NCBI GenBank assembly: GCA_031292515.1
Contig: JARLGZ010000277.1
Span: 1-64,000 of the forward strand
Direction of reading: 5' to 3'
DNA: 64,000 bases
DNA from: Puia sp.
GTDB taxonomy: Bacteria; Bacteroidota; Bacteroidia; Chitinophagales; Chitinophagaceae
Numbering within the stretch: the stretch's first letter is position 1; every line of letters starts with the position of its first letter. The notes under the pieces were generated by a model. It ran no database searches. It had not been told where the DNA came from and worked only from the letters and a program-made list of their open reading frames with translations. The position numbers and the translations under genes were made by a program. This document shows positions 1 through 64,000 of the stretch, piece by piece.

Positions 1-1
1 C

Positions 2-1702
2 AAGTCCTATAACCGGATGTATATGCTCCCCTTCATCCTGGGGATGATCGGGCTGGTCTTCCACTGGAACCGGCAGCCAAAAGACTTCCTGGTGACCGGG
101 CTGCTCTTCTTTTTCACCGGCTTCGCCATCGTCGTCTACCTGAACCAGGCGGGTTACCAGCCCCGTGAACGGGATTATGCCTATGCGGGATCCTTCTATG
201 CCTTCGCCATCTGGATCGGCCTGGGCTATATCTGGGTCAAGGAGCAATACCAAAAACTGAGCTTCCTGAAAGCCAAAGGCGCCGCCGCCAACTATGCCGC
301 CGCCGGCCTCTGCCTGCTGGCCGTACCCGTCCTGATGGGAAGCCAGGAATGGGACGACCACGACCGCGGTAAGAAGACCCTGGCACGCGACATAGGCCGT
401 GACTACCTGGAGAGCTGTCCGCCAAACGCCATCCTGTTCTCTTTTGGTGACAACGACACCTATCCGCTCTGGTATGCCCAGGAAGTGGAGGGCATCCGCC
501 CCGATGTCCGCGTGATCAACTACAGCCTGCTGGGAACCGATTGGTATATCAATCAGCTCAGGTACAAAGTGAACCAGAGTGCGCCGACCGACGTCATTTT
601 CGCACCCGAACAGATACAGGGAACCACCCGCGACGTGGTCTATATCAATAACGTCCCCGGCTTCGACCCCAATAAGACCTATGACCTCTATGATATGCTG
701 AAGAAGGTAGTCGCCAGCGACGACCCAAAATATACCAACCAGTCGGAAGACGGGGAAACCGTGAACTTCCTCCCCGCGCGGAAATTCAGCGTCCCTGTCG
801 ACCTGAAGGCAGTTCGCGCTGATGGCTCGGTGAACCCGGGCGATAGCGTGGTGAACAGCCTGCAGATCGAAATGAGCAAGAACAAGAACTACCTGTTGAA
901 AAATGAGCTGGCCGTGCTCTCCGTCATCGCCGCCAACAACTGGAAAAGACCGATCTGCTTCAACTCGACCTACGAAGTGGAAGACCTGGGGATCGCGAAA
1001 TACATTCGCCAGGAAGGATTGGCGGGAAGATTGGTACCGGTGGAAAACAAGTCGGGGAACGGAATGCCGTTTTATAATAACGACCTCGCCTATGCCAATT
1101 TGCAGAAGTTTGCCTACGGGAATGCCGGGACGCCGGGCGTCTACTACGATGAAGAGAACCGCCGTCATCTGAACAGCATCCGCGCCGCACACGCACAACT
1201 GGCCCTCAGCCTGATAGAAGCCGGCAAAAAAGACTCGGCGAGGAATATCCTGGAACGCTTTGACAAAAATGTATACGAACCCAATTTCCCCTACGGGATG
1301 ACTACCAACCGGGCCAACCAGCAGGACCGCATCTCGATGAGTTTCTTACTGGCCTGCTACCAGTCCGGGGACAGCGCCCTGGCGGGAAAAGTCGAAGCCT
1401 CCCTGAAAAAAGACCTCGAACAACAGTACCGCTACTATAAATCCCTCGGAGATCCCATGCCGGACGAACAACTGGCCGTCAACGCCAATATGGCCTCGCA
1501 GGGTAAGCCGTCCGGCCTGTCCGAGAGACAGGGAGAATTCGCGGCCGATATTCTCTCCACCTACCAGATGCTGATGAGCATCGGTGATTGGAAAAGACAG
1601 TTCATGCCCGGCAACCCGGCTCCCGGCGTGGAGAAAAGCGCGCCGATCATCAACGGCCCGGCGCCCCGGAAAAACGATTCCCCGGCCAAAAAGGGCAATT
1701 GA
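2..1702 (+). CDS. DUF2723 family membrane protein, C-terminal part
   Basis: The reading frame is open to the first base of the window, so the true start lies outside it and only about the last 566 residues are visible. The visible part opens with three hydrophobic segments and the stretch QPRERDYAYAGSFYAFAIW, which I associate with the DUF2723 family (large integral membrane proteins related to protein O-mannosyltransferases). A long soluble, presumably periplasmic part follows, with GDNDTYPLWYAQEVEG and a repeat-like helical C-terminus. These proteins usually run to about 1000 residues, so roughly half is missing. The exact function is unknown; a role in glycosylation is inference from the family. 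A strong hairpin lies just after the stop. Confidence 0.85.
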   Translation, partial: KSYNRMYMLPFILGMIGLVFHWNRQPKDFLVTGLLFFFTGFAIVVYLNQAGYQPRERDYAYAGSFYAFAIWIGLGYIWVKEQYQKLSFLKAKGAAANYAAAGLCLLAVPVLMGSQEWDDHDRGKKTLARDIGRDYLESCPPNAILFSFGDNDTYPLWYAQEVEGIRPDVRVINYSLLGTDWYINQLRYKVNQSAPTDVIFAPEQIQGTTRDVVYINNVPGFDPNKTYDLYDMLKKVVASDDPKYTNQSEDGETVNFLPARKFSVPVDLKAVRADGSVNPGDSVVNSLQIEMSKNKNYLLKNELAVLSVIAANNWKRPICFNSTYEVEDLGIAKYIRQEGLAGRLVPVENKSGNGMPFYNNDLAYANLQKFAYGNAGTPGVYYDEENRRHLNSIRAAHAQLALSLIEAGKKDSARNILERFDKNVYEPNFPYGMTTNRANQQDRISMSFLLACYQSGDSALAGKVEASLKKDLEQQYRYYKSLGDPMPDEQLAVNANMASQGKPSGLSERQGEFAADILSTYQMLMSIGDWKRQFMPGNPAPGVEKSAPIINGPAPRKNDSPAKKGN

Positions 1703-1724
1703 TAGCGTATTTCCGCAATTTATG

Positions 1725-1761
1725 ATCGTAAAAGGCTGCCGGATCGGCGGCCTTTTACGAT
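1725..1761 (+). terminator. Strong hairpin after the DUF2723 gene
   Basis: A 12-bp perfect stem (ATCGTAAAAGGC pairing with GCCTTTTACGAT) is extended by an inner GCCG/CGGC helix around a GAT loop. It lies 23 bases after the stop codon. The A-run and T-run in the arms would let it work as a terminator in either direction. Confidence 0.7.
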
Positions 1762-1884
1762 TCCAGCGGGGATGCCCGGCCCCCTCACGGCTAATTTGAG
1801 TCGAACTCAACCAAATCCCTGAATAATTTGTTTAAAATCATTAACTTGATAGGGACCAAAAACACAAACTTATAATCCGAGCGT

Positions 1885-2982
1885 ATGATAGGGTTTCACT
1901 TTACAAAATATGACCCCAGCCAGGAGGAGAAATCGAAATTCGAACAATTGCTCGATATTTTCATGCAGCTCCTGAGCTTCACCAACGGTGAAGTCGGCGA
2001 AGCCTTGCAATGGATGAACCAGCTCGATAAGGAATATGAGCTGACGAACGGAGAATACGGGATGGGTGATTTTATCGAAGACCTGAAAGACAAAGGCTAT
2101 ATCGACGAGAATAAACAGACCGGCGAAATTGCCATCACCCCCAAAACCGAACAGGGTATTCGCAAACGCTCACTCGAAGAGATATTCGGCAAGCTGAAAA
2201 AGACGAAGACGGGCAATCACAACACCTACAAACCCGGTCAGGGCGATGAACTGAACCCGGAAAGCCGCCCATTCCGCTTTGGCGACCAGCTCGAACAAAT
2301 CGACTTCACCGAGTCGATCCGCAACGCGCAGATCAACCACGGCATCGAAAGTTTTTCCATGCAGGAAGACGACCTGAAGATCCGCGAAACGGACTTCAAA
2401 TCACAAACTTCCACCGTACTGATGATCGACATCTCCCATTCGATGATCCTCTACGGAGAAGATCGCATCACGCCAGCCAAAAAAGTGGCAATGGCTCTCA
2501 GCGAGCTCATCACGACAAAATACCCCAAAGATACCCTGGACATCGTCGTTTTTGGAAACGACGCATGGCCCGTGGAGATAAAAGACCTCCCCTATCTGCA
2601 GGTTGGCCCCTATCATACCAATACGGTCGCGGGGCTGGAACTGGCCATGGACATCCTTCGGAGACGCAGGAATTCCAATAAACAGATCTTCATGATCACG
2701 GACGGAAAGCCCACCTGTCTGAAAGTGGGGAAACGGTATTACAAAAACAGCTTCGGATTGGACAGGAAGATTACGGGGAAATGCCTGAACCTGGCCACCC
2801 AATGCAAAAAACTGAAGATACCCATCACCACGTTTATGATTGCGAGCGACCCCTACCTGCAACGTTTCGTAAACGAATTCACGGAGACGAATAGCGGAAA
2901 GGCCTTTTTTGCCTCCCTGGACCGGCTGGGGGCTTTTATCTTCCGGGACTTCGAAAGCGGAAAACGGAAGACTGTATATTAG
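1885..2982 (+). CDS. VWA domain protein, partner of the downstream AAA ATPase
   Basis: A 365-residue protein with an acidic, helical N-terminal half and a von Willebrand factor A domain in the C-terminal half. The MIDAS motif is visible as MIDISHSM (DxSxS, about residues 178-184), followed by MITDGKPT (second metal-binding loop). No signal peptide is seen, so it is likely cytoplasmic. It lies 108 bases before a MoxR/chelatase-like AAA ATPase on the same strand. VWA and AAA proteins of this kind typically act together as chelatase-like or chaperone-like complexes on a client protein or cofactor. The client cannot be read from the sequence. Confidence 0.85.
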   Translation: MIGFHFTKYDPSQEEKSKFEQLLDIFMQLLSFTNGEVGEALQWMNQLDKEYELTNGEYGMGDFIEDLKDKGYIDENKQTGEIAITPKTEQGIRKRSLEEIFGKLKKTKTGNHNTYKPGQGDELNPESRPFRFGDQLEQIDFTESIRNAQINHGIESFSMQEDDLKIRETDFKSQTSTVLMIDISHSMILYGEDRITPAKKVAMALSELITTKYPKDTLDIVVFGNDAWPVEIKDLPYLQVGPYHTNTVAGLELAMDILRRRRNSNKQIFMITDGKPTCLKVGKRYYKNSFGLDRKITGKCLNLATQCKKLKIPITTFMIASDPYLQRFVNEFTETNSGKAFFASLDRLGAFIFRDFESGKRKTVY

Positions 2983-3090
2983 ACGACATGTACAAAAAGA
3001 CATTAGAAGGCAGCTTATCGGAAGTATTATTAAAAAATTAAAAACCATCAGGCTATCGGCTAACTGCTCATATGCTTTGAGAAAATAATT

Positions 3091-4614
3091 ATGGACATCA
3101 CGAAAATTACAACGCTCGGAGAATTGAAGAAAGCAGGTTACAAACACCGGTCTGTAAAAGAAGAGATCCGGGAGAACCTGGTCAGGAAACTGCAGAATAA
3201 AGAAGCTACTTTTTCCGGCATCATCGGTTATGAAGACTCCGTCATACCCGATACGGAAAGGGCCCTGCTGTCCCGTCACAATATCTTATTCCTGGGCCTC
3301 CGCGGTCAGGCAAAGACCCGTATGGCCCGGCAGATGGTGGAATTGCTGGATGAACACATCCCGTTTATCGCCGGCAGCGAAGTCAACGACGACCCGCTGC
3401 AACCCATTTCCAAATATGCACGCGACCTCGTCAGGACGAAGGGGGATGCTACCCCCATCGGCTGGCTGCACCGCAGCGAACGCTATGGAGAGAAACTGGC
3501 CACCCCCGATGTGAGCGTCGCCGACCTGATCGGAGATATCGATCCCATCAAGGCTGCCAACCTCCGCCTCAACTTCGCCGACGAAGAGGTGATCCACTTC
3601 GGAATCATACCAAAAAGCAATCGTGGCATCTTCGTCATCAACGAGATCCCCGATCTGCAGGCACGCATACAGGTCTCCCTCTTCAATATCCTGGAAGAAG
3701 GAGACGTCCAGATCCGCGGGTTTAAACTGCGGATGCCCCTCGATATCCTCTTTGTCTTCACCGCCAACCCTGAAGACTATACGAATCGCGGTTCCATCGT
3801 AACGCCGCTGAAAGACCGTATCGAAAGCCAGATCCTGACGCATTACCCCCGGAGTATCGAAACCGCCCTGGCCATCACCGAACAGGAAGCCGACGTCCTC
3901 AAAGAACAGGAAGACAGGGTGAAGATCAGCGACCTCGTAAAACGATTGATCGAACAGGTGTCTTTTGAAGCACGGACCAGCGAATTCGTCGATAAGAAGA
4001 GCGGCGTCTCGGCCCGTCTTACCATAGCCGCCTACGAAAACGCGGTCAGCGCCGCCGAACGCAGGGCCATCCTCAACAAAGAGAAAGAGACACAGGTCTG
4101 GATGAGCGACCTCATTGGTATCGTCCCCTCCATCACCGGCAAAATAGAGCTCGTCTATGAAGGCGAGCAGGAAGGCCCCTACCAGGTGGCCTTCAACCTC
4201 CTCGAAAAGGCGATCCGCACCCAGTTTATAAACTACTTCCCCAACCCCGACCAGTTGAAGAAACGAAAGGGCGATCCCAAGGAAGATAACCCTTTCAAAT
4301 CCATCACCCATTGGTTCGACAAAGGCAACCAGCTGAATCTCTTCTTTAACACAAAGGATGAAGAAAAGATCCAGCAATTATACAAGGTAGACGGATTGCA
4401 CGCCCTCGTCAAGAAGTATTTCAAGCTTGCTAATGAAAAAGAAGCGGCCCTGCTGATGGAATTCGTCCTCCACGGCCTTGCCGCCTATTCGCTGATCAGC
4501 AAACGGGTTGTGGAAGGCAAGATCGAATTCAAAGACCTGATCGGATCCATGGTCAACCTGGGATCTACCGGCTATAACAGCGAAGAAGGGTTCGAAGGTG
4601 AGGATTTTAACTAA
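3091..4614 (+). CDS. AAA+ ATPase, magnesium-chelatase/MoxR-like
   Basis: A 507-residue cytoplasmic AAA+ protein. The Walker A region reads GLRGQAKT (about residues 70-77), with alanine where most P-loops have glycine. The Walker B region reads GIFVINEIPDL, with asparagine where aspartate is usual. From memory both substitutions recur in this Bacteroidota family, so I do not take them as inactivation. A sensor-like FVFTANPEDYTNRG and an arginine-rich LKDRIESQILTHYP follow. The C-terminal third is helical. It pairs with the VWA gene upstream and overlaps murB tail to tail by 4 bases. Likely role: ATP-driven remodelling together with the VWA protein; substrate unknown. Confidence 0.85.
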   Translation: MDITKITTLGELKKAGYKHRSVKEEIRENLVRKLQNKEATFSGIIGYEDSVIPDTERALLSRHNILFLGLRGQAKTRMARQMVELLDEHIPFIAGSEVNDDPLQPISKYARDLVRTKGDATPIGWLHRSERYGEKLATPDVSVADLIGDIDPIKAANLRLNFADEEVIHFGIIPKSNRGIFVINEIPDLQARIQVSLFNILEEGDVQIRGFKLRMPLDILFVFTANPEDYTNRGSIVTPLKDRIESQILTHYPRSIETALAITEQEADVLKEQEDRVKISDLVKRLIEQVSFEARTSEFVDKKSGVSARLTIAAYENAVSAAERRAILNKEKETQVWMSDLIGIVPSITGKIELVYEGEQEGPYQVAFNLLEKAIRTQFINYFPNPDQLKKRKGDPKEDNPFKSITHWFDKGNQLNLFFNTKDEEKIQQLYKVDGLHALVKKYFKLANEKEAALLMEFVLHGLAAYSLISKRVVEGKIEFKDLIGSMVNLGSTGYNSEEGFEGEDFN

Positions 4615-5642
4615 ACGATATTCACCTCGCGCTCCAGTTCCACGCCAAAGCGGTCTTTTACGCTCTGAAGGATCTCTGTGCTGAGTTCGTAGATCTCTTT
4701 TCCGGTAGCCTTCCCGTAATTGACAAGCACCAACGCCTGGGCGGCATGGCATCCGGCATCGCCGCGCCGGTACCCTTTCCACCCGCATTGTTCGATCAGC
4801 CAGCCCGCAGCAAGCTTCACCTTGCCGGAACCACCTGCCTCGCCGTTGACAGGATATCCCAGGATGCCGGGGAAACCCTCCCGGAGCGCGGTAAATTTGT
4901 CGGCGCTCACCTCGGGATTCTTGAAGAAGCTGCCCGCGTTACCGATGACAGCAGGATCGGGCAGCTTGGAACTGCGGATATGTATCACCGCCCGGGAGAT
5001 CGCCTGTATGCTCAACTCCCCTACCCCCATCTTCTCCAGTTCTTCCCGGATGGCGCCATATTGCGTATTGAAAACGGGCCTTTTACGCAGCCTGAAAACG
5101 ACATTTAGGATCACGAACTGGCCCCGGTACTTTCGCTTGAATACACTTTCCCGGTACCCGAATTCACAATCGTTGAGACTGAAAGTATAGACTTTCTTCT
5201 CCCGGATATGATACGCCTCCAGTTCCTGGAAGACTTCGCGGATCTCTACCCCATAGGCGCCGATATTCTGCATAGGACCGGCCCCCACACTGCCCGGTAT
5301 CAGCGACAGGTTTTCGACACCCGCCCAATCCCGATCCAGGCAATACCGGACAAACCGGTGCCAGTTCTCCCCCGCCCCGGCCCGGACATAGACATAGTCC
5401 TCATCCTCCGCCACCAGGTCGATCCCCCCTACCTCATTTTTCAGGACCAGCCCGTCGAAATCACCCGTAAAAAGCAGGTTGCTACCCCCGGCCAGGATCA
5501 GCAGCCGCTCCCGTGAAGGCTTCGCAAACTCGGGCAATTCCTGCAATTCCTCCACTCCTGAAAAGAATGAGAATCGTTTAGCTATTACATTTATTTTAAA
5601 TGTGTTGTAGGGCAGGAGAGAAACATTTTCTTTTATTATCAT
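4611..5642 (-). CDS. murB: UDP-N-acetylenolpyruvoylglucosamine reductase MurB
   Basis: This flavoenzyme carries out the second committed step of peptidoglycan precursor synthesis: NADPH-dependent reduction of UDP-GlcNAc-enolpyruvate to UDP-MurNAc. At 343 residues it has the length of the E. coli-type (type I) enzyme. Visible motifs are LILAGGSNLLF (FAD-binding loop), IPGSVGAGPMQNIGAYG (FAD-binding core), GNAGSFFKNP (carries the catalytic serine) and a C-terminal ELEREVNIV with the expected glutamate. The start ATG at 5642 gives a normal N-terminus. It is transcribed divergently from the MORN-repeat gene and converges on the AAA ATPase gene. Confidence 0.97.
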   Translation of the reverse strand: MIIKENVSLLPYNTFKINVIAKRFSFFSGVEELQELPEFAKPSRERLLILAGGSNLLFTGDFDGLVLKNEVGGIDLVAEDEDYVYVRAGAGENWHRFVRYCLDRDWAGVENLSLIPGSVGAGPMQNIGAYGVEIREVFQELEAYHIREKKVYTFSLNDCEFGYRESVFKRKYRGQFVILNVVFRLRKRPVFNTQYGAIREELEKMGVGELSIQAISRAVIHIRSSKLPDPAVIGNAGSFFKNPEVSADKFTALREGFPGILGYPVNGEAGGSGKVKLAAGWLIEQCGWKGYRRGDAGCHAAQALVLVNYGKATGKEIYELSTEILQSVKDRFGVELEREVNIV

Positions 5643-5792
5643 AACCTTTTTTTATGTGTCATCACTATGCCGTATCATCCGGAAAAAATATACCGTAAGC
5701 AGACCCGTATCCATAACAAATTGGGGCATGGAAACGTTCTTCCATCCTAAACGGCAGCCGCATTTAAACCTAATCACAAACCTGTCTCCCAC

Positions 5793-8700
5793 ATGAAGAA
5801 AATAACAACCGGATGGATATGCGTCCTGTCCGCGATGTTCTCCCCCTGTTTTGCACAGGATAACAATCCCCTGATCAATTCCGGCCAACTCATCCTCAGG
5901 GCTTCAAATTTACATGATTCGGGACAGTATAAGCAGGCAATCGCATGCTACGACCAGATCGATCGCAGCGACACCAATTATATACGATGCCTTTATGAAA
6001 AAGCCCTGAGCTGTTTTGCAGACAGCCAGTATGACCGATCCCTGACCTGCTGCCGCGAAGCGCTTGCCGGGAAAGCGGACCGGTATCTCGTTCCGCAGAT
6101 CTATACGCTTTATGCCAATACAGCCGATGCCATGGGGCAGCCCGAAGAGGCCCTGCGGTTGTTCGACACGGCGATTGCCCAATTCCCTTCCTATGCACCG
6201 CTCTATCTGAATAAGGGAATCACCCGGCTTAAACAAGAACGGCTGGACGAAGCACAGGCCCTGTTCGAACAGGTATTGCTGATCGACCCCTACACCACCA
6301 GCGCTCATTTCAGGCTCGGCCTCGTGGAATTAAAAAAAGGACAGATCGTACCCGCATTCCTGAGCTTCACCGCCTACCTCATGATGTCCCCGAACGGCCG
6401 GTTTAACCGCAACTGCATCAACCTGCTCGACGCCATCTCCAAAAACCAGGATGACATACAAGCCTATGTGAATAACCGGAAAGAAGACCCGTCGGACAAC
6501 TATAAACTCGTCGAACAGATCGTCCAGTCGAAGATCGCATTGGACAAAAGCTACAAACCCCTGCTACACCTGGACGACGCTATTTCCAGGCAGATACAGG
6601 TCGTCTTCGAAAAACTGGAATACGATGAAAACGATCATGACTTCTGGATACAATATTATATGCCCCTCTTCAAAAAAATCATGCAAGAGGGGAAATTTGA
6701 ATATTTCATCAACTACCTGTTTTCCAACGTGAATATCCCCGTAATCCAGGATTTCAACAAGAAGAATAAAAAAGAAATCGCTGCCTTTGTCTCGGAAGCC
6801 TCCGAATATTTCAACCGGATCCGCAACACCAGGGAACTGAACTTCGCAAAGAGGAGTACAGACGGCGTGATCTGGCTCTACAACGAAAAAGGCTTACTTG
6901 GAAAAGGTCAGCTCCGGGACAACGGAAAAATATTGAGCGGTCCCTGGGAGTTCTACTACCCGGCCGGGAACCTGAAGGCAAAAGGGCTATACAACGAGCA
7001 GGGTAAAAAAGAAGGAGAATGGCTCTACTATTACACGAATGGAACCCTGCAGGGCCGGGAACACTACCTGTCAGGCAGCGAAGAAGGAGAGGACACCTAC
7101 TTTTTCCCGGACGGCGCCCTATCCTCCCGTGTCTTGTATAAAGCCGGCAAGGCCGAGGGAGAAGGTGTCTATTATTCCCGGCTCGGATCCCTCACTGCAA
7201 TCAACCATTATACCGCCGGTAAACTGCAGGGTGAAAAAAGGAACTTTTTCGACAACGGCAACCTCAGCTATACCGAGTACTTCACCGCCGGTGACCCGGA
7301 CGGAAAAATAAAATCCTGGTTCAGGAGCGGACAGACCGAATATGAAGGCTCGTACAAAGGCGGAAAACTGGAGGGGCCTTATAAGAAATACTATGAAAGC
7401 GGCAAACTCTTTATAGAAGGATCCTATAGCAAGGATCAACAGACAGGCGCCTGGTCCTCTTATTTTGAGAATGGACAGTTGAAAAACCAGGAAAACTATG
7501 TCGACGGCAAACTGGACGGGGAATACAAGGAGTTCTATGAGAATGGACAGCTGTTCGCCTCCTACCGGTACAAAAAGGGAAAGATCCAGGGCGAGGGCAG
7601 CTACTACGACGAGGATGGAAAACTCTATTCGACGCTCATCTATGACAACGGTCTCCTGAAGTCCGCCAGCTATTTCGACAAAGATGGCAAACCCATAAGC
7701 CGCTCCGATGAGCGGTCCGGCATCATCGACCTGACTACCTTCCTACCGGACGGCAGCAGGAACAGGCATATCGTCTACAATCAGAAAGGGGATGCCACCG
7801 GTCTCGAAACTTTCTACTACCCTTCCGGCAAGATCCTCGGAACGACCCTATACGTAAACGGAGAAAAAGAAGGCGTCGACATCGATTATTTCCGGAATAC
7901 CAGGCTGAGAGACAGCATCCATTACACCGAGGGGAAAAAAGACGGCTACTACAAGAGTTTCTATAGCCACGGACAGATCGAAGAGGAAGGCTGGTACCAG
8001 AACGATGTGCTCACGGGCTATTGGCTGAACTATGACGAGATGGGCAAGCTCCTGTCCAGGTCCTATTATCTCAACGACGAACTGAATGGCTATAAGACCG
8101 AATGGCAACCGGACGGCAAAAAGGAGTTTGAAACAAGGTATAACGCGGGATGGATGGAAGAACGCTGGCAGTACGATACCACCGGCAAACTCTTGCAGCA
8201 TATCGGTCTGTCGCAGGGCACGGGACCCTATAAGCTCCTCTACCCGGATGGAAAGACGCTTGCGGAGGGTCAATATCGGCACGGATATCTCTCGGGAGCC
8301 TACACCTCTTATTATTTCGACGGCAGCACCCAGAGCGTGCAATATTATAAGAACGGCTTGCGGGACAGTATATACCGGACCTGGTACTATGGGAATACCC
8401 GAAATACCGAAGGACAATATAAAATGGGAGAGAAGACAGGAACCTGGAAATATTACACCCGGGAAGGGGCGCTCCACTTTACCGAGGAATATGTGAACGG
8501 CAAACTCAACGGCCGGCAGACCTATTATTATAAAAACGGCAAGACCGATCTTGAACGCTTCTTTAAAGACGACCAGAGAGAAGGCACCTCCCGGAAATAT
8601 GACGAAGACGGACAACTGCTCTACCAGCTCACTTACAAGAAGGATGTACCCGTGAGCTATTCCTACCTGGACAAATCCGGGAAACAATTGCCGGAGACCC

Positions 8701-9092
8701 CTATTCTCCGCGGCTCCGGGAAAGTGAAGACCTTTTATCCGAACGGCAACCCTTCCGCCATTTTTGAATACAGCGATGGCAAGACTGTCGGCGCAGACCT
8801 GATGTACCACTCCAACGGGAAGATCCTCTCTTCTTCCACGGAGGATTTCAGTCAAACCGAAGGCAGCTACAAAGACTACTATCCCAGTGGACAGTTAAAG
8901 TCCGATTATATCTATCTTCATGACAACCTTCACGGACCTTATAAGGAATACAACGGGAAAGGCATCCTGGTCGGGGAAGGAACCTATTATAACGGATCGC
9001 TGAACGGCATCGTGAAGATCTATGACGACAACGGATCCCTGAAGGAGACCGACTTCTATTATTATGGAAAACTATTATCGGTAAAAAAATGA
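5793..9092 (+). CDS. Exported TPR + MORN-repeat protein
   Basis: A 1099-residue protein with a signal peptide (MKKITTGWICVLSAMFSPCFA). Residues about 35-200 form TPR-like helical repeats (for example YKQAIACYDQID and RLDEAQALFEQVLLIDP). From about residue 365 to the end there are more than twenty MORN-type repeats, with motifs such as YYPSGQLKSD and GPYKEYNGKG. Such repeats are often auto-named YwqK antitoxin, but nothing here suggests a toxin pair. MORN arrays form extended beta sheets, so a scaffold or envelope binding role is the safest inference. The next gene starts within its stop codon (ATGA), which implies translational coupling with the DUF3857 protein. Confidence 0.85.
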   Translation: MKKITTGWICVLSAMFSPCFAQDNNPLINSGQLILRASNLHDSGQYKQAIACYDQIDRSDTNYIRCLYEKALSCFADSQYDRSLTCCREALAGKADRYLVPQIYTLYANTADAMGQPEEALRLFDTAIAQFPSYAPLYLNKGITRLKQERLDEAQALFEQVLLIDPYTTSAHFRLGLVELKKGQIVPAFLSFTAYLMMSPNGRFNRNCINLLDAISKNQDDIQAYVNNRKEDPSDNYKLVEQIVQSKIALDKSYKPLLHLDDAISRQIQVVFEKLEYDENDHDFWIQYYMPLFKKIMQEGKFEYFINYLFSNVNIPVIQDFNKKNKKEIAAFVSEASEYFNRIRNTRELNFAKRSTDGVIWLYNEKGLLGKGQLRDNGKILSGPWEFYYPAGNLKAKGLYNEQGKKEGEWLYYYTNGTLQGREHYLSGSEEGEDTYFFPDGALSSRVLYKAGKAEGEGVYYSRLGSLTAINHYTAGKLQGEKRNFFDNGNLSYTEYFTAGDPDGKIKSWFRSGQTEYEGSYKGGKLEGPYKKYYESGKLFIEGSYSKDQQTGAWSSYFENGQLKNQENYVDGKLDGEYKEFYENGQLFASYRYKKGKIQGEGSYYDEDGKLYSTLIYDNGLLKSASYFDKDGKPISRSDERSGIIDLTTFLPDGSRNRHIVYNQKGDATGLETFYYPSGKILGTTLYVNGEKEGVDIDYFRNTRLRDSIHYTEGKKDGYYKSFYSHGQIEEEGWYQNDVLTGYWLNYDEMGKLLSRSYYLNDELNGYKTEWQPDGKKEFETRYNAGWMEERWQYDTTGKLLQHIGLSQGTGPYKLLYPDGKTLAEGQYRHGYLSGAYTSYYFDGSTQSVQYYKNGLRDSIYRTWYYGNTRNTEGQYKMGEKTGTWKYYTREGALHFTEEYVNGKLNGRQTYYYKNGKTDLERFFKDDQREGTSRKYDEDGQLLYQLTYKKDVPVSYSYLDKSGKQLPETPILRGSGKVKTFYPNGNPSAIFEYSDGKTVGADLMYHSNGKILSSSTEDFSQTEGSYKDYYPSGQLKSDYIYLHDNLHGPYKEYNGKGILVGEGTYYNGSLNGIVKIYDDNGSLKETDFYYYGKLLSVKK

Positions 9093-10999
9093 ATACCCGG
9101 CGCCTGATCATCTGCATCGTTATCTGCCTGCCTGTATTTGCTGTCGCCCAGTCCGCCCGCGAAATACAGGAGAAGTTCCCTGGCGAAGAAGCCGTAGTGC
9201 TGAATCATTCCTTGCATTATACCATCAGTATCAAAGACGGGCAGCCGCAGGTACAGAGCGATGAGACCCAGCAGATCCTGTACCTGTCAGTACAGGCGGC
9301 AGCCTACATGAGTAAATATGGTTTCTCGCACAGCAGTTTCCATGAACTGCAGTCCTATGAAGCCTATACAAAGACGGCCGATAACCGTAAAATAAAAGTC
9401 GTCGATTTCAAGACGTCCGACAGCAAATCGAACAGCATATTCTATGACGATGTCAAGGAGACTTCTTTCGACTTCCCCGCCGTGGGCCCCGGCTCGGTAG
9501 GCACGCTCCAGATCTCCATGCTGCACAAAGACCCTCACCTGTTGTCTCCCTTTTTCTTCTCCCGGTCCATCCCGGTCGTCAACAGCGAGTTGAAGATCAG
9601 CTTCCCGAAAGAGATGACCGTAAAATATCTCCTGAAAGGCAATGACAAGGACAAGATCCGGGTCACCGAAGATTCCCGCCACGGCGAGACCGTGTATACC
9701 TTCCGGGTGAAAGACTGGCCGGCTGAAAAAGGGTATGAAGACGAACCGGATAGCCGTTGGTTTTCTCCCCATGTGGTCTTCTATATCGAAAAATACAAAG
9801 ATGAAAATGGACAGATAGTGAGCTGGCTGGCCAGCCCCGATGACCTCTATCACCTGTACCGGGGATACCTGCAGCATATCAACAAAGAGACGGGCACCGA
9901 TCTGCGCCGTATCGTCGATTCGCTGGTCGCCAATGCCCCCACCCCCGAAGAGAAAGCCCGGCACATCTATTCCTGGGTACAGCAGCATATCAAATATATC
10001 GCCTTCGAACAGGGTATGGAGGGATTCATCCCCCGTGACGCGAATCTCGTTTGCAGCCGCCGTTTCGGGGACTGCAAGGACATGGCGAGCATCCTGACAC
10101 TCATGCTGAATACGGCCGGTGTGCCCGCTTACTATACCTGGATCGGCACCCGCGACATCCCTTATACCTATACCGAAACACCGCTACCCATCGTAGACAA
10201 CCACATGATCTGCACCATCCGGCTCGATGACCGCTATATCTTCCTGGACGCTACCGACCCCGACTGTGTTTTCGGGATGCCTTCGGAAGGAATCCAGGAC
10301 AAACAAGCCCTGGTGGCCATCAACGATACGGCTTACAAGATCCTCCAGGTCCCCGTTCCCGCGGCGGAACGGAACGAACTGGTGGACTCTACCGTACTGG
10401 AGCTGACCGACCACGGGATAAAAGGCAATATATCTCTCCGTCTCTCAGGCTACTACTCCATGAATATGCATGGCGTCCTATCGTACACCAAGGACAAAGA
10501 CCTGGAGAAATACCTTCGGAACCGGTTCGACAGAGGCTCGAACAAATTCAAGCTCGGGGCCTTCGAAATCGGCGAGCTCCGGGATAAAGACCATGTCAAT
10601 ATTCGGGCGGCCTTCGGATTGGAAGACTACGCAAAAAAAATCGGCGACGAATGGTACCTGAACCTCAACCTCTTCAAGTTCTATGATCATGAAGAAATTG
10701 ACTACCCACGCCGCAAAATACCCATCGAATACAACTTCTACTCAAAAAGAAAATATGTCACGGTGCTAAAGATCCCCGATGGATACCAGGTGAGCTACCA
10801 GCCGGACAGCAAGTCCTATCATAACGCGGTCTGGGGATTCGACATGACATACGAACAAAAAAACCATTGCCTCATCCTTACGCAGGAATTCGACAATGGC
10901 CGCCTGATGCTTCAGCCCGACCAATTTCAGGATTGGAATAAAGTGCTGGAAAACCTGTTGCCCCTCTATAAAGAGACGGTCAGCCTTTCAAAAAAATAA
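9089..10999 (+). CDS. DUF3857/transglutaminase-like exported protein
   Basis: A 636-residue protein with a signal peptide (MNTRRLIICIVICLPVFAVA). The N-terminal half has the DUF3857 pattern. The middle carries a transglutaminase-like cysteine-protease core: Cys in RRFGDCKDMASIL (about residue 329), His in IVDNHMICTIRL, Asp in YIFLDATDPD. The complete Cys-His-Asp triad suggests an active enzyme, perhaps an amidase, peptidase or cross-linker in the periplasm; the substrate is unknown. It overlaps the MORN gene by 4 bases and is followed 13 bases later by a second DUF3857 protein, so the three probably form one operon. Confidence 0.88.
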   Translation: MNTRRLIICIVICLPVFAVAQSAREIQEKFPGEEAVVLNHSLHYTISIKDGQPQVQSDETQQILYLSVQAAAYMSKYGFSHSSFHELQSYEAYTKTADNRKIKVVDFKTSDSKSNSIFYDDVKETSFDFPAVGPGSVGTLQISMLHKDPHLLSPFFFSRSIPVVNSELKISFPKEMTVKYLLKGNDKDKIRVTEDSRHGETVYTFRVKDWPAEKGYEDEPDSRWFSPHVVFYIEKYKDENGQIVSWLASPDDLYHLYRGYLQHINKETGTDLRRIVDSLVANAPTPEEKARHIYSWVQQHIKYIAFEQGMEGFIPRDANLVCSRRFGDCKDMASILTLMLNTAGVPAYYTWIGTRDIPYTYTETPLPIVDNHMICTIRLDDRYIFLDATDPDCVFGMPSEGIQDKQALVAINDTAYKILQVPVPAAERNELVDSTVLELTDHGIKGNISLRLSGYYSMNMHGVLSYTKDKDLEKYLRNRFDRGSNKFKLGAFEIGELRDKDHVNIRAAFGLEDYAKKIGDEWYLNLNLFKFYDHEEIDYPRRKIPIEYNFYSKRKYVTVLKIPDGYQVSYQPDSKSYHNAVWGFDMTYEQKNHCLILTQEFDNGRLMLQPDQFQDWNKVLENLLPLYKETVSLSKK

Positions 11000-11012
11000 G
11001 CTCTTTTCAATC

Positions 11013-13061
11013 ATGAGAAATACCACCCCTCCGACAAATCCTCAAAAATATCCATTCCGGAAAAGCTTCCGCCTGGCCATTCTCCTGGCAACGGTCACCA
11101 TGCTGCGGAGCGCCGCTGCGTATAGCCAGTCCGCATCCGCGACGCCCCCTGCCCCGGCTCCGGCCATCGTAAAAGAGCAATGGAGCCCCGCCCCGACACT
11201 CCATACCCTCGATCCGAAATATGCCTCGGAGTCCGCCGTCATCATCCTGGACAAAAGAAGGCTGGAATATGTGGATGAAGAAAAAAACAACCTGGCGGTC
11301 TATAAGACCCTGCATAAGATCATCCGCGTCAACGACGACAACGGAATCGAATCTTACAACCGCGTATACCTGGGTGTCACGGATAACAGCGATATCGTCG
11401 ATATCCGTGCCAGGACCATCCTGCCGAACGGAAAGATCATCGAAGTGGACAAAAGCAATATCAAAGACCTGAAAGAGGACGATGGGAATATGTACAAGAT
11501 CTTCGCGATGGAGGGGTTGGAAAAAGGATGCGAGCTGGAATATTACTACACCTTTAAAAGACCGGCTTCGTACTTCGGACGGGAAGTCCTGCAGGGAAGG
11601 AACCCCGTTCTCGACAGCCGGCTCGAAATATTCGCGCCCGAACGCCTGATCTTCGAAACACGGGGGTATAATTACACGGCAGGGCATACCGATACAATCC
11701 TGAACAACAAAAGGATCATCAGCACCGAACAGGAGAATATACCAGGCGTCGAGCAGGAGAAATATGCGGCTTATGACGCCAATCTCCGCCGGTTAGAATA
11801 TAAACTCGCCTATAACACTGCAAACAATAAGAATGAGCGGCTCTTCACCTGGAACGAGCTCGCCAAACGGATGTATTCCATCTATACTTCCTATACCGGA
11901 AAAGAACTGGATAAGATCGACAATCTGATCAGTGACCGCAAATGGGACCGCCTCGGCAGCGAACGGGAAAAGATCATCGCGGTGGAGAACTACCTGAAAA
12001 AGAACATCGCGACCCGCGAAGATATCAATACGGAGGATGCTGAAAACATCGAAAAGATCCTCAAAAACCGGATCGCCAGCTACCGCGGCATCGTGCGTTT
12101 ATACGGAGCTGTCTTTGACAAACTGGGAATCGGGCACCAGTTCGGATTGACTTGCAACCGCAACGAAAGTTTGATCGACAAGTCCTTCGAGAACTGGAAT
12201 AACCTCGACAACCCGGTGATCTATTTCCCCGCCTCGAAGAAGCTGCTGGCTCCGACCAGCCTCGATTCCCGGTATCCCTGGATAAACCCGCTGTGGGGCG
12301 CTTCCAACGCCCTGTTCTGCAAGAGCACCACGATCGGAAACTTTACGACAGCCTTCGCCGAGATCAGGACCGTCCCGCTGGAAGACTATACGCAGACCTT
12401 TAACAATATCGAATCCGGCGTACAGTTCAACACGGGCCTGGATACGGTGCTGGTCGACATGAAACAGATCTATGGCGGGTATTCGGCCGCCTATTACCGC
12501 GCCGGCTTCACCTTTAGCTCAGAAGACGAACGCCACAGGCTGCTAAAAGACCTTGTGAAATTCGGCACCAATTCCGAGAGCATCGTCTCTTCGGAGGTGG
12601 AGAACGCGGATTTCGAGAGCTACAGCGACAACAAACCCTTTATCCTCCACGCCAGCGTCAAGGCCAGCGAACTCATGGAACGGGCGGGTAAGAAGATCCT
12701 GCTGAAGATCGGCGATATCATCGGGCCTCAGACAGAGATGTACCAGGAGAAGGCCCGCCAGTTCCCGATGTCGCTGGCCTACCCCCACCTGGAAGATCGC
12801 AAGATACGGCTGACCGTCCCCGAAGGATATACCGTAAAGAACCTGGACGACCTCAACATAAAAAATGTTTTTACCGATAACGGGGAACCGACCATGGGTT
12901 TCACCTCTTCTTATACGCAGCAGGGAAATGTGGTCGAAATCCATGTACTCGAAGAATACCGGAAAATATTCTACCCGCTGTCCCAGTACGAAGATTTCCG
13001 GAAGATTATAAACGCTTCAGCCGATTTCAACAAGGTGGTGCTGGTACTCGAAAAAAAATGA
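11013..13061 (+). CDS. DUF3857 exported protein, transglutaminase core degenerate
   Basis: A 682-residue relative of the preceding gene. The N-terminus has a basic region then a hydrophobic stretch ending AYSQS, compatible with export. The DUF3857-type region is recognisable (for example VYKTLHKIIRVNDDNGIES). At the position of the transglutaminase cysteine it has ASYRGIVRLYGAVFDKLGI, with no cysteine in the motif. The catalytic site therefore appears lost and the protein is more likely structural or ligand-binding. Start ATG at 11013 lies 13 bases after the previous stop, third in the MORN/DUF3857 operon. It ends facing priA. Confidence 0.85.
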   Translation: MRNTTPPTNPQKYPFRKSFRLAILLATVTMLRSAAAYSQSASATPPAPAPAIVKEQWSPAPTLHTLDPKYASESAVIILDKRRLEYVDEEKNNLAVYKTLHKIIRVNDDNGIESYNRVYLGVTDNSDIVDIRARTILPNGKIIEVDKSNIKDLKEDDGNMYKIFAMEGLEKGCELEYYYTFKRPASYFGREVLQGRNPVLDSRLEIFAPERLIFETRGYNYTAGHTDTILNNKRIISTEQENIPGVEQEKYAAYDANLRRLEYKLAYNTANNKNERLFTWNELAKRMYSIYTSYTGKELDKIDNLISDRKWDRLGSEREKIIAVENYLKKNIATREDINTEDAENIEKILKNRIASYRGIVRLYGAVFDKLGIGHQFGLTCNRNESLIDKSFENWNNLDNPVIYFPASKKLLAPTSLDSRYPWINPLWGASNALFCKSTTIGNFTTAFAEIRTVPLEDYTQTFNNIESGVQFNTGLDTVLVDMKQIYGGYSAAYYRAGFTFSSEDERHRLLKDLVKFGTNSESIVSSEVENADFESYSDNKPFILHASVKASELMERAGKKILLKIGDIIGPQTEMYQEKARQFPMSLAYPHLEDRKIRLTVPEGYTVKNLDDLNIKNVFTDNGEPTMGFTSSYTQQGNVVEIHVLEEYRKIFYPLSQYEDFRKIINASADFNKVVLVLEKK

Positions 13062-13159
13062 GGCTGTAACGCCGCAAACACTTCTAATAGTCTAATAGTC
13101 GCAAACGCCTCTAATCGGGGAAACACATCAGAGCACATCAGAGATGGAGTCCGAACGCA

Positions 13160-15598
13160 TCAAAACGCATCTACATCCGGGATGATGACGACGCTCCTGA
13201 ATTTCTTGTCGTTGTGAAGAATGGCCGTTTGCTGCTGGATGACCAGTTTGGCATGCTGGATGAGCCGGGCCTCTTTTGGGAGTTTGAGCATAAGCTCCAT
13301 CAGGTATTGGTTTCTGATCCTGTTGACTACGGGCTCTGCCGGACCCACCAGATATTTTCCGAAATCGGCCCTCATATTGAGCGCGAATAACTGGGCGGCT
13401 TCCCGGACAACCATTGCGTCCTTGTGACGGAAAGTGATAAGGATGACGCGGGTAAAGGGCGGGTATTGGAAGTTTCTCCTGCCCGCGATCTCGTGATGGA
13501 AAAACTCCTTGTAGTCATGGGCCCGCAGATAACCCAATACAGGGTGCTGGGTGTTGGAGACCTGTATCAGCACCTTGCCTTTCCCGTCCTTTCTCCCGGC
13601 CCGTCCGCTGACCTGTTCCATCAATTGGAAGGCCCGCTCGTTAACCCTGAAATCGGCAAAACTCAGGATGCTGTCGGCGTCCAGTATCCCTACAAGGTCG
13701 ACGTGTTCGAAATCGAGACCCTTGACGACCATCTGCGTTCCCACCAGGACATCGATCCGCTGCTGCTCGAACTGCTGGATCAACGTATCATGGGCCGTTT
13801 TTCCCCGCACGCTGTCGATGTCCATGCGGGCTATCCTCGTCTCGGGCAGGATCTCTTCGAGCAGCTCCTCGATACGCTCGGTCCCGAAATTGCGTTGCAG
13901 GAACTGGTGATTGCCACAGGCCGCACAGGTATTCACAGGCGGATATACGGTACCGCAATAATGGCAATGAAGCTTGTTGGTGAGCTTGTGAAAACTGAGC
14001 GACACGTCGCAGTTCTTACATTGCGGGATCCAGCCGCATACTTCACAGACCTGGTAGGGCGAGTAGCCACGACGGTTCTGAAAAAGGATGACCTGCTTGC
14101 CGGCAGCCAGCGACTCTTTGATGGCCTCTTGCAGCGGCAGGGTCAGGATGGGTTTATTCTTGTCCTTGCTGACGATTCTTCGTGTGTCGATGATCCCAAT
14201 CTCCGGTAAACGGACATTCCCAAAGCGCTCGTTCAGCTCCGTAAGCCCATACTTCCCGCTGGATGCGTTGAAATAACTTTCCACCGAAGGCGTGGCGCTC
14301 CCCAGCAGGACTTTGGCCCCGAAAAGCGAAGAATAATAGACGGCTGCATCCCGCGCGTGGTAACGCGGCGCAGGCTCCTGCTGCTTATAGGAAGCATCGT
14401 GTTCCTCATCGACGACGATCAGGCCCAGGTCCTCGAAGGGCAGAAACAGCGAAGAGCGGGCCCCCAGGACGACCTTGATCTCGCCGCTGCGGATCTTGTT
14501 CCAGGTCTCGAGCCGTTCGTTCTGGCTGAACTTGCTGTGATAGATACCGATATACCCCCCAAAGTGTTTTTGCAGCCGGCGGATGATCTGCGAGGTGAGC
14601 GCGATCTCCGGGAGCAGATAGAGTGCCTGTTTCCCGGACCTGACGACTTCTTCGATCAACCGGATATAGACTTGCGTCTTGCCGCTGGCGGTAACCCCAT
14701 GCAACAGACAGACGGGCTTTTCCCGGAGCTGGGCGGACACCTGGTCGAGCGCCTGTTGCTGCGCCGTTGTCAGCTCAAAATCGATCTCGATATTACGGGG
14801 CAGGTATTTGATACGGTCTACCTGCCTTTTCTCCTGCCGGAGGATATTCTTCTCTATCAGCCCCTTCAACTGAGCATCCGAAGCCCCGGATTTCTTCAGC
14901 AGACCCGCCCGGGTGACATCTCCCTCCGTCTTCGAGAGGTGCAGATAGGCCAGCAGCAACTCCATCTGCTTCGGAGCACGGGTATCCTTATTGAGCAGGT
15001 TGGCGAGCGCTTCTTCGTCATGATAAGGCGGACAAAGGAGGATATAGCTTTCTTTTTTTGGAGCATAGGTCTCCTTCAGCGCCTCCCATACAAAACATAC
15101 TTTTTTCTCGATGAGCCGCTTGATTACCGGGTAGACATGCGAGGAATCCAGCAGCTGCTGCACTTCCGAAAGCTTCAGCTCCCGTTTGATCAGGAGGGCT
15201 TCGGCGACCACGAATTCGTCGTTATCGAGATGGGTGAAGTCCTCGCCGGTCTCTTCGTTGTACACGAGGATGGATTCGCTGCTGAGCTTGAAATGAGCGG
15301 GCAGCGCGGCCGCCATCACCTCGCCTTCACTGCATAGGTAGTAGTTGGCGATCCACTCCCACAAGGCAAGCTGCTGCGGGTGGATGATAGGCGTGGAGTC
15401 CAATACGTTTAGAAGCTCCGCCGGTTCGAATGCCTGCGGCTTGTCATAGTGGGTCTGTTTGACCAGGCCGGCATATTTCTTATTCCGCAGCTTCACCTCT
15501 ACCCGGCAACCGGGCCTGATCTGGTCACGGAATGCCTCCGGCACGGACCAGGTATAGTTCTTGGGCAAAGCGAGCGGTATGATGACTTCTGCGTACAT
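13160..15598 (-). CDS. priA: Primosomal protein N' (PriA helicase)
   Basis: A 3'-5' DNA helicase that restarts stalled replication forks by loading the primosome. I place the start at ATG 15598 (MYAEVIIPLALPKNYTW), giving 812 residues, the normal PriA length. The frame is open another 970 bases upstream, but that part is proline/arginine-rich, runs antisense to other genes and is not protein-like. Visible: 3'-end-binding N-terminal domain, Walker A GVTASGKT, DEAH box VVDEEHDASYK, and the paired zinc-binding cysteines in CEVCGWIPQCKNCDVS and CHYCGTVYPPVNTCAACG between the helicase lobes. C-terminal helicase motifs GTQMVVKGLDF and QVSGRAGR are present. Confidence 0.96.
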   Translation of the reverse strand: MYAEVIIPLALPKNYTWSVPEAFRDQIRPGCRVEVKLRNKKYAGLVKQTHYDKPQAFEPAELLNVLDSTPIIHPQQLALWEWIANYYLCSEGEVMAAALPAHFKLSSESILVYNEETGEDFTHLDNDEFVVAEALLIKRELKLSEVQQLLDSSHVYPVIKRLIEKKVCFVWEALKETYAPKKESYILLCPPYHDEEALANLLNKDTRAPKQMELLLAYLHLSKTEGDVTRAGLLKKSGASDAQLKGLIEKNILRQEKRQVDRIKYLPRNIEIDFELTTAQQQALDQVSAQLREKPVCLLHGVTASGKTQVYIRLIEEVVRSGKQALYLLPEIALTSQIIRRLQKHFGGYIGIYHSKFSQNERLETWNKIRSGEIKVVLGARSSLFLPFEDLGLIVVDEEHDASYKQQEPAPRYHARDAAVYYSSLFGAKVLLGSATPSVESYFNASSGKYGLTELNERFGNVRLPEIGIIDTRRIVSKDKNKPILTLPLQEAIKESLAAGKQVILFQNRRGYSPYQVCEVCGWIPQCKNCDVSLSFHKLTNKLHCHYCGTVYPPVNTCAACGNHQFLQRNFGTERIEELLEEILPETRIARMDIDSVRGKTAHDTLIQQFEQQRIDVLVGTQMVVKGLDFEHVDLVGILDADSILSFADFRVNERAFQLMEQVSGRAGRKDGKGKVLIQVSNTQHPVLGYLRAHDYKEFFHHEIAGRRNFQYPPFTRVILITFRHKDAMVVREAAQLFALNMRADFGKYLVGPAEPVVNRIRNQYLMELMLKLPKEARLIQHAKLVIQQQTAILHNDKKFRSVVIIPDVDAF

Positions 15599-15717
15599 GA
15601 TCGGCTTTATCGTCTCCGGATGGATGCCGGAAACAATGATTGTTGAAAGGGTGATTCCCGGTCGGCTGATTCCGGGCGCAAAAATAGCTGATCGAAGCTT
15701 ACCGGCAATTTTCGGGA

Positions 15718-16155
15718 TTATCGGCAATCGCATTGCCATTCGACACCCAGTTCGATGCAGGTGACGACGATCAGGGCCCCTGCCTCGCGGCTGTCGGGTC
15801 CGGGCACTGCGAAAACTATGCGCAGATATTGGCCTTCCTGCGTAGTCCCCTCGAGCGCATATTTCGGATCGGGGCGGCCGTTGGGCTCGCTCTTGCGGTA
15901 GTCGATCTCTCCATTCTCGAGAACTTCGCGGATCTCTTTCTCCGTGATATGGCGGCAGTCCATCCGGCACCTGGCGTGACGCGTCAGGATCAGCCGGCCG
16001 GCTTTCCGGTCGATCGGCTCTCTCCCGCGGTTGGTTTTCCCGGCAGGCGACGGTCCCGGCGGAGAGGGATCGGGTTGCGGCGGACCGGCCGCGGGACCCT
16101 GACAGCAAGTAAATAGGAATACGAGGAGGAGGGACAGCAGCCATCTGATTTTCAC
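15718..16155 (-). CDS. Small lipoprotein with DUF4258-like domain
   Basis: About 145 residues. I choose a GTG start at 16155 because it places a clean lipoprotein signal at the N-terminus: VKIRWLLSLLLVFLFTC, lipidated cysteine then CQGP. The open frame can be extended upstream but would then overlap the mtaB start and promoter. After a proline-rich linker the domain reads LILTRHARCRMDCRHIT and EIREVLENGEIDYRKSEP, the pattern of DUF4258, a family related to RelE-like folds. Here it is membrane-anchored, so a toxin role is not implied. Function unknown. Divergent from mtaB. Confidence 0.65.
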   Translation of the reverse strand: MKIRWLLSLLLVFLFTCCQGPAAGPPQPDPSPPGPSPAGKTNRGREPIDRKAGRLILTRHARCRMDCRHITEKEIREVLENGEIDYRKSEPNGRPDPKYALEGTTQEGQYLRIVFAVPGPDSREAGALIVVTCIELGVEWQCDCR

Positions 16156-16194
16156 GATATTCTGTTGATTTGAGGCCAAATATACACCCCTCCC

Positions 16195-16224
16195 TTGTAT
16201 TTCGGGGGGATCGGGGTATCTTTG
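16195..16224 (+). promoter_or_regulatory. Bacteroidota-type promoter of mtaB
   Basis: TTG at 16195-16197, a 19-base spacer and TATCTTTG at 16217-16224 match the Bacteroidota consensus (-33 TTG, -7 TAnnTTTG). The mtaB start codon begins only 7 bases after the -7 element, so transcription would begin at or next to the ATG. Confidence 0.75.
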
Positions 16225-16231
16225 CCGGTTC

Positions 16232-17488
16232 ATGGCTGATCGAAACAAAACAGTGGCTTTTCATACGCTGGGGTGCAAGCTCAACTACTCGGAGACCTCT
16301 ACCCTTTCCCGCATGCTGGAAAAAGAAGGTTTTGAAAAAAAAGAGTTCGACGAAGCTGCGGATGTCTACGTGATCAACACCTGCTCGGTGACGGACAATG
16401 CCGACAAGGAATGCCGTCACCTGGTAAGACGCATACAACGCGAGTCTCCCGGCAGCATGGTCGTGATCACGGGTTGCTATGCCCAGTTGAAACCCGCCGA
16501 AATCGCCTCGATCCCCGGTGTCGACCTCGTCCTGGGCGCTGCGGAAAAGTTCAACATCGTCGACCACCTGAAAGAGTGGTCAAAAGGCGACCCGGCAAAG
16601 ATCTGCAGCTGTGACATCGAAACCCTGGACAGTTTCCAAGCTTCTTTCTCGCTCAACGACCGGACACGCACCTTTCTAAAAGTACAGGACGGCTGTGATT
16701 ACCACTGCACTTTCTGCACCATCCCGATGGCCCGGGGAAAAAGCCGGAGCGATACCGTTGCCGGCGTCCTTCAAAATGTCCGGGAAGCGGTAGCCGCGGG
16801 TGTAAAAGAGGTGGTGCTGACAGGCGTCAACCTGGGGGATTTCCAATCGCAGGAAGCCAATTTCCTCACCCTGATGCAGGAATTGGAAAAGGTGGAAGGC
16901 ATCGACCGGTACCGCATCTCCTCGATAGAACCCAACCTGCTGAGCCCGGAGATCATCGAATGGGTTGCCGGGAGCAGCAAATTCATGCCGCATTTTCATA
17001 TCCCGCTGCAAAGCGGGAGCAACCGGATCCTGGGCCTGATGCGCCGCCGCTATAGAAGGGAGCTTTATGCTGAACGGGTGAGCCGGATCAAGGCGTTGAT
17101 GCCTCATTGCGCGATCGGCGTGGATGTGATCGTCGGTTTCCCCGGCGAGACCGAGACGGAATTCCGCGAGACGGCCGACTTCCTGCACGAGCTGGACATC
17201 TCCTACCTCCACGTATTCACCTACTCGGAAAGAGACAACACCAAAGCGCTGGACATCAGGCCCATCGTGCCCGTCTCCGTGCGGCATGAGCGCAATAAGA
17301 TCCTTCGCAACCTCTCCTATAAGAAAATGCAGTATTTCACGGAACTCCACAGGGGACAGATCCGTAAAGTGCTTTTTGAAAAACAGGCCCGTGGCACGAT
17401 GATGGAAGGCTACACCGATAACTATGTCAAAATCACGACACCCTACAGGCCGGAATGGGCCAACACGCTGGTGGATTGGACAATTTAA
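16232..17488 (+). CDS. mtaB: tRNA t6A37 methylthiotransferase MtaB
   Basis: A radical-SAM enzyme that converts t6A to ms2t6A at position 37 of tRNAs reading ANN codons. At 418 residues it has typical family length. The N-terminal UPF0004 domain starts VAFHTLGCKLNYSET, with further cluster-binding cysteines in INTCSVTDNAD and VVITGCYAQ. The radical-SAM motif is CDYHCTFC (CxxxCxxC). SPLQSGSNRILGLM-like residues (read here as IPLQSGSNRILGLMRRRY) and a short C-terminal TRAM-like tail follow. MtaB rather than MiaB or RimO is chosen from the start pattern and overall length. ATG 16232 sits almost on the predicted transcription start, so the mRNA may be leaderless. Confidence 0.93.
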   Translation: MADRNKTVAFHTLGCKLNYSETSTLSRMLEKEGFEKKEFDEAADVYVINTCSVTDNADKECRHLVRRIQRESPGSMVVITGCYAQLKPAEIASIPGVDLVLGAAEKFNIVDHLKEWSKGDPAKICSCDIETLDSFQASFSLNDRTRTFLKVQDGCDYHCTFCTIPMARGKSRSDTVAGVLQNVREAVAAGVKEVVLTGVNLGDFQSQEANFLTLMQELEKVEGIDRYRISSIEPNLLSPEIIEWVAGSSKFMPHFHIPLQSGSNRILGLMRRRYRRELYAERVSRIKALMPHCAIGVDVIVGFPGETETEFRETADFLHELDISYLHVFTYSERDNTKALDIRPIVPVSVRHERNKILRNLSYKKMQYFTELHRGQIRKVLFEKQARGTMMEGYTDNYVKITTPYRPEWANTLVDWTI

Positions 17489-17529
17489 ACAAATCCGGGA
17501 AAGTTTTGTTAACTTGAGTAACAGGCTAT

Positions 17530-17820
17530 ATGCGTAAATTCCAGGTGACCATACAATTCGAGATGGATGACGACTTTGCAGCCCTGGTTCCGCTGCATCG
17601 GACTTACATCAATCGACTGATCGAACAGGGCATTATCGATCATTATGTCGTCACCATGGAGACCCAGCATGTCTGGATCACCTTCTCCGCTGAAACGAAG
17701 TCTCAGGTGGAAGATTGGCTGGCCAAATCTCCCCTCTTCAAATATTGGACCTGCGAAATCAACGAGCTGTTTGTCGTGGATGGCCTCCTGTACCGGCTGC
17801 CGGTCGTTCAGCTTAACTGA
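17530..17820 (+). CDS. Small YCII/ferredoxin-fold-like protein
   Basis: A 96-residue cytoplasmic protein without signal peptide or membrane segment. The pattern of a central VVTMETQHVWITFSAET strand, helical LIEQGIIDHY and a terminal YRLPVVQLN resembles YCII-related or muconolactone-isomerase-like alpha+beta barrels. I do not recognise catalytic residues. It lies 41 bases after mtaB on the same strand and could be co-transcribed. Length and clean coding character support a real gene; function is unknown. Confidence 0.7.
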   Translation: MRKFQVTIQFEMDDDFAALVPLHRTYINRLIEQGIIDHYVVTMETQHVWITFSAETKSQVEDWLAKSPLFKYWTCEINELFVVDGLLYRLPVVQLN

Positions 17821-17958
17821 CGGATCTGGTTGTTTCCTTCGGATACTCTTCGTCTCCCTCATACCTTCTTCCCTTCCTCCTCGTACTCTCCCAAAACGGG
17901 CTATGCCGATCCGATTATCTTGCCCTCGCTCCAGGCCTCCTTTTGTCGGCCGTTGCCT

Positions 17959-18564
17959 CTAACTCCGCTGACCTTCCCTATGATAAAATAATACATATTT
18001 GTAAAATGCGAAGAAATCGCGGAACAGACCGAAGATATCATTATAGAAATAGACATCCGAGGAGACCCCTTCCACATGATCAAATCCCATTTTCCGGATG
18101 ATATATTTCGTGCGGGTGATATGATAGAAACTCGTCACGGCGATAGCGGAAGAAAAATGCAGGGAATCATTCAGCGCCAGAAAATCGACGGCCGTCATAT
18201 AGGTATTCTGTCCCCTGTTGTCTTCGATGATCCGGTCCGCGGGTATCTTCTCTTCCAGCAGATATCGTCTCATGGCCACGCCTTCCGGGATACCGTATTC
18301 TCCTTTCCCGCCACTGACCATGATTCTTTTAATCCGCCGTTCCCGGTATAGCGCGATCGCCTTATCCACCCTCCCTTTCAGGCCAGGAGAGAGGGAGCTA
18401 TCGGCAAACACGGTATTGCCAAGTACGATCGCGATGTCCGCCGATCCTTTGTAGTCATTGAGCCCGTCAAAACAGGCATAGACGATGTGCACCGTGAACC
18501 AGCCCGCACAGAGTGCGAGGCAGATTTCCAGGATCCTTTTTGTCCGCGGGCGGGAAGTATTCAT
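17959..18564 (-). CDS. YdcF/SanA-family (DUF218) membrane-anchored protein
   Basis: A 201-residue protein with one N-terminal membrane segment (ICLALCAGWFTVHIVYACF) and a DUF218 domain: ADIAIVLGNTV, LYRERRIKRIMVSGGKGEYG, IIEDNRGQNTYMTAVD and SAIAVTSFYHITRT. DUF218 proteins (SanA, YdcF, ElyC) act in the cell envelope; SanA and ElyC affect envelope integrity and lipid carrier metabolism in E. coli. The specific role here is not readable. It overlaps tag by 4 bases, so the two are likely translated together. Confidence 0.85.
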   Translation of the reverse strand: MNTSRPRTKRILEICLALCAGWFTVHIVYACFDGLNDYKGSADIAIVLGNTVFADSSLSPGLKGRVDKAIALYRERRIKRIMVSGGKGEYGIPEGVAMRRYLLEEKIPADRIIEDNRGQNTYMTAVDFLALNDSLHFSSAIAVTSFYHITRTKYIIRKMGFDHVEGVSSDVYFYNDIFGLFRDFFAFYKYVLFYHREGQRS

Positions 18565-19121
18565 TTTTTCTTGACCGACCAGGCGGGTTTATGTTTCAGC
18601 AGGTTTTTGTATACACGGCAGGTAGGAATATGTGCGCCGGGAAGATAGCCCGTGCTCATCAAAAACTCCCCGACGATTTCGCCGCCGGTAAACCGGAAGG
18701 TCTTTTTAAAGAGTTTTACCCATTCTTCCTTGCCGGCCGGATGGTGGCTGTCCAGCCAGTTTTTAAAAGAGCCATGCTCCTTTTGCAGCTGCAGGACGGT
18801 CTTCGCATTTTCGATGGCGGCGGCGACCTTCAGCCGGTTTCGTATGATGCCCTCATCGGCCAGGAGCCTGTCCACTTGTTTTTGCCCGTAGCGGGCGACT
18901 TTCGCGATCTCGAAATTGTCGAATGCGCGGAAGAAATTATCCTTCTTCCTGAGGATGGTCGTCCAGGAGAGACCGGCCTGGTTGATCTCAAGGATCAGCC
19001 TGGCAAACAGTTCATTATCGTCTTCGATCGGGTATCCATATTCCTTGTCGTGATAATGAACGTGCACATTGTCCTTGTCCATATGCAAAACCGCTTCGCA
19101 ATAGCTGGAAGGTTTCTCCAT
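18561..19121 (-). CDS. tag: DNA-3-methyladenine glycosylase I
   Basis: A base-excision repair enzyme that removes 3-methyladenine. At 186 residues it matches the Tag family length. Motifs: YHDKEYGYPIEDDNELFARLILE and AGLSWTTILRKKDNFFRAF in the core, SFKNWLDSHHP, and the C-terminal GEFLMSTGYLPGAHIPTC, whose His and Cys belong to the zinc site with an N-terminal Cys. The usual N-terminal RCxW motif is replaced by SYCEAVLHM, but the zinc cysteine is still there. Start ATG 19121 faces the divergent aminopeptidase gene. Confidence 0.92.
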   Translation of the reverse strand: MEKPSSYCEAVLHMDKDNVHVHYHDKEYGYPIEDDNELFARLILEINQAGLSWTTILRKKDNFFRAFDNFEIAKVARYGQKQVDRLLADEGIIRNRLKVAAAIENAKTVLQLQKEHGSFKNWLDSHHPAGKEEWVKLFKKTFRFTGGEIVGEFLMSTGYLPGAHIPTCRVYKNLLKHKPAWSVKKK

Positions 19122-19206
19122 CGCCGATTATTTGAAGCGAAAATAAGTAAAACGCCCGCGAAAAGAGAAAAACCCTCGCTATATTGCAGCAAAACAAAGC
19201 ATATCG

Positions 19207-21246
19207 ATGGTATCCCGAATCTCTTATGTAGCAGGGGGCATGTTCCTGTTGTCTTTGCTGTCTTCCGTCCCCACATCCTCGTTTTGCCAGACCGCAGCTC
19301 TCCCGATGCCGGCGGTTGTTCCGCAGGATACGCTCCGGCCGGCACAACCCTTCTCCCATTATATTCCCCAGGCGCTCTTTGCCCCGGGGTTTTATAGTGA
19401 CCGGGATCGTGCCTTCCGTTCATCCAACGGCGCCCCCGGAAGCAAATACTGGCAGAATCGGGCCGATTATACAATCCATGCTTCCCTGGACACCTTAAGC
19501 AACCAGCTCGATGGCAGCGAGACCATCCATTATACGAACAACAGTCCCGACTCGCTGTCCTCCCTGTGGTTGCAGCTCGATCAGAACACCTATCAGAAAG
19601 ACGCCCGCTCCCGCTATTATACCGGTTCTGCTCCATCGGAGTCCACAAACGGATACCAGATCCTGTCTGTAAGCGTGGAACGAAACGGACAGACGATCAA
19701 AACCGAACCCCTTATCACCGATACACGTATGCAGTTGCGTCTCGCACAGGGTCTTCCCGGCAATGGCGGCAAAGTGAATATCGTAATCCAGTATCGCTAT
19801 ATCGTACCGGGAACTTTTGGAGGAAGGACCGATTATGCGCAGACGAGAAACGGAAAAAGCTATGAGATCGCGCAGTGGTACCCCCGGATGTGTGTATACG
19901 ACGACCTGGAAGGATGGAATACGCTTCCTTTCCTGGGAGCAGGCGAGTTCTATTGTGAATATGGTGATTTCGACTACAAGGTCACCGTCCCCTGGAATAT
20001 GATCGTGGCGGGTTCCGGAGAACTGCAGAATCCCGGCGAAGTCCTGACCCAAGTACAGATTGCCCGGCTGGCCACGGCCGCCAAAAGCGATAACACCGTC
20101 ATGATCCGCACCGCGGCGGAAATACAGGATCCCGCCAGCCGCCCTGTTCAGAAAGGCACGCTGACCTGGCATTTCCGCATGCTCAATACCCGCGACATAG
20201 CCTTCGGCGCCTCGGCGACCTATATCTGGGACGCCGCGCGGGTCAATCTCCCGGATGGCAAAAAATCCCTGGCGATGTCGGTCTATCCGATAGAAAGCGA
20301 AGGCCGTGACGCCTGGGGAAGGGCTACGGAATATCTCAAGGCCTCGATAGAATATTTTTCCGCGACCTGGTTCCCCTACCCTTACCCGGTAGCCGTCAAT
20401 GAAGCCGGAACCGCGGGTGGCATGGAATACCCCGGTATCGTCTTCGACGGTATCGGCGATAAAGGCAAAGATCTCTATTGGGTGACGGCCCACGAAATCG
20501 GTCACAACTGGTTCCCGATGATCGTCGGATCGGATGAGCGCCGCTATGGCTGGATGGATGAGGGATTCAACACCTTTATTGACATCTATGCTTCGGATGC
20601 CTTCCACCAGGGCGAATATGCCCCCAAACGCGACGCGGAATACGCTGAAGGCGGCGGCAATCCCGCGATAGAGATCCTGCCAATACTGGCCGACCCCGAG
20701 GCTCCGGTGATCATGACCCGGGCAGATGGCGTTTCCGAACGATACAGACACCCGACCGTCTACTTTAAACCGGCTTTCGGATTGGTATTATTGCGTGAGA
20801 CGATCCTGGGAAGAAGCCGTTTCGACTACGCATTCCGTAAATATATCCGCAACTGGGCTTATAAGCATCCCTCCCCTTTCGATTTCTTCCGCACGATGGA
20901 CAACGAAGCGGGAGAAGACCTCTCCTGGTTCTGGCGGGAATGGTTCTTCCACAACTGGACACTCGACCTCGCCGTACAGCGGGTATCCTATCATGACAAC
21001 GACCCCCAAAAAGGCATTGCCATCCGGATCGCCAACCTCGAAAGAATGGCGATGCCGGTTGTCGTGGAAATAGCCTGGAAAGACGGGACGACGCAGCGCG
21101 TGAACCTGCCGGTAGAGACCTGGCTGCAGACAAAAGTCTATACCCTCAACCTGCCGTCTACCCAAACTGCCGTTTCGGTGACCCTGGACCCCGATAATGT
21201 CCTGCCCGATGCGGTAAGAGGGAATAATGTGTGGAAGGCGCCGTAA
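19207..21246 (+). CDS. M1-family zinc metallopeptidase (exported)
   Basis: A 679-residue protein with an N-terminal signal peptide ending near SFCQ. The gluzincin motif HEIGHNW begins at about residue 429 and the third zinc ligand lies in [18 protein letters not shown] about 25 residues upstream corresponds to the GAMEN exopeptidase motif of M1 aminopeptidases in a diverged form. Likely a periplasmic or surface aminopeptidase that trims peptides taken up as nutrients. Shares the intergenic region with tag. Confidence 0.93.
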
Positions 21247-21282
21247 ACAGCATTTTAGAAAGACGAACCATAACCCTTTGTC

Positions 21283-21552
21283 ATGTATTCTCCCTTAAGA
21301 AATAGATTCCGGAAAGCCGCCCGGTAGCTGGGCGTTCTGTTTGTCATTCTCTTCCTGTTCAGACTGCCATATGGTTTTGGGGCGCAAACCTGGGTACGGT
21401 ATATGGCAGCGGATCAGACTATTTCGGAGGCCTTAATAATCTACGCAGGAACTATGCTTCGGAAAACATCGGCAACAAGATAGCAACAGGCTCGAAACCT
21501 GTCGATTTTGCCGGTTCGCAAAAAAAATCAGCCTACGTGAAAACTATCTGAA
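21283..21552 (+). pseudogene. Decayed N-terminal fragment of a membrane protein gene
   Basis: From ATG 21283 the frame reads MYSPLRNRFRKAAR, stop (TAG at about 21325), then LGVLFVILFLFRLPYGFGA, a membrane segment. A frameshift later another frame continues GSGSDYFGGLNNLRRNYASE to about 21552. The two halves make sense together as the start of a single-pass envelope protein, perhaps DUF4349-like, but contain a nonsense codon and a frameshift and lack the rest of the gene. I infer a gene truncated by events at the adjacent tRNA locus. A sequencing error cannot explain the missing C-terminus. Confidence 0.45.
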
Positions 21553-21594
21553 AAGCTGGCTTATAATCAATTATAAAAAAAAGGCGAAAAACTT

Positions 21595-21623
21595 TTGTGT
21601 AAATACTTTTGCCCTTATCTTTG
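21595..21623 (+). promoter_or_regulatory. Promoter of the tRNA-Val gene
   Basis: TTG at 21595-21597, 18-base spacer, TATCTTTG at 21616-21623: a good match to the Bacteroidota promoter. The predicted start lies about 35 bases before the mature tRNA. Confidence 0.7.
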
Positions 21624-21664
21624 CAATCCTTTAGAAGGAAATATACCTCCGGCTAAAAGAAAGA

Positions 21665-21739
21665 GGGAGTTTAGCTCAGCTGGTTCAGAGCATCTGCCTT
21701 ACAAGCAGAGGGTCCCCGGTTCGATCCCGGGAGCTCCCA
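21665..21739 (+). tRNA. tRNA-Val (TAC anticodon)
   Basis: A 75-nt cloverleaf. The acceptor stem GGGAGTT pairs with AGCTCCC (one G-T pair) and is followed by discriminator A. The D-arm TAGCTCAG is present. Anticodon stem TCTGC/GCAGA surrounds loop CTTACAA with anticodon TAC at 21700-21702. The T-arm contains GGTTCGATCCC. CCA is not encoded. The 3' half of tRNA genes is a common integrase target, and accessory DNA begins immediately downstream. Confidence 0.97.
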
Positions 21740-21762
21740 CTAGCTAAACACAAAGTAATGAG

Positions 21763-21794
21763 GCACTTAGAATTTCGATTCTAGGTGCTTTTTT
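21763..21794 (+). terminator. Terminator of the tRNA-Val transcript
   Basis: An 11-bp stem, GCACTTAGAAT with ATTCTAGGTGC (one T-G pair), closes a TTCG loop and is followed by TTTTTT. A textbook intrinsic terminator 24 bases after the tRNA. Confidence 0.9.
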
Positions 21795-22440
21795 GTTTTT
21801 TATCGGCAATGTGCCTAACACTATGCCTAACATCCCTCATTTTTCCTTCCTTTCTTCACTCTTTTTTACCAATATTTCAAACAACCTTAACTCATGCCTA
21901 TCAGGCATTTTGTTTACTCAAATTTACCACATTTTTCCAGTCTTTTCTCCATCGAAGATATTCAGGGCCGAATACAGGAATATCAAGCCGTGAAATCAAT
22001 TAATCGTTGACGTTATATGGATATGCCTAACAATGGTATAGAAATCCCCCAATTAAACCTTTCTTTGGCTTTTTTACATGCGAAGTAATCCCGAATTTTA
22101 AGATAGCGACCTCAAAACTGCCAGACAGCAGCTGACGCTTAAGAGAAAAGGCTCGCGGTTCGGCCATCGACAGCAAATCGACAGTTGACTTTTTTTCGAA
22201 TAACCTCCTGGTTATATTATAAGTGCAGACTGGTGGGATGAGGACGAAAACCCAAGTTCTTTGACTCCTGCATATATAGTGAATCAATTCCGGGGACATA
22301 TGACTATCAAGTTGGTAACTACCAATCAAGGAACGCTGGTATCAGCAGTAAATTAAGTTACAGCTTGGGAGGGCGCCTATAGCAGAATAAAATTAAGGAA
22401 GGGCTTGGAATAGCAACAACGCAAAGGAAGGATATCAGCG
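21795..22440 (+). other. Gene-free stretch between tRNA terminator and insertion sequence
   Basis: I see no convincing gene in about 650 bases. The element TGCCTAACA occurs three times (near 21818, 21828 and 22023), which may be remnants of recombinase or attachment-site repeats. No tyrosine-recombinase motif was found in any frame. Probably decayed left end of an integrated element. Confidence 0.4.
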
Positions 22441-22448
22441 GTTCTTTT
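22441..22448. repeat. Left target-site duplication of the IS256-family element
   Basis: GTTCTTTT directly abuts the left end of the insertion sequence and is repeated exactly at 23867-23874. Confidence 0.9.
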
Positions 22449-23866
22449 GAGACTGTAAAATAAACTGTGTCAAAGGTTAAAAATTTTGGACCTTTAATAC
22501 AGTTTTTTTTATGGAAAAAGAAGACAAATTCGACTACGAATCAATTAAGAAAAAGACGCTGGAGCAACTCCGTTCCGGGAAGTCTCTATTTGGCAAGGAT
22601 GGTGCATTTGCGCCATTGCTAAAGGATATTTTAGAGGCCGCTATGGAGGGAGAGCTGGAGGGTCATCTCGATGAGGAGGAACGCGCTGGCGGGAACCGTA
22701 AGAATGGGAAGACCTCTAAAAAGCTTAAAACGGCTGACGGCACGATTGATCTGGAGACACCCCGGGATCGAGCTGCCAGTTTTGAACCTCAGATTGTTAA
22801 AAAGCGGGAGACCATCCTGGCTGAGAGCCTTGAGCCTAGAATTATTGGCATGTATGGTCACGGTATGAGCCTTCGGGATATTGCCGCCCACATCAAGGAT
22901 ACCTACGATACGGATATATCAGCGGCTACACTTTCGGCCATTACTGACAAGGTTATCCCTCTGGTAAAGGAATGGCAGAACAGGCCATTAGAACCCTTGT
23001 ACTGCATCGTGTGGCTGGATGCCATGTATTACAAGGTCAAAGATGAGGGGAAGATCGTAAATCGTTGTGTTTACAACGTCCTTGGGATAAATACGGAAGG
23101 CCGGAAGGATCTCCTGGGTATGTACGTGTCAGAAAGTGAGGGCGCGAACTTCTGGCTGGGCGTTCTAAGCAATCTTCAACAGCGGGGCGTTGAGGATATC
23201 CTGATCGCCTGTATTGACAATCTGAAAGGTTTTTCGGAAGCTATTGCCAGCATATATCCCAAAACCGAGGTTCAAAGCTGTGTGGTACATCAGATCCGAA
23301 ATTCCATTAAATATGTAGCCAGCAAGGACCAGAAGCCCTTTATGGCCGATCTGAAGCCTGTCTACCAGGCCGCCAGTAAAGATGAGGCCGAACGTCAATT
23401 GCAGGAATTAGAGGCTAAATGGGGGAAGAAATACCCTGTTGTAATCGATTCCTGGCACAGGAACTGGGAAAAGTTGAGCACCTATTTTAAGTACTCCCCG
23501 GCCATCCGTAAACTGATCTATACAACCAATACTATCGAGGGATTCCACCGCCAGATCCGGAAGGTTACCAAGACCAAAGGGGCCTTCACCTCTGATATGG
23601 CCCTACTAAAATTGATCTATCTGGCTACCCTGAATATCCAGAAGAAATGGACCCAGCCCTTGCAGAACTGGAGCTTAACGGTATCTCAGTTATCAATTAT
23701 CTTCGGCAGTAGACTGAAATTGCAGATATAAAAAGGCTCGTCATTGAATGATATTTTTTGCATCTTTGGCGCCACTGTTCAGCACCTCCAGAAAAAACAT
23801 CATTCACTAACGAGCTGATATTAGCCCTTTGATATTAAAAAATGACACAGTTTATTTTACACTCCC
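22449..23866 (+). mobile_element. Complete IS256-family insertion sequence (1418 bp)
   Basis: The terminal inverted repeats are 24 bp: left end GAGACTGTAAAATAAACTGT then GTCA, right end (reverse complement) GGGAGTGTAAAATAAACTGT then GTCA, so 22 of 24 positions match. The element carries one intact transposase gene and is flanked by identical 8-bp duplications (GTTCTTTT), as expected for this family. The exact duplication and intact gene suggest recent insertion. It sits on the last codon of an HTH gene read on the opposite strand. Confidence 0.95.
22511..23731 (+). CDS. IS256-family (Mutator-type) transposase
   Basis: A 406-residue DDE transposase, normal length for the family. Catalytic residues are recognisable: first Asp in CIVWLDAMYYKV, second Asp in ILIACIDNLKGF, Glu in TNTIEGFHRQIRK, with the family signature CVVHQIRNSIKYV between the last two. 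N-terminal HTH-like region MYGHGMSLRDIAAHI. The gene is uninterrupted and lies entirely within the terminal inverted repeats, so the element is likely active. Confidence 0.97.
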   Translation: MEKEDKFDYESIKKKTLEQLRSGKSLFGKDGAFAPLLKDILEAAMEGELEGHLDEEERAGGNRKNGKTSKKLKTADGTIDLETPRDRAASFEPQIVKKRETILAESLEPRIIGMYGHGMSLRDIAAHIKDTYDTDISAATLSAITDKVIPLVKEWQNRPLEPLYCIVWLDAMYYKVKDEGKIVNRCVYNVLGINTEGRKDLLGMYVSESEGANFWLGVLSNLQQRGVEDILIACIDNLKGFSEAIASIYPKTEVQSCVVHQIRNSIKYVASKDQKPFMADLKPVYQAASKDEAERQLQELEAKWGKKYPVVIDSWHRNWEKLSTYFKYSPAIRKLIYTTNTIEGFHRQIRKVTKTKGAFTSDMALLKLIYLATLNIQKKWTQPLQNWSLTVSQLSIIFGSRLKLQI

Positions 23867-24175
23867 GTTCTTTTTTATTCGTAGCCTTCCTCTGTCACCT
23901 GTAGGCTTCTGTTTGATGGCTTTCATTACTTCGGATTTCAAAAATTGCACCCGACCATCCTTTCGAATACAAGGCAGCCCATTACGAACCCATTTGGCCA
24001 GAGTGACCAGGGAGATGTTAAGATGTTCTGCCATCTCTTTTCGGGTTATCAATGGTTCTTCAAATTCCTGCCAGGGAGGTCGGACATCTGCTAACAACAG
24101 CGCCAGTTCCTCCCGTATAACCTCCCGGATGCACTTTTTTAATTCGGCCTCATTGGACACGATCACAGTCTCCAT
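23852..24175 (-). CDS. Excisionase-like helix-turn-helix protein, C-terminus changed by the IS
   Basis: A 107-residue protein: acidic helical N-terminus (AELKKCIREVIREELALLL) followed by a MerR/excisionase-type winged HTH, ITRKEMAEHLNISLVTLAKW and PCIRKDGRVQFLKSEVMKAI. Bacteroidota integrative elements often carry such a protein beside their integrase, which fits the tRNA locus. The insertion sequence entered after codon AAC. The present protein ends NGSVK with a stop supplied by the IS end. Joining the flanks without the IS gives N-R-stop (stop at 22435-22437), so only the last residues changed and the protein is probably functional. Confidence 0.75.
   Translation of the reverse strand: METVIVSNEAELKKCIREVIREELALLLADVRPPWQEFEEPLITRKEMAEHLNISLVTLAKWVRNGLPCIRKDGRVQFLKSEVMKAIKQKPTGDRGRLRIKKNGSVK
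23867..23874. repeat. Right target-site duplication of the IS256-family element
   Basis: GTTCTTTT, identical to the copy at 22441-22448. Confidence 0.9.
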
Positions 24176-24418
24176 AACGATCCCCTTTTACATCAATTAC
24201 CGGCCAACAAAATGCCGCTCAATCGAATGTAGGCAGGAGTAGCGTGTCAAAAAATAGTCGGTACTATACGTATTCAGCTTATTCAGTTTTGCCAAAGAAA
24301 TTACCGGACACCGCCACAAAATTGATTGAACGTATTAACCACATTTCCGAAAATATGGCTTTTGGAGGCAATACCGCCCGGAATCTGAGTAAATTGCTAT
24401 TGATAACCGTTTTTACAT

Positions 24419-27400
24419 ATGAAATGGATCGATTCAACTCAAATAGCCCATTGGGCCATCAATCCGGCGGCGAAAGCTGATTTGCCCCTCGTGGTTTCAC
24501 GGTTGATCCGGGCAACGACCCCGCTGGATAGTTCTCTTGATTTTCCTTCCGGCGCCGATACTTATTCAGGGGGATGGGACGGATTTGTGCGTTGCGGCAA
24601 AGATACCGGCCGGGTTCCGGGAGGGATTTCTTTGTGGGAGATGGGTACTGAAAAAGATAGTAAAGGAAAGGCTGATGATGATTACAAGAAGAGATCGCTG
24701 AAACCTCTGGGCTACGTGCCGGCTGACTGCACGTTTGTATTCGTTACGCCGCGTAAATGGAATAAAAAAAAGACCTGGTCGGATGCAAAAAAGGCAGAAA
24801 AGAAATGGAAAGATGTACGGGTGTTTGATGGCTCGGACCTGGAACAATGGATGCTCGACGCCCCTGCCGTGGGCTGGTGGTTTGCGGTGCTGAGCGGCAA
24901 TATGCCATACGACGTTATCTTGTCTGCGGAACAAAGTTGGAATGACTACGCGCAATCTCCAACTGTGAAGCTGAAAACCCAGGTGCTGACCTGTAGCCGC
25001 GGAGCTGAGGTCGCTAAGGTCTGTGATTTTCTACATGGACCGGCAGGCAAGTTGGTGATTAAAGCCCGGTCAAGGGAAGAAGCCGTCGCTTTTATCCTGG
25101 CCGCGGCTATGGAGCAGGATCTCCAGGCTAGAGAGGATTTTTTATCAAAAACCATGGTTTTTGATAACGTCCAATCCTTCCGGACAGTCGCGAACAACCG
25201 GAATAGCCTGGTTCTTATCGCCAAGTTTGAAAATACAGAACCGCTCGATTCGGCGGTATCGAACGGCCATCATGTATTACTGCCGCTCGGTGCGGACGAT
25301 TCTCATGGCGGAGGAACTTCACTCGACCTGCCTCAAATCGGTCGCGAACTGGAAGCGGCTCTTCAGGCAAGCGGGCTTTCTCCCCATGACGCCCACCGTT
25401 TTATGGTTGAATCGGGCCGGGATCTAACCGTGTTACGGAGATTGCTGAATTTCTCCCACCTAAAAATCAAATGGGCAACGCCGGAGTTCTCCCCGCTCCT
25501 TCTGCCGGCGCTATTTTTGGGTCGATGGGACGAAAACAAGGAGGGCGATAGAGAACTTTTGAAAGCGCTTGCGGGTGAATCCTATATGACCTATATAGAA
25601 AAGATCAGTCGCTGGAGAGATGACGCAAATCCATTTGTCTATCAAATCGGAAGTCGCTGGCGCCTGACTTCCTCCTACGATGCCTGGTCCTTGCTGGCCA
25701 GGTATATTACACCCACCCAACTGGCAAGATTCCAGGAAACGGCCCTGGGCGTCCTGGGACAGGTCCAGCCATTATTTGACCTGGAACCCGGGCAGCGGCA
25801 TATGGCCGTTTTTTTCGGAAAAGAATCGATTTATTCGGAGTGGGTCCGGGAAGGGGTTTGTCACTCCCTGATCCTCTTCTCGATGTTCGGCAATTCCTTG
25901 CGCCTTCCCACAGGGGATTGTCAGCAATGGGTAAACGAACTGGTAGGTAAATTGCTTCAAAGCGATAAACCGGATTTCTGGAGAAGCCTCAATCGCTTGA
26001 TGCCGTTGGTGGCCGAAGCTGCCCCGGACAAGTTCCTGTCAACCATTCAAACTTCCCTGGCGACGAATCCAAAAACCATTATGGGTATGTTCCAGGAGGA
26101 CCCTTCCCCGCTTTTCCCGCGGACGTATCACACCGGTTTGCTGTGGGCGTTGGAATCCCTCGCATGGTTACCGCAGTACTTCAACAGAGCGGTTCATATA
26201 CTTTCCCGGCTGGCCAGTTTCGACCCCGGCGGAACAATCAGCAACAGACCTATAAACAGCCTCCGAAATATTTTTTTGCCCCTGCATCCTATGACCTTTG
26301 TGGCCTACCCGGAAAGATTTTCAATTCTTGAGGAGCTTTGTAAACAAGAAGCCGATACCGGCTGGGATCTCGTCAAATCGATCATGCCAAGCGATCGTCA
26401 AAATGTTTTTCCGACGGAAAGAATGCGGTGGAGACCATTCGAGGTAGAGAACTCCAATCAGGTACTTACCCCAACCGAAGTGCTCAAGAGCTATAGCTTG
26501 CTTTTTCGCCTGGGAATACCTCTCGCAGGTTTACAGGAAGACCGGCTGACTACATTGTTGAATGCAACCAATAACATCTTTCTTCTCCCGGAAGATCGAA
26601 AACTCGTATTGGATCATCTAGCTTCTATCAGACCTCAGTTGACTGACCAAAAGTTGAAAATTATTACGGAGCTACGTTCTATTCTTCGGCGTCATCGTAC
26701 TTACCCCAACGAACACTGGTCTTTCCCGGAATCCGTTCTAACCGGCTACGATAATTTGCTTGCACTGTATGAACCCAATACTGTCGTTGAGGAATCTATG
26801 GTACTGTTTCTCGAAAGCCATCCCCAACTACCTGAAATGGCGAGCTTTGATCCCAGGGATTACGAAGCGGAAGAAAAGCTGATTCACGATAAGCGCGTTA
26901 CCGCGTTGAACAAAGTTTATACGGAAAGCGGGATTTCGGGGCTAATCGATCTGGCGGAAAAGGTCGTGGAAAAAACGATTTTCGGGGAGACAGCAGCCTT
27001 TTGCTTTCATAAGATGGAAGACCAACTACAATTAATCCACGGTCACGGATTGGCATGCCCCGAGGATTTCAATGCCGGCGCGGGGTTTACGTTTAGATCT
27101 TCCATTTTAAAAGGATTTGGCTGGATCAAAGAGGTATTTATTGTCCTGAAGGATACGGGTACTGATTCAGAGGGTCTCACCCGGTTTCTAGGATGGTCGG
27201 CGCCATCCGGGGAACTGTATGATTTCCTGGAAACGCAATCGGATGAGATCATCCAGGGCTATTGGAAGAAAAATAGACCGTGGTTAACTGATTTATCGGC
27301 CGGTCAAAAAGTTAGAATCATCGAGCGCTTACTGGCCGTCGGTCGGACTGTTGAAGCTATTACGCAGGTGTTCCGGTCTCATGCTGATTTTTCCACTAAG

Positions 27401-28201
27401 CTGATGATCCAGGTCCTGCAGGCCAGCGCGCAGATACGTGACATACAGGGACGATATCCCCGGTCTCACGAAATCGAAGGAATTTTTAATCTCCTATACG
27501 ACAGGGGCGACTTTGACAGCAAAGACCTGGCACTCACGGAGTGGCAATGCATACACTATATTTCTTTTTCCAGCAAGGGACGATTTTCCCGCCTCCTCTA
27601 TGAGGAACTTTCTGTAAACCCGGAATTCTTTGTACAAGTATTGTCACTTCTTTACAAAGAAGAAGGCGATCCTGCACCTCCCCTTAAAATGTCCGATGCC
27701 GATCCCAAAGCGATTCTTGCAAGAAATGCGCTTACATTTTTGAGTGACTGGCGGCGGTTGCCCGGAAGCGATGAAACGGGTAAGATCGATCCGGCGGCCC
27801 TGGAACAATGGATCGATAGCGCCAGATCCCTGGCCGCAGAAAGTAAACGGCTTAGTCCAGCCGATTTGTATATCGGAAAAATCCTCTCTTATTTCCGCCG
27901 CGAAAAGATATATGAAACCCCTCCCGAGGCCGTTTGTCAGGTTATTGACCGGATCAATACCCGCGAAATTGTCAGCGGTTTTCATACCGAACTCTTTAAC
28001 CAACAAGGATCTTCTTCCAGAAGTCCGTTCGAAGGAGGGAAGCGGGAATGGGCGATGGCCGAGCGACACAAGGCGATCGCGGAGGAGCTGTCACTGAAAT
28101 GGCCCGTCACTGCCTCTATCTACGAAAGGCTGGCGGAAGGCTATCGACATGATGCGGCAAGGATTGATCAAAAAGCCCAACAAGAGTCTCTCGACAGTTA
28201 A
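24419..28201 (+). CDS. Large protein with nuclease-like N-terminus; possible defence effector
   Basis: A 1260-residue soluble protein without signal peptide. Residues 1-160 look like a PD-(D/E)xK-type nuclease domain: GGWDG (Asp54), then SLWEMGTEKD (Glu74), followed by ADDDYKKR and VRVFDGSDLEQWMLDAPAV. Residues 190-350 resemble the nucleotide-binding part of STAND-like proteins (KLVIKARSREEAVAFILAAA and ESGRDLTVLRRLL), but no standard Walker A motif is visible. The remaining 900 residues are helical and repeat-like, as in sensor arms of such proteins. By architecture I infer an anti-phage effector. It stands alone, between an HTH gene and unknown small genes in the accessory region, and ends at a strong terminator. 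I do not recognise a named system. Confidence 0.7.
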   Translation: MKWIDSTQIAHWAINPAAKADLPLVVSRLIRATTPLDSSLDFPSGADTYSGGWDGFVRCGKDTGRVPGGISLWEMGTEKDSKGKADDDYKKRSLKPLGYVPADCTFVFVTPRKWNKKKTWSDAKKAEKKWKDVRVFDGSDLEQWMLDAPAVGWWFAVLSGNMPYDVILSAEQSWNDYAQSPTVKLKTQVLTCSRGAEVAKVCDFLHGPAGKLVIKARSREEAVAFILAAAMEQDLQAREDFLSKTMVFDNVQSFRTVANNRNSLVLIAKFENTEPLDSAVSNGHHVLLPLGADDSHGGGTSLDLPQIGRELEAALQASGLSPHDAHRFMVESGRDLTVLRRLLNFSHLKIKWATPEFSPLLLPALFLGRWDENKEGDRELLKALAGESYMTYIEKISRWRDDANPFVYQIGSRWRLTSSYDAWSLLARYITPTQLARFQETALGVLGQVQPLFDLEPGQRHMAVFFGKESIYSEWVREGVCHSLILFSMFGNSLRLPTGDCQQWVNELVGKLLQSDKPDFWRSLNRLMPLVAEAAPDKFLSTIQTSLATNPKTIMGMFQEDPSPLFPRTYHTGLLWALESLAWLPQYFNRAVHILSRLASFDPGGTISNRPINSLRNIFLPLHPMTFVAYPERFSILEELCKQEADTGWDLVKSIMPSDRQNVFPTERMRWRPFEVENSNQVLTPTEVLKSYSLLFRLGIPLAGLQEDRLTTLLNATNNIFLLPEDRKLVLDHLASIRPQLTDQKLKIITELRSILRRHRTYPNEHWSFPESVLTGYDNLLALYEPNTVVEESMVLFLESHPQLPEMASFDPRDYEAEEKLIHDKRVTALNKVYTESGISGLIDLAEKVVEKTIFGETAAFCFHKMEDQLQLIHGHGLACPEDFNAGAGFTFRSSILKGFGWIKEVFIVLKDTGTDSEGLTRFLGWSAPSGELYDFLETQSDEIIQGYWKKNRPWLTDLSAGQKVRIIERLLAVGRTVEAITQVFRSHADFSTKLMIQVLQASAQIRDIQGRYPRSHEIEGIFNLLYDRGDFDSKDLALTEWQCIHYISFSSKGRFSRLLYEELSVNPEFFVQVLSLLYKEEGDPAPPLKMSDADPKAILARNALTFLSDWRRLPGSDETGKIDPAALEQWIDSARSLAAESKRLSPADLYIGKILSYFRREKIYETPPEAVCQVIDRINTREIVSGFHTELFNQQGSSSRSPFEGGKREWAMAERHKAIAEELSLKWPVTASIYERLAEGYRHDAARIDQKAQQESLDS

Positions 28202-28228
28202 GAAGATTTTCTGTTATAGGGTATGATA

Positions 28229-28257
28229 GGCGCCTCCATCCTGGAGGCGCCGTTTTT
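28229..28257 (+). terminator. Terminator of the 1260-residue protein gene
   Basis: A perfect 9-bp stem GGCGCCTCC / GGAGGCGCC with loop ATCCT, followed by GTTTTT, 27 bases after the stop. Confidence 0.9.
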
Positions 28258-28269
28258 AAACCGGTGGGT

Positions 28270-28596
28270 TTATCGGCCGGCCTGACCGTTCCGAATCCAA
28301 TAGGGTTTGTAACCCAGCGGGAGTTTTCCGGTGTTTTTGAGGAATGTGTAAATTTCCTTGTCAAATTCGGACTCTACGGTGGACACCAAGAGTACGTTTA
28401 TCAATAGGCTAATAGCACGATTTTCCGGGTCATATTCGAGGAGTGCCGCCTTTAAATTTTTCTTCGAAGTATACCGTCCCATCGGGATCGGCATAAATTC
28501 ATCGTCTATCGATTTGTAATCAACTTCCTCTCCCGCATGATTTATCGAAATTTCTTCGACATGCAACCAGAGTTTGTAATGTTTTTTGTGGGCCAT
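28270..28596 (-). CDS. Hypothetical small protein
   Basis: A 108-residue acidic protein starting MAHKKHYKLWLHVEEISI and containing EVDYKSIDDEFMPIPMG. No signal peptide, membrane segment or known motif. The start ATG at 28596 is the only reasonable one. It is the last of a series of small minus-strand genes (28.3-33.5 kb) typical of mobile-element cargo. Family not recognised. Confidence 0.6.
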   Translation of the reverse strand: MAHKKHYKLWLHVEEISINHAGEEVDYKSIDDEFMPIPMGRYTSKKNLKAALLEYDPENRAISLLINVLLVSTVESEFDKEIYTFLKNTGKLPLGYKPYWIRNGQAGR

Positions 28597-28724
28597 AATG
28601 ATTGACGGTTATTCGACACCGAAAAACGTTTTTATTTTTTGAATTTTTATGAAGTGATCCGGTAAATCAAAATGCAGAGCGTCGCATAAGATGCAGGAAT
28701 CAACAACTGGTTTTCGAATCTATT

Positions 28725-29201
28725 TCATAGGGTGTCATTTTGATCTATGGCTTCTATTGAAAATTCAAAAGTCCAGAAGTCCTCACCGGTGTTTTTGCCA
28801 ACCGCTGTAAAACGAGCAGTACCGTCCTTAAACACTTCCATCTTACAGCAATCAATCCGTTGTTCGGGCTGGGAAAAGCTGTCCCTTTCGCCGTCTTCTT
28901 CGAATTCGACAAAAGACCAGGACAGTTCCTGAAGTATGTCCGTCCTATGGACGGAATCTTCTGCTATGCTTTCAGCCCAATCGTCGAGGGAATGCAGATA
29001 CCATCCGTCCGGACTATCCCAATAGATCAGACTGAACATATCCGCATTGTATGGAATTAACTTTGCCGCCAACGACCTTTCTTTGAGCGTTTTAATATAC
29101 CCAGGGGTCATTTGCACCAAGACGAAGTCGCAGGAATCCCATTCAGAAGAGACACCTGCTTTTATCATTAGCCAATCGGTTTGTGTTTTGGATAGTTTCA
29201 T
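28725..29201 (-). CDS. Hypothetical protein, intact member of a duplicated module
   Basis: A 158-residue acidic protein starting MKLSKTQTDWLMIKAGV and ending with the strand-rich tail GEDFWTFEFSIEAIDQNDTL. I do not recognise the family. A decayed copy of its last 25 or so residues exists at 30211-30294, downstream of the second DUF6908-like gene, so this gene and its upstream neighbour were duplicated as a unit. It lies 118 bases downstream of the first DUF6908-like gene, with a hairpin between them. Confidence 0.65.
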   Translation of the reverse strand: MKLSKTQTDWLMIKAGVSSEWDSCDFVLVQMTPGYIKTLKERSLAAKLIPYNADMFSLIYWDSPDGWYLHSLDDWAESIAEDSVHRTDILQELSWSFVEFEEDGERDSFSQPEQRIDCCKMEVFKDGTARFTAVGKNTGEDFWTFEFSIEAIDQNDTL

Positions 29202-29272
29202 ATCGATTCGGCCCTATTACCAGAGGGCGATCTGTATTTGTTGGTGAATGAGTAATGGAAATTTCTAAAGTC

Positions 29273-29300
29273 AGCCGTCGCCGGTCGTCCGGCAACGGCT
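29273..29300 (-). other. Hairpin between two genes of the duplicated module
   Basis: A 12-bp stem AGCCGTCGCCGG / CCGGCAACGGCT (one mismatch) with a 4-base loop. It is conserved, with a different loop, at 30336-30366. No strong T-run follows, so it may attenuate or stabilise RNA rather than terminate. Confidence 0.55.
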
Positions 29301-29319
29301 ATTATCGGGAGGCCTTCGT

Positions 29320-29775
29320 CTAATAAAATGTAGCGGGATCGACCTTGAGGAAACCCTGACTCTTTATGTTTTTTAGCCAATTACCAGCAAACAAAGCATG
29401 ATCGGCCTGCCAGCTTTTAACGATACCTCGGACTCTACCATCTTTGATCCGAATGCTTTTACGCGCAATGCCAAGAATGTCATGGAAGAAGTAACAAGGG
29501 TAGATAGTCATGAATTCAAATTGATCTTTCTCACGCCTGTTGTCAACCACGAGAAACCCAATCTCAGGATCCCGCAGCTCATCACCTCCCTGAGTATTGT
29601 AATGCGCGAGACTGTAGTGGCTCGCAACTCCAAAGGGAGTTAAGATATTCTCTTCCAATTTCTCCAAAACGAGTGGCATATACCCTTCGTATTCAAGACG
29701 CATATGCTCGTGGCCGTCCATTTTTTCAAGGATTCCCGCAAATGTTTGGGTCGCTTGCTGATTGATTTTTTTCAT
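29320..29775 (-). CDS. DUF6908-like protein, copy 1
   Basis: About 151 residues from ATG 29775 (MKKINQQATQTFAGILEKM). The frame is open further upstream, but the repeat element ends there and the paralogue supports this start. The patterns HMRLEYEGYMPLVLEKLEEN, IGFLVVDNRREKD and FMTIYPCYFFHDILG resemble DUF6908 proteins, common in Bacteroidota conjugative and mobilisable elements. Function unknown. It is closely related to the protein at 30385-30840 along its whole length, and both genes are preceded by the same inverted-repeat element. Confidence 0.7.
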   Translation of the reverse strand: MKKINQQATQTFAGILEKMDGHEHMRLEYEGYMPLVLEKLEENILTPFGVASHYSLAHYNTQGGDELRDPEIGFLVVDNRREKDQFEFMTIYPCYFFHDILGIARKSIRIKDGRVRGIVKSWQADHALFAGNWLKNIKSQGFLKVDPATFY

Positions 29776-29848
29776 AACACTTATTTTTTTGATTGGTTCG
29801 AATTCGGCATGACGCCTCATTCATTCAACCGTAGCGACCAGCACTACT

Positions 29849-30049
29849 ATTCTGCGGAGGGAAAGTCAAGGTTGGAGAAAAAAAATACTACCGCGACGGA
29901 TGTCTCCGAGACCAGGAGGAGGCATAAGAGATCCGATGAGTGGCGAAGCGACTGAGGATCGGTTAGCGTGTGGAGATTTTTTTTTGGAACCTGCGAACGA
30001 TACGACCAAAGGGAGTAAAGTGAAGACCTTGACTTTACCGGAGCAGAAT
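29849..30049. repeat. Noncoding inverted-repeat element, copy A
   Basis: Two 24-nt arms (29849-29872 and 30026-30049) are inverted repeats of each other. ATTCTGC and AAAGTCAAGGT match, with a small central mismatch. They enclose about 150 nt with conserved blocks (GTGTGGAGATTTTTTT followed by GGAACC, and GGAG followed by an A-run before ATAC). Nearly the same sequence occurs as copy B, and a diverged form as copy C. It precedes the DUF6908-like gene on the minus strand. Structured RNA leader, or palindromic promoter region; no coding frame is shared by all copies. Confidence 0.7.
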
Positions 30050-30210
30050 CGTATTTTTCGGTTGTTTGTATGAATAAGAGGTATCAACCGTATTCGGCAT
30101 AAACGGTGTCTGGCTATTTTCTCGGATTTTGATTGGATTCGCGGCCTTTTAACAATGAGTGGTGAGGAGAAGGAAGGGCCCCCGTTTCAGGGTGCACACG
30201 GATCGGGCTT

Positions 30211-30294
30211 TTATAAAATGGAAAGGGCATCTATGGAAAACCCGAATGTCCAGAAGTCTTCCTCGGTATATTTTCCGGCACGGTTACGCATCCG
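30211..30294 (-). pseudogene. C-terminal remnant of the 158-residue protein gene
   Basis: On the minus strand this reads GKYTEEDFWTFGFSIDAL before a stop at 30211. It aligns with GKNTGEDFWTFEFSIEAI at the end of the intact gene at 28725. The rest of the gene is missing; DNA upstream joins directly to the sequence normally found before that gene. A deletion removed the gene body after the duplication. Confidence 0.75.
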
Positions 30295-30335
30295 GTATTT
30301 ATTTGTCTGTGAATAGAAAATGATGTTTTGAAGTG

Positions 30336-30366
30336 AGCCGTCGCCGGAAAGCTGCCGGCAACGGCT
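30336..30366 (-). other. Second copy of the intergenic hairpin
   Basis: AGCCGTCGCCGG and CCGGCAACGGCT as at 29273-29300, but with a 7-base loop. Its preservation beside a decayed gene suggests it belongs to the DUF6908-like transcript. Confidence 0.55.
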
Positions 30367-30384
30367 GAATAGACTTCATCTTTA

Positions 30385-30840
30385 TCAGAAAAGGCGGGTT
30401 GGCTTCATTATTAGAAAGCCCTGCTGACCAATGTTTTTCAGCCAGGTATTAGCAAAAACAGTATGGTCGGACTGCCAACGCTTGTTGATGGAAATGACTT
30501 GCCCATGTTCAATCCCCAAACTGTGTTGCTCAGTTCCTGTGACGTCATTCAAAAAGTAGCAGGGGAAAATGCCCATAAATTCTACTTCTTCTTTGTCGAG
30601 GCGAAAGTCAATGACTAAAAAGTTCATTTTCGGAACTCTCAACACTTTCCCTTCCCAGGTTTGCTCGTGTTCCAAACTGTACCTGATCGTGATGCCAACG
30701 GGAGTAACTATGTTTTCTTCCAGCTTTTCCATGACAAGCGGCAGATACCCGTTCAACTCCAGTCGCATGTGTTGATGGTCGTTTAATCTTTCTAATAGCA
30801 CCGCAAAGACTTTGTTCGATTCATGATTAACTCTTTTCAT
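30385..30840 (-). CDS. DUF6908-like protein, copy 2
   Basis: About 151 residues from ATG 30840 (MKRVNHESNKVFAVLLERL). It matches copy 1 throughout: HMRLELNGYLPLVMEKLEEN, MNFLVIDFRLDKE, FMGIFPCYFLNDVTG, and a WLKNIGQQGFL tail. The protein has diverged far more than the noncoding element upstream, which is nearly identical in the two copies. Function unknown; a tandem duplicate inside the accessory region. Confidence 0.7.
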   Translation of the reverse strand: MKRVNHESNKVFAVLLERLNDHQHMRLELNGYLPLVMEKLEENIVTPVGITIRYSLEHEQTWEGKVLRVPKMNFLVIDFRLDKEEVEFMGIFPCYFLNDVTGTEQHSLGIEHGQVISINKRWQSDHTVFANTWLKNIGQQGFLIMKPTRLF

Positions 30841-30920
30841 AACATTCCATTTTTTAAGTAATGATTGATCCGAATTCGGCATAACGCCTCATTCATTCAA
30901 CCGTAGCGACCAGCACTACT

Positions 30921-31118
30921 ATTCTGCGGAGGGAAAGTTAAGGTTGGAAAAAAAATACTACCGCGACGGATGTCTCCGACACCCGGAGGAGGCATAAAAG
31001 TCCAATGAATGGCGGAGCCATCAAGGATCGGTTTGCGTGTGGAGATTTTTTTTTGGAATCCGCGAACGATACGACCAGAGGGAGTAAAGTGAAGACCTTG
31101 ACTTTACTGGAGCAGAAT
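30921..31118. repeat. Noncoding inverted-repeat element, copy B
   Basis: Arms at 30921-30944 and 31095-31118, similar to copy A along its entire length and into the flanks. An inner hairpin differs from copy A but still pairs: ATGGC/GCCAT here, against AGTxGC/GCxACT in A. On the plus strand the right arm contains TTG and, 20 bases later, TATTTTGC, which resembles an outward-facing promoter. Confidence 0.7.
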
Positions 31119-31310
31119 CGTATTTTGCGGTTGTTTGTATGAATGAGCCTGCGGGTGGGAATTTTTATAAACTCTTGCAAGAATTTATAAAAATCAGCGG
31201 TGGCCATTATGAATATAGGGATGTTCACCCCTGCAAGGATTGCCCCCATCGAAAGCACAGACAGTTGAAGAAGTGGCTATTTGTCGATAATCTGAGACAA
31301 CTGTGGCTCT

Positions 31311-31658
31311 TTAGTGATAGGGGTCATGGTATCCCGGCGGAGTGGTCTGCTCCCTTCCGCTCCCTTCCAATAACAGCAGGGGGTTGGTTTCATTTTCGAT
31401 CGAATCCGGGATGACGCCTCTGTAAATGGATTCAAACCAAACCGTGTCGTAAACCCGGCTTTCAATGACCCGATGAGCATCGGGTGGCGTGTAGGCTTTA
31501 AGAACATCATAAAAGGCAACGGCTTGCTTTTTATCAGTATAGGCCTTCATGATTGTATCCGCTTTGATGACTATGTCTGCCTTAATACCCGTGTATCCAG
31601 GCTGTTCCGCCGGAACAATGAAAGTCCAAACGATGTAGGTTACCACATATTTCCACAT
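31311..31658 (-). CDS. Hypothetical small protein
   Basis: A 115-residue protein starting MWKYVVTYIVWTFIVPAE, with DTIMKAYTDKKQAVAFYDVL after it. The opening strand followed by a helix with conserved KKQAVAFY resembles small proteins from Bacteroidota phages and plasmids. The first 17 residues are hydrophobic but no clear signal cleavage site follows. A competing plus-strand frame at 31139-31414 overlaps its end; I prefer this gene because of its start and its neighbours on the same strand. Confidence 0.5.
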   Translation of the reverse strand: MWKYVVTYIVWTFIVPAEQPGYTGIKADIVIKADTIMKAYTDKKQAVAFYDVLKAYTPPDAHRVIESRVYDTVWFESIYRGVIPDSIENETNPLLLLEGSGREQTTPPGYHDPYH

Positions 31659-31693
31659 GGCGGTTATTAAGCGGTTTTAGAGGTTCTTTGATT

Positions 31694-32590
31694 TCAAGAA
31701 TATTTTCGAATGTTTTGAAAAGGGTCAAGTTGGATGGCTTCCTCCTTTGATATGATTGTACGAAGGGGCCTTGTCGGATAGGACAGCTCCAACCAGTCGG
31801 GAAACGACAATACGGGGGATTGGTAAGCGGTTGCCCGCCCCCTGTTTAAATTGGACGTTTTCTCTACATAGCTGCTGTATTCGGCTTGTACCCGGATGAC
31901 ATCTTCCCTTGCAAACTGTCTGTTTGACTTGCTGTTGGGTGATTTCCTGCTGGCGGCATCCGGGTTTTCCATGGCGCCGGCCGGTTGAAGGTATTTCCAG
32001 ACACCCAACACCGTCCGCTCCACTACACCGTCCAGGTTTTCCTGTATCACCGATTTTGCCAGCCTCGTCGCAATGGATGCACCGGAAACGCTTTTAAACT
32101 TGCTTATCATTTTACCTTCCAGGTCGAACAACCCTACCGGATCTTTTGCTTCATTACATCTCTCCTTTGGCGGAAAGGTCTGATGATCGAAATACGACCA
32201 ATAGAATCCACCACAGGTAGTCCGCCACTTTATCGCGGCCATGATGCCACGAGGGTCCCTACCGACTGTGCAGGCCGCCTCTGCAACTGTATTCCATCTC
32301 TTGGCGAGTACGCTAACCAGGGTATACTGGTATACCGGCTTGAACTTTTCCGTTTGCAGCCCCCGTACGTCAATGGTTGCTGGCGGTGTATTATCGAAGG
32401 CCCTCCAGATCCCATGGGTGGTGCAATCCTTTTTGCCCAGTATACAGTCTTCTATGGCAGTTTGAGATAAAAATACCGCCCTGGAGGCACCCACCACACT
32501 ATTGTAGACACCTATGAGCGCACCTTCGATATTATATTGACCCAATTTTTTCCCGTGCAACGTCATGCCTTTAACCCTCCTTTTTGCCAT
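31694..32590 (-). CDS. Protein of three NUMOD1-like DNA-binding repeats, no nuclease
   Basis: 298 residues. Three repeats of the NUMOD1 pattern are visible: QYNIEGALIGVYNSVVGAS with IEDCILGKKDCTTHGIWRAF (about 18-65), QYTLVSVLAKRWNTVAEA with GFYWSYF (about 88-134), and LFDLEGKMISKFKSVSGAS with VLGVWKYL (about 153-202). NUMOD1 normally sits behind GIY-YIG or HNH homing-endonuclease domains as a DNA-reading module; neither nuclease motif is present. The C-terminal 100 residues are basic and then unstructured. Possible roles are a DNA-binding regulator or an orphaned recognition module. Confidence 0.7.
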   Translation of the reverse strand: MAKRRVKGMTLHGKKLGQYNIEGALIGVYNSVVGASRAVFLSQTAIEDCILGKKDCTTHGIWRAFDNTPPATIDVRGLQTEKFKPVYQYTLVSVLAKRWNTVAEAACTVGRDPRGIMAAIKWRTTCGGFYWSYFDHQTFPPKERCNEAKDPVGLFDLEGKMISKFKSVSGASIATRLAKSVIQENLDGVVERTVLGVWKYLQPAGAMENPDAASRKSPNSKSNRQFAREDVIRVQAEYSSYVEKTSNLNRGRATAYQSPVLSFPDWLELSYPTRPLRTIISKEEAIQLDPFQNIRKYS

Positions 32591-32937
32591 CCTTTATATT
32601 CTATTCTTCGTTCAAGTGATAAAAGAACCCCAACCGGGGCCGCTATAAGCGCAGGCATTCGGTTAAATACTAAGCGGGGATTTAACATATATGTCCAGTT
32701 TATAATAGGTCGTTGTTATAATACAACCAGTCCCCCTTGAACAACCTATTTAAAAGAAGATTTTTGAAAAAAAAGAGGAGGTAGATGTCCGTTGGTACGC
32801 GGACGAAGAAAATCTTACATAAATTCAAAAAAAAGATGATTTTATTCCGTTTTTTTTCTCCTTTCTCCGTTTTATAGGAAAGAGGGTTGGCGGTGTCCAT
32901 GGGGAGCCGTTTATATAATGGCTCGCGCGATGGGTGG
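32591..32937. other. Intergenic region upstream of the NUMOD1 gene
   Basis: AT-rich with long A and T runs, and no convincing gene. It contains the 5' region of the NUMOD1-repeat gene (minus strand) and the downstream region of the 197-residue gene. A short hairpin GTTG/CAAC at about 32712-32727 is the only structure I see. Confidence 0.4.
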
Positions 32938-33531
32938 TCACCTCAGCGAGGATGCATTCGCATTTGCCGACGAAAAAATTGATGTCTCTTTCAGGATATT
33001 GCTGATATCTTCAGGCGTCAGCGCGGTACCTTCATTTCTGTCTTCTTTTAATTTTTCAATATTTTCGAGTGCCCATGATACCAGGCTGAACAGTAAATTG
33101 ACGGGTAGGTGTTTATCCCTGGCGACGACCCGAATGCCCATCCCGAGGTTTTTCCAATTGCCGTCTTTAGGGCCATACACAAAATCATCCCCATCTATGT
33201 AATCCCATCTAACTGTAAAAAAGGGTTGATTGTCCGCTGTTTGATAATCAATAAATAACCAAACCCGCTGCGTCTTGTACGGGGCTGTATTGCTTATAAA
33301 GACGGAAACCATTTCCTGGCATGCCAGTCCCAGCACATTCACTGCCTTATTGTCCAGGCGATCCTCTCGATGGGTGGTAATGACCACGTCAGCACCAAAG
33401 ACGTTCCGCCGAAGATCCCTGGTCGCTTGCAGGGGGATGGCTAACCGAGAGCCGGATCCTGATGTTGAAACACGTTTCCCGGCTTGAGGGCCCATGGAGA
33501 CAGCGAGTTTTTTCATCCAATCAATGAGCAT
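32938..33531 (-). CDS. Hypothetical protein
   Basis: 197 residues, starting MLIDWMKKLAVSMGPQAG. No signal peptide. The central part FTVRWDYIDGDDFVYGP and a helical C-terminus ending SANANASSLR suggest a soluble alpha+beta protein. I recognise no family. It is divergent from the MG2/TonB-plug operon and lies among mobile cargo genes. Confidence 0.6.
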   Translation of the reverse strand: MLIDWMKKLAVSMGPQAGKRVSTSGSGSRLAIPLQATRDLRRNVFGADVVITTHREDRLDNKAVNVLGLACQEMVSVFISNTAPYKTQRVWLFIDYQTADNQPFFTVRWDYIDGDDFVYGPKDGNWKNLGMGIRVVARDKHLPVNLLFSLVSWALENIEKLKEDRNEGTALTPEDISNILKETSIFSSANANASSLR

Positions 33532-33630
33532 AGTTGTTTATTGCTTAAAACAACTTCACCAGCGTGATTAACCCATCCGCGTTGCATTTTTCCCGTTCCT
33601 CCCAGGGTACATCCTATTCCTGACTGGCCA

Positions 33631-33681
33631 AATAAAACAAGCTGCCTGATGGGTTACCAGGGTCAGTTGGTTTGTTTTATT
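33631..33681. repeat. Inverted repeat between divergent genes
   Basis: Perfect 10-bp arms AATAAAACAA (33631-33640) and TTGTTTTATT (33672-33681) are separated by 31 bases. It sits between the 197-residue gene and the MG2/plug operon, where an operator or regulatory hairpin would lie. Confidence 0.5.
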
Positions 33682-33776
33682 AGTTGCCTTGACGCCGATT
33701 CATTAATCTTTATTTACAATTATCCATAACAGTTACCCCTAACAATCATTCAATGTTAATCAGCAACCTATTGAAG

Positions 33777-36440
33777 ATGAACCGCTTACTAAGGACTGGA
33801 CAGATCGCTTTCTTTGTTCTGACCTGGGGACAGTCAATCGCACAGATATCGGTCACCCAGGGGCGGCCCTTGGCAAGCCAGGATAGTTTGCGGGTGGGCT
33901 CCGTCTTTTTTCAGCAGTTTGGCCAGGTGTCGCAGAGGTTTCCCGAGGAAAAGATTCACCTCCAACTGGACCGGGACCGGTATTTTGCCGGGGACACGAT
34001 CTGGTTCAGGTCTTACTTTTTTTTGGGGGGAGTACCGGGGGCCTGCAGCCAATCGATGCGGGTCGAACTTTATAAAGACAGCACACTTGTTGAAAGCAAA
34101 TCTTATCCGGTCGGTTTCGCTGGCGAACTGGAACTGCCGGAAAATCTCGCAGAGGGGTATTATATAATACAGGCTTATACTCCCTGGATGGCAAATTTCG
34201 ACCCAACACTCTTCTACCGCCGAACCGTCCAGGTTTACCAGCTTCGCCGGGCTAATGAGAAACGGTTAGAAGGACCGATTGCTGGAAGCCGAATGAAGGT
34301 AAAGAGCAGCCCAGCAACGAATACGCAGATGGAATCGGCAGACACCAGCCAGCTCGGAGGAAAAGATTCGTTGACATTGAATCAGTCGGAAACTTCGGTC
34401 ATCCCACACCGTCTGGATGTCCAGTTTCTCCCGGAAGGGGGCGCCTCCATCGAGGAGGTCTATTCCCGGGTGGCATTTATCGCCACGGACGATTGGGGTA
34501 ATCCGGACTCTATACAGGGGTGGATAGTGAACAATACGGGGGATACGGTTGCCCGCCTGGAGACGGCCCATGAGGGGATGGGCAGTTTCGATTATATACC
34601 GCACACGGGGCGGATCTATTACGCGCATATACATTCGCCATTCGGAGACCGGGAAGTTCCGTTGCCGGCAGCCCAGCCGGACGGGATATCCATCCAGGTG
34701 ATGCCGATGGAGGACGGTCAAAAGGGGGTGAAGATCACCCTCCGGGCTCCCGGCAAAAGCAGGTACTTCAATCACACACTGCATATATTGGGTTCGATGT
34801 TCGGGAACCCGGTGTTTGAAGCGACCGCTCACATAACGGAAACCTTGCGTGTCTTCGACGGGATCATTCCCACCGATCATTTTGTCAATGGTTTGCTACG
34901 GATCTCCGTAATCGATGAAGACTCCCTGCCGCTGGCCGAGCGGGTGGTCTTTATCCGCCCGAAGCCCCTTTTTTTGAATCCGCAATGGCAGTTGGATACG
35001 CTGGATATCTCCCGGAGGGGACTGAATGGCTGGTCCTTGCATTTTCCCGACAGCGTAAAGGGCAGCCTCTCCATCTCGGTGACGGACGCCGACGCCCTAC
35101 CAGACCTGCAGCATTCGGACAATATATTCACTGACCTACTGCTTACCGAGGACCTGGCGCCCGGGAATCGGACATCAGATGACCAAAGAGAGTTACGGGG
35201 AAGGATCCCCGATCCGGGATATTACTTCCAACAGGCCCCGGACAGCGCTCAAAGAGACGCTTACCTGGACCTCGTGATGATGACCCATGGGTGGCGTTCC
35301 TTTGGCTGGAAGGAGATCCGAAACCCGGCGAGCCTCCCCGCCATCCGGTATCCGATGGGGGAAGCGCTGAACTTTCCGGGAAAGGCACTCTTCGAATTTG
35401 GGCATAAGCCGATCCGGAACAAAGAGCTCACCATCCTCCTCCAATCCCCCTCGATCCCTACACAGATTGTGATGACGCAGGCGGATTCGGGGGGACATTT
35501 TTATTTGAGCGGGCTGCAGTTCTTCGATACAGCCACCGCTTTTTTTCAGATCAACGAGCAAGGCAATCCGGCCAAGAATATCCGGTTGCTGCTCGACCCG
35601 GCGCTCAGATTCCCCCCATCCTATCCGATGGATGAATATTCCAGCATGGATAAAGGGCTGACGCAAGACACGATTTTTCGCGCCAGCGCGGGTAAAAAAG
35701 CGGAAGTGGACAGGGAGATACATCGGTTCAATCAGGCCCGGGAGTTGAAGGAAATCGTGATAAAAAGCGACAAGGACAGTCCCAGGCTGCAATTGCAGGA
35801 GCTGGATGACCGGTATGCCTTTGGGATGTTTCATGATACCCAGGGGTACGGCTTCGATTTTATTCATCACCCGGAGTATGCCATCGGGACCAACGTGATA
35901 AAATTCCTGGAGGGCCGCATTCCCAGCCTGGTCCTCAAAGGGGGCGGCATTGTCGATACGTCCCTTTCCTATCGGGGAGGCGGGTGTCCTGCCCTATTCC
36001 TCGACGAAATGCCCGCGACGTTCAGGGACATCCTCGACGTCCCCATGACCAATATTGCCTATGTCAAATTCATTTCACCCCCTTTTATGGGCGCTCCCTT
36101 CGGAGGAGCCAATGGCGCCCTGGTGGTCTATACAAAACACGGTGAAGACCTCCTGGGTGAAGCAACCGGTCTGAACCGACTCACGCTTAAAGGATATGCC
36201 GTGTCCCGACAGTTTTATTCACCCCTTTATGACAAAGAAGATGACGGCAGACAGGACTCCCTGGCGGACTACCGGATCACCCTGGCCTGGAAGCCCTATG
36301 TCCCGCTTAACAGTGAGCAGGTCGCCAGAATCCGGTTCTTCAATAACGATCACTGTAAACAGGTAAGGGTGACTGTGGAAGGAATGGATAATTCCGGAAA
36401 ACTGTTGCATTTTGAAAAGATTGTCCAGGGCAACGAATAA
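33777..36440 (+). CDS. Surface protein with MG2 domain and TonB-plug-like domain
   Basis: About 887 residues from ATG 33777 (MNRLLRTGQIAFFVLTWGQS), which gives a signal peptide ending IAQ; another ATG lies 8 codons upstream. Residues 45-160 show the macroglobulin MG2 pattern: PEEKIHLQLDRDRYFAGDTI and YYIIQAYTPWM. A TonB-receptor plug-like region sits near the C-terminus: TNVIKFLEGRIPSLVLKGGG and FGGANGALVVYTKHG. No beta-barrel follows. Such proteins are common in Chitinophagaceae, and their role at the outer membrane is unknown. The poly-XRE gene starts 4 bases after its stop, so they are probably co-transcribed. Confidence 0.8.
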   Translation: MNRLLRTGQIAFFVLTWGQSIAQISVTQGRPLASQDSLRVGSVFFQQFGQVSQRFPEEKIHLQLDRDRYFAGDTIWFRSYFFLGGVPGACSQSMRVELYKDSTLVESKSYPVGFAGELELPENLAEGYYIIQAYTPWMANFDPTLFYRRTVQVYQLRRANEKRLEGPIAGSRMKVKSSPATNTQMESADTSQLGGKDSLTLNQSETSVIPHRLDVQFLPEGGASIEEVYSRVAFIATDDWGNPDSIQGWIVNNTGDTVARLETAHEGMGSFDYIPHTGRIYYAHIHSPFGDREVPLPAAQPDGISIQVMPMEDGQKGVKITLRAPGKSRYFNHTLHILGSMFGNPVFEATAHITETLRVFDGIIPTDHFVNGLLRISVIDEDSLPLAERVVFIRPKPLFLNPQWQLDTLDISRRGLNGWSLHFPDSVKGSLSISVTDADALPDLQHSDNIFTDLLLTEDLAPGNRTSDDQRELRGRIPDPGYYFQQAPDSAQRDAYLDLVMMTHGWRSFGWKEIRNPASLPAIRYPMGEALNFPGKALFEFGHKPIRNKELTILLQSPSIPTQIVMTQADSGGHFYLSGLQFFDTATAFFQINEQGNPAKNIRLLLDPALRFPPSYPMDEYSSMDKGLTQDTIFRASAGKKAEVDREIHRFNQARELKEIVIKSDKDSPRLQLQELDDRYAFGMFHDTQGYGFDFIHHPEYAIGTNVIKFLEGRIPSLVLKGGGIVDTSLSYRGGGCPALFLDEMPATFRDILDVPMTNIAYVKFISPPFMGAPFGGANGALVVYTKHGEDLLGEATGLNRLTLKGYAVSRQFYSPLYDKEDDGRQDSLADYRITLAWKPYVPLNSEQVARIRFFNNDHCKQVRVTVEGMDNSGKLLHFEKIVQGNE

Positions 36441-36444
36441 AGCA

Positions 36445-37716
36445 ATGAAAGCAACGGGTCCCGTCAGCAAAAGAATTTTTGAAAAACCATATCAAATGTT
36501 GAAAAAAACTTTCCCCGTTAATAAGAACGGGTCAAATACAGTAGACAGCGCTTCACAGACCGATAAAATCGGGGGCAATGGGCTGCATATCGGGATTTTG
36601 CTCTCGCTGGTTCGGGAAGAAAAAGGCATACCAATCGAACGGTTGGAAAAGAAATTACAAATTGATCGGAAAGAAATTATCAGTCGTCAAAAAAAAGCGG
36701 TTTGGTATGTCTCTGAGTTTACCAAGTATGTAGAAGCCCTAAAAGTAAGCGCCGACGATCTGCTGTCGATATTCCCCCGCCATCCGGTAATCGGATCGCC
36801 CGAAAAGCCAATCGGCTCAATAATAAAACGAGCCCGAATCAGTCTGCAACTCAGCCATCACAAATTCGGAGACAACCTGGGCACTAATCCCTATAAGGTC
36901 AGGAACCTGGAAAGGGCTACGGCCCTTCCGTTAGACATATTGTATCGTATCGCCCTTTCCCTGGGAACATCCGTAACAGAACTGTTAAACGACCAAAAGA
37001 AGATAAAAACGATTGGAACGGAACAGAATCCGATAGGGCGAAAAATTAAATTCTCCCGGGAAACAAGCGGGATCACCGTGGAAGAGTCCTCCCGGAAACT
37101 GGGGCTTACTTATTTTGAATACAGGCTCTTCGAGAGAAGCACCTGTCTTTCGGAAAGATTATTTGCGAAGATCGCAAGCGTTCTCAAAATGAGCGAAACG
37201 AAAATACTATCCCTGAAACCACCCGGCGAAGAGGAGTGGGTATTCTTGCCGAATGGTCATTTGGGTTTGAAAATCAGGCATGTCAGGGAATCAAAAAAAT
37301 GGTCCGCATACAAGCTCGCATCCGTTGCCAAATACAAAGTCCATTATATTTCAGAGCTGGAAAAGCGCGACCGAATCAAAAAAAGCGACCTGGAATCGAT
37401 CGCCCATGCCATGGAAATATCCATTAAGACAATTGTAGAGGCCCCCGAGGACGATCTGTCATCGCTGATAGGGAGCATAGAAAGACCGATCGGGTTGCAA
37501 TTTAAGGCTGTAAGACGATTTCATCAAAGAACCACCCATAATATGGCTAAGATATTGTGTATGGATCATGCCAAATACCTGAATTTCGAAAACAGCCAGG
37601 TACAAATTTCGAGGAGACTCCTGGACACACTTACCCGAAAACTCAAACTTCCGAATTCTTATATATTGGATATCTCTTATCCGGAAGTAGATAAGGTAAG
37701 AAAATATTTCAGTTAA
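36445..37716 (+). CDS. Protein with five tandem XRE-like HTH domains (poly-XRE 1)
   Basis: 423 residues from ATG 36445, just after the upstream stop. After a basic, unstructured N-terminus, five units of about 65 residues follow at roughly 47-109, 117-181, 191-256, 268-333 and 343-409. Each begins with a G-x4-PIG-xx-[IL]-[KR]-xx-R element (for example GSPEKPIGSIIKRAR and GSIERPIGLQFKAVRR) and continues with the helix spacing of Cro/C1-type HTH domains. One or two XRE domains per protein is normal; five is unusual. Domains 4 and 5 match domains 3 and 4 of the next gene. DNA binding is inference; several units lack a typical recognition helix and could be protein-protein modules. Confidence 0.75.
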   Translation: MKATGPVSKRIFEKPYQMLKKTFPVNKNGSNTVDSASQTDKIGGNGLHIGILLSLVREEKGIPIERLEKKLQIDRKEIISRQKKAVWYVSEFTKYVEALKVSADDLLSIFPRHPVIGSPEKPIGSIIKRARISLQLSHHKFGDNLGTNPYKVRNLERATALPLDILYRIALSLGTSVTELLNDQKKIKTIGTEQNPIGRKIKFSRETSGITVEESSRKLGLTYFEYRLFERSTCLSERLFAKIASVLKMSETKILSLKPPGEEEWVFLPNGHLGLKIRHVRESKKWSAYKLASVAKYKVHYISELEKRDRIKKSDLESIAHAMEISIKTIVEAPEDDLSSLIGSIERPIGLQFKAVRRFHQRTTHNMAKILCMDHAKYLNFENSQVQISRRLLDTLTRKLKLPNSYILDISYPEVDKVRKYFS

Positions 37717-37727
37717 AAAACGGGACT

Positions 37728-38711
37728 ATGGCAGTAGAAAAGGAACCCATTGTACCTACCGGCTATCCCGCTATTTTGGGGTCTATAAGCGATCCGATCG
37801 GCCCCCGGCTCTATAAATTTCGACTATTGCTGAACATCAGGCGGAAAGAACTGGCCGACAGGATGAATTGTCATCACCTGGATGTCCGCTATATCGAAAG
37901 AAGAACGACGGTATCCCTGGAAACCGTTTATAAAATTGTCGCACTATTGGATATTACCCTGCCGCAATTGTTGGGCGAGGAAAAGTTTACGATGTATGGA
38001 AGCCCTTCCAACCCGGCAGGTGCGGCTATCAAAGCCATGCGGGAAGCCAGGGGAAGACTCGTTCCAGAATTTTCTAAAAAGGCAGGCTTCTCTCTCAGGC
38101 ATTATCAGAAAATTGAACAAAGTATCGAGATTCCCGAGCGTTTTTATCTTCGGATCAAAGAGGCGCTTTCAAAAAACCTGGAGGATATCACAGATGCAAG
38201 AAGATCCACCGGGGAACCTTGGGTATTCCCCCCTAAAGGGCATATCGGATCAAAACTACGCCACATCAGAGAATCAAAAGGCCTGAACAAAAAGCAGATG
38301 GCTAAAAAAATGGGATATACCATTTCCATCGTAAATCAGATGGAAAAATCCGAAACGATCAAAAAGACGCTCCTTACGACTGCAGCCACTGCCTTACGAT
38401 CCACCCTCCAGGAGATCGTAGATGCGCTGGACGCAGAAGCGATCGAATTATTCGGAAGTGTGGAAATGCCCATCGGGAAGCAATTTAAGGCCGTCCGTCT
38501 CCACTTCACGTTGACGCCGAGGGAAATGGCCCGAAAAATAAAAATGCATCCGCAGAACTATTTCGATATCGAAGAAAAGATGGTACAATGCACTGGTAAA
38601 ATGCTGAGTAGAGTGGCTGTCGGTTTGGGGGTAACCAATGAGTATGTTTTGGAATTTCGCCCAAAGGAAAGCCCACATGAGGTTTATAGCCATCCGATGG
38701 ATAACTCTTGA
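37728..38711 (+). CDS. Protein with four tandem XRE-like HTH domains (poly-XRE 2)
   Basis: 327 residues, a paralogue of the preceding gene 11 bases upstream. Units lie at about 18-82, 91-155, 168-232 and 243-307, with openings GSISDPIGPRLYKFR, GSPSNPAGAAIKAMR, PKGHIGSKLRHIRES and GSVEMPIGKQFKAVR. The third has the best XRE pattern (LNKKQMAKKMGYTISIVNQM). The order of the last two units is the same as in poly-XRE 1, so the genes arose by duplication with gain or loss of one unit. Probably forms a complex with, or acts beside, poly-XRE 1. Confidence 0.75.
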   Translation: MAVEKEPIVPTGYPAILGSISDPIGPRLYKFRLLLNIRRKELADRMNCHHLDVRYIERRTTVSLETVYKIVALLDITLPQLLGEEKFTMYGSPSNPAGAAIKAMREARGRLVPEFSKKAGFSLRHYQKIEQSIEIPERFYLRIKEALSKNLEDITDARRSTGEPWVFPPKGHIGSKLRHIRESKGLNKKQMAKKMGYTISIVNQMEKSETIKKTLLTTAATALRSTLQEIVDALDAEAIELFGSVEMPIGKQFKAVRLHFTLTPREMARKIKMHPQNYFDIEEKMVQCTGKMLSRVAVGLGVTNEYVLEFRPKESPHEVYSHPMDNS

Positions 38712-38768
38712 GTTGGACGAGTAGCGCGTATCAAATGAAGATTCTTATTTTAACCTCAATTGCTTATT

Positions 38769-39245
38769 ATGAAATTGTTTCTGCATTTAGTTATCGTTTG
38801 GGGTCTGTTTTCTGGTTGCTCAAACGAAACCGTTAAACCATCGGATACCGACACTTCGGGTAAAGGCAATAGCCCGGCGATCACCCAAGAGCAGGATACT
38901 GGTATTTCAGGGAAGGGCAATACCAAGTCGATCACCCAGGAGCAAGAAGCCAGCGTTTCAAGGAAGGGCAATCCTCTATTGGTCAAACAACAGCAGGATT
39001 CCAGCCCGAATGTTCAAATTACCTTGCAGGGAGATAGCAATACCGTTGAAACGAATTCCAACATATCGGGCGATGGAAATAATATATCCGTAGATCAACG
39101 ACAGGATTCGGGTCGGCATTTCCAAAACAAATGCAAGGTCTCGGGAAAGGGCAACAACATTTCAGTGAGGCAGGGAAAGGGCGTCAGCGTGGATATCCAG
39201 ATCACGGTGGCAGGCGACAGTAACAACGTTCAAATCAGCCATTAA
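38769..39245 (+). CDS. Lipoprotein with curlin-like repeats
   Basis: 158 residues. MKLFLHLVIVWGLFSGC is a lipoprotein signal with the lipobox LFSGC. The mature part consists of about seven repeats of the type SGKGNxxxITQEQD (SGKGNSPAITQEQD, SGKGNTKSITQEQE, SGDGNNISVDQRQD, SGKGNNISVRQGKG). The spacing G-x-x-N-x5-Q is that of curlin (CsgA/CsgB) repeats that fold into a beta-solenoid amyloid. Lipid anchoring would make it a surface nucleator or coat rather than a free fibre subunit. It follows poly-XRE 2 by 57 bases, the last gene of the operon. Confidence 0.7.
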   Translation: MKLFLHLVIVWGLFSGCSNETVKPSDTDTSGKGNSPAITQEQDTGISGKGNTKSITQEQEASVSRKGNPLLVKQQQDSSPNVQITLQGDSNTVETNSNISGDGNNISVDQRQDSGRHFQNKCKVSGKGNNISVRQGKGVSVDIQITVAGDSNNVQISH

Positions 39246-39287
39246 GTGGCGCTGCGGACGGATTGTCACGGATTTGGCAGTGGGTAC

Positions 39288-40148
39288 TCACTGAAGCAAC
39301 TTCCTGAACTTGTCTTTTAGTAAGTCGACCGATGAGTAATGCTTCCTATAATTTTCCAACAATTGTAGGACATAGCTCTGATCCGTACAGGAAACATAGT
39401 TGGTTGCCTGGGCTGGCAATAACATATCAATCATAACTTTTACAAAACTTTGAACGATCAATTCACGGCGGTCATGGCGGAAAAGGACTTTTGTCGGGGT
39501 CAGCGGAAATATCATCCCGGAAGTATGGAGCGACTGGCCTTGCTCATGGAGTGAAATAACAGGGTTGTCGCTAACTAATTTTGGCAGCCCGTCGGGGAAA
39601 GTTATAATTGTGGCATGATCCTGTTCCTGTTTTGTAAAGATCTCCGGGTACGTGATCCCCGGCATCTGCCCACGAAGGAATCTAATAAACTGCGGATCTT
39701 TGATCAGTTCTCTTTCCCGGTCATCGGATTCTCTTTCTCCAGTTGTTTTGTTGATTAACTTAGCGCCAAAGACCGAAAGGTTTTTGGCATTTGTAACCAG
39801 ATCCTCCAATTGCGCTGTGTTATTCGGGTTTCTCCAGTAAAGAATATTGGTAAAATACTGCAGATGCGTCCATTCAGCAGGGATTAACTGCGTTGCTCCC
39901 CTCTCTTTGATCTTCGCGAAAATATTGCTGATTAGGGTATCGTGTTTGGTAAAACTATTTTCGACGAAATAAGAGGCATTGCCCTTCGAAAATACCGTGT
40001 TGATATCGGGAACAAAGAAATGACTCGCCGGAGAAAACCGATTATCCCCCTTTTTGAACCGCCCTTTCCTGACATTGTAAATATAAAAGAGGCCGTCTTC
40101 GTCGGTAAAGTTTTTAAGGTAAAATTCGGGGACAAAATGTTGTTTCAT
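39288..40148 (-). CDS. DUF4238 domain protein
   Basis: 286 residues starting MKQHFVPEFYLKNFTDEDG, the characteristic DUF4238 opening (QHFVPxFYLxxF). Further family-like stretches are FTNILYWRNP and a DNPVI segment (LVSDNPVISLHEQG), then MIFPLTPTKVLFRHD. DUF4238 is widespread in mobile and defence-rich regions; its activity is not established to my knowledge. It converges on the curlin-like lipoprotein gene and starts 31 bases after the Lrp-like gene on the same strand. Confidence 0.85.
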   Translation of the reverse strand: MKQHFVPEFYLKNFTDEDGLFYIYNVRKGRFKKGDNRFSPASHFFVPDINTVFSKGNASYFVENSFTKHDTLISNIFAKIKERGATQLIPAEWTHLQYFTNILYWRNPNNTAQLEDLVTNAKNLSVFGAKLINKTTGERESDDRERELIKDPQFIRFLRGQMPGITYPEIFTKQEQDHATIITFPDGLPKLVSDNPVISLHEQGQSLHTSGMIFPLTPTKVLFRHDRRELIVQSFVKVMIDMLLPAQATNYVSCTDQSYVLQLLENYRKHYSSVDLLKDKFRKLLQ

Positions 40149-40179
40149 GAATTTAACGCTAAAGGCGGCTTGCTTGGAG

Positions 40180-40686
40180 CTAATGGGAACTCCTGGAAGG
40201 CTTTCGGGACTTTTTGTCCGTTTTTAACGAAAAAGTGGTTTCGACTTTGTTTTCTTTCAACACTACAAAACTCCGCATGCCGCCAATGTCCGGGAGGGCC
40301 GAGAGTTTTTCCACAAGAAATGCCTGGTATTCCTTCAGGTCTTTGGTGACTATTTTCAGGATATAATCGTAATCGCCGGTAACATGATAGCACTCCATGA
40401 CTTCGTGGAATTGGGTACACTCCCTTGCAAACCCGAGTAAGGCCTCATTGGATTGCTCTTTTAATTCGACGCCAACGATTGCAACGAGATTTTTTTCGAT
40501 CAGGTCCTTATTGAGGATCGCCGTATAACTTACAATAAAGCCGTCTTCTTCCAATCGCTTGATGCGTTGCACCACCGCTGTCGAGGAACGATTGATTTTA
40601 TCCGCGATTTCTTTGTTGGTCAGGCGGCTGTTATGTTGTAAAAGTCTAAGTATAGTAATATCTGTTTCATCAATGGTGCCCACCAT
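40180..40686 (-). CDS. Lrp/AsnC-family transcriptional regulator
   Basis: 168 residues: N-terminal winged HTH (DETDITILRLLQHNSRLTNK and INRSSTAVVQRIKRLEEDGF) and a C-terminal RAM ligand-binding domain (VAIVGVELKEQ, CYHVTGDYDYILKIVTKDL). Such proteins respond to amino acids as dimers or octamers. A basic tail (KTDKKSRKPSRSSH) extends past the usual end. The target is likely itself or adjacent genes; no operator could be defined. Confidence 0.93.
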   Translation of the reverse strand: MVGTIDETDITILRLLQHNSRLTNKEIADKINRSSTAVVQRIKRLEEDGFIVSYTAILNKDLIEKNLVAIVGVELKEQSNEALLGFARECTQFHEVMECYHVTGDYDYILKIVTKDLKEYQAFLVEKLSALPDIGGMRSFVVLKENKVETTFSLKTDKKSRKPSRSSH

Positions 40687-41352
40687 AAGTTTACTTTTTA
40701 AAGTTTTAGAATTCGTTCCGCTTTGAATTCTTCTGAATCGTAAGATTTCGGGAGCTAATTTAACTATTTTGACAGGTACGGCGAATTTAACTGGTTAGCT
40801 TACTGAAATTTTTAACCTTTATCAAAAGATTGCCCCACATGATAAGAGACACTATTTTGAAGACAGGCGCCAGCGGACATGTAGCAGCTGAATGCATATA
40901 TTCCTCCCAGCATAAACACGGATATCCGCATGTACTATCTGTCAATTTCCGCCGCTCGGAACCCTTCATTAACTCGGATGTCCCCGTCGAAAAGCTGTAC
41001 GTCCCCAATAAAACCTTGTTGGTACGAGTCGTGAAAAAATCATGCTATTACCCAGCTTCATTTGTCGCCACCGAAAATTTCGAAAAACGACGAAAACAAT
41101 CCCCGGTCCACCAGCGGATGGCTTAGGAATATACCCAAACGTATTGGCGTCCGTCCGGGATGAGGCTGTTTTCAAAGGCCTTATGGCCGGATAGTACCCG
41201 GTCAGCGGATCCCGGACCCGCCGTACATTCATCCCGCACGACAAGCCGCAAGCGATAGCCAATACGTGGCCTGAAAGTGTCCACGATACCCGGGCCTCAT
41301 TGATTATGGGTGGAAGTCGTCGTTCAGCCCAACCATATGCCGCCATACCATC
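40687..41352. other. Gene-poor stretch between Lrp-like and sigma-factor genes
   Basis: Open frames of about 100 residues exist on both strands (40830-41126 plus, 40969-41346 minus), but they overlap each other and show no recognisable motif. I do not call either. The region probably contains the two divergent promoters and decayed sequence. Confidence 0.4.
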
Positions 41353-42039
41353 ATGAATCTGAGAACATGTAAATCAAACAATCCTTCGTACATGACTATC
41401 CACACCCCAGAAGAAACAACGCCGACGCTGGTTGGAAAGCAGACAGGTAAGCGACCTGTAAACAGGATACAGTCCTTTCCCCAGAAAATGAATCAACCCA
41501 TCAAGGGTCGTGATTTTGTAAAGTTATTTAGAAACGAAAAACTCAGGGAATTTGAAAGCCTTCATCGGGAGTTGCTTCATTATGCGTATAAGTACCTGGA
41601 AAACATACCCGATTCACAGGAAATTGTTTCGGAGGCGTTCATAAAATTGATAACGCTTCAAAAGCCGTTTAGCACGATGGAGCATGTACGAAGTTGGCTA
41701 TTTGTTGTTGTCCGAAACGCCTGCATAGATGTCTTGCGGGAAAAAATAGCGAATCGTAAATACATCACCCACATGGAGGCCGACGATTTCTTGGCTGCTC
41801 CAGACGACAGCCATGAGCGTTATGAGTGGGAGGAAAGATACAAATTGCTTCCCCAGATTGTGCATGAAATCAAAGACCTAAGTCCCCGGAAAAAAGCGGT
41901 CTTGTCTTTGTATTATTTTCAAAAAAAGACGTACAAAGAGATATCATCCATTTTAAACATTGCTGCGCAAACTGCCAGAAATCATAAAACGGAAGCGATC
42001 AACGAGGTGAGAGCGAAAATAAATATTCCGGAAAAATGA
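41353..42039 (+). CDS. ECF-type RNA polymerase sigma factor
   Basis: Up to 228 residues. Region 2 is seen as FESLHRELLHYAYKYLENIP, then SEAFIKLITLQKPF and VRSWLFVVVRNACIDVLREK. Region 4 is LSPRKKAVLSLYYFQKKTYK followed by EISSILNIAAQTARNH. The first 45 residues before M46 (ATG 41488) are unlike the family, so the true start may be 41488. No anti-sigma (FecR-like) gene or SusC/SusD pair adjoins it, so this is an orphan sigma factor whose regulon cannot be read here. Confidence 0.88.
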   Translation: MNLRTCKSNNPSYMTIHTPEETTPTLVGKQTGKRPVNRIQSFPQKMNQPIKGRDFVKLFRNEKLREFESLHRELLHYAYKYLENIPDSQEIVSEAFIKLITLQKPFSTMEHVRSWLFVVVRNACIDVLREKIANRKYITHMEADDFLAAPDDSHERYEWEERYKLLPQIVHEIKDLSPRKKAVLSLYYFQKKTYKEISSILNIAAQTARNHKTEAINEVRAKINIPEK

Positions 42040-42086
42040 GAAACTTGTGAATATTTTTTAGCTATAGAAATTCAACCATCGGATCG

Positions 42087-42353
42087 TCAATAGTCAGCCG
42101 AGGCACCGATGGCTACCAGCCGGCTTTTGTTAAACTTACGCTGGCCGGTTTCGATTCCCTGAGCCGTTTTCCACTCCAGCAGGAAGGTGACGTTTTTTTC
42201 CGTCTGGCTGTGAATGGCAACGACTTTTGAACAGTCGCCAAAGTTCCAACGCATAAATTCACCAACTTTGAATTCGCCGGCTGGTTTGGCCTCACACCAC
42301 CCGTATTCCTGCAGCCAGATACAAACCTTCCCATTGATCGTTTTCTGTGACAT
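42087..42353 (-). CDS. Hypothetical small protein downstream of element copy C
   Basis: 88 residues starting MSQKTINGKVCIWLQEYGWC, rich in beta-strand-forming residues (FLLEWKTAQGIETGQRKFNK). It ends close to and convergent with the sigma factor. No family recognised. Its upstream region contains a diverged copy of the same inverted-repeat element that precedes the two DUF6908-like genes, although the proteins are not related. Confidence 0.6.
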   Translation of the reverse strand: MSQKTINGKVCIWLQEYGWCEAKPAGEFKVGEFMRWNFGDCSKVVAIHSQTEKNVTFLLEWKTAQGIETGQRKFNKSRLVAIGASADY

Positions 42354-42435
42354 AATTGTTATTTTTATTTGTTATTAATTCTCGGACTGTTCGGTCCGGG
42401 GCTTTATTGAAACCCTTACGCGACCAGCGATTCCT

Positions 42436-42608
42436 ATGCTGCAAGGGAAATCCAAGTTGGAGGGGGAAAAATACGACCCAGATAAAGAAACCCGCAGGGG
42501 TCCTTGGAGCGAAGCGGTAAATGGTGTGGAGATTTTTTTACCGGAACCCGTGAAGCTGTTCGCGGCGAAGCCCGAACAGCGGAGACTTGGATTTCCTCGG
42601 CGCAGCAT
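42436..42608. repeat. Noncoding inverted-repeat element, copy C (diverged)
   Basis: Arms at 42436-42457 and 42585-42608 pair over ATGCTGC and GGAAATCCAAGT. Relative to copies A and B both arms carry the same substitutions (ATT to ATG, AAAGTCAAGGT to AAATCCAAGT), so pairing is kept. Conserved blocks GTGTGGAGATTTTTTT and CGACCAGC remain. An additional perfect 8-bp hairpin GCTGTTCG/CGAACAGC lies at 42555-42580. Confidence 0.65.
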
Positions 42609-42743
42609 TGTATCTGTCTTTACGGTTTCAAATAAAGACTCAGATGGAATGGTCATGTGTGCCGGTGGAATTTCCAGCAATGATTCATCCCTCGTATTTT
42701 CCCCGTTCGAAAAATAATACCCAGGTGCTCTTTTCGGATATCT

Positions 42744-43331
42744 TTAGCAAGCGTCTATTCTGATACCTCGCAAAAGGTATTTTATAATATTTTTTGCGGC
42801 TTTTTCAAAGACGTCATTCTCGGCGTTATGCCAGTTTTCAATAGCACGCAGGCCGGCAAGTATCGCGACCGTAGTCGTTTCGGGATCAACGGCTCTTATT
42901 TCTCCCCGATCGACGCCTTCTTGCAGCAGACTGGTCAACCGGCTACGAAAGTCCCGCTTCTTTTTTTGAATATAGGAATGGGTGGGCTCTTTTACATGCT
43001 GCGCTTCATGTTCATAGATGTAAATACGATCCGGGTCTATTCTCAACAGCTCCATGTAACGCTGCATAAACCCTTCCAGTTCTTCCAACTTGCTTTTTTG
43101 ACCAGCATCCACGTCTAGCATATGAGTTTCTATCTTGTAGCTAACCGAAACACAAATCTCACGCAAGATCTCCTCTTTGGAACGAAAATGACTGTATAGG
43201 GAGGCCGTTTCAAGATTCGAGGCATTGGCTAAATCCCGGATAGAAGTGCCTTGAAAACCAAGTGTCCGAAAAAGGCCGATCGCCTGATAAATGATCCTTT
43301 CCCTGCTGTTGTCTATAAAAGATGGGGGCAT
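42744..43331 (-). CDS. TetR/AcrR-family transcriptional regulator
   Basis: 195 residues. The N-terminal HTH reads RERIIYQAIGLFRTLGFQGT then SIRDLANASNLETASLYSHF with RSKEEIL, diagnostic of TetR. The C-terminal ligand domain is helical. It lies 25 bases downstream of the 148-residue gene in a minus-strand set with a TonB-dependent receptor, which it may control. Ligand unknown. Confidence 0.93.
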   Translation of the reverse strand: MPPSFIDNSRERIIYQAIGLFRTLGFQGTSIRDLANASNLETASLYSHFRSKEEILREICVSVSYKIETHMLDVDAGQKSKLEELEGFMQRYMELLRIDPDRIYIYEHEAQHVKEPTHSYIQKKKRDFRSRLTSLLQEGVDRGEIRAVDPETTTVAILAGLRAIENWHNAENDVFEKAAKNIIKYLLRGIRIDAC

Positions 43332-43356
43332 CGTATGTGGTTTGAATCTACCTGGC

Positions 43357-43803
43357 TTAACCGATTTTGGTGACAGGATACTTCGACCGGCCTAACCAGT
43401 TGTCAATGTCTTCCAGCGCCCAGGGAATAGCCGTCACGGCAATTACTTTGTTATCGTCATCAAGACGGAGCAATTGATCCGTGTCCAAGCCCACCGCCAC
43501 GATAATATCGGCCGTTTCGATAGCATCCGCTCTTTGTTCCCATTCATATTGATCTGCAAACCGGATGACACCACGCGAGGTACAACCCAACAGATCCATT
43601 TCTTTGAAAAGTTCCCGGGCTACCCGCTTTGCCCAGCGTTGTATCAAATGCCGGAACTCTTCCTGATCGGTAAACAAAATCACGATTCTCTTCTTTTCGG
43701 GATCTGGCCTCAATAGGGAATAGTTTGTTGCGAAAACGAAGGCATTTTTTAAGGCCTTAAAATTCCTGCAAGTCTCTTCGGTGTAAAATCGAATGTCTCT
43801 CAT
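43357..43803 (-). CDS. Unknown protein, short relative of the 258-residue protein
   Basis: 148 residues, cytoplasmic. The C-terminal half has the pattern IVAVGLDTDQLLRLDDDNKV and VTAIPWALEDIDNWLGR. The same pattern, GLDTGDLFKLGDK and AVPDEVHDIEQWIKTWDP, occurs in the protein encoded at 46709-47485 on the far side of the receptor gene, so the two are likely homologous. The alternation of hydrophobic strands and helices suggests a Rossmann-like fold (IVILFTDQEEF). Function unknown. Confidence 0.65.
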   Translation of the reverse strand: MRDIRFYTEETCRNFKALKNAFVFATNYSLLRPDPEKKRIVILFTDQEEFRHLIQRWAKRVARELFKEMDLLGCTSRGVIRFADQYEWEQRADAIETADIIVAVGLDTDQLLRLDDDNKVIAVTAIPWALEDIDNWLGRSKYPVTKIG

Positions 43804-43823
43804 ATTTTTAAGGTTGAATAAGA

Positions 43824-46601
43824 TTAAGTTTTTTCAGGTCCCGCCTGACCAAAGACTTTGTTGAAACGGTAGACAAAACTCAGCAAGACCAGCCGGCCGA
43901 TTCGACCCGCCGTCTGGGTGGAGATGGAATTGGGTCCCGATACCGCCGAGACGCTGGTTTTGTTGTCGAACAGGTTATAACAGGATAGCTGCAATTCCCC
44001 TCTCCTGTCCTTTAAGAGGGTCCTGAAGATCGTCGCATCCAGGTTTCCCACCGTGCTTCCGGGGAGGCCATCCTGTTTCCCCGTCACCTGCAGATGATAT
44101 TTCGCCGACAGGGTGAGTCCCAAAGGAAGCTGATAGCGCTCAGAAAGATCGTAGGTCTGCGTCAGCAGCGTGGTGCCGGCCTGCTGGATCGAATAGGAAG
44201 AGGCCGTATAGCCGATTCCCGCATTGGCATCGGTGTATGCCTTTTGACCGATATTGTACGATAGGCCAAGGGTCTGTGATCCGGAAAAACTGCGTCGCGT
44301 ATCTTCTACCCCATTTGTAAAACTTTTGTCTTTATTGTAATTCAGGGTGGTACTGAATTTGAGATTCCCGTGTTTGGTATGGCCGATCGGCAGGCCATAG
44401 CTGAGGTTGGTGTTGAGTCCCCAAATGCCATTGATATTGACATATTGTATTTCCTGAATACCCGAGGAAAGGGTGATATTGGAGGGAGCGATATGATTCG
44501 CAGAATAATTGCCGGCCACACGGAGCAACAGGGTGGTAAAGCTCTTGTCGCCCAAACTGGAAAAGGCGATACTGCCATTTTGATCAAATTGCTGTTTCAG
44601 CGCGGGGTTGCCGATATGTATCAACTGCGGATTGCTCAGGTCCGGGACCGGTTGTAACTGGTCAATACTGGGGTTGGTATTTTTTGCCTTGTATTCAAAA
44701 CTGACACTTTTCTCACGTGACAATGTGTAGCCCAGGAACAAACGAGGCGACCAATTGTAAAAATGCTGGATGAGTGCGCTATCGTTGCTTCTGTTGAGGT
44801 TTTTCAACTTTGTGAAATCCATCCCCATGCCTACCTGATATCGAAAGCGGCCGCCTGTTTTATTGTAGCCTCCTTCGAGATGGTGAACGATCGTCGAGTA
44901 GCTGAAATGGCTGCTGGTGAGCGTATCGGCAAGATCGTATTTCCCGCTAAGAGGGTCCCAGTCAAAACTGTTTTTGTCGGCGTGGCTGTTGGATAACGAC
45001 CCGTTATAGCCGATATTGATACTATTCCGGTGGCCGACCGGTTCCGTATAATCAATGTTTCCCTGGTATAGCTGAGTTGTTTTTACCGGATCGGAGACCT
45101 GGTTTACGAGTTGGTCCAGGGCAGGACTTCCGGTGCTGTCGAAGGCCTTTGTCTGGGTTTGAAGACCGTCCCTGGCGGCAGTCCGCGAAAAGGATTGATC
45201 GAAACTGGCGGCCAATATGCGCCTGTCTTTCGCGAAACGATGTCCCCAGGTGATATTGGTTTTTAGGGATGTCTCATGGCTGGTGTCGCCATTTTGCGTC
45301 AACGTTTTGTTGAGCAGATACGAGAGAACCGTTTTTTGCGCGGTCGTCGTGGCACTGTCCAACTGGTTGGCGCCCCCTTTTGAAAAGGCTATTTCAGGAC
45401 GAATGACAATCTCGTCGCTTTTGCCCGGGGTCCAGGTTGTTTTGGCGGAGAGGAGTTGATTGGAATAATAAGTGGTACTGTTCCCGCTGTCGTTTTGAAG
45501 AAGCGTGGAATCACCCAAAAAGGTCTGGCTGTCCGAACGATGGTTGGTGCTTTGATGGCTTTGATTGCCGGAATAGTTTACGACCAGGTCCCATTTGGGG
45601 GACAGCTTTATTCCGAAATTGGCAGATCCGGTAATCGTCCGACTCTTGCCGGCGCCGGAAGGAAGCGCACCATTGAGGGAGATGACTGATTTTCCGACCA
45701 TGACGAAGCCGCCTCCCTGCCCACTGTGATCGGTGCCATTGTAGAGGCCGTTGATGTTGTTTGCGTTCAGGACGGCAAATTGCATCCGGTCATCGCCCAG
45801 CATCAAAAAGTCATTGCCTCCCGCTGAATAGCCTGCCTGCCCACCTTGTCCCCCCATCCCCGCGTATACTTTTCCGGTGAGGCTTCTCTTCTTTTTTTCT
45901 TTGATGACCAGGTTGAGGGCCTTATCGGGATCGATATCCTTGATACCTGTCAGTCTTGACTGGTAGGAAGATGCATCAAATGCTTCTACGGATTGAACCA
46001 TATCTGCCGTCAGGTTTTGCGAAGCCAGCCGAGGATCGTTTAAGAAAAAGTCTCTCCCGTCGATGAAGATTTTCCGAACGGGTCTGCCCTGGAAGGTAAT
46101 ATTGCCTTGTGGGTCAACGCTGATGCCCGGGAGCTTTTTAAGCAGGTCCTCGACCGTCGCGTTGGGAGGAACCGGGTAGGCGCCTGCATTGTAGACAAGG
46201 GTGTCATTCTTCATCTTTACCGGAGGACCCGCGCCTTCTACGACCACGTCCCGCAGCCGTTTTCCCGTTTTTACCAGCATAAACCGGCCCAAATCCAAGT
46301 GAGGGGGCGAGCCTGTCGCCGAGAACGCCCTCGATACCGTTGCATATCCCACAAAGGACACCGACAACAAAAAATGTCCCGGCCCCGGGATCCTGAGTGT
46401 AAACTCGTTCTTTTTACAGGCTATGCGGGTTACCAGGCCGCTATCGGGTAACCTCCAGAGGGTGACCGTGGCCCCGGCGAGCACCTGGTGGCTGGTGTCG
46501 GTAATATACCCACTGACCAGCTGTTGGGCGGTGGCCGGCGCAAAACGGATACAATGTAATACCAGGATCAGTCCTCTGTAAATGTGTTTCCGTCGGATCA
46601 T
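43824..46601 (-). CDS. TonB-dependent outer-membrane receptor
   Basis: 925 residues. A signal peptide is followed by a carboxypeptidase-regulatory-like domain (QQLVSGYITDTSHQVLAGAT and FLLSVSFVGYATVSR), a plug domain (VEDLLKKLPGISVDPQGNIT, KIFIDGRDFFLNDP), and a long beta-barrel rich in Y/S/N. It belongs to the SusC-unrelated outer-membrane beta-barrel group with the LPGISVD-x-GN signature. No SusD partner is present. It is flanked by two related unknown genes and a TetR gene on the same strand, 20 bases upstream of the 148-residue gene. The substrate cannot be inferred. Confidence 0.92.
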   Translation of the reverse strand: MIRRKHIYRGLILVLHCIRFAPATAQQLVSGYITDTSHQVLAGATVTLWRLPDSGLVTRIACKKNEFTLRIPGPGHFLLSVSFVGYATVSRAFSATGSPPHLDLGRFMLVKTGKRLRDVVVEGAGPPVKMKNDTLVYNAGAYPVPPNATVEDLLKKLPGISVDPQGNITFQGRPVRKIFIDGRDFFLNDPRLASQNLTADMVQSVEAFDASSYQSRLTGIKDIDPDKALNLVIKEKKKRSLTGKVYAGMGGQGGQAGYSAGGNDFLMLGDDRMQFAVLNANNINGLYNGTDHSGQGGGFVMVGKSVISLNGALPSGAGKSRTITGSANFGIKLSPKWDLVVNYSGNQSHQSTNHRSDSQTFLGDSTLLQNDSGNSTTYYSNQLLSAKTTWTPGKSDEIVIRPEIAFSKGGANQLDSATTTAQKTVLSYLLNKTLTQNGDTSHETSLKTNITWGHRFAKDRRILAASFDQSFSRTAARDGLQTQTKAFDSTGSPALDQLVNQVSDPVKTTQLYQGNIDYTEPVGHRNSINIGYNGSLSNSHADKNSFDWDPLSGKYDLADTLTSSHFSYSTIVHHLEGGYNKTGGRFRYQVGMGMDFTKLKNLNRSNDSALIQHFYNWSPRLFLGYTLSREKSVSFEYKAKNTNPSIDQLQPVPDLSNPQLIHIGNPALKQQFDQNGSIAFSSLGDKSFTTLLLRVAGNYSANHIAPSNITLSSGIQEIQYVNINGIWGLNTNLSYGLPIGHTKHGNLKFSTTLNYNKDKSFTNGVEDTRRSFSGSQTLGLSYNIGQKAYTDANAGIGYTASSYSIQQAGTTLLTQTYDLSERYQLPLGLTLSAKYHLQVTGKQDGLPGSTVGNLDATIFRTLLKDRRGELQLSCYNLFDNKTSVSAVSGPNSISTQTAGRIGRLVLLSFVYRFNKVFGQAGPEKT

Positions 46602-46708
46602 CGTTCACTGAATCGGTGAGCAAAAAGGGAATGGAAATCCCCTTTTGCGTGGGTCCCCGTTGCAAAACAACCGGACGCTCAAAAACAACTAATGGAGGGT
46701 GAACTTTT

Positions 46709-47485
46709 TTACGAAAAAGGGAAACTGGGGAACTGCCGGTTGATACATGCCTGTCGCCACCGCTGATAGCTCAATATCATTTCCGGATCGTCTGACCGGC
46801 TGAACCGTTTTTCGACTTTCAGCAGGTCTATATAGTCTTTGACCTTCCGGGCCTCCGTCTCCGGCCATGACCCCTTCCTCATCAGATAGGCTTTTACTTC
46901 GTTGCCATCAATCTCCGGGTGGTGCTTGGTCAGCGACTGGATCGTAAAACGGACGTATTCGTTTTCCATGTACTTTTCTTTCGCATAGCCCCTCTCCATC
47001 ATTTCGTCGAGGCCTACCTTGATGACACAGGAAGGAAGCGGGTAGCTTTTGACGACCGGTTCCGCGCCGGATATCTCCCGGGGGTCCCAGGTCTTTATCC
47101 ATTGCTCGATGTCATGGACCTCGTCCGGAACAGCGATGATGACGGATGCCCTGCATTTATCGCCCAATTTGAACAGGTCCCCGGTGTCGAGACCGCAGGC
47201 GATCAAGAGGGCTGTCGAAAAAACGTCCCGAAGGTATTCCCGGAGGGACCGGATTATGAACAGGGGACCGGTACCGGAAAATCGTATTCCATTGTTAAAG
47301 CGTTCAAGCGGTTCTTGTTCCAGTTCTTTTTGAATGTCGGAAATCTTCTTGTCCTCCCTGCATAAGAGCAGGACCTCGTCGAAGCGGGCCTCTTTTTTGG
47401 CCAGCTCCCTCGCGAAATCGCAGGCGATTTGATACAGTTTGTCGTGTTTACCCGATGGATCGAGGTAATAGTGGATGGTAAGCAT
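46709..47485 (-). CDS. Unknown protein related to the 148-residue protein, with extra C-terminal region
   Basis: 258 residues, cytoplasmic. Residues 1-125 correspond to the 148-residue protein at 43357 (LLIACGLDTGDLFKLGDK and IIAVPDEVHDIEQWIK). An additional helical C-terminus follows (YMENEYVRFTIQSLTKHHPE and VKDYIDLLKVEKRFSRSDD). It starts the minus-strand set that continues with the receptor, 107 bases downstream. Not recognised as a named family. Confidence 0.65.
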   Translation of the reverse strand: MLTIHYYLDPSGKHDKLYQIACDFARELAKKEARFDEVLLLCREDKKISDIQKELEQEPLERFNNGIRFSGTGPLFIIRSLREYLRDVFSTALLIACGLDTGDLFKLGDKCRASVIIAVPDEVHDIEQWIKTWDPREISGAEPVVKSYPLPSCVIKVGLDEMMERGYAKEKYMENEYVRFTIQSLTKHHPEIDGNEVKAYLMRKGSWPETEARKVKDYIDLLKVEKRFSRSDDPEMILSYQRWRQACINRQFPSFPFS

Positions 47486-47876
47486 ATGGCAGTTGGTTTT
47501 GGTCGTCTAATGTAGAAATCAAATCATTCATATCATAGGGTACACTTAACCGTTATTGTTATTTTTTGAGCCGGGAATCGATTTCCATTTTGAACCGGCT
47601 TTGGCTGTTGAGCCTCTGATCGATCCCGTCGGTAGGTGGGTGTTTCAAAATAGAGCTATCAAAAACTGTGGTCATATAGCTTTAAAAACCTCCCTGGGGC
47701 CCGACTTGTGAATTCGGGAGTATTTGGGTCTTTCCAGGCACCGCCTTCAAAAATGCTCCCGATTCGGCTATTTGGAATGATTTTTTTACCGCAATTTTCG
47801 GGTACTAACCGAAACCCGATGTTCAGCTCCTTTTTGCAGTGCGGAACCTTCTATTATTTATTGAAACCTTATTCTC
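47486..47876. other. Intergenic region of divergent genes
   Basis: 391 bases between the 258-residue gene and the AraC gene. No open frame of note, no clear terminator or consensus promoter; it presumably holds the two divergent promoters. Confidence 0.4.
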
Positions 47877-48875
47877 ATGAGAAAAACATTTGTCAACGGG
47901 ACTTTAGTGTCTGAGAGCCCTGTTGAACCCCTTTCGAAAGGGTATTTTACTGCCAGGAATTGGAAGAACACGGTCGTAAGCGGCCCATTCGGGTCCATCC
48001 TATATAACAGCCTGTACGCCCAAGACTTTGAAATCGAAATCCGTCAATTCCTGATCAAATCCCGTAACCCGGTACCCATAGAAATAGTAGACGATGAAAA
48101 GCCTGGCGGAGCTTTCGTCATGTGTATCTTCGATCCGCTGGTTACTGAGTGGGAAGGCTTCCCGCGGCGTGTGATGAAGGAGGGGCAGTATGGGCTGCTG
48201 CATATGCGACCGGAGCGTTTTACTACTAGTTTGAAGAGAGGTGTATATGCCTTGTATAAGGTCAACCTACCAGACCACTACTTTGACTATCTCCTCGGCA
48301 GGCATTGCAAACTGGCAGAGTTTTACGTGAAAATCCGGGATAACCGGCCCGCGTTGTTGTGTGTCGACGAGAAAATAAAAGCACCCTGGCACATGTATTT
48401 CAATTTCAAAAAATTGCTGGAGACGCCGCTTGATGGAGATGACCGGGAGTTGATCCTGTATCATTTCCTGGAACGCTTTATCGATCTGTTGATCCCTCCC
48501 CTGGTAAAAGGAATCGTGAGACCTATCAGCATCCCATACAAGCTTCACCGGATTGCGAAAGTAGCCCGGATGATCGAAGAAGACCCTTCCAGAGACCTGT
48601 CTGCCAATGTTCTTTCCGTTCTTGCAAAGACAAGCAAAACCAATTTGAACATTGGGTTTCAAGAGCTGTTTGGTGTAACCCCCAATGGGTTTGTGACAGA
48701 GGTACGCTTGCAGAAAGCATTGGACCTTGTGCTGAATTCCAATGAGACGATGAAGGGCATTTCCCAAAAAACAGGGTATAGCAATGATATGGTCTTTCTC
48801 CGGGCGTTTAAGCATGTGCTCAATATTTATCCAAGTGAACTGCGAGCCAAAGAAGGTGTTGTAAATGGTAGTTGA
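47877..48875 (+). CDS. AraC-family transcriptional regulator
   Basis: 332 residues. The C-terminal 100 residues form the double HTH: VARMIEEDPSRDLSANVLSV, LNIGFQELFGVTPNGFVTEV and ISQKTGYSNDMVFLRAFKHV, ending LNIYPSELRAK. The N-terminal part is not a classic cupin and may bind a ligand. Divergent from the receptor gene set, so it could regulate that set, or only itself. Confidence 0.93.
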   Translation: MRKTFVNGTLVSESPVEPLSKGYFTARNWKNTVVSGPFGSILYNSLYAQDFEIEIRQFLIKSRNPVPIEIVDDEKPGGAFVMCIFDPLVTEWEGFPRRVMKEGQYGLLHMRPERFTTSLKRGVYALYKVNLPDHYFDYLLGRHCKLAEFYVKIRDNRPALLCVDEKIKAPWHMYFNFKKLLETPLDGDDRELILYHFLERFIDLLIPPLVKGIVRPISIPYKLHRIAKVARMIEEDPSRDLSANVLSVLAKTSKTNLNIGFQELFGVTPNGFVTEVRLQKALDLVLNSNETMKGISQKTGYSNDMVFLRAFKHVLNIYPSELRAKEGVVNGS

Positions 48876-49189
48876 TTTTTTGGTGAAAATTTCTTTTTTA
48901 GGATTGAGATGTATAATTTCATAAGAGAAAGATTGGTAACCTTAGAAGCATATTCCTACACTTCCAGACGACGTAAAAGACTTCATAGGCTGATCTGTAC
49001 AGTGAAATCGAAGGGCGTAATTTTCATTTCCTATCCAACCGTTTGATGCCAGGCGCGAAGTTGCAACGCTTGGTTTCCGATAGACGTATTGACCCACTTC
49101 CCGGGGCGGGCTTTATGCGCCATTCCGGATACAAAAACATTAGGGCAGCCAGACCATCGGATAGTGATTGGGATTTATGAGTTACCATC
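48876..49189. other. Intergenic stretch after the AraC gene
   Basis: About 310 bases with no gene. AT-rich at first, then with short open frames only. It ends at a hairpin terminator. Confidence 0.4.
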
Positions 49190-49220
49190 GGGGTCAGTCG
49201 CTGGGATTGACCCCCTTTTT
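49190..49220 (+). terminator. Intrinsic terminator before the methyltransferase gene
   Basis: A 7-bp stem GGGGTCA/TGACCCC with an 11-base loop is followed by C and TTTTT. It could end the AraC transcript, although it is about 315 bases past that stop codon. Confidence 0.6.
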
Positions 49221-49293
49221 GAGTTTTTCCACCGTAAATAGGATAAGGATATCCGGGCCGAACAACCATCGCTCACCTATATATTATGCAATC

Positions 49294-50028
49294 ATGACAC
49301 TCAGTCAAGTAATGACCCCGGCAGAGGTAGGATTGTCTACCCTGGAAAACCTTGCCGAATGCCCGGCCTTGAATGCCTGGATGTACCAGACGATCCGCCC
49401 GTATGTAAAGGGCCGGGTGCTGGAGATCGGCAGCGGGATCGGCAATATCTCCGAACAATTTGTCAAAGACGGATACCCGATCACGGTCAGCGACTATAGC
49501 CTGGATTACTGCCGGGCGCTGGAGAAACGCTTTGGCTACGAATCGCTGGTGGAAGATGTCGTACACCTGGACCTGGCCGATAAGGACCTGGAAGCGCATC
49601 ATCCCGAATTGCTCGGCACCTTCAATACCCTTTTCGCGCTGAACGTTGTCGAACACATCGAGCTAGACGGACTGGCCATCAGCAACTGCCGCAAGCTATT
49701 GGCGAAGCAAGGAAACGTAGTCATCCTGGTGCCCTCCTATCCTGGCCTGTATAATATCCTGGACGAGAAGCTCGAACACTTTCGCCGGTACACGACCGAA
49801 TCCATGCGCATGCTGTTGTCTCCCGATTTTAAGGTTACGACGACCTTCCATTTCAACCTGGCTGCGATCCCCGGGTGGTTTTGGGCGGGATCCGTGCTCA
49901 AAAAACCAACCTTGCCGGCCGGACCGTTGAAATGGTATAACAGACTGGTGCCGCTTTTTAAATTCATGGACGAGTTGACCTTTCACCAGGCAGGCGTTTC
50001 CGTGATTGGCGTAGGACAGCGAAGATAG
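49294..50028 (+). CDS. SAM-dependent class I methyltransferase
   Basis: 244 residues from ATG 49294; upstream codons in frame run through the terminator and are not protein-like. Motif I is VLEIGSGIGNISEQFVKDG, motif II/post-I acidic ITVSDYSLDYC, then NTLFALNVVEHIELD and GNVVILVPSYPGLYNILD, a pattern found in methyltransferases beside polysaccharide or lipid genes. Substrate unknown. It ends 8 bases from the convergent sugar-isomerase gene. Confidence 0.9.
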   Translation: MTLSQVMTPAEVGLSTLENLAECPALNAWMYQTIRPYVKGRVLEIGSGIGNISEQFVKDGYPITVSDYSLDYCRALEKRFGYESLVEDVVHLDLADKDLEAHHPELLGTFNTLFALNVVEHIELDGLAISNCRKLLAKQGNVVILVPSYPGLYNILDEKLEHFRRYTTESMRMLLSPDFKVTTTFHFNLAAIPGWFWAGSVLKKPTLPAGPLKWYNRLVPLFKFMDELTFHQAGVSVIGVGQRR

Positions 50029-50035
50029 GCGGCGC

Positions 50036-50908
50036 TCAGGAAGTTCCCTGGCGACCCGCGGCGAGCGTCGCGGGTTCGTGTCCATATCTTGACTGGTTGC
50101 TGAGAAGCGTGTTATAACGTCCCTTTAGCAGCTTCATCATGTAGTAGTTACATGTCCACTGATTTGCTATCGGGGGGCTACCGTCTTTGGGTAAATGCAC
50201 CATATAGGGGAAGGGTCCGAACTCGGGGGTGATGGTGAGCCTTTCCCCGGAGCGGGCTTTTTGCAGGAATACCGCATCCCACCAGCCAAGATGCCGGTAC
50301 AATTCGACTTGCCAGGTCAGGGACCGGGGATCGGTGACCTGGGGACCTTCGGCGTATCCGACCCGTGCATGGATATGGTCTGTTTTTGCGATGGCCAGGC
50401 TGACGGCTTCTGCCTGGTCTTCCAGGAGCGACTCGGCGGTGTTGACCCAATGAGAGATATCCAGGGTCAGCCGCAGATCGGGTATTTGTTCCAGGAAGGG
50501 GCGGGTGATATGCGCGGCAAAGGAGAATTTGCCGCGGTGCGTTTCGTGAACGACCTGGTAGGCATTCCCCAATTCAATCAGCCGGCGGTTTTGGTCGAAG
50601 GTAAAAAAGTCCTTGCCCGTCTGGGAATTGATACGGACATGCGGCAGCGGGTGAATCCGTTTCAGCCAGGCCTCGAAACTCCTATAATGTTCCTCGAAGT
50701 CTGCTTCTCTCGTATCAAAGTGTTGGGGCAGGATCTGCAGACCGTAATTTTGAGCACTGACCCAGGCGTTTGTCAGCTCGCTATCTTTTACGTCGCGGGC
50801 AATGGCGTATTCGATGCCATCATAGCCCGCCGCCTTGACTTTTTTACAGAATTCATCCCAGGGCATGTCTTCACTGCCCCATCGCGGACAAAAAAAGAGG
50901 ATTTCCAT
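50036..50908 (-). CDS. Sugar-phosphate isomerase/epimerase-like protein
   Basis: About 290 residues from ATG 50908 (MEILFFCPRWGSEDMPWDEF); the frame extends upstream into the PhyH gene but that part is not conserved-looking. AP-endonuclease-2/xylose-isomerase TIM-barrel features: AAGYDGIEYAI near the start, VVHETHRGKF and LTLDISHWVN metal-ligand regions, then HIHARVGYAEGPQV and ITPEFGPFPYM. Probably a cytoplasmic isomerase of the sugar catabolic operon. Confidence 0.85.
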   Translation of the reverse strand: MEILFFCPRWGSEDMPWDEFCKKVKAAGYDGIEYAIARDVKDSELTNAWVSAQNYGLQILPQHFDTREADFEEHYRSFEAWLKRIHPLPHVRINSQTGKDFFTFDQNRRLIELGNAYQVVHETHRGKFSFAAHITRPFLEQIPDLRLTLDISHWVNTAESLLEDQAEAVSLAIAKTDHIHARVGYAEGPQVTDPRSLTWQVELYRHLGWWDAVFLQKARSGERLTITPEFGPFPYMVHLPKDGSPPIANQWTCNYYMMKLLKGRYNTLLSNQSRYGHEPATLAAGRQGTS

Positions 50909-50931
50909 GGAAAAGTTTATAGGGGGGTGAA

Positions 50932-51861
50932 CTAATTTTTCTTGATATTCAGTTTTTCCGGACGGAGATAGGGCTTGATGATATCCTCGATTCCCTTCCA
51001 TGCATAGGGATCTATACCCGCCACTATTTCGATGTCCCGCATATCTTCCCGCGGCGACAAGTTGCCATCCTGATCCCAGGGCAGCATCGAATCCGCATTC
51101 ATATAATGATTGACCAGGGCCCTCCGGAAACAGTCCGGGGTCTTGTTCTGGCGCGAGCTGTGCAAGGTATAGCCGTTGAAGAAAACGACGGAGCCGCTTT
51201 TGACCTCTACGGGCAGGGCGGCATCGGATGGGTACCGGGAAACGTCGATAGAATCCGTGTCGGCATATTCATTGCTTTCAATGTCCACCCGTTTCATGAT
51301 ATAGCCAGGCCTGCCCGGTATGATCCAAAGACACCCGTTTTCGATCGTGGCATCGTCGATGGCGATCCAGACGCCGATCAGGGATTTGTCGCGGGTGGGG
51401 ATGTAAAACTCATCCTGGTGCCAGGATTGGCCGGCCTTCCCCGGACCTTTTACAAAGAGCATGGATTGCAAGGCTTTCACATTGGGACCCAGCAGGCCGG
51501 TGAGGACATCGACAATCCGGCGTTGATGCAGGAAGCGACGGATCAGCTCCGATATTTTATGGGGAAAGTGGATGGCGACATATTTCTTTAAAACGTCGGC
51601 GTCCGACTCGCCCGTTTTTACCGGAAGAGTCCCTTCGACGATTCCTCTTAGTCCCCGGAAGATAGCAGCGGTCTCTTCTTTTAGCGCGTGGATCTCATCG
51701 GTGTTCACCAGGTCCGGGGCTATGAGAAAGCCGTATTCCTGGTAGAAGGCAATGTTCTCGGGCGACAGATTGCCGTTTTGTAGCTGACTGGGTTCCAGAA
51801 GCCCGACGGAAGTGCCCGGGGAGGAAAGGGTTGTCAACGGTGTCAATTCTTTGGTAGACAT
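50932..51861 (-). CDS. Phytanoyl-CoA dioxygenase (PhyH) family protein
   Basis: About 309 residues from ATG 51861. A Fe(II)/2-oxoglutarate-dependent oxygenase: the HxD pair is in GQSWHQDEFYIP and the distal His in NGYTLHSSRQNK, followed by an Arg (RRALVNHYMN) for 2-oxoglutarate. Bacterial PhyH proteins hydroxylate various small molecules. In a sugar operon the substrate may be a sugar or aglycone, but that is inference. It lies 23 bases upstream of the isomerase gene. Confidence 0.9.
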   Translation of the reverse strand: MSTKELTPLTTLSSPGTSVGLLEPSQLQNGNLSPENIAFYQEYGFLIAPDLVNTDEIHALKEETAAIFRGLRGIVEGTLPVKTGESDADVLKKYVAIHFPHKISELIRRFLHQRRIVDVLTGLLGPNVKALQSMLFVKGPGKAGQSWHQDEFYIPTRDKSLIGVWIAIDDATIENGCLWIIPGRPGYIMKRVDIESNEYADTDSIDVSRYPSDAALPVEVKSGSVVFFNGYTLHSSRQNKTPDCFRRALVNHYMNADSMLPWDQDGNLSPREDMRDIEIVAGIDPYAWKGIEDIIKPYLRPEKLNIKKN

Positions 51862-51882
51862 ATCGTTCAATTTTATAAAGAA

Positions 51883-53193
51883 TTACGACATAAAAAGGGT
51901 CTCTATCTCCTCCAGCGACCGGCCCTTTGTCTCGCGGATTTTAAAAAGCAGGTAGACGAAGGCGAGGGCGCACAGGGCAGCATAGCAGCAAAGGGTATAC
52001 GCGGTTCCCAGGTGTTTGGTCAGGATGGGGAAGGTGCAGGTCACCGCAAAATCCGCCAGCCAGAGGGCCAGGGTGGCCACCGATAGCGCTTTTGCTCGGA
52101 TACGGTTCGGAAAAATCTCCGAGAGATATACCCAGGTCACCGTACCCAGGGTGCAGCCGAAAGCGCCTACATACAGCAGCATGAAGATGAGAACCAGGTA
52201 GTGCGCAAAATAGTGAGCATGAAAACAGATGCCGATCACGACCAGGGAAAGCCCCATCAAGCAACAGCCTGCCAGCAGCAGCTTTTTTCGGCCCAGCTTA
52301 TCGACATAGGCGATGGCGATAAAGGTGGCCCCCACATTCACCACCCCGATGCCAATCGTCTGCAGCATCGAGGAGGCTCCATTTATTCCTGTCTGTTGGA
52401 AGATCACCGGTGCATAATAGAGAATCGAGTTGATGCCCGTCACCTGTTGGATGACGGCCAGCACAATCCCCAGTAGCAGGACCGGCCGATAAGCTTTTTG
52501 AAAGAGCCCGCTGTCCGAAGAGGTGTGGCCGGTGGACGGTGAAAAACTTCTTTCAATCTCCTTGAGTTCCTTTTCTACGTGCAAATCTCCGGAGGCCTTT
52601 TGTAAAACACGCTGAGCTTCCCGGCTTCTGCCCTGCCGGATCAGCCAGCGCGGGGTTTCCGGGACCAGCAGGAGCAATGCAGCAAAGAGCAGGGAAGGGG
52701 CGGCTTGGGAGGCGAACATCCAGCGCCAGCCGTCGACCCCAAAATTGCTGAAATAGTAGTTGGAAAAATAGGCGACCAGGATTCCCACAACGATCGCGCC
52801 TTGATAACAAGATACCAGGCGTCCACGCCAGGAAGCCGGGGCCATTTCGGAGATATACATCGGAGAGACCACGGCTGCGGCGCCGACTCCCAGGCCCCCT
52901 ACCAGCCGAAAGAAGATGAAGGAGACCAGGTGATGCGAGAGTCCCGCCCCCAGCCCGGACAGGGCAAAGAGGAAGGCGCAAATCAGCAGCACTTTTTTGC
53001 GTCCCCACCGGTCGGCCGATGACCCGGCGGCCAGGGCGCCTACGGCGCAACCGATCAGGATGCAGCTCACCGCCCAACCGAGGAGGTATTCATCAAGTTT
53101 AAAATAAGGGGTGATAAAGGGGATGGCTCCCGAGATGATGGCGGTATCAAACCCGAAGAGCAATCCCCCCAAGGCCGCAACGGCGCTGACCAA
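51883..53193 (-). CDS. MFS sugar porter
   Basis: 436 residues with 12 predicted membrane segments. Sugar-porter signatures: LGGLLFGFDTAIISGAIPF in TM1, SSADRWGRKKVLL after TM2, VPETPRWLIRQGR before the central loop, QQVTGINSILYYAPVIFQ in TM7, and KETKGRSLEEI-like RETKGRSLEEIETL at the end. Probably a proton-coupled monosaccharide importer of the inner membrane. The expected N-terminus is encoded (INRKFVILVSAVAAL), but no ATG or GTG occurs there. I use TTG at 53193, although an ATC or ATT start a few codons upstream is possible. Confidence 0.92.
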   Translation of the reverse strand: MVSAVAALGGLLFGFDTAIISGAIPFITPYFKLDEYLLGWAVSCILIGCAVGALAAGSSADRWGRKKVLLICAFLFALSGLGAGLSHHLVSFIFFRLVGGLGVGAAAVVSPMYISEMAPASWRGRLVSCYQGAIVVGILVAYFSNYYFSNFGVDGWRWMFASQAAPSLLFAALLLLVPETPRWLIRQGRSREAQRVLQKASGDLHVEKELKEIERSFSPSTGHTSSDSGLFQKAYRPVLLLGIVLAVIQQVTGINSILYYAPVIFQQTGINGASSMLQTIGIGVVNVGATFIAIAYVDKLGRKKLLLAGCCLMGLSLVVIGICFHAHYFAHYLVLIFMLLYVGAFGCTLGTVTWVYLSEIFPNRIRAKALSVATLALWLADFAVTCTFPILTKHLGTAYTLCCYAALCALAFVYLLFKIRETKGRSLEEIETLFMS

Positions 53194-53238
53194 TATGACA
53201 AATTTTCGATTGATAACGTATATTTTAAAAATGACCGA

Positions 53239-53721
53239 TCAAGGTTTTTGATAGATAGCCCGGCTTTGCCAGCTTTCACCATTGCTTGTATTCTCGACTT
53301 TCCGTATCAAGACCAGCTTCCCATCTATCAGCGAGTATGCGTCCGTGTATTTGAACGCCACCTTTCCTCCATCGTCACCGTAGATATCAGCGGATTCCGT
53401 GAAACTCTTACCATCATCGCCCCATTTGAGCAGGATGATTTTTTTCTTCTTCGAGCTTGTCGTGGTTTGAACTGGTTTGCCGTCAAAGGGTAAGGTCTCT
53501 GCCACCGTAATATCCGAGCCGTTTCCCGCTGTCTTTTTTTCGATCTGAATCGAGTGATCATTCTGTCTTAGCGTAATCTGATTGGGAGAGCCGTTGGCAT
53601 ACAGCCTACCGGAAATACTTTCCTGGCTGACAAACATCCAGGAGCCTGAAAAATCGCTTTTTTGCGCCCACAAGGCCGTTGCAAAAAGCAGACACGTAAA
53701 CATCATCATTGCCTTTTTCAT
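53239..53721 (-). CDS. Exported lipocalin-like small protein
   Basis: 160 residues with signal peptide MKKAMMMFTCLLFATALWAQ. The mature part starts SDFSGSWMFVSQES and is almost all beta strand, resembling small Bacteroidota lipocalin-like proteins. Located between the sugar porter and the glycoside hydrolase, it may bind a product in the periplasm. Function not established. Confidence 0.7.
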   Translation of the reverse strand: MKKAMMMFTCLLFATALWAQKSDFSGSWMFVSQESISGRLYANGSPNQITLRQNDHSIQIEKKTAGNGSDITVAETLPFDGKPVQTTTSSKKKKIILLKWGDDGKSFTESADIYGDDGGKVAFKYTDAYSLIDGKLVLIRKVENTSNGESWQSRAIYQKP

Positions 53722-53744
53722 TATTGTGTTTTTTTGATTACGGA

Positions 53745-56700
53745 TTAGGGGTAGCCGATCTTACCGGCCGTCGAAGCTTGACTCTCATAGCCGTAACGAT
53801 CCACGGCGGAAACCCGATAGTACCAGACTCCTTTTAGTGCCCCTCCGGTCAGATCCCAACCGTTGTCGGTAAAGCGGAGGGTGGCATCCGCCGCCAGGTA
53901 GGTCAGGATATTGTCCGGGCCGGGAATAAAGGAAGCGTCTTTCGAACGATATATCCTGTAATAATCAGCCCCGTTTACAGGCTTCCAGTTCAATACGGAA
54001 TCTTTTACACTCAACCAGGGGGCTGAAAGTGTTCCCTTTTGAGCCGGTTCGATTTCTCGAACGATTGACAGGGGACGAATGGGAGCATCGGCCGGAAAAA
54101 CATCGGTATGGTCGCCGTCACTGGAAGAAATATAATACTGCAGACCATCCGGGCCAATCTGGTCGGCAAGAAGGATTGCAGTAAAGGTCGATTTTACACG
54201 ACGGGTCATGGGTATCGATCGCCAGCGGCCTCCGGGAACGCGATAATAGAGGGTCGCCGACAGTTCCTCGTCGACCCGGTTGTCGAGGAGCCTGACTTTG
54301 ATCCAGACTGGCTGGCCGGCAAGCACCGATCCCGGAGGGGAGATCATCACCATGCGAGGGGGAACCGTATCTGCCTTGCCAGCCCAGGCCGACACGGTCT
54401 GCGAAGCGTTGCCGCTGTCGTTGCCCCAAAACAGGCTGTAGACTTCATAATGATGAAAACCATCCATCGTATCGTCATAGGCCCGGGTATCCGCAGATAG
54501 TGGAGCAGCGGTGATTTTCTTGCCGTCGCGATAAATGTCGAAGCCGCGAAACAGGGAGTCGCCCACCTGCCAGGTGACACGTGCGCCGGTACGGGTCCCC
54601 CGGACCTGGATGTTCTCCGGCGCCACGGTATTGTAGGTATTCAGTTGTTTCCAGGCGAGGTCGATATAATCTTTCTGGATGAAACGATCCTGGGCGCTAA
54701 CCACATTTCCCAGGGAAGAGATGTCTGTCACCCGGTTGTTGAAATTCGCGATCCAGGATCCCGTCATCCCCTGCAAATCGGTGTGGCGGTTGCTGGCATT
54801 CATATTCAGCGCGATATGGTCATGTTCCGCGGCTATCCGGCAACGTAACAACGCTAATCGGCTGCGGTCCCCGGGATCCGCTGCAAGGGCGATTTGCGTA
54901 TTGATCACAGACAACTGGCTGTCAGCCTTGTCGAGTTGGGCCTGCGCTAAGGGGACGGGGTCTTTTTCCCGAAAAGCCAGGTAGAGGCGATGCGGTCCGG
55001 TGACGGGGAGGATGTCGATGGCGAGATCCTGCCAATGGGTCCAGCCACCCGTCGAAGGAATGGGCGCCTGCCCAATCACTTGTCCCCGGGGTTCGTCGAG
55101 GCGAAGCTCAATCACCCCGGCATCGGAGATCCCCGCAAGTTCCACATGGAATACCCGGGAGGCGGGTGAAAAGGGGATGCCATCGTAGGCCACCCAGCTC
55201 CCGGTCTGGATATACCCTATGCAGGATTTGCCATCCGCCCCGGCGGCCGTCTGTACCTGGTTGGCCACCACGAAACGGGTGGCCGGTATTGGACTAGCGT
55301 CTGCCGACGGACGAAGGGTAAGGACATTGCATAGAAAGGCAGCCTGTTCTACCCGGGCCAGGGAGAATGGTGGTGTCCAGCGGCATTCGGAGAAATCGCT
55401 TGCGAAGGGTTCGTTCTGGTTGATGATGGGAGTTATAAAAGGCGCGGCTTGCCGACCATATTGACGCTCCGCAAAAAGACGGTAGAGGGTCTCGCTGTTG
55501 TTGAAAGCGCCGGCTTTGTCCCAGGGCGCCCGGGCAAGATACCAGACTTTGGCCTCCACCGCGTCGGTCAGCCGCCAGGTGAGGGCGTAAAAACCTTTCA
55601 TATTGGGCGCCCGGTCCTTCCAGGCCTCGATGGTGTTCGAGATATCCATATGATATGGATAATAGTAGACGGAACTGTTAAAATCCCTTTCGAGCCAGGG
55701 GCAACCCCAGTATTCGCGGTTACCGTAAACGCTGCCGTTTTCGCAGCCATCGGAATAGTGAGAAATGGGGGCACAGATCACGTCGGCGGGAAGCGTCGCA
55801 ACGTCTTCCGGGCGTATCCCCCACCCCGCCACCGCCAAGCGCAGCTTGGGGCAGGTCTTCTTCAGGCCGTTGTAGAAGCCGTCGAAGATCCTCCGCCAGG
55901 TATGTCTTTCCTTATCGGCAGCAGGATCCGAGAGGCCCTCGCTTTGAAAACAAAGAAGGTAGTCCAGGTTGGGATAATCATCGGAAAGCTGTTTTACCCG
56001 GGCGGCGACCACGCGGGGATCGTCGGGCGCCAGGTGATAGCTATCTGCAATCAGGTTGATATCCAAGCCCAGGCCGATCCGGATTCCCCGGGTGTGGGCA
56101 TAAGCGATCACCCTCTGAAACTCGCCGGCGCCCTTGCGGAAGACCTGTTTATTATCAAGTCCTTCATTGTGGAGGGCACAGTCCGCGCCGAAGTCGTAGT
56201 CATCGAAGAGATTTCGCGAACCAAAGCAGTATCTGTTCGGGTCCCAGCCGGGATAATTCCCCCAGGCATGGCCGGAGCGGGCAGTGGCCATCCAGACGCG
56301 GGAGAGCTGTCCTTCCACTGCAAAATCCTCGAACATCTCGTTATGGCCTTCCTCGCCGGAATAGTTGTGGATCTGCAAGAAATTGAGGCGCATCTTCGCC
56401 ATCTGGTCGAGGACGTATTTCCAGTCTTCCCAGGAGTAGGAGGTCGCGGACTGTGGGAAGTTTGTCCAGGGAAGCAGGCCGCGGACCTCGACGGCGGGCG
56501 TCTTTGTCTCGTCGATATCGGGAAAGCATTCAGCCGGGGACTTCTTCGCGGGGAGAATGTCCCCGTCGAAATGGAAGCTAATTCCTATATGTTCTTCCAG
56601 GAAACCATACACGCCATAAAGAAGGCCCGGATCATCCTTCGCGGCGATGACGATCACCGCGCGCCCATCCAGTCTACATTTCTTCAACAAATATCCCTGC

Positions 56701-57011
56701 GGACCGGGTGTGACATCGGTAAATTTTAGCTGTCCCTCCCGGATGAGCCTGTCGATCAGGGAGCTGTGGCCGGGCAGTCCCAGCAGAAATACCGGGCCCT
56801 GGCGATGTGCAGAAGAGACATCATCGACCAGGGAGACCGGACCATCGGAAATGAGATGGAGATAGCGACAAAGTTCCTTCCCTGCATAATCCTCCAAGTC
56901 CGTCCTCACAGCGGGTAGCGATATGGTGATCGAGGTTCCGGACTGGGCGTGAAGACGGGGGCCGAAAAAGAGTGGGCAAACAATAAAGCAGAAACAAAAA
57001 AATCGATTCAC
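53745..57011 (-). CDS. Exported glycoside hydrolase with CBM6-like and FN3-like modules
   Basis: About 1088 residues. I choose GTG 57011 (VNRFFCFCFIVCPLFFG), giving a signal peptide ending HAQS. Residues 30-150 form an alpha-glucuronidase/GH20-type N-terminal fold (DDPGLLYGVYGFLEEHIG). Residues 170-560 read as a TIM barrel (MRLNFLQIHNYSGEEGHNE, GIRIGLGLDINLIA, LLCFQSEGLSD) resembling GH67/GH115 alpha-glucuronidases. A CBM6-like module follows (YIQTGSWVAYDGIPF, RLYLAFREKDP). FN3-like modules end the protein (VSAVDRYGYESQ). Likely cleaves plant polysaccharide side chains outside the inner membrane; family and substrate remain uncertain. Confidence 0.8.
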   Translation of the reverse strand: MNRFFCFCFIVCPLFFGPRLHAQSGTSITISLPAVRTDLEDYAGKELCRYLHLISDGPVSLVDDVSSAHRQGPVFLLGLPGHSSLIDRLIREGQLKFTDVTPGPQGYLLKKCRLDGRAVIVIAAKDDPGLLYGVYGFLEEHIGISFHFDGDILPAKKSPAECFPDIDETKTPAVEVRGLLPWTNFPQSATSYSWEDWKYVLDQMAKMRLNFLQIHNYSGEEGHNEMFEDFAVEGQLSRVWMATARSGHAWGNYPGWDPNRYCFGSRNLFDDYDFGADCALHNEGLDNKQVFRKGAGEFQRVIAYAHTRGIRIGLGLDINLIADSYHLAPDDPRVVAARVKQLSDDYPNLDYLLCFQSEGLSDPAADKERHTWRRIFDGFYNGLKKTCPKLRLAVAGWGIRPEDVATLPADVICAPISHYSDGCENGSVYGNREYWGCPWLERDFNSSVYYYPYHMDISNTIEAWKDRAPNMKGFYALTWRLTDAVEAKVWYLARAPWDKAGAFNNSETLYRLFAERQYGRQAAPFITPIINQNEPFASDFSECRWTPPFSLARVEQAAFLCNVLTLRPSADASPIPATRFVVANQVQTAAGADGKSCIGYIQTGSWVAYDGIPFSPASRVFHVELAGISDAGVIELRLDEPRGQVIGQAPIPSTGGWTHWQDLAIDILPVTGPHRLYLAFREKDPVPLAQAQLDKADSQLSVINTQIALAADPGDRSRLALLRCRIAAEHDHIALNMNASNRHTDLQGMTGSWIANFNNRVTDISSLGNVVSAQDRFIQKDYIDLAWKQLNTYNTVAPENIQVRGTRTGARVTWQVGDSLFRGFDIYRDGKKITAAPLSADTRAYDDTMDGFHHYEVYSLFWGNDSGNASQTVSAWAGKADTVPPRMVMISPPGSVLAGQPVWIKVRLLDNRVDEELSATLYYRVPGGRWRSIPMTRRVKSTFTAILLADQIGPDGLQYYISSSDGDHTDVFPADAPIRPLSIVREIEPAQKGTLSAPWLSVKDSVLNWKPVNGADYYRIYRSKDASFIPGPDNILTYLAADATLRFTDNGWDLTGGALKGVWYYRVSAVDRYGYESQASTAGKIGYP

Positions 57012-57027
57012 TGGCAAGACTTTATAA

Positions 57028-57056
57028 AAAGGATAAAAGCGGTTTCAGTGGTGCAA
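57028..57056 (-). promoter_or_regulatory. Possible promoter of the carbohydrate operon
   Basis: On the minus strand TTG (57054-57056), 18-base spacer, TATCCTTT (57028-57035) is close to the Bacteroidota consensus. Transcription would start about 10 bases before the GTG start of the glycoside hydrolase gene. Confidence 0.45.
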
Positions 57057-57204
57057 TCCGGTTATAAAAGTAGGCGGTGAACCGCGAAAAAGGATCTCCT
57101 ATTTTACCGTTATACTATACTATTTGAACCCAATTAACAGTGGCGAAGCCTGTTTATCGTTAATATTGTATGTTCACTACGATGAAACTAAAACCACTTT
57201 TACC

Positions 57205-58056
57205 GTGACTGCCTTCACCCAAAAGCTTCCCCTGCGGGGCAAGACGAGTTTTGTGGCGAGGACCTACCGGACACCCGAATTCGAAGTTGGCTGGCATCAG
57301 CACCCGGAGATAGAGCTGATCCTGCACACCGAGGGCGCCGGACAATATTATATTGGTAATTCCGTGGGCGGTTACGAGACCGGTGATATCTTTTTATTGG
57401 GTTCCGAACTGCCGCATACCTTTCAGAAGTCGGGAGAGGGGATTGCCAGCGCCGTAGTCGTTCAATTTAAACCGGCGTTCTGGGGCGAGAGTTTTATCAA
57501 CCTGCCTGAGATGGAGGAAGTGCGTAACTTATTCAACATCGCCTCACAAGGACTTCGTATCGTCTCCCCCTGCCGGGAGGAGCTCATCCCTATGATTCAG
57601 GCATTGGAGCGCGAAGAAAGTTTTATGCGCATCATCACGCTTGGGGCATGCCTTGAGAAAATCATCCGCACAAAGAACTGGAAGACGATCTCCACGCAGG
57701 AACTGCAAGCGCTGAACCTGGAGGACCGGGAGCGATTGGAAAAAGTTTTTCGATACAGTTTTGACCATTTCAAGGAACCGATCACACTAGCGACAGTCTC
57801 CTCCCTCGCCTCGTTGAGCGTGCAGGCATTTTGTCGATACTTCAAGAAGAGAACTCAGAAGACCTATATCGTCTTTCTCAACGAAGTCAGGATTAGCTAT
57901 GCCTGCAAGCTGCTTACCAGTAGCTCGCTTACCGTCGAAGAAATCTCTTACGAATCTGGCTACAATACCCTTGCGCATTTCTACCGGCAATTCAAGGCCA
58001 TCCTAAAAACCACTCCGCAGGCATACAAGAATAGCAGGTCCGCCGTGCCCCATTAA
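57205..58056 (+). CDS. AraC-family regulator with cupin domain
   Basis: About 283 residues from GTG 57205 (VTAFTQKLPLRGKTSFVAR). The frame is open to a TTG at 57124, but residues there are not family-like and would start in the promoter zone. N-terminal cupin: FEVGWHQHPEIELILHTEG and GDIFLLGSELPHTFQ. C-terminal HTH pair: ITLATVSSLASLSVQAFCRY and LTVEEISYESGYNTLAHFYR with QFKAILKTTPQAY. The cupin suggests sugar sensing. Divergent from the hydrolase operon, which it most likely controls. Confidence 0.88.
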   Translation: MTAFTQKLPLRGKTSFVARTYRTPEFEVGWHQHPEIELILHTEGAGQYYIGNSVGGYETGDIFLLGSELPHTFQKSGEGIASAVVVQFKPAFWGESFINLPEMEEVRNLFNIASQGLRIVSPCREELIPMIQALEREESFMRIITLGACLEKIIRTKNWKTISTQELQALNLEDRERLEKVFRYSFDHFKEPITLATVSSLASLSVQAFCRYFKKRTQKTYIVFLNEVRISYACKLLTSSSLTVEEISYESGYNTLAHFYRQFKAILKTTPQAYKNSRSAVPH

Positions 58057-58424
58057 AACAAGGTGTTCGATTTGTCAATAGAAAGTCGTAGCAAAATTAC
58101 CAGCTTTCGAAAATCCGTTCTAGTTTTACAAAGTAATCAGCACCGAGTTTTGTAGTTAAGCCTGTGAACTGTTAACCTCCAACGGATTTTTCGACCGGTG
58201 CAGGTCTGAGACTGGACTAAGAACAAATTCACCATACAAATCTATCAACGGCAAGCCGTCTGTTCAAACAGGCGGGAAGGGAGGGAATAAGATATCCACT
58301 CTATATATACCTATATTCGGCAGCGTCGCCGGAACTCGCGTTTCAGTAAAGGGTCAGCAATCCGTTGGCCCTTCCCTCCTATCTTTTTGTATTAAATGGC
58401 AATCACCTCAGCATAACCTTGTAT
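58057..58424. other. Intergenic region before the glycosyltransferase operon
   Basis: 368 bases without a gene. TATCTTTTTG near 58379 resembles a -7 element, but no well-spaced TTG accompanies it, so I do not call a promoter. Confidence 0.4.
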
Positions 58425-59294
58425 ATGAAAGCACTCCAAGATCCGATTACCAACAACCCGAAAGGAACGGATGACCAAATCACCGACCGGGAGCAGACGT
58501 TCATCCATTCGAATGGCAGCATGTCCAGGCTAAAGACACTGTCTATCATCATCCCCGCTTACAACGAAGAAAGATCTATCGCCCTGCTGCTTGACCGGGT
58601 CCGGGAGGTCATTCTAACCAACAACATAGACAAAGAGATCATTGTCGTGGATGACTGCTCCACAGACAATACCGCCGGGGTGCTGCATGAATATGCGGAG
58701 ATGTATCCTGGCCTAAATCTGAAAGTCATTCACCATGCGAAGAACCAGGGCAAGGGCGGCGCCATTCATACAGGTATTGCGCGCGCCACCGGGGAATACC
58801 TGATCGTCCAGGACTCGGATCTGGAATACGACCCGGCTGAATACAATGAACTGCTCAAACCGATCCTCAAAGGAGCGGCCGATGTCGTTTATGGATCCCG
58901 GTTTATGGGAGGTAACCCGCACCGGATCCTCTTTTTTTGGCATTCGATCGGTAACGCCGTCCTCACCTTCCTGTCAAATATGTTCACCAACCTCAACCTG
59001 ACGGATATGGAAACGGGATACAAGGTGTTCCGGACATCCATTATCCGGAAAATCTACCTGGAAGAAAAGCGATTTGGCTTTGAGCCGGAAGTGACGGCGA
59101 AGATTTCCATGGTTCCTGGTATCCGGCTCTATGAAGTGGGGATCTCCTATTACGGGAGAACTTATGCGGAGGGAAAGAAGATCGGCTGGAAAGATGGTTT
59201 CAGGACCATCTATTGCATCTTGAAATTTGCGCTGTTCAACAACCAGGTATTGGCAGAAAACAGGGTTCCTGTGTCCAGTCAGACTAAAAAATAG
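58425..59294 (+). CDS. GT2 glycosyltransferase (dolichol-phosphate-mannose-synthase-like)
   Basis: 289 residues from ATG 58425. GT-A fold motifs: LSIIIPAYNEERSI, EIIVVDDCSTDNT, NQGKGGAIHTGI and YLIVQDSDLEYDP (the metal-binding acidic motif), then DMETGYKVFR and RFGFEPEVTAKI, typical of polyprenyl-phosphate glycosyltransferases. No C-terminal membrane domain. It probably charges a lipid carrier with a sugar, and the next gene, a GT-C-like membrane protein, could use that lipid-linked donor. Confidence 0.92.
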   Translation: MKALQDPITNNPKGTDDQITDREQTFIHSNGSMSRLKTLSIIIPAYNEERSIALLLDRVREVILTNNIDKEIIVVDDCSTDNTAGVLHEYAEMYPGLNLKVIHHAKNQGKGGAIHTGIARATGEYLIVQDSDLEYDPAEYNELLKPILKGAADVVYGSRFMGGNPHRILFFWHSIGNAVLTFLSNMFTNLNLTDMETGYKVFRTSIIRKIYLEEKRFGFEPEVTAKISMVPGIRLYEVGISYYGRTYAEGKKIGWKDGFRTIYCILKFALFNNQVLAENRVPVSSQTKK

Positions 59295-59302
59295 TGAGTA
59301 CC

Positions 59303-60859
59303 ATGGATCGTAAACCAATAATACGCCAACCCGAGCCGGGCGGCGGCAATTTTGGAGATTGGCTCTTCAAAACGAGAGATAATAAAATAATACTCTGCGT
59401 GGCGGCCATCGCCGTAGTGGTACAATTTACCGTGCTTAAATACTTTTATCCATTCGCGAGCTATATTCATGGCGACTCCTTCGACTATCTAATTGCGGCA
59501 TACAGAAACGCAAGCATCGACACGTATTTAATCGGATATGCCATGTTCCTGCGGGCGTTTAGCGTATTTTCTTCTTCCGACGCGATCCTGGTCGCCTTTC
59601 AATATCTGTTGATTCAAGCCAGCTCGCTCGGCCTTCTATTTACCATCCGCTATTTCTACCGTCCGAGCAAGACGATGCAATTCATTCTCTTCTGCTTTTC
59701 CATCTTTAACCCGCTCTATTTGTACATGGCTAACCTGGTATCCAGTGACCTGTTGTTTGCCGCACTGAGTTTGGTCTGGATAACCTTGTTGTTATGGATT
59801 ATTCACCGGCCTTCGCCTGCTTTGATATTATGGCATTCCCTGGTGATCTTCCTCGCTTTTACGGTCCGATACAACGCTTTGATCTATTTCTTACTATCGC
59901 TAATAGCCTTTGTGTTGTCCCAGGAATCGCTGCGGTGGAAAGTAGGAGGTCTGGTCTCAGCGGCCGTTTTAATGGGTCTGTTCGTGCTGAACACGGGCAA
60001 CCATTATAAATCGCTAACCGGAATCTGGCAGTACTCCCCGTTCGCGGGATGGCTTTGGGCCAACAATGCCATGTATGCCTACCGGTATGTAGACAGTGCG
60101 AAACGGAAGCCCGTGCCGGAAAAATTTCAGGCACTGGATAATATGATAAGAAATTATTATGATAGAAATAGGGACCTCAAGAAAAATCCCCAGGAGACGT
60201 TACTAGCCAGCACGGTCTATATGTGGGATCCCCGGATGCCGCTTACGAAGTACCGGGACCTCCAATTCCAACACGACACCGCATCAACCGAATTGAAACG
60301 ATGGGCGACGATGGGTCCCCTGTATGGGCAATACGGTAAATATATCATCCGGCAATACCCGGGATTTTATGCAAAATATTTCCTTTGGCCCAATACCCTG
60401 AAATACTATGCGCCTCCTTTAGAGTTTCTTGCAAACTATAATTCAGGAAGCGACAGCGTCAATGAAAGTGCAAAGACATGGTTTGGATATCGTAGCCGTC
60501 GGGTACGAACACGGATGAAATCATCGGCGATCCATGTATTGGAATTCTACCCGATCCTGAGCGGGGTGATCAATGTCGTAATGCTATTCAGTTTATTGGC
60601 TTTTACTCTTTTGAACGGCTGGAAAACGGATACCCCATTCAGAAAGGGGGTGTTTCTGATCGGCGCCTTTTGGCTATTAAATGCCGGATTTACCATCGTC
60701 GCCTCGTCTGCAGCCTTGCGATTTCAGGCCTTTCCGATCATTCTAACCACGTTCTTCTCCTTGTTGTTGGTTGACTGGATATGGTCACTGGCCAATTCTG
60801 AGACGACTATTCCAACACGAGTTCCTTCTCAATCCACCCAAATAATACCTTCCATATGA
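59303..60859 (+). CDS. GT-C-like polytopic membrane protein 1
   Basis: About 518 residues; ATG 59303 is used, though a GTG at 59294 is possible. Around eleven hydrophobic segments. An acidic pair after TM1 (SYIHGDSFDYLIAAYRNA) sits where GT39/PMT-type enzymes carry catalytic aspartates. FTVRYNALIYF is shared with the paralogue at 61307. A periplasmic loop (YRYVDSAKRKPVPEKFQALD) separates the N- and C-terminal membrane parts. Likely transfers a sugar from polyprenyl phosphate to an acceptor in the periplasm; this is inferred from topology and the GT2 neighbour. Confidence 0.75.
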   Translation: MDRKPIIRQPEPGGGNFGDWLFKTRDNKIILCVAAIAVVVQFTVLKYFYPFASYIHGDSFDYLIAAYRNASIDTYLIGYAMFLRAFSVFSSSDAILVAFQYLLIQASSLGLLFTIRYFYRPSKTMQFILFCFSIFNPLYLYMANLVSSDLLFAALSLVWITLLLWIIHRPSPALILWHSLVIFLAFTVRYNALIYFLLSLIAFVLSQESLRWKVGGLVSAAVLMGLFVLNTGNHYKSLTGIWQYSPFAGWLWANNAMYAYRYVDSAKRKPVPEKFQALDNMIRNYYDRNRDLKKNPQETLLASTVYMWDPRMPLTKYRDLQFQHDTASTELKRWATMGPLYGQYGKYIIRQYPGFYAKYFLWPNTLKYYAPPLEFLANYNSGSDSVNESAKTWFGYRSRRVRTRMKSSAIHVLEFYPILSGVINVVMLFSLLAFTLLNGWKTDTPFRKGVFLIGAFWLLNAGFTIVASSAALRFQAFPIILTTFFSLLLVDWIWSLANSETTIPTRVPSQSTQIIPSI

Positions 60860-61323
60860 CGATCAAGTTCCTTCCCACCGTTTCGGAGATCCTATCTGTA
60901 CTTTTCATCATGCTTTTTCTCTATACGGGTATCAGTAAGATCAGTGACTACTTTGTCTTTAAAGAACAGATCGCCACGTCTCCCCTTCTTGCGCCTTTCG
61001 CGCCCGTTATAGCCGGGTTGCTGCCGTGGGTGGAGTTCGGGGTAGTTATCCTTCTAGCGATTCCCCGGTGGCGGTTAAAGGGCTTGTACGCATCTTTTAT
61101 ACTTATGGTAGCATTTACGATCTATATCATTGCAATGCTAACCTTCAACAAAGAGGTTCCCTGCAGTTGCGGGGGCGTAATCGAACTTCTGTCATGGAAT
61201 GCTCATATTGTCTTCAACAGCGTGTTTATTGGATTGGCAGGAATCGCTATTATCGCGGAGACAAAAATCCGGAAAGCGAGGAAAAAATCGCTCACCTTTC
61301 TAACCGATGGTTATGCTCTTTAA
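60856..61323 (+). CDS. MauE/DoxX-like membrane protein
   Basis: 155 residues, four membrane segments. LSVLFIMLFLYTGISKISDY and LLPWVEFGVVILLAIP are DoxX/MauE signatures. A cysteine pair, KEVPCSCGGVIELLSWN, lies at the third loop, as in MauE proteins tied to thiol redox or disulfide formation in the periplasm. It starts within the stop of the preceding gene (ATGA) and overlaps the next gene, so the operon is tightly coupled. A thioredoxin-fold lipoprotein two genes on fits a redox role. Confidence 0.85.
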   Translation: MTIKFLPTVSEILSVLFIMLFLYTGISKISDYFVFKEQIATSPLLAPFAPVIAGLLPWVEFGVVILLAIPRWRLKGLYASFILMVAFTIYIIAMLTFNKEVPCSCGGVIELLSWNAHIVFNSVFIGLAGIAIIAETKIRKARKKSLTFLTDGYAL

Positions 61324-62863
61324 TCAGACAAATACACAACCTCGATTCCGGGACTGGTTGCTTGAAGATCCGGAAAACCGACGGTTGGGCTGGCTGGCTG
61401 CCGCCGTTATTGTTGTGCAATTCCTTGTATTCAAATTCCTGTATCCGTTCCCGAATTTCATGCCACCCGACTCCTATTCATACCTGGACAGCGCGTTTCA
61501 CAACCTTTCGATCAATATGTGGGCAATCGGATACTCGAAATTTCTGCGTCTCTTTAGCAGCATAACAAGCTCGCATGTGGCGATGGTGTGGTTTCAGTAC
61601 CTGCTTTTGGAGCTTAGTATTTTGTATTTTCTGTTTTCGATGAAATATCTCTTCTCCCCTGGGAAATGGCTATTCCGGTGTCTGTTGGCATTTAGTACGT
61701 TAAATCCCCTCATCCCGCATATCAGCAATTTCGTCGGAAGCGATACGTTGTTCACGGCCTTGAGTCTAATTTGGATTACTCAATTGTGCTGGATCATTTA
61801 CCGCCCGAACACGAGCCTGCTTTTTTGGCATGGCCTTGTGGTGCTGGCTGTCTTTACGGTGCGATACAACGCCCTCTACTATCCTGTTATCAGCATAGCT
61901 GTTATTATTTTATCGCCCTTACGGGTAAAGACCAAATTGGCGGAGGTAGGGTATATCCTTGTGCTGATTGGCGGTTTTATTGTGAGCACGGAGTACCATT
62001 ATTACAAGGAGACGAAGACGGTGCAGTTTTCGGCTTTTGGGGGGTGGCAATTAGCGGCCAATGCGCTTTATGGGTATGCCTACGCCAAACCCGATCCTCC
62101 GGATAAAGTTCCGGAAAAATTCCGGAACCTCCAGGCTATCGTCAACCACCATATGGATTCTATCCGACCTTTGTACAACCGGCCGGACCGGGAAGTGGCA
62201 GTCTACTATCTGTGGGACTTCAAATCTCCTTTGAGGCTTTATCTGAATTCGATATGGGGAAACGATACGGTAACGCCCTATTTTAACCGCTGGGCTTCCG
62301 TGGCGCCCTTGTATACGGACTATGGACGTTACCTGATCCTTCACCATCCCGAGCCCTTTGTTCGATACTATTTGTGGCCAAACCTGATAAAATATTTTGT
62401 CCCGCCGGCAGGATTTATGCAGACGTATAATATGGGTAGTAACCGGGTAGACTCAATCGCCTTGCTCTGGTTCAAATGGAAGAGTAATGTACTGACGCAT
62501 TATACCCGAGATAACAAAATCAGAGTAGTTGCCATTTTTTCGGTCTTATTAGCTATTGTCAACCTAATCTTTCCCTTAAATGCCGCCGCCTTTGTCGTCG
62601 TAGGAGGTTTCCGGCATAGCAACCCTACCGTCAAATACATCCTCGGAATGATGTCGATCGTATGGCTTTGCAATTTGGTATTCAGTGTCTTTTCCGCCCC
62701 AATTGAATTGCGTTATCAACTATTTCCCATGATTATCACCTGCGTGCTGGATGGCCTGTTCCTCTCCTATCTTGTTGCGGAAAGCACACTGAAGAAAGCG
62801 AACCCGGAAATTCCGTCAAGTAAAATAGACATTTTAATTCGAGCCACTACACCTATATCATAA
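61307..62863 (+). CDS. GT-C-like polytopic membrane protein 2
   Basis: 518 residues from ATG 61307 (a second ATG is at 61313), paralogue of the protein at 59303 along the whole length. Shared stretches: FTVRYNALYYP, the DSYSYLDSAFHNLSINMWAI region after TM1, and KVPEKFRNLQAIVNHH in the loop. The two copies flank the MauE gene, which points to a gene duplication with diverging acceptor specificity. Predicted inner-membrane glycosyltransferase; no biochemical assignment possible. Confidence 0.75.
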   Translation: MVMLFNQTNTQPRFRDWLLEDPENRRLGWLAAAVIVVQFLVFKFLYPFPNFMPPDSYSYLDSAFHNLSINMWAIGYSKFLRLFSSITSSHVAMVWFQYLLLELSILYFLFSMKYLFSPGKWLFRCLLAFSTLNPLIPHISNFVGSDTLFTALSLIWITQLCWIIYRPNTSLLFWHGLVVLAVFTVRYNALYYPVISIAVIILSPLRVKTKLAEVGYILVLIGGFIVSTEYHYYKETKTVQFSAFGGWQLAANALYGYAYAKPDPPDKVPEKFRNLQAIVNHHMDSIRPLYNRPDREVAVYYLWDFKSPLRLYLNSIWGNDTVTPYFNRWASVAPLYTDYGRYLILHHPEPFVRYYLWPNLIKYFVPPAGFMQTYNMGSNRVDSIALLWFKWKSNVLTHYTRDNKIRVVAIFSVLLAIVNLIFPLNAAAFVVVGGFRHSNPTVKYILGMMSIVWLCNLVFSVFSAPIELRYQLFPMIITCVLDGLFLSYLVAESTLKKANPEIPSSKIDILIRATTPIS

Positions 62864-62880
62864 TTTATAAATCCTTGAAG

Positions 62881-63375
62881 ATGAAAAAGATTTTTCCCAT
62901 GCTATTGATGATATGTATGGCGGGCTGCTTCAGCCGACAACCTTCGGTCATTACCGGTCAGGAAGGAAAACCACTGCCTAATGTCAATCTTCTGCTGATG
63001 GATAGTTCTACTGTTGTTACGCAGAACAACGTGCCGAAAGGGCAGGCGATCGTGTTCTTTTACTTTAGCCCCTATTGCCCTTATTGCAGGGCGGAAACCG
63101 AAGAAATGGTGAAAAATATTCATTCCCTGCAAAACATCAAGGTGTACTTTGTTTCGAGTTTTCCTTTTTCCCTGATTAAAAGCTTTTATGAAAATTATCA
63201 ACTGAATAAATATCGGAATATCACCGTCGCGCAGGATCTGGGCTCTTCCTTTGGCAATTATTACAAAGTTCCCGGAGTTCCATACATAGCCGTCTACAGC
63301 GGAAATAAGATGTTGAAACAGGTTTTTATAGGCCATACCGATTACAAAACGATCGAAGAAGTGGCCCTGAATTAG
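62881..63375 (+). CDS. Thioredoxin-fold lipoprotein
   Basis: 164 residues from ATG 62881. Lipoprotein signal MKKIFPMLLMICMAGC (lipobox MAGC). Thioredoxin-like domain with active site FSPYCPYCRAE (CPYC) and cis-proline region KVPGVPYIAVYSG. TlpA/ResA-type proteins act as periplasmic thiol reductants or oxidases. With the MauE protein and the four-cysteine peptide that follows, a disulfide-handling function is plausible. Confidence 0.88.
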   Translation: MKKIFPMLLMICMAGCFSRQPSVITGQEGKPLPNVNLLLMDSSTVVTQNNVPKGQAIVFFYFSPYCPYCRAETEEMVKNIHSLQNIKVYFVSSFPFSLIKSFYENYQLNKYRNITVAQDLGSSFGNYYKVPGVPYIAVYSGNKMLKQVFIGHTDYKTIEEVALN

Positions 63376-63564
63376 GAAAGGTTGTTCAACGATAAAGACA
63401 GCTTTTAAACAGGAGCTGTCAAAGGGGACCAACGGTTTTCTGTTCAGGCAAGGATCCACCTAAGCAAAAAACCTGAAGCCTTTCGTGGGGAAGCCGAAAA
63501 CCACTAGAAACGAGTAGGCAGATTTAAAACTGGATTTTATCTCTCCATTCAAAAACACTAAATT

Positions 63565-63837
63565 ATGAAAAAAGCTAAAATCATGCTGACCGGGATTGCT
63601 GTCCTGGCAGTGGTCGGTGGTGCGCTGGCATTCAAAGCAAAAATGTCTACTTCGCCTGCCTATTGTTATCTCTCATCAAACACAGAGGGAACTTGCACCG
63701 CGTTTATCGACGCCCATCTCTCCTCTTTCAAGGACAATGGAGCCACTCCGGTTTATTACTACGCAACTACTACGAACACCGCTTCCTGCGGGAGCGCCCA
63801 ATGCGACATCGCCGCAACGACCATCGTGGCTGAGTAA
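63565..63837 (+). CDS. DUF6520-like exported four-cysteine peptide
   Basis: 90 residues. Signal peptide MKKAKIMLTGIAVLAVVGGA then LAFKAK, a start I associate with DUF6520 peptides of Chitinophagaceae. The mature part is about 65 residues with four cysteines (AYCYL, EGTCTAF, ASCGSAQCD), compatible with two disulfides. It lies 189 bases after the thioredoxin lipoprotein and ends before a strong terminator. It could be a substrate of the redox proteins upstream. Function unknown. Confidence 0.75.
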   Translation: MKKAKIMLTGIAVLAVVGGALAFKAKMSTSPAYCYLSSNTEGTCTAFIDAHLSSFKDNGATPVYYYATTTNTASCGSAQCDIAATTIVAE

Positions 63838-63928
63838 AAGCCGTATGTGTCTCGGTAAATATTAGCCATGAAACCAGGCTGGCTATCAAGAAGGAATATT
63901 GGGGCTATTTCATGACATAATATTTCAA

Positions 63929-63956
63929 GGGCTGGCGCAGAGACGTCAGCCCTTTT
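63929..63956 (+). terminator. Terminator after the DUF6520-like gene
   Basis: Stem GGGCTGGCG/CGTCAGCCC (one G-T pair) with loop CAGAGA, followed by TTTT. Probably ends the operon that starts at 58425. Confidence 0.85.
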
Positions 63957-64000
63957 ATCTGTCAATGGATAAAAAAGCTGCCATACAACAATGAAAATGT

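Follow-up and report, generated by a model that had tools for sequence, protein, structure and literature searches.

Three inverted-repeat elements with conserved pairing

What is the role of three related inverted repeats that stand in front of unrelated small genes in this Puia sp. contig? In the window, by which we mean the whole 64,000-nucleotide stretch of DNA analysed, the first-pass annotation had reported three such elements with compensatory changes between their arms; sequence, repeat search and a pairing test on 13 copies agree that these are real. We describe all three on the + strand, which is the strand taken as folded.

Element A (29833..30075) was delimited from the sequence, the repeat listing, the single-stranded DNA (ssDNA) fold and alignment A4. 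It contains GCGACCAGC (29834..29842), a sequence largely conserved in alignment A4 that lies on the template side, faces the promoter box and is the putative start-site region. There follow the 5′ arm (29845..29872, from the inverted-repeat listing), which is the template arm of the folded strand, and an A-tract with ATACTACC (29878..29892; helix 5 of the pairing test). The latter forms the 5′ side of a helix resembling an UP element, the 3′ side being GTGGAGATTTTTTTTT (29970..29985; sequence and core-motif scan). The 3′ or non-template arm (30026..30053; sequence and inverted-repeat listing) contains a −33-like TTG (30029–30031), and a −7-like box, TATTTTTC, lies at 30052..30059, 20 nt past the TTG by spacing measurement. 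In the repeat search the two arms of A are 82% complementary, with 153 nt between them.

Element B (30904..31145; sequence, repeat listing, core-motif scan and ssDNA fold) has a 5′ arm at about 30917–30944 by reading of the sequence, an A-tract at 30948–30956, GTGGAGATTTTTT at 31039–31051, a 3′ arm at 31095–31122 and the −7-like TATTTTGC at 31121–31128. The repeat search paired its 3′ arm only with the 5′ arm of A, and B and A appear there as direct repeats D1–D3. Since both lie in one duplication of about 1.07 kb that takes in the gene, A and B count as roughly one event. Element C (42415..42625; sequence, core-motif scan and ssDNA fold) carries GCGACCAGC at 42420–42428, a 5′ arm at 42435–42457, an A-tract at 42467–42472, GTGGAGATTTTTT at 42526–42538, a side hairpin at 42556–42579, a 3′ arm at 42585–42608 and the −7-like TATCTGTC at 42611–42618; its arms are missing from the repeat listing and were taken from the sequence by reading.

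As had been noted, each element is upstream of a minus-strand gene. Those downstream of A (29320..29820; the true start may be further inside) and B (30385..30882) are DUF6908 genes by the ORF list and Pfam, and that downstream of C (42087..42353) encodes 88 amino acids without a Pfam match. Behind A's DUF6908 gene the minus strand continues with another ORF (28725..29201), likewise in the ORF list without a Pfam match, which is a possible operon member. Reading by eye confirmed the matched arm substitutions: where A has ATTCTGC/GCAGAAT, C has ATGCTGC/GCAGCAT, and AAAGTCAAGGT/ACCTTGACTTT likewise corresponds to AAATCCAAGT/ACTTGGATTT. The pairing-preserving changes between the inner hairpins of A and B are present as well.

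When the + strand was folded as ssDNA and compared with 200 dinucleotide shuffles, A gave a z of −3.25 (0/200 fold as well), B −2.01 (5/200) and C −2.73 (1/200). A 37-pair structure taken from A was then applied to the 13 copies of this genome. Cells with changes on both sides numbered 33 compared to 12.3 in shuffles (0/500), and no slid version exceeded 20. Both-side changes occurred in 12 pairs compared to 7.9 (4/500), one slid version also giving 12, and further pair types were no commoner than in shuffles (25 and 24.6). Among 67 sequence clusters, arm complementarity exceeded that of the cluster's own shuffle in 65. RNAalifold found no pairs and no common structure in an alignment of 61 sequences (6/67 having been removed by hand as odd), and an alignment of a 16-element subset gave 29 pairs, 8 of them with changes on both sides. 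We rejected G·T versus A·C mismatches as a test of the folding strand: the counts were 93 and 51, a share of 0.65, but by permutation, as a control for composition, one would expect 0.69, which is higher still, so the test says nothing.

A promoter box on the arm pointing away from the gene

A fold conserved with compensatory changes, found mostly ahead of genes that lie on the opposite strand, would also be expected if the minus-strand mRNAs began with a structured RNA leader, such as an attenuator or a riboswitch-like element, and a leader or small RNA had indeed been proposed. The position of promoter sequences argues against this. The Bacteroidota promoter consensus is a −33 TTG with a −7 TAnnTTTG. 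We counted boxes in the 67 clusters, after dropping duplicate loci L001–L028 and the 5/131 elements that were truncated; these contigs were picked by the core motif, so core conservation within the set comes partly from selection. In 31/67 clusters, against 3.4 in shuffles, the + strand of the 3′ arm carries a TAnnTTTG directed away from the gene; a gene-ward box on the 5′ arm occurs in 1/67, against 3.7. In the gene sense the standard box shows no enrichment: it is present in 4/63 cases on the right of the element, where 8.0 would be expected, and in 2/47 in the stretch separating element and gene, where the expectation is 3.3. The window copies themselves carry the near-boxes TATTTTTC, TATTTTGC and TATCTGTC and no strict TAnnTTTG.

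In the predicted fold of the strand, the flanks of the box tend to be paired and the box itself open. Over 32 boxes the mean unpaired probability is highest, 0.77, for the A of TA; it is 0.14–0.27 in the six preceding bases and 0.19–0.30 at 12–18 nt past the box start. Measured along the strand, linearly, the spacing between the boxes ranges from 17 to 40 nt. When the bases of the template arm in the fold are counted instead, it is 18–23 nt in 25 of the 31 strict-box cases, that is, in 25 of the 26 having a partner, compared to 5/124 in a control with shuffled 5′ arms. With relaxed boxes included, 48 clusters were examined, 8 of them without a confident partner; the template spacing is 18–23 nt in 35/40 and 34–46 nt in the other 5/40. 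Of the 26 strict cases measured, 12 have extra bases on the non-template side.

A template spacing that is constant only in a folded DNA strand would be meaningless for an RNA. With the box on the other strand, and with no match in Rfam over the element at a plausible score (window 28–44 kb; 8 loci), we consider an RNA leader very unlikely. Of the earlier interpretation, a conserved, folded regulatory element with pairing kept before unrelated small genes stands; the RNA leader or small RNA is not supported.

The same observations bear on an ordinary duplex site, either a protein-bound palindrome or a zygotic regulon of duplex repeats such as the EGeRS of pLS20-type plasmids. There too, repeated control sequences precede establishment operons, and the authors, in the portions of the paper available, argue against ssDNA promoters in that system (PMC8708921). 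In our elements, however, the arms vary between copies while pairing is kept, the boxes are promoter-spaced only in the fold, and the box is directed away from the gene, making a duplex site very improbable.

Gene neighbourhood and relaxase orientation

Neighbouring genes were counted after omitting 11/67 clusters with short flanks. The left neighbour is on the opposite (minus) strand in 49/55 cases, and the right neighbour is also on the minus strand, its 3′ end facing the element, in 38/55. As first gene we took a minus-strand ORF that encodes 75 or more amino acids and lies within 700 nt to the left; the 15/67 clusters without one were dropped. The 52 first genes include 10 SSB, 2 ArdA, 4 DUF932 and 16 DUF6943 genes, so that, as for Frpo/ssi, the position is upstream of establishment genes (ssb, ardA). 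At other loci, elements are carried near conjugation genes. In this genome, elements are directly before SSB genes on two contigs, and at C145 genes for MobC, a relaxase and a coupling protein are close to an element before an SSB gene. The distance from A–C to the C145 relaxase is 65–78 kb, with chromosome-like or cargo genes between, so A–C need not belong to the mobile element of that relaxase.

We searched for relaxases (PF03432) at 49 hand-chosen loci, of at least 114 listed, in 48 genomes, some of them close relatives. Of the 48, 22 yielded no PF03432 relaxase. The 13-base core gave 44 matches in the 26 genomes used and its reversed control 6, thus some core matches are there by chance; 23 of 57 motif matches had no relaxase within 50 kb on the contig. 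Nearby relaxases are on the strand opposite the element in 25/26 cases (same strand 1/26), and the element is on the relaxase 5′ side in 21/26 and the 3′ side in 5/26. Judged by this orientation, the element strand fits the transferred strand.

The core motif has 13 matches in this genome, several per contig, and its reversed control none. A scan of genome contigs found at least 114 stretches, nearly all labelled Bacteroidota among the matches listed, and viral contigs gave 4; blastn of a plasmid collection with two elements gave no match. The 14-base core alone matches 62 of 395 genomes across the phylum and was rejected as a phylum-wide marker, being unspecific: it gave 76 matches (12 in this genome) against about 21 for the reversed control, as counted from the table. 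The motif pair is specific, with 0 control matches in 60 family genomes, and patchy, occurring in 5 of the 60, this genome included.

Many copies in one genome and a patchy presence in relatives could also be expected of a miniature transposable element or mobile palindrome, as had been raised at first. We find this scarcely credible, given that orientation is far from random with respect to both the left gene and the relaxase, that the flanking genes differ and that promoter parts are embedded in the elements.

Comparison with known single-stranded promoters

Promoters active in ssDNA are known from experiments on enterobacterial plasmids (PMC11541004, PMC9849209, as far as the available text of each goes). 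In Frpo, folding of the strand restores −10 and −35 boxes, and the folded strand is required for early leading-gene expression, according to the accessible part of PMC9849209. Frpo1 and Frpo2 of plasmid F resemble our elements in being a long inverted repeat upstream of ssb, whose gene lies 5′ of the repeat on the strand that folds. When its corresponding strand is folded, the F element likewise has an A/T-tract helix high in the stem and an unpaired stretch lower down, and the F Frpo region also holds DUF932, antirestriction and SSB genes, like the first genes here. As in Frpo/ssi, the predicted fold pairs a box-carrying 3′ arm with the gene-side 5′ arm. In the 3′ arm of the F control, a simple sigma-70 −35/−10 scan located no boxes.

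In contrast to Frpo/ssi of F and ColIb-P9, the elements have Bacteroidota −33/−7 boxes instead of −35/−10. They also differ by the extra non-template bases and by a conserved motif, ATACNACC/GTGGAGAT, that comes with another inner hairpin. A comparison of the 67 representatives with the F Frpo region gave no real homology: there were two hits, of 19 nt (E 0.006) and 37 nt (E 0.07), both short and weak. Because sequence homology is lacking, the elements would be a functional analogue of Frpo and no homologous member.

Reportedly, Masai and Arai described Frpo in 1997 as both promoter and primer site. Such a double role, together with the several copies per contig in this genome, could suggest a priming or complementary-strand start signal (ssi/sso) that turns incoming ssDNA into duplex, with gene expression secondary. 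The association of the elements with gene starts and establishment genes makes this reading highly improbable. A priming signal is compatible with an ssDNA promoter.

In leading regions, Samuel et al. (2024) placed predicted ssDNA promoters ahead of genes for SSB and anti-defence functions, and to that extent their Frpo-like candidates resemble the elements; unlike ours, they were found by BLAST with known Frpo/ssi together with −35/−10/UP searches in chosen islands (PMC11541004, in the text available). In PMC12826799, too, Frpo was found by BLAST with known sequences, and the word Bacteroid is absent from the main text of both papers, as far as these texts were accessible. Among the papers listed by our literature search there was none on a Bacteroidota ssDNA promoter.

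Discussion

We think it highly probable that the elements are ssDNA promoters of the leading-region (establishment) genes of integrative or other conjugative elements, similar to Frpo/ssi and suited to the Bacteroidota RNA polymerase. The transferred strand, which we infer from relaxase orientation to be the + strand here, would fold on entering the recipient. The 3′ arm, with its −33 TTG and −7 TAnnTTTG-like box, would then act as the non-template strand and the 5′ arm as the template, with the A/T-tract helix occupying the place of an UP element and the −7 box tending to sit in a bubble already open between helices. Transcribing out of the hairpin, RNA polymerase would then enter the gene located 5′ of it. 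As duplex DNA, the element has its boxes directed away from the gene and often at an unsuitable distance from each other, and second-strand synthesis should therefore shut the promoter off. In this way an arriving mobile element could turn on protective genes at once in its new host.

We give an even chance to a broader proposal, that conjugative elements throughout the phylum Bacteroidota share one class of promoters, active only as ssDNA, to which these elements belong. Such promoters would have a pre-opened −7 bubble, a spacing of about 20 nt measured on the template arm, and up to about 19 extra non-template bases that are extruded, hence no function in the duplex. They would drive an establishment regulon whose commonest member, DUF6943, would be a half-specificity-subunit decoy against type I restriction.

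If the elements do act as ssDNA promoters, finding this logic in a Bacteroidota design unrelated to Frpo would suggest that ssDNA promoters arose more than once. The template-measured spacing poses a testable question, namely how RNA polymerase reads a promoter with strands of unequal length. The elements would also provide a sequence handle for locating the leading regions of Bacteroidota conjugative elements, where position alone would point to new establishment and anti-defence genes such as DUF6943, DUF6908 and DUF932.

Architecture of the elements and preservation of pairing

Read on the + strand, the three inverted-repeat elements A (29833-30075), B (30904-31145) and C (42415-42625) follow one plan. 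From 5′ to 3′ this comprises a conserved GCGACCAGC, the 5′ arm, an A-tract with ATAC(K)ACC, a sequence-variable inner hairpin, GTGGAGATTTTTTT, a side hairpin and finally the 3′ arm, in which a TTG stands 20–21 nt ahead of a TA-rich box. A and B are the two copies of a duplication of ~1.07 kb. Several copies of the element also have an outer helix. The first-pass annotation had proposed that pairing is preserved despite sequence change, and comparison of 13 copies from this genome bears this out: 33 cells were changed on both sides versus 12.3 expected, with 0 of 500 shuffles as high, and further pair types were not above shuffle level in these copies. A small internal loop adjoins the A-tract helix (GTGGAGAT core), and its ATACNACC side is conserved in 13/13 copies; the search for copies in this genome used the GTGGAGATTTTTT side only, not the ATACNACC side.

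Distribution and neighbouring genes

The 13-base core GTGGAGATTTTTT has 13 matches in this genome (reversed control, 0), six (+) on contig C145, four (−) on C114, two (−) on C195 and one (+) on C85, so that orientation is uniform within each contig. C85 has an additional copy, with an altered core, at its end. In the genome collection the motif pair occurs in at least 114 stretches; of the 114 matches listed, 111 are Bacteroidota by title, and the other three (L035, L114 and L116) are on small contigs labelled Mycolicibacterium and Rhodanobacter and in a Bacillota MAG, by their appearance probably contamination or misbinning. Within the family the element was found in 5 of 60 genomes, this one included, and it was absent from the one other genome of the genus examined. 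Such a patchy distribution is what would be expected of mobile DNA.

The gene found most often under the elements (16 of 52 first genes, at L037:526-936 and 15 further loci) encodes DUF6943. Its structure model resembles one half of the specificity subunit of a type I restriction system; a candidate role is that of an anti-restriction decoy. Just left of the A/B region lie a Mutator-family transposase (22511-23731) and a 1260-aa ORF (24419-28201). The minus strand at 31694-32590 encodes a protein with NUMOD1, a domain of homing endonucleases. A small protein encoded at 38760-39245 has tandem repeats in which glycine, asparagine and glutamine abound.

Promoter sequences face away from the gene in duplex DNA

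The 131 core matches gave 126 full-length elements in 67 clusters. The Bacteroidota promoter box TAnnTTTG occurs on the + strand right of the T-tract in 31/67 clusters (3.4 in shuffles), and 17/67 (0.4 in shuffles) also have a TTG at promoter distance; on the left arm, gene-ward strand, the box occurs in 1/67 (3.7 in shuffles). By simple ORF calling in 56 of the 67 clusters, the nearest left ORF is on the minus strand in 49/55 and the nearest right ORF in 38/55. Since the box is on the + strand right of the T-tract and the gene lies to the left, the good box in duplex DNA faces away from the gene beginning at the element. The gene-sense strand showed no box enrichment either right of the element (4/63) or between element and gene (2/47). 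If the + strand folds, the 3′ arm would become the non-template strand, and transcription would double back into the gene left of the element.

Spacing is constant on the template arm

Folding with DNA parameters tends to place the box in an open loop. Over 32 boxes, the unpaired probability averages 0.77 at the box A and drops to 0.24 at the final box base; it is 0.14–0.27 in the six preceding bases and 0.19–0.30 at 12–18 nt past the box start. Counted along the strand, TTG and exact box are 17–23 nt apart in 14/26 cases and 32–40 nt in 12/26. On the template (5′) arm the spacing is 18–23 nt in 25/26, the sole outlier being locus L029 (42 nt), where the box picked is probably wrong. With near-match boxes included, the template-arm spacing is 18–23 nt in 35 of the 40 clusters with a partner and 34–46 nt in five; a further eight clusters have no partner. 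Shuffling the left arm gave 18–23 nt in 5/124 compared to 25/31 for the real arms. This constant template-arm spacing is the strongest single result of the analysis, because such a promoter is correctly spaced only when folded. By eye, the extra non-template bases in loci L037 and L048 could form a small hairpin of their own.

Association with conjugation genes

Directly after the C145 element at 111.7 kb comes a gene for SSB, and behind it those for RadC, a CHC2/Toprim protein, MobC, a relaxase and a coupling protein, all on the minus strand. On C114 another element precedes SSB, with a relaxase and coupling protein ~14 kb beyond. We searched for the relaxase family PF03432 in the genomes of 50 loci picked from the 114 contig loci listed; 26/48 genomes had a match and 22/48 had none. 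In these 26 genomes, 27 of 44 core matches (reversed control, 6) lie within 50 kb of such a relaxase. The element is on the 5′ side of the relaxase in 21/26, and 25/26 distinct relaxases are on the strand opposite the element (p = 8e-7 if independent, some genomes being close relatives). According to PMC11541004, relaxosome genes typically sit close to oriT in the lagging region; together with the relaxase orientation, this fits the element strand being the transferred strand.

The C145 relaxase is 65–78 kb away from A–C, and the intervening genes include SusC-type, transporter and lanthionine-synthetase-like ones, among the last L144:374-3052 (LanL profile, below cut-off). A–C may belong to the far end of the same mobile element, or to a remnant.

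Comparison with Frpo and ssi

In plasmid F, leading and tra genes share one strand and an Frpo-type repeat lies upstream of ssb. Folded on the matching strand, this repeat has, as do the elements here, an A/T-tract helix and, lower in the stem, a stretch left unpaired; a simple scan did not find the F promoter boxes there. Our elements share all testable features of Frpo and ssi, the single-stranded-DNA promoters of F and ColIb-P9, except sequence homology: over 67 representatives, the Frpo region of F gave just two short, weak hits. A literature search, with thin coverage of subscription journals, found no Bacteroidota single-stranded-DNA promoter. Although the spacing outliers among near-match boxes and the scan that missed the F boxes weigh slightly against it, the elements very probably function like Frpo and ssi. 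RNA would then be produced from the folded strand and transcription shut off in the duplex, the + strand being the one transferred.
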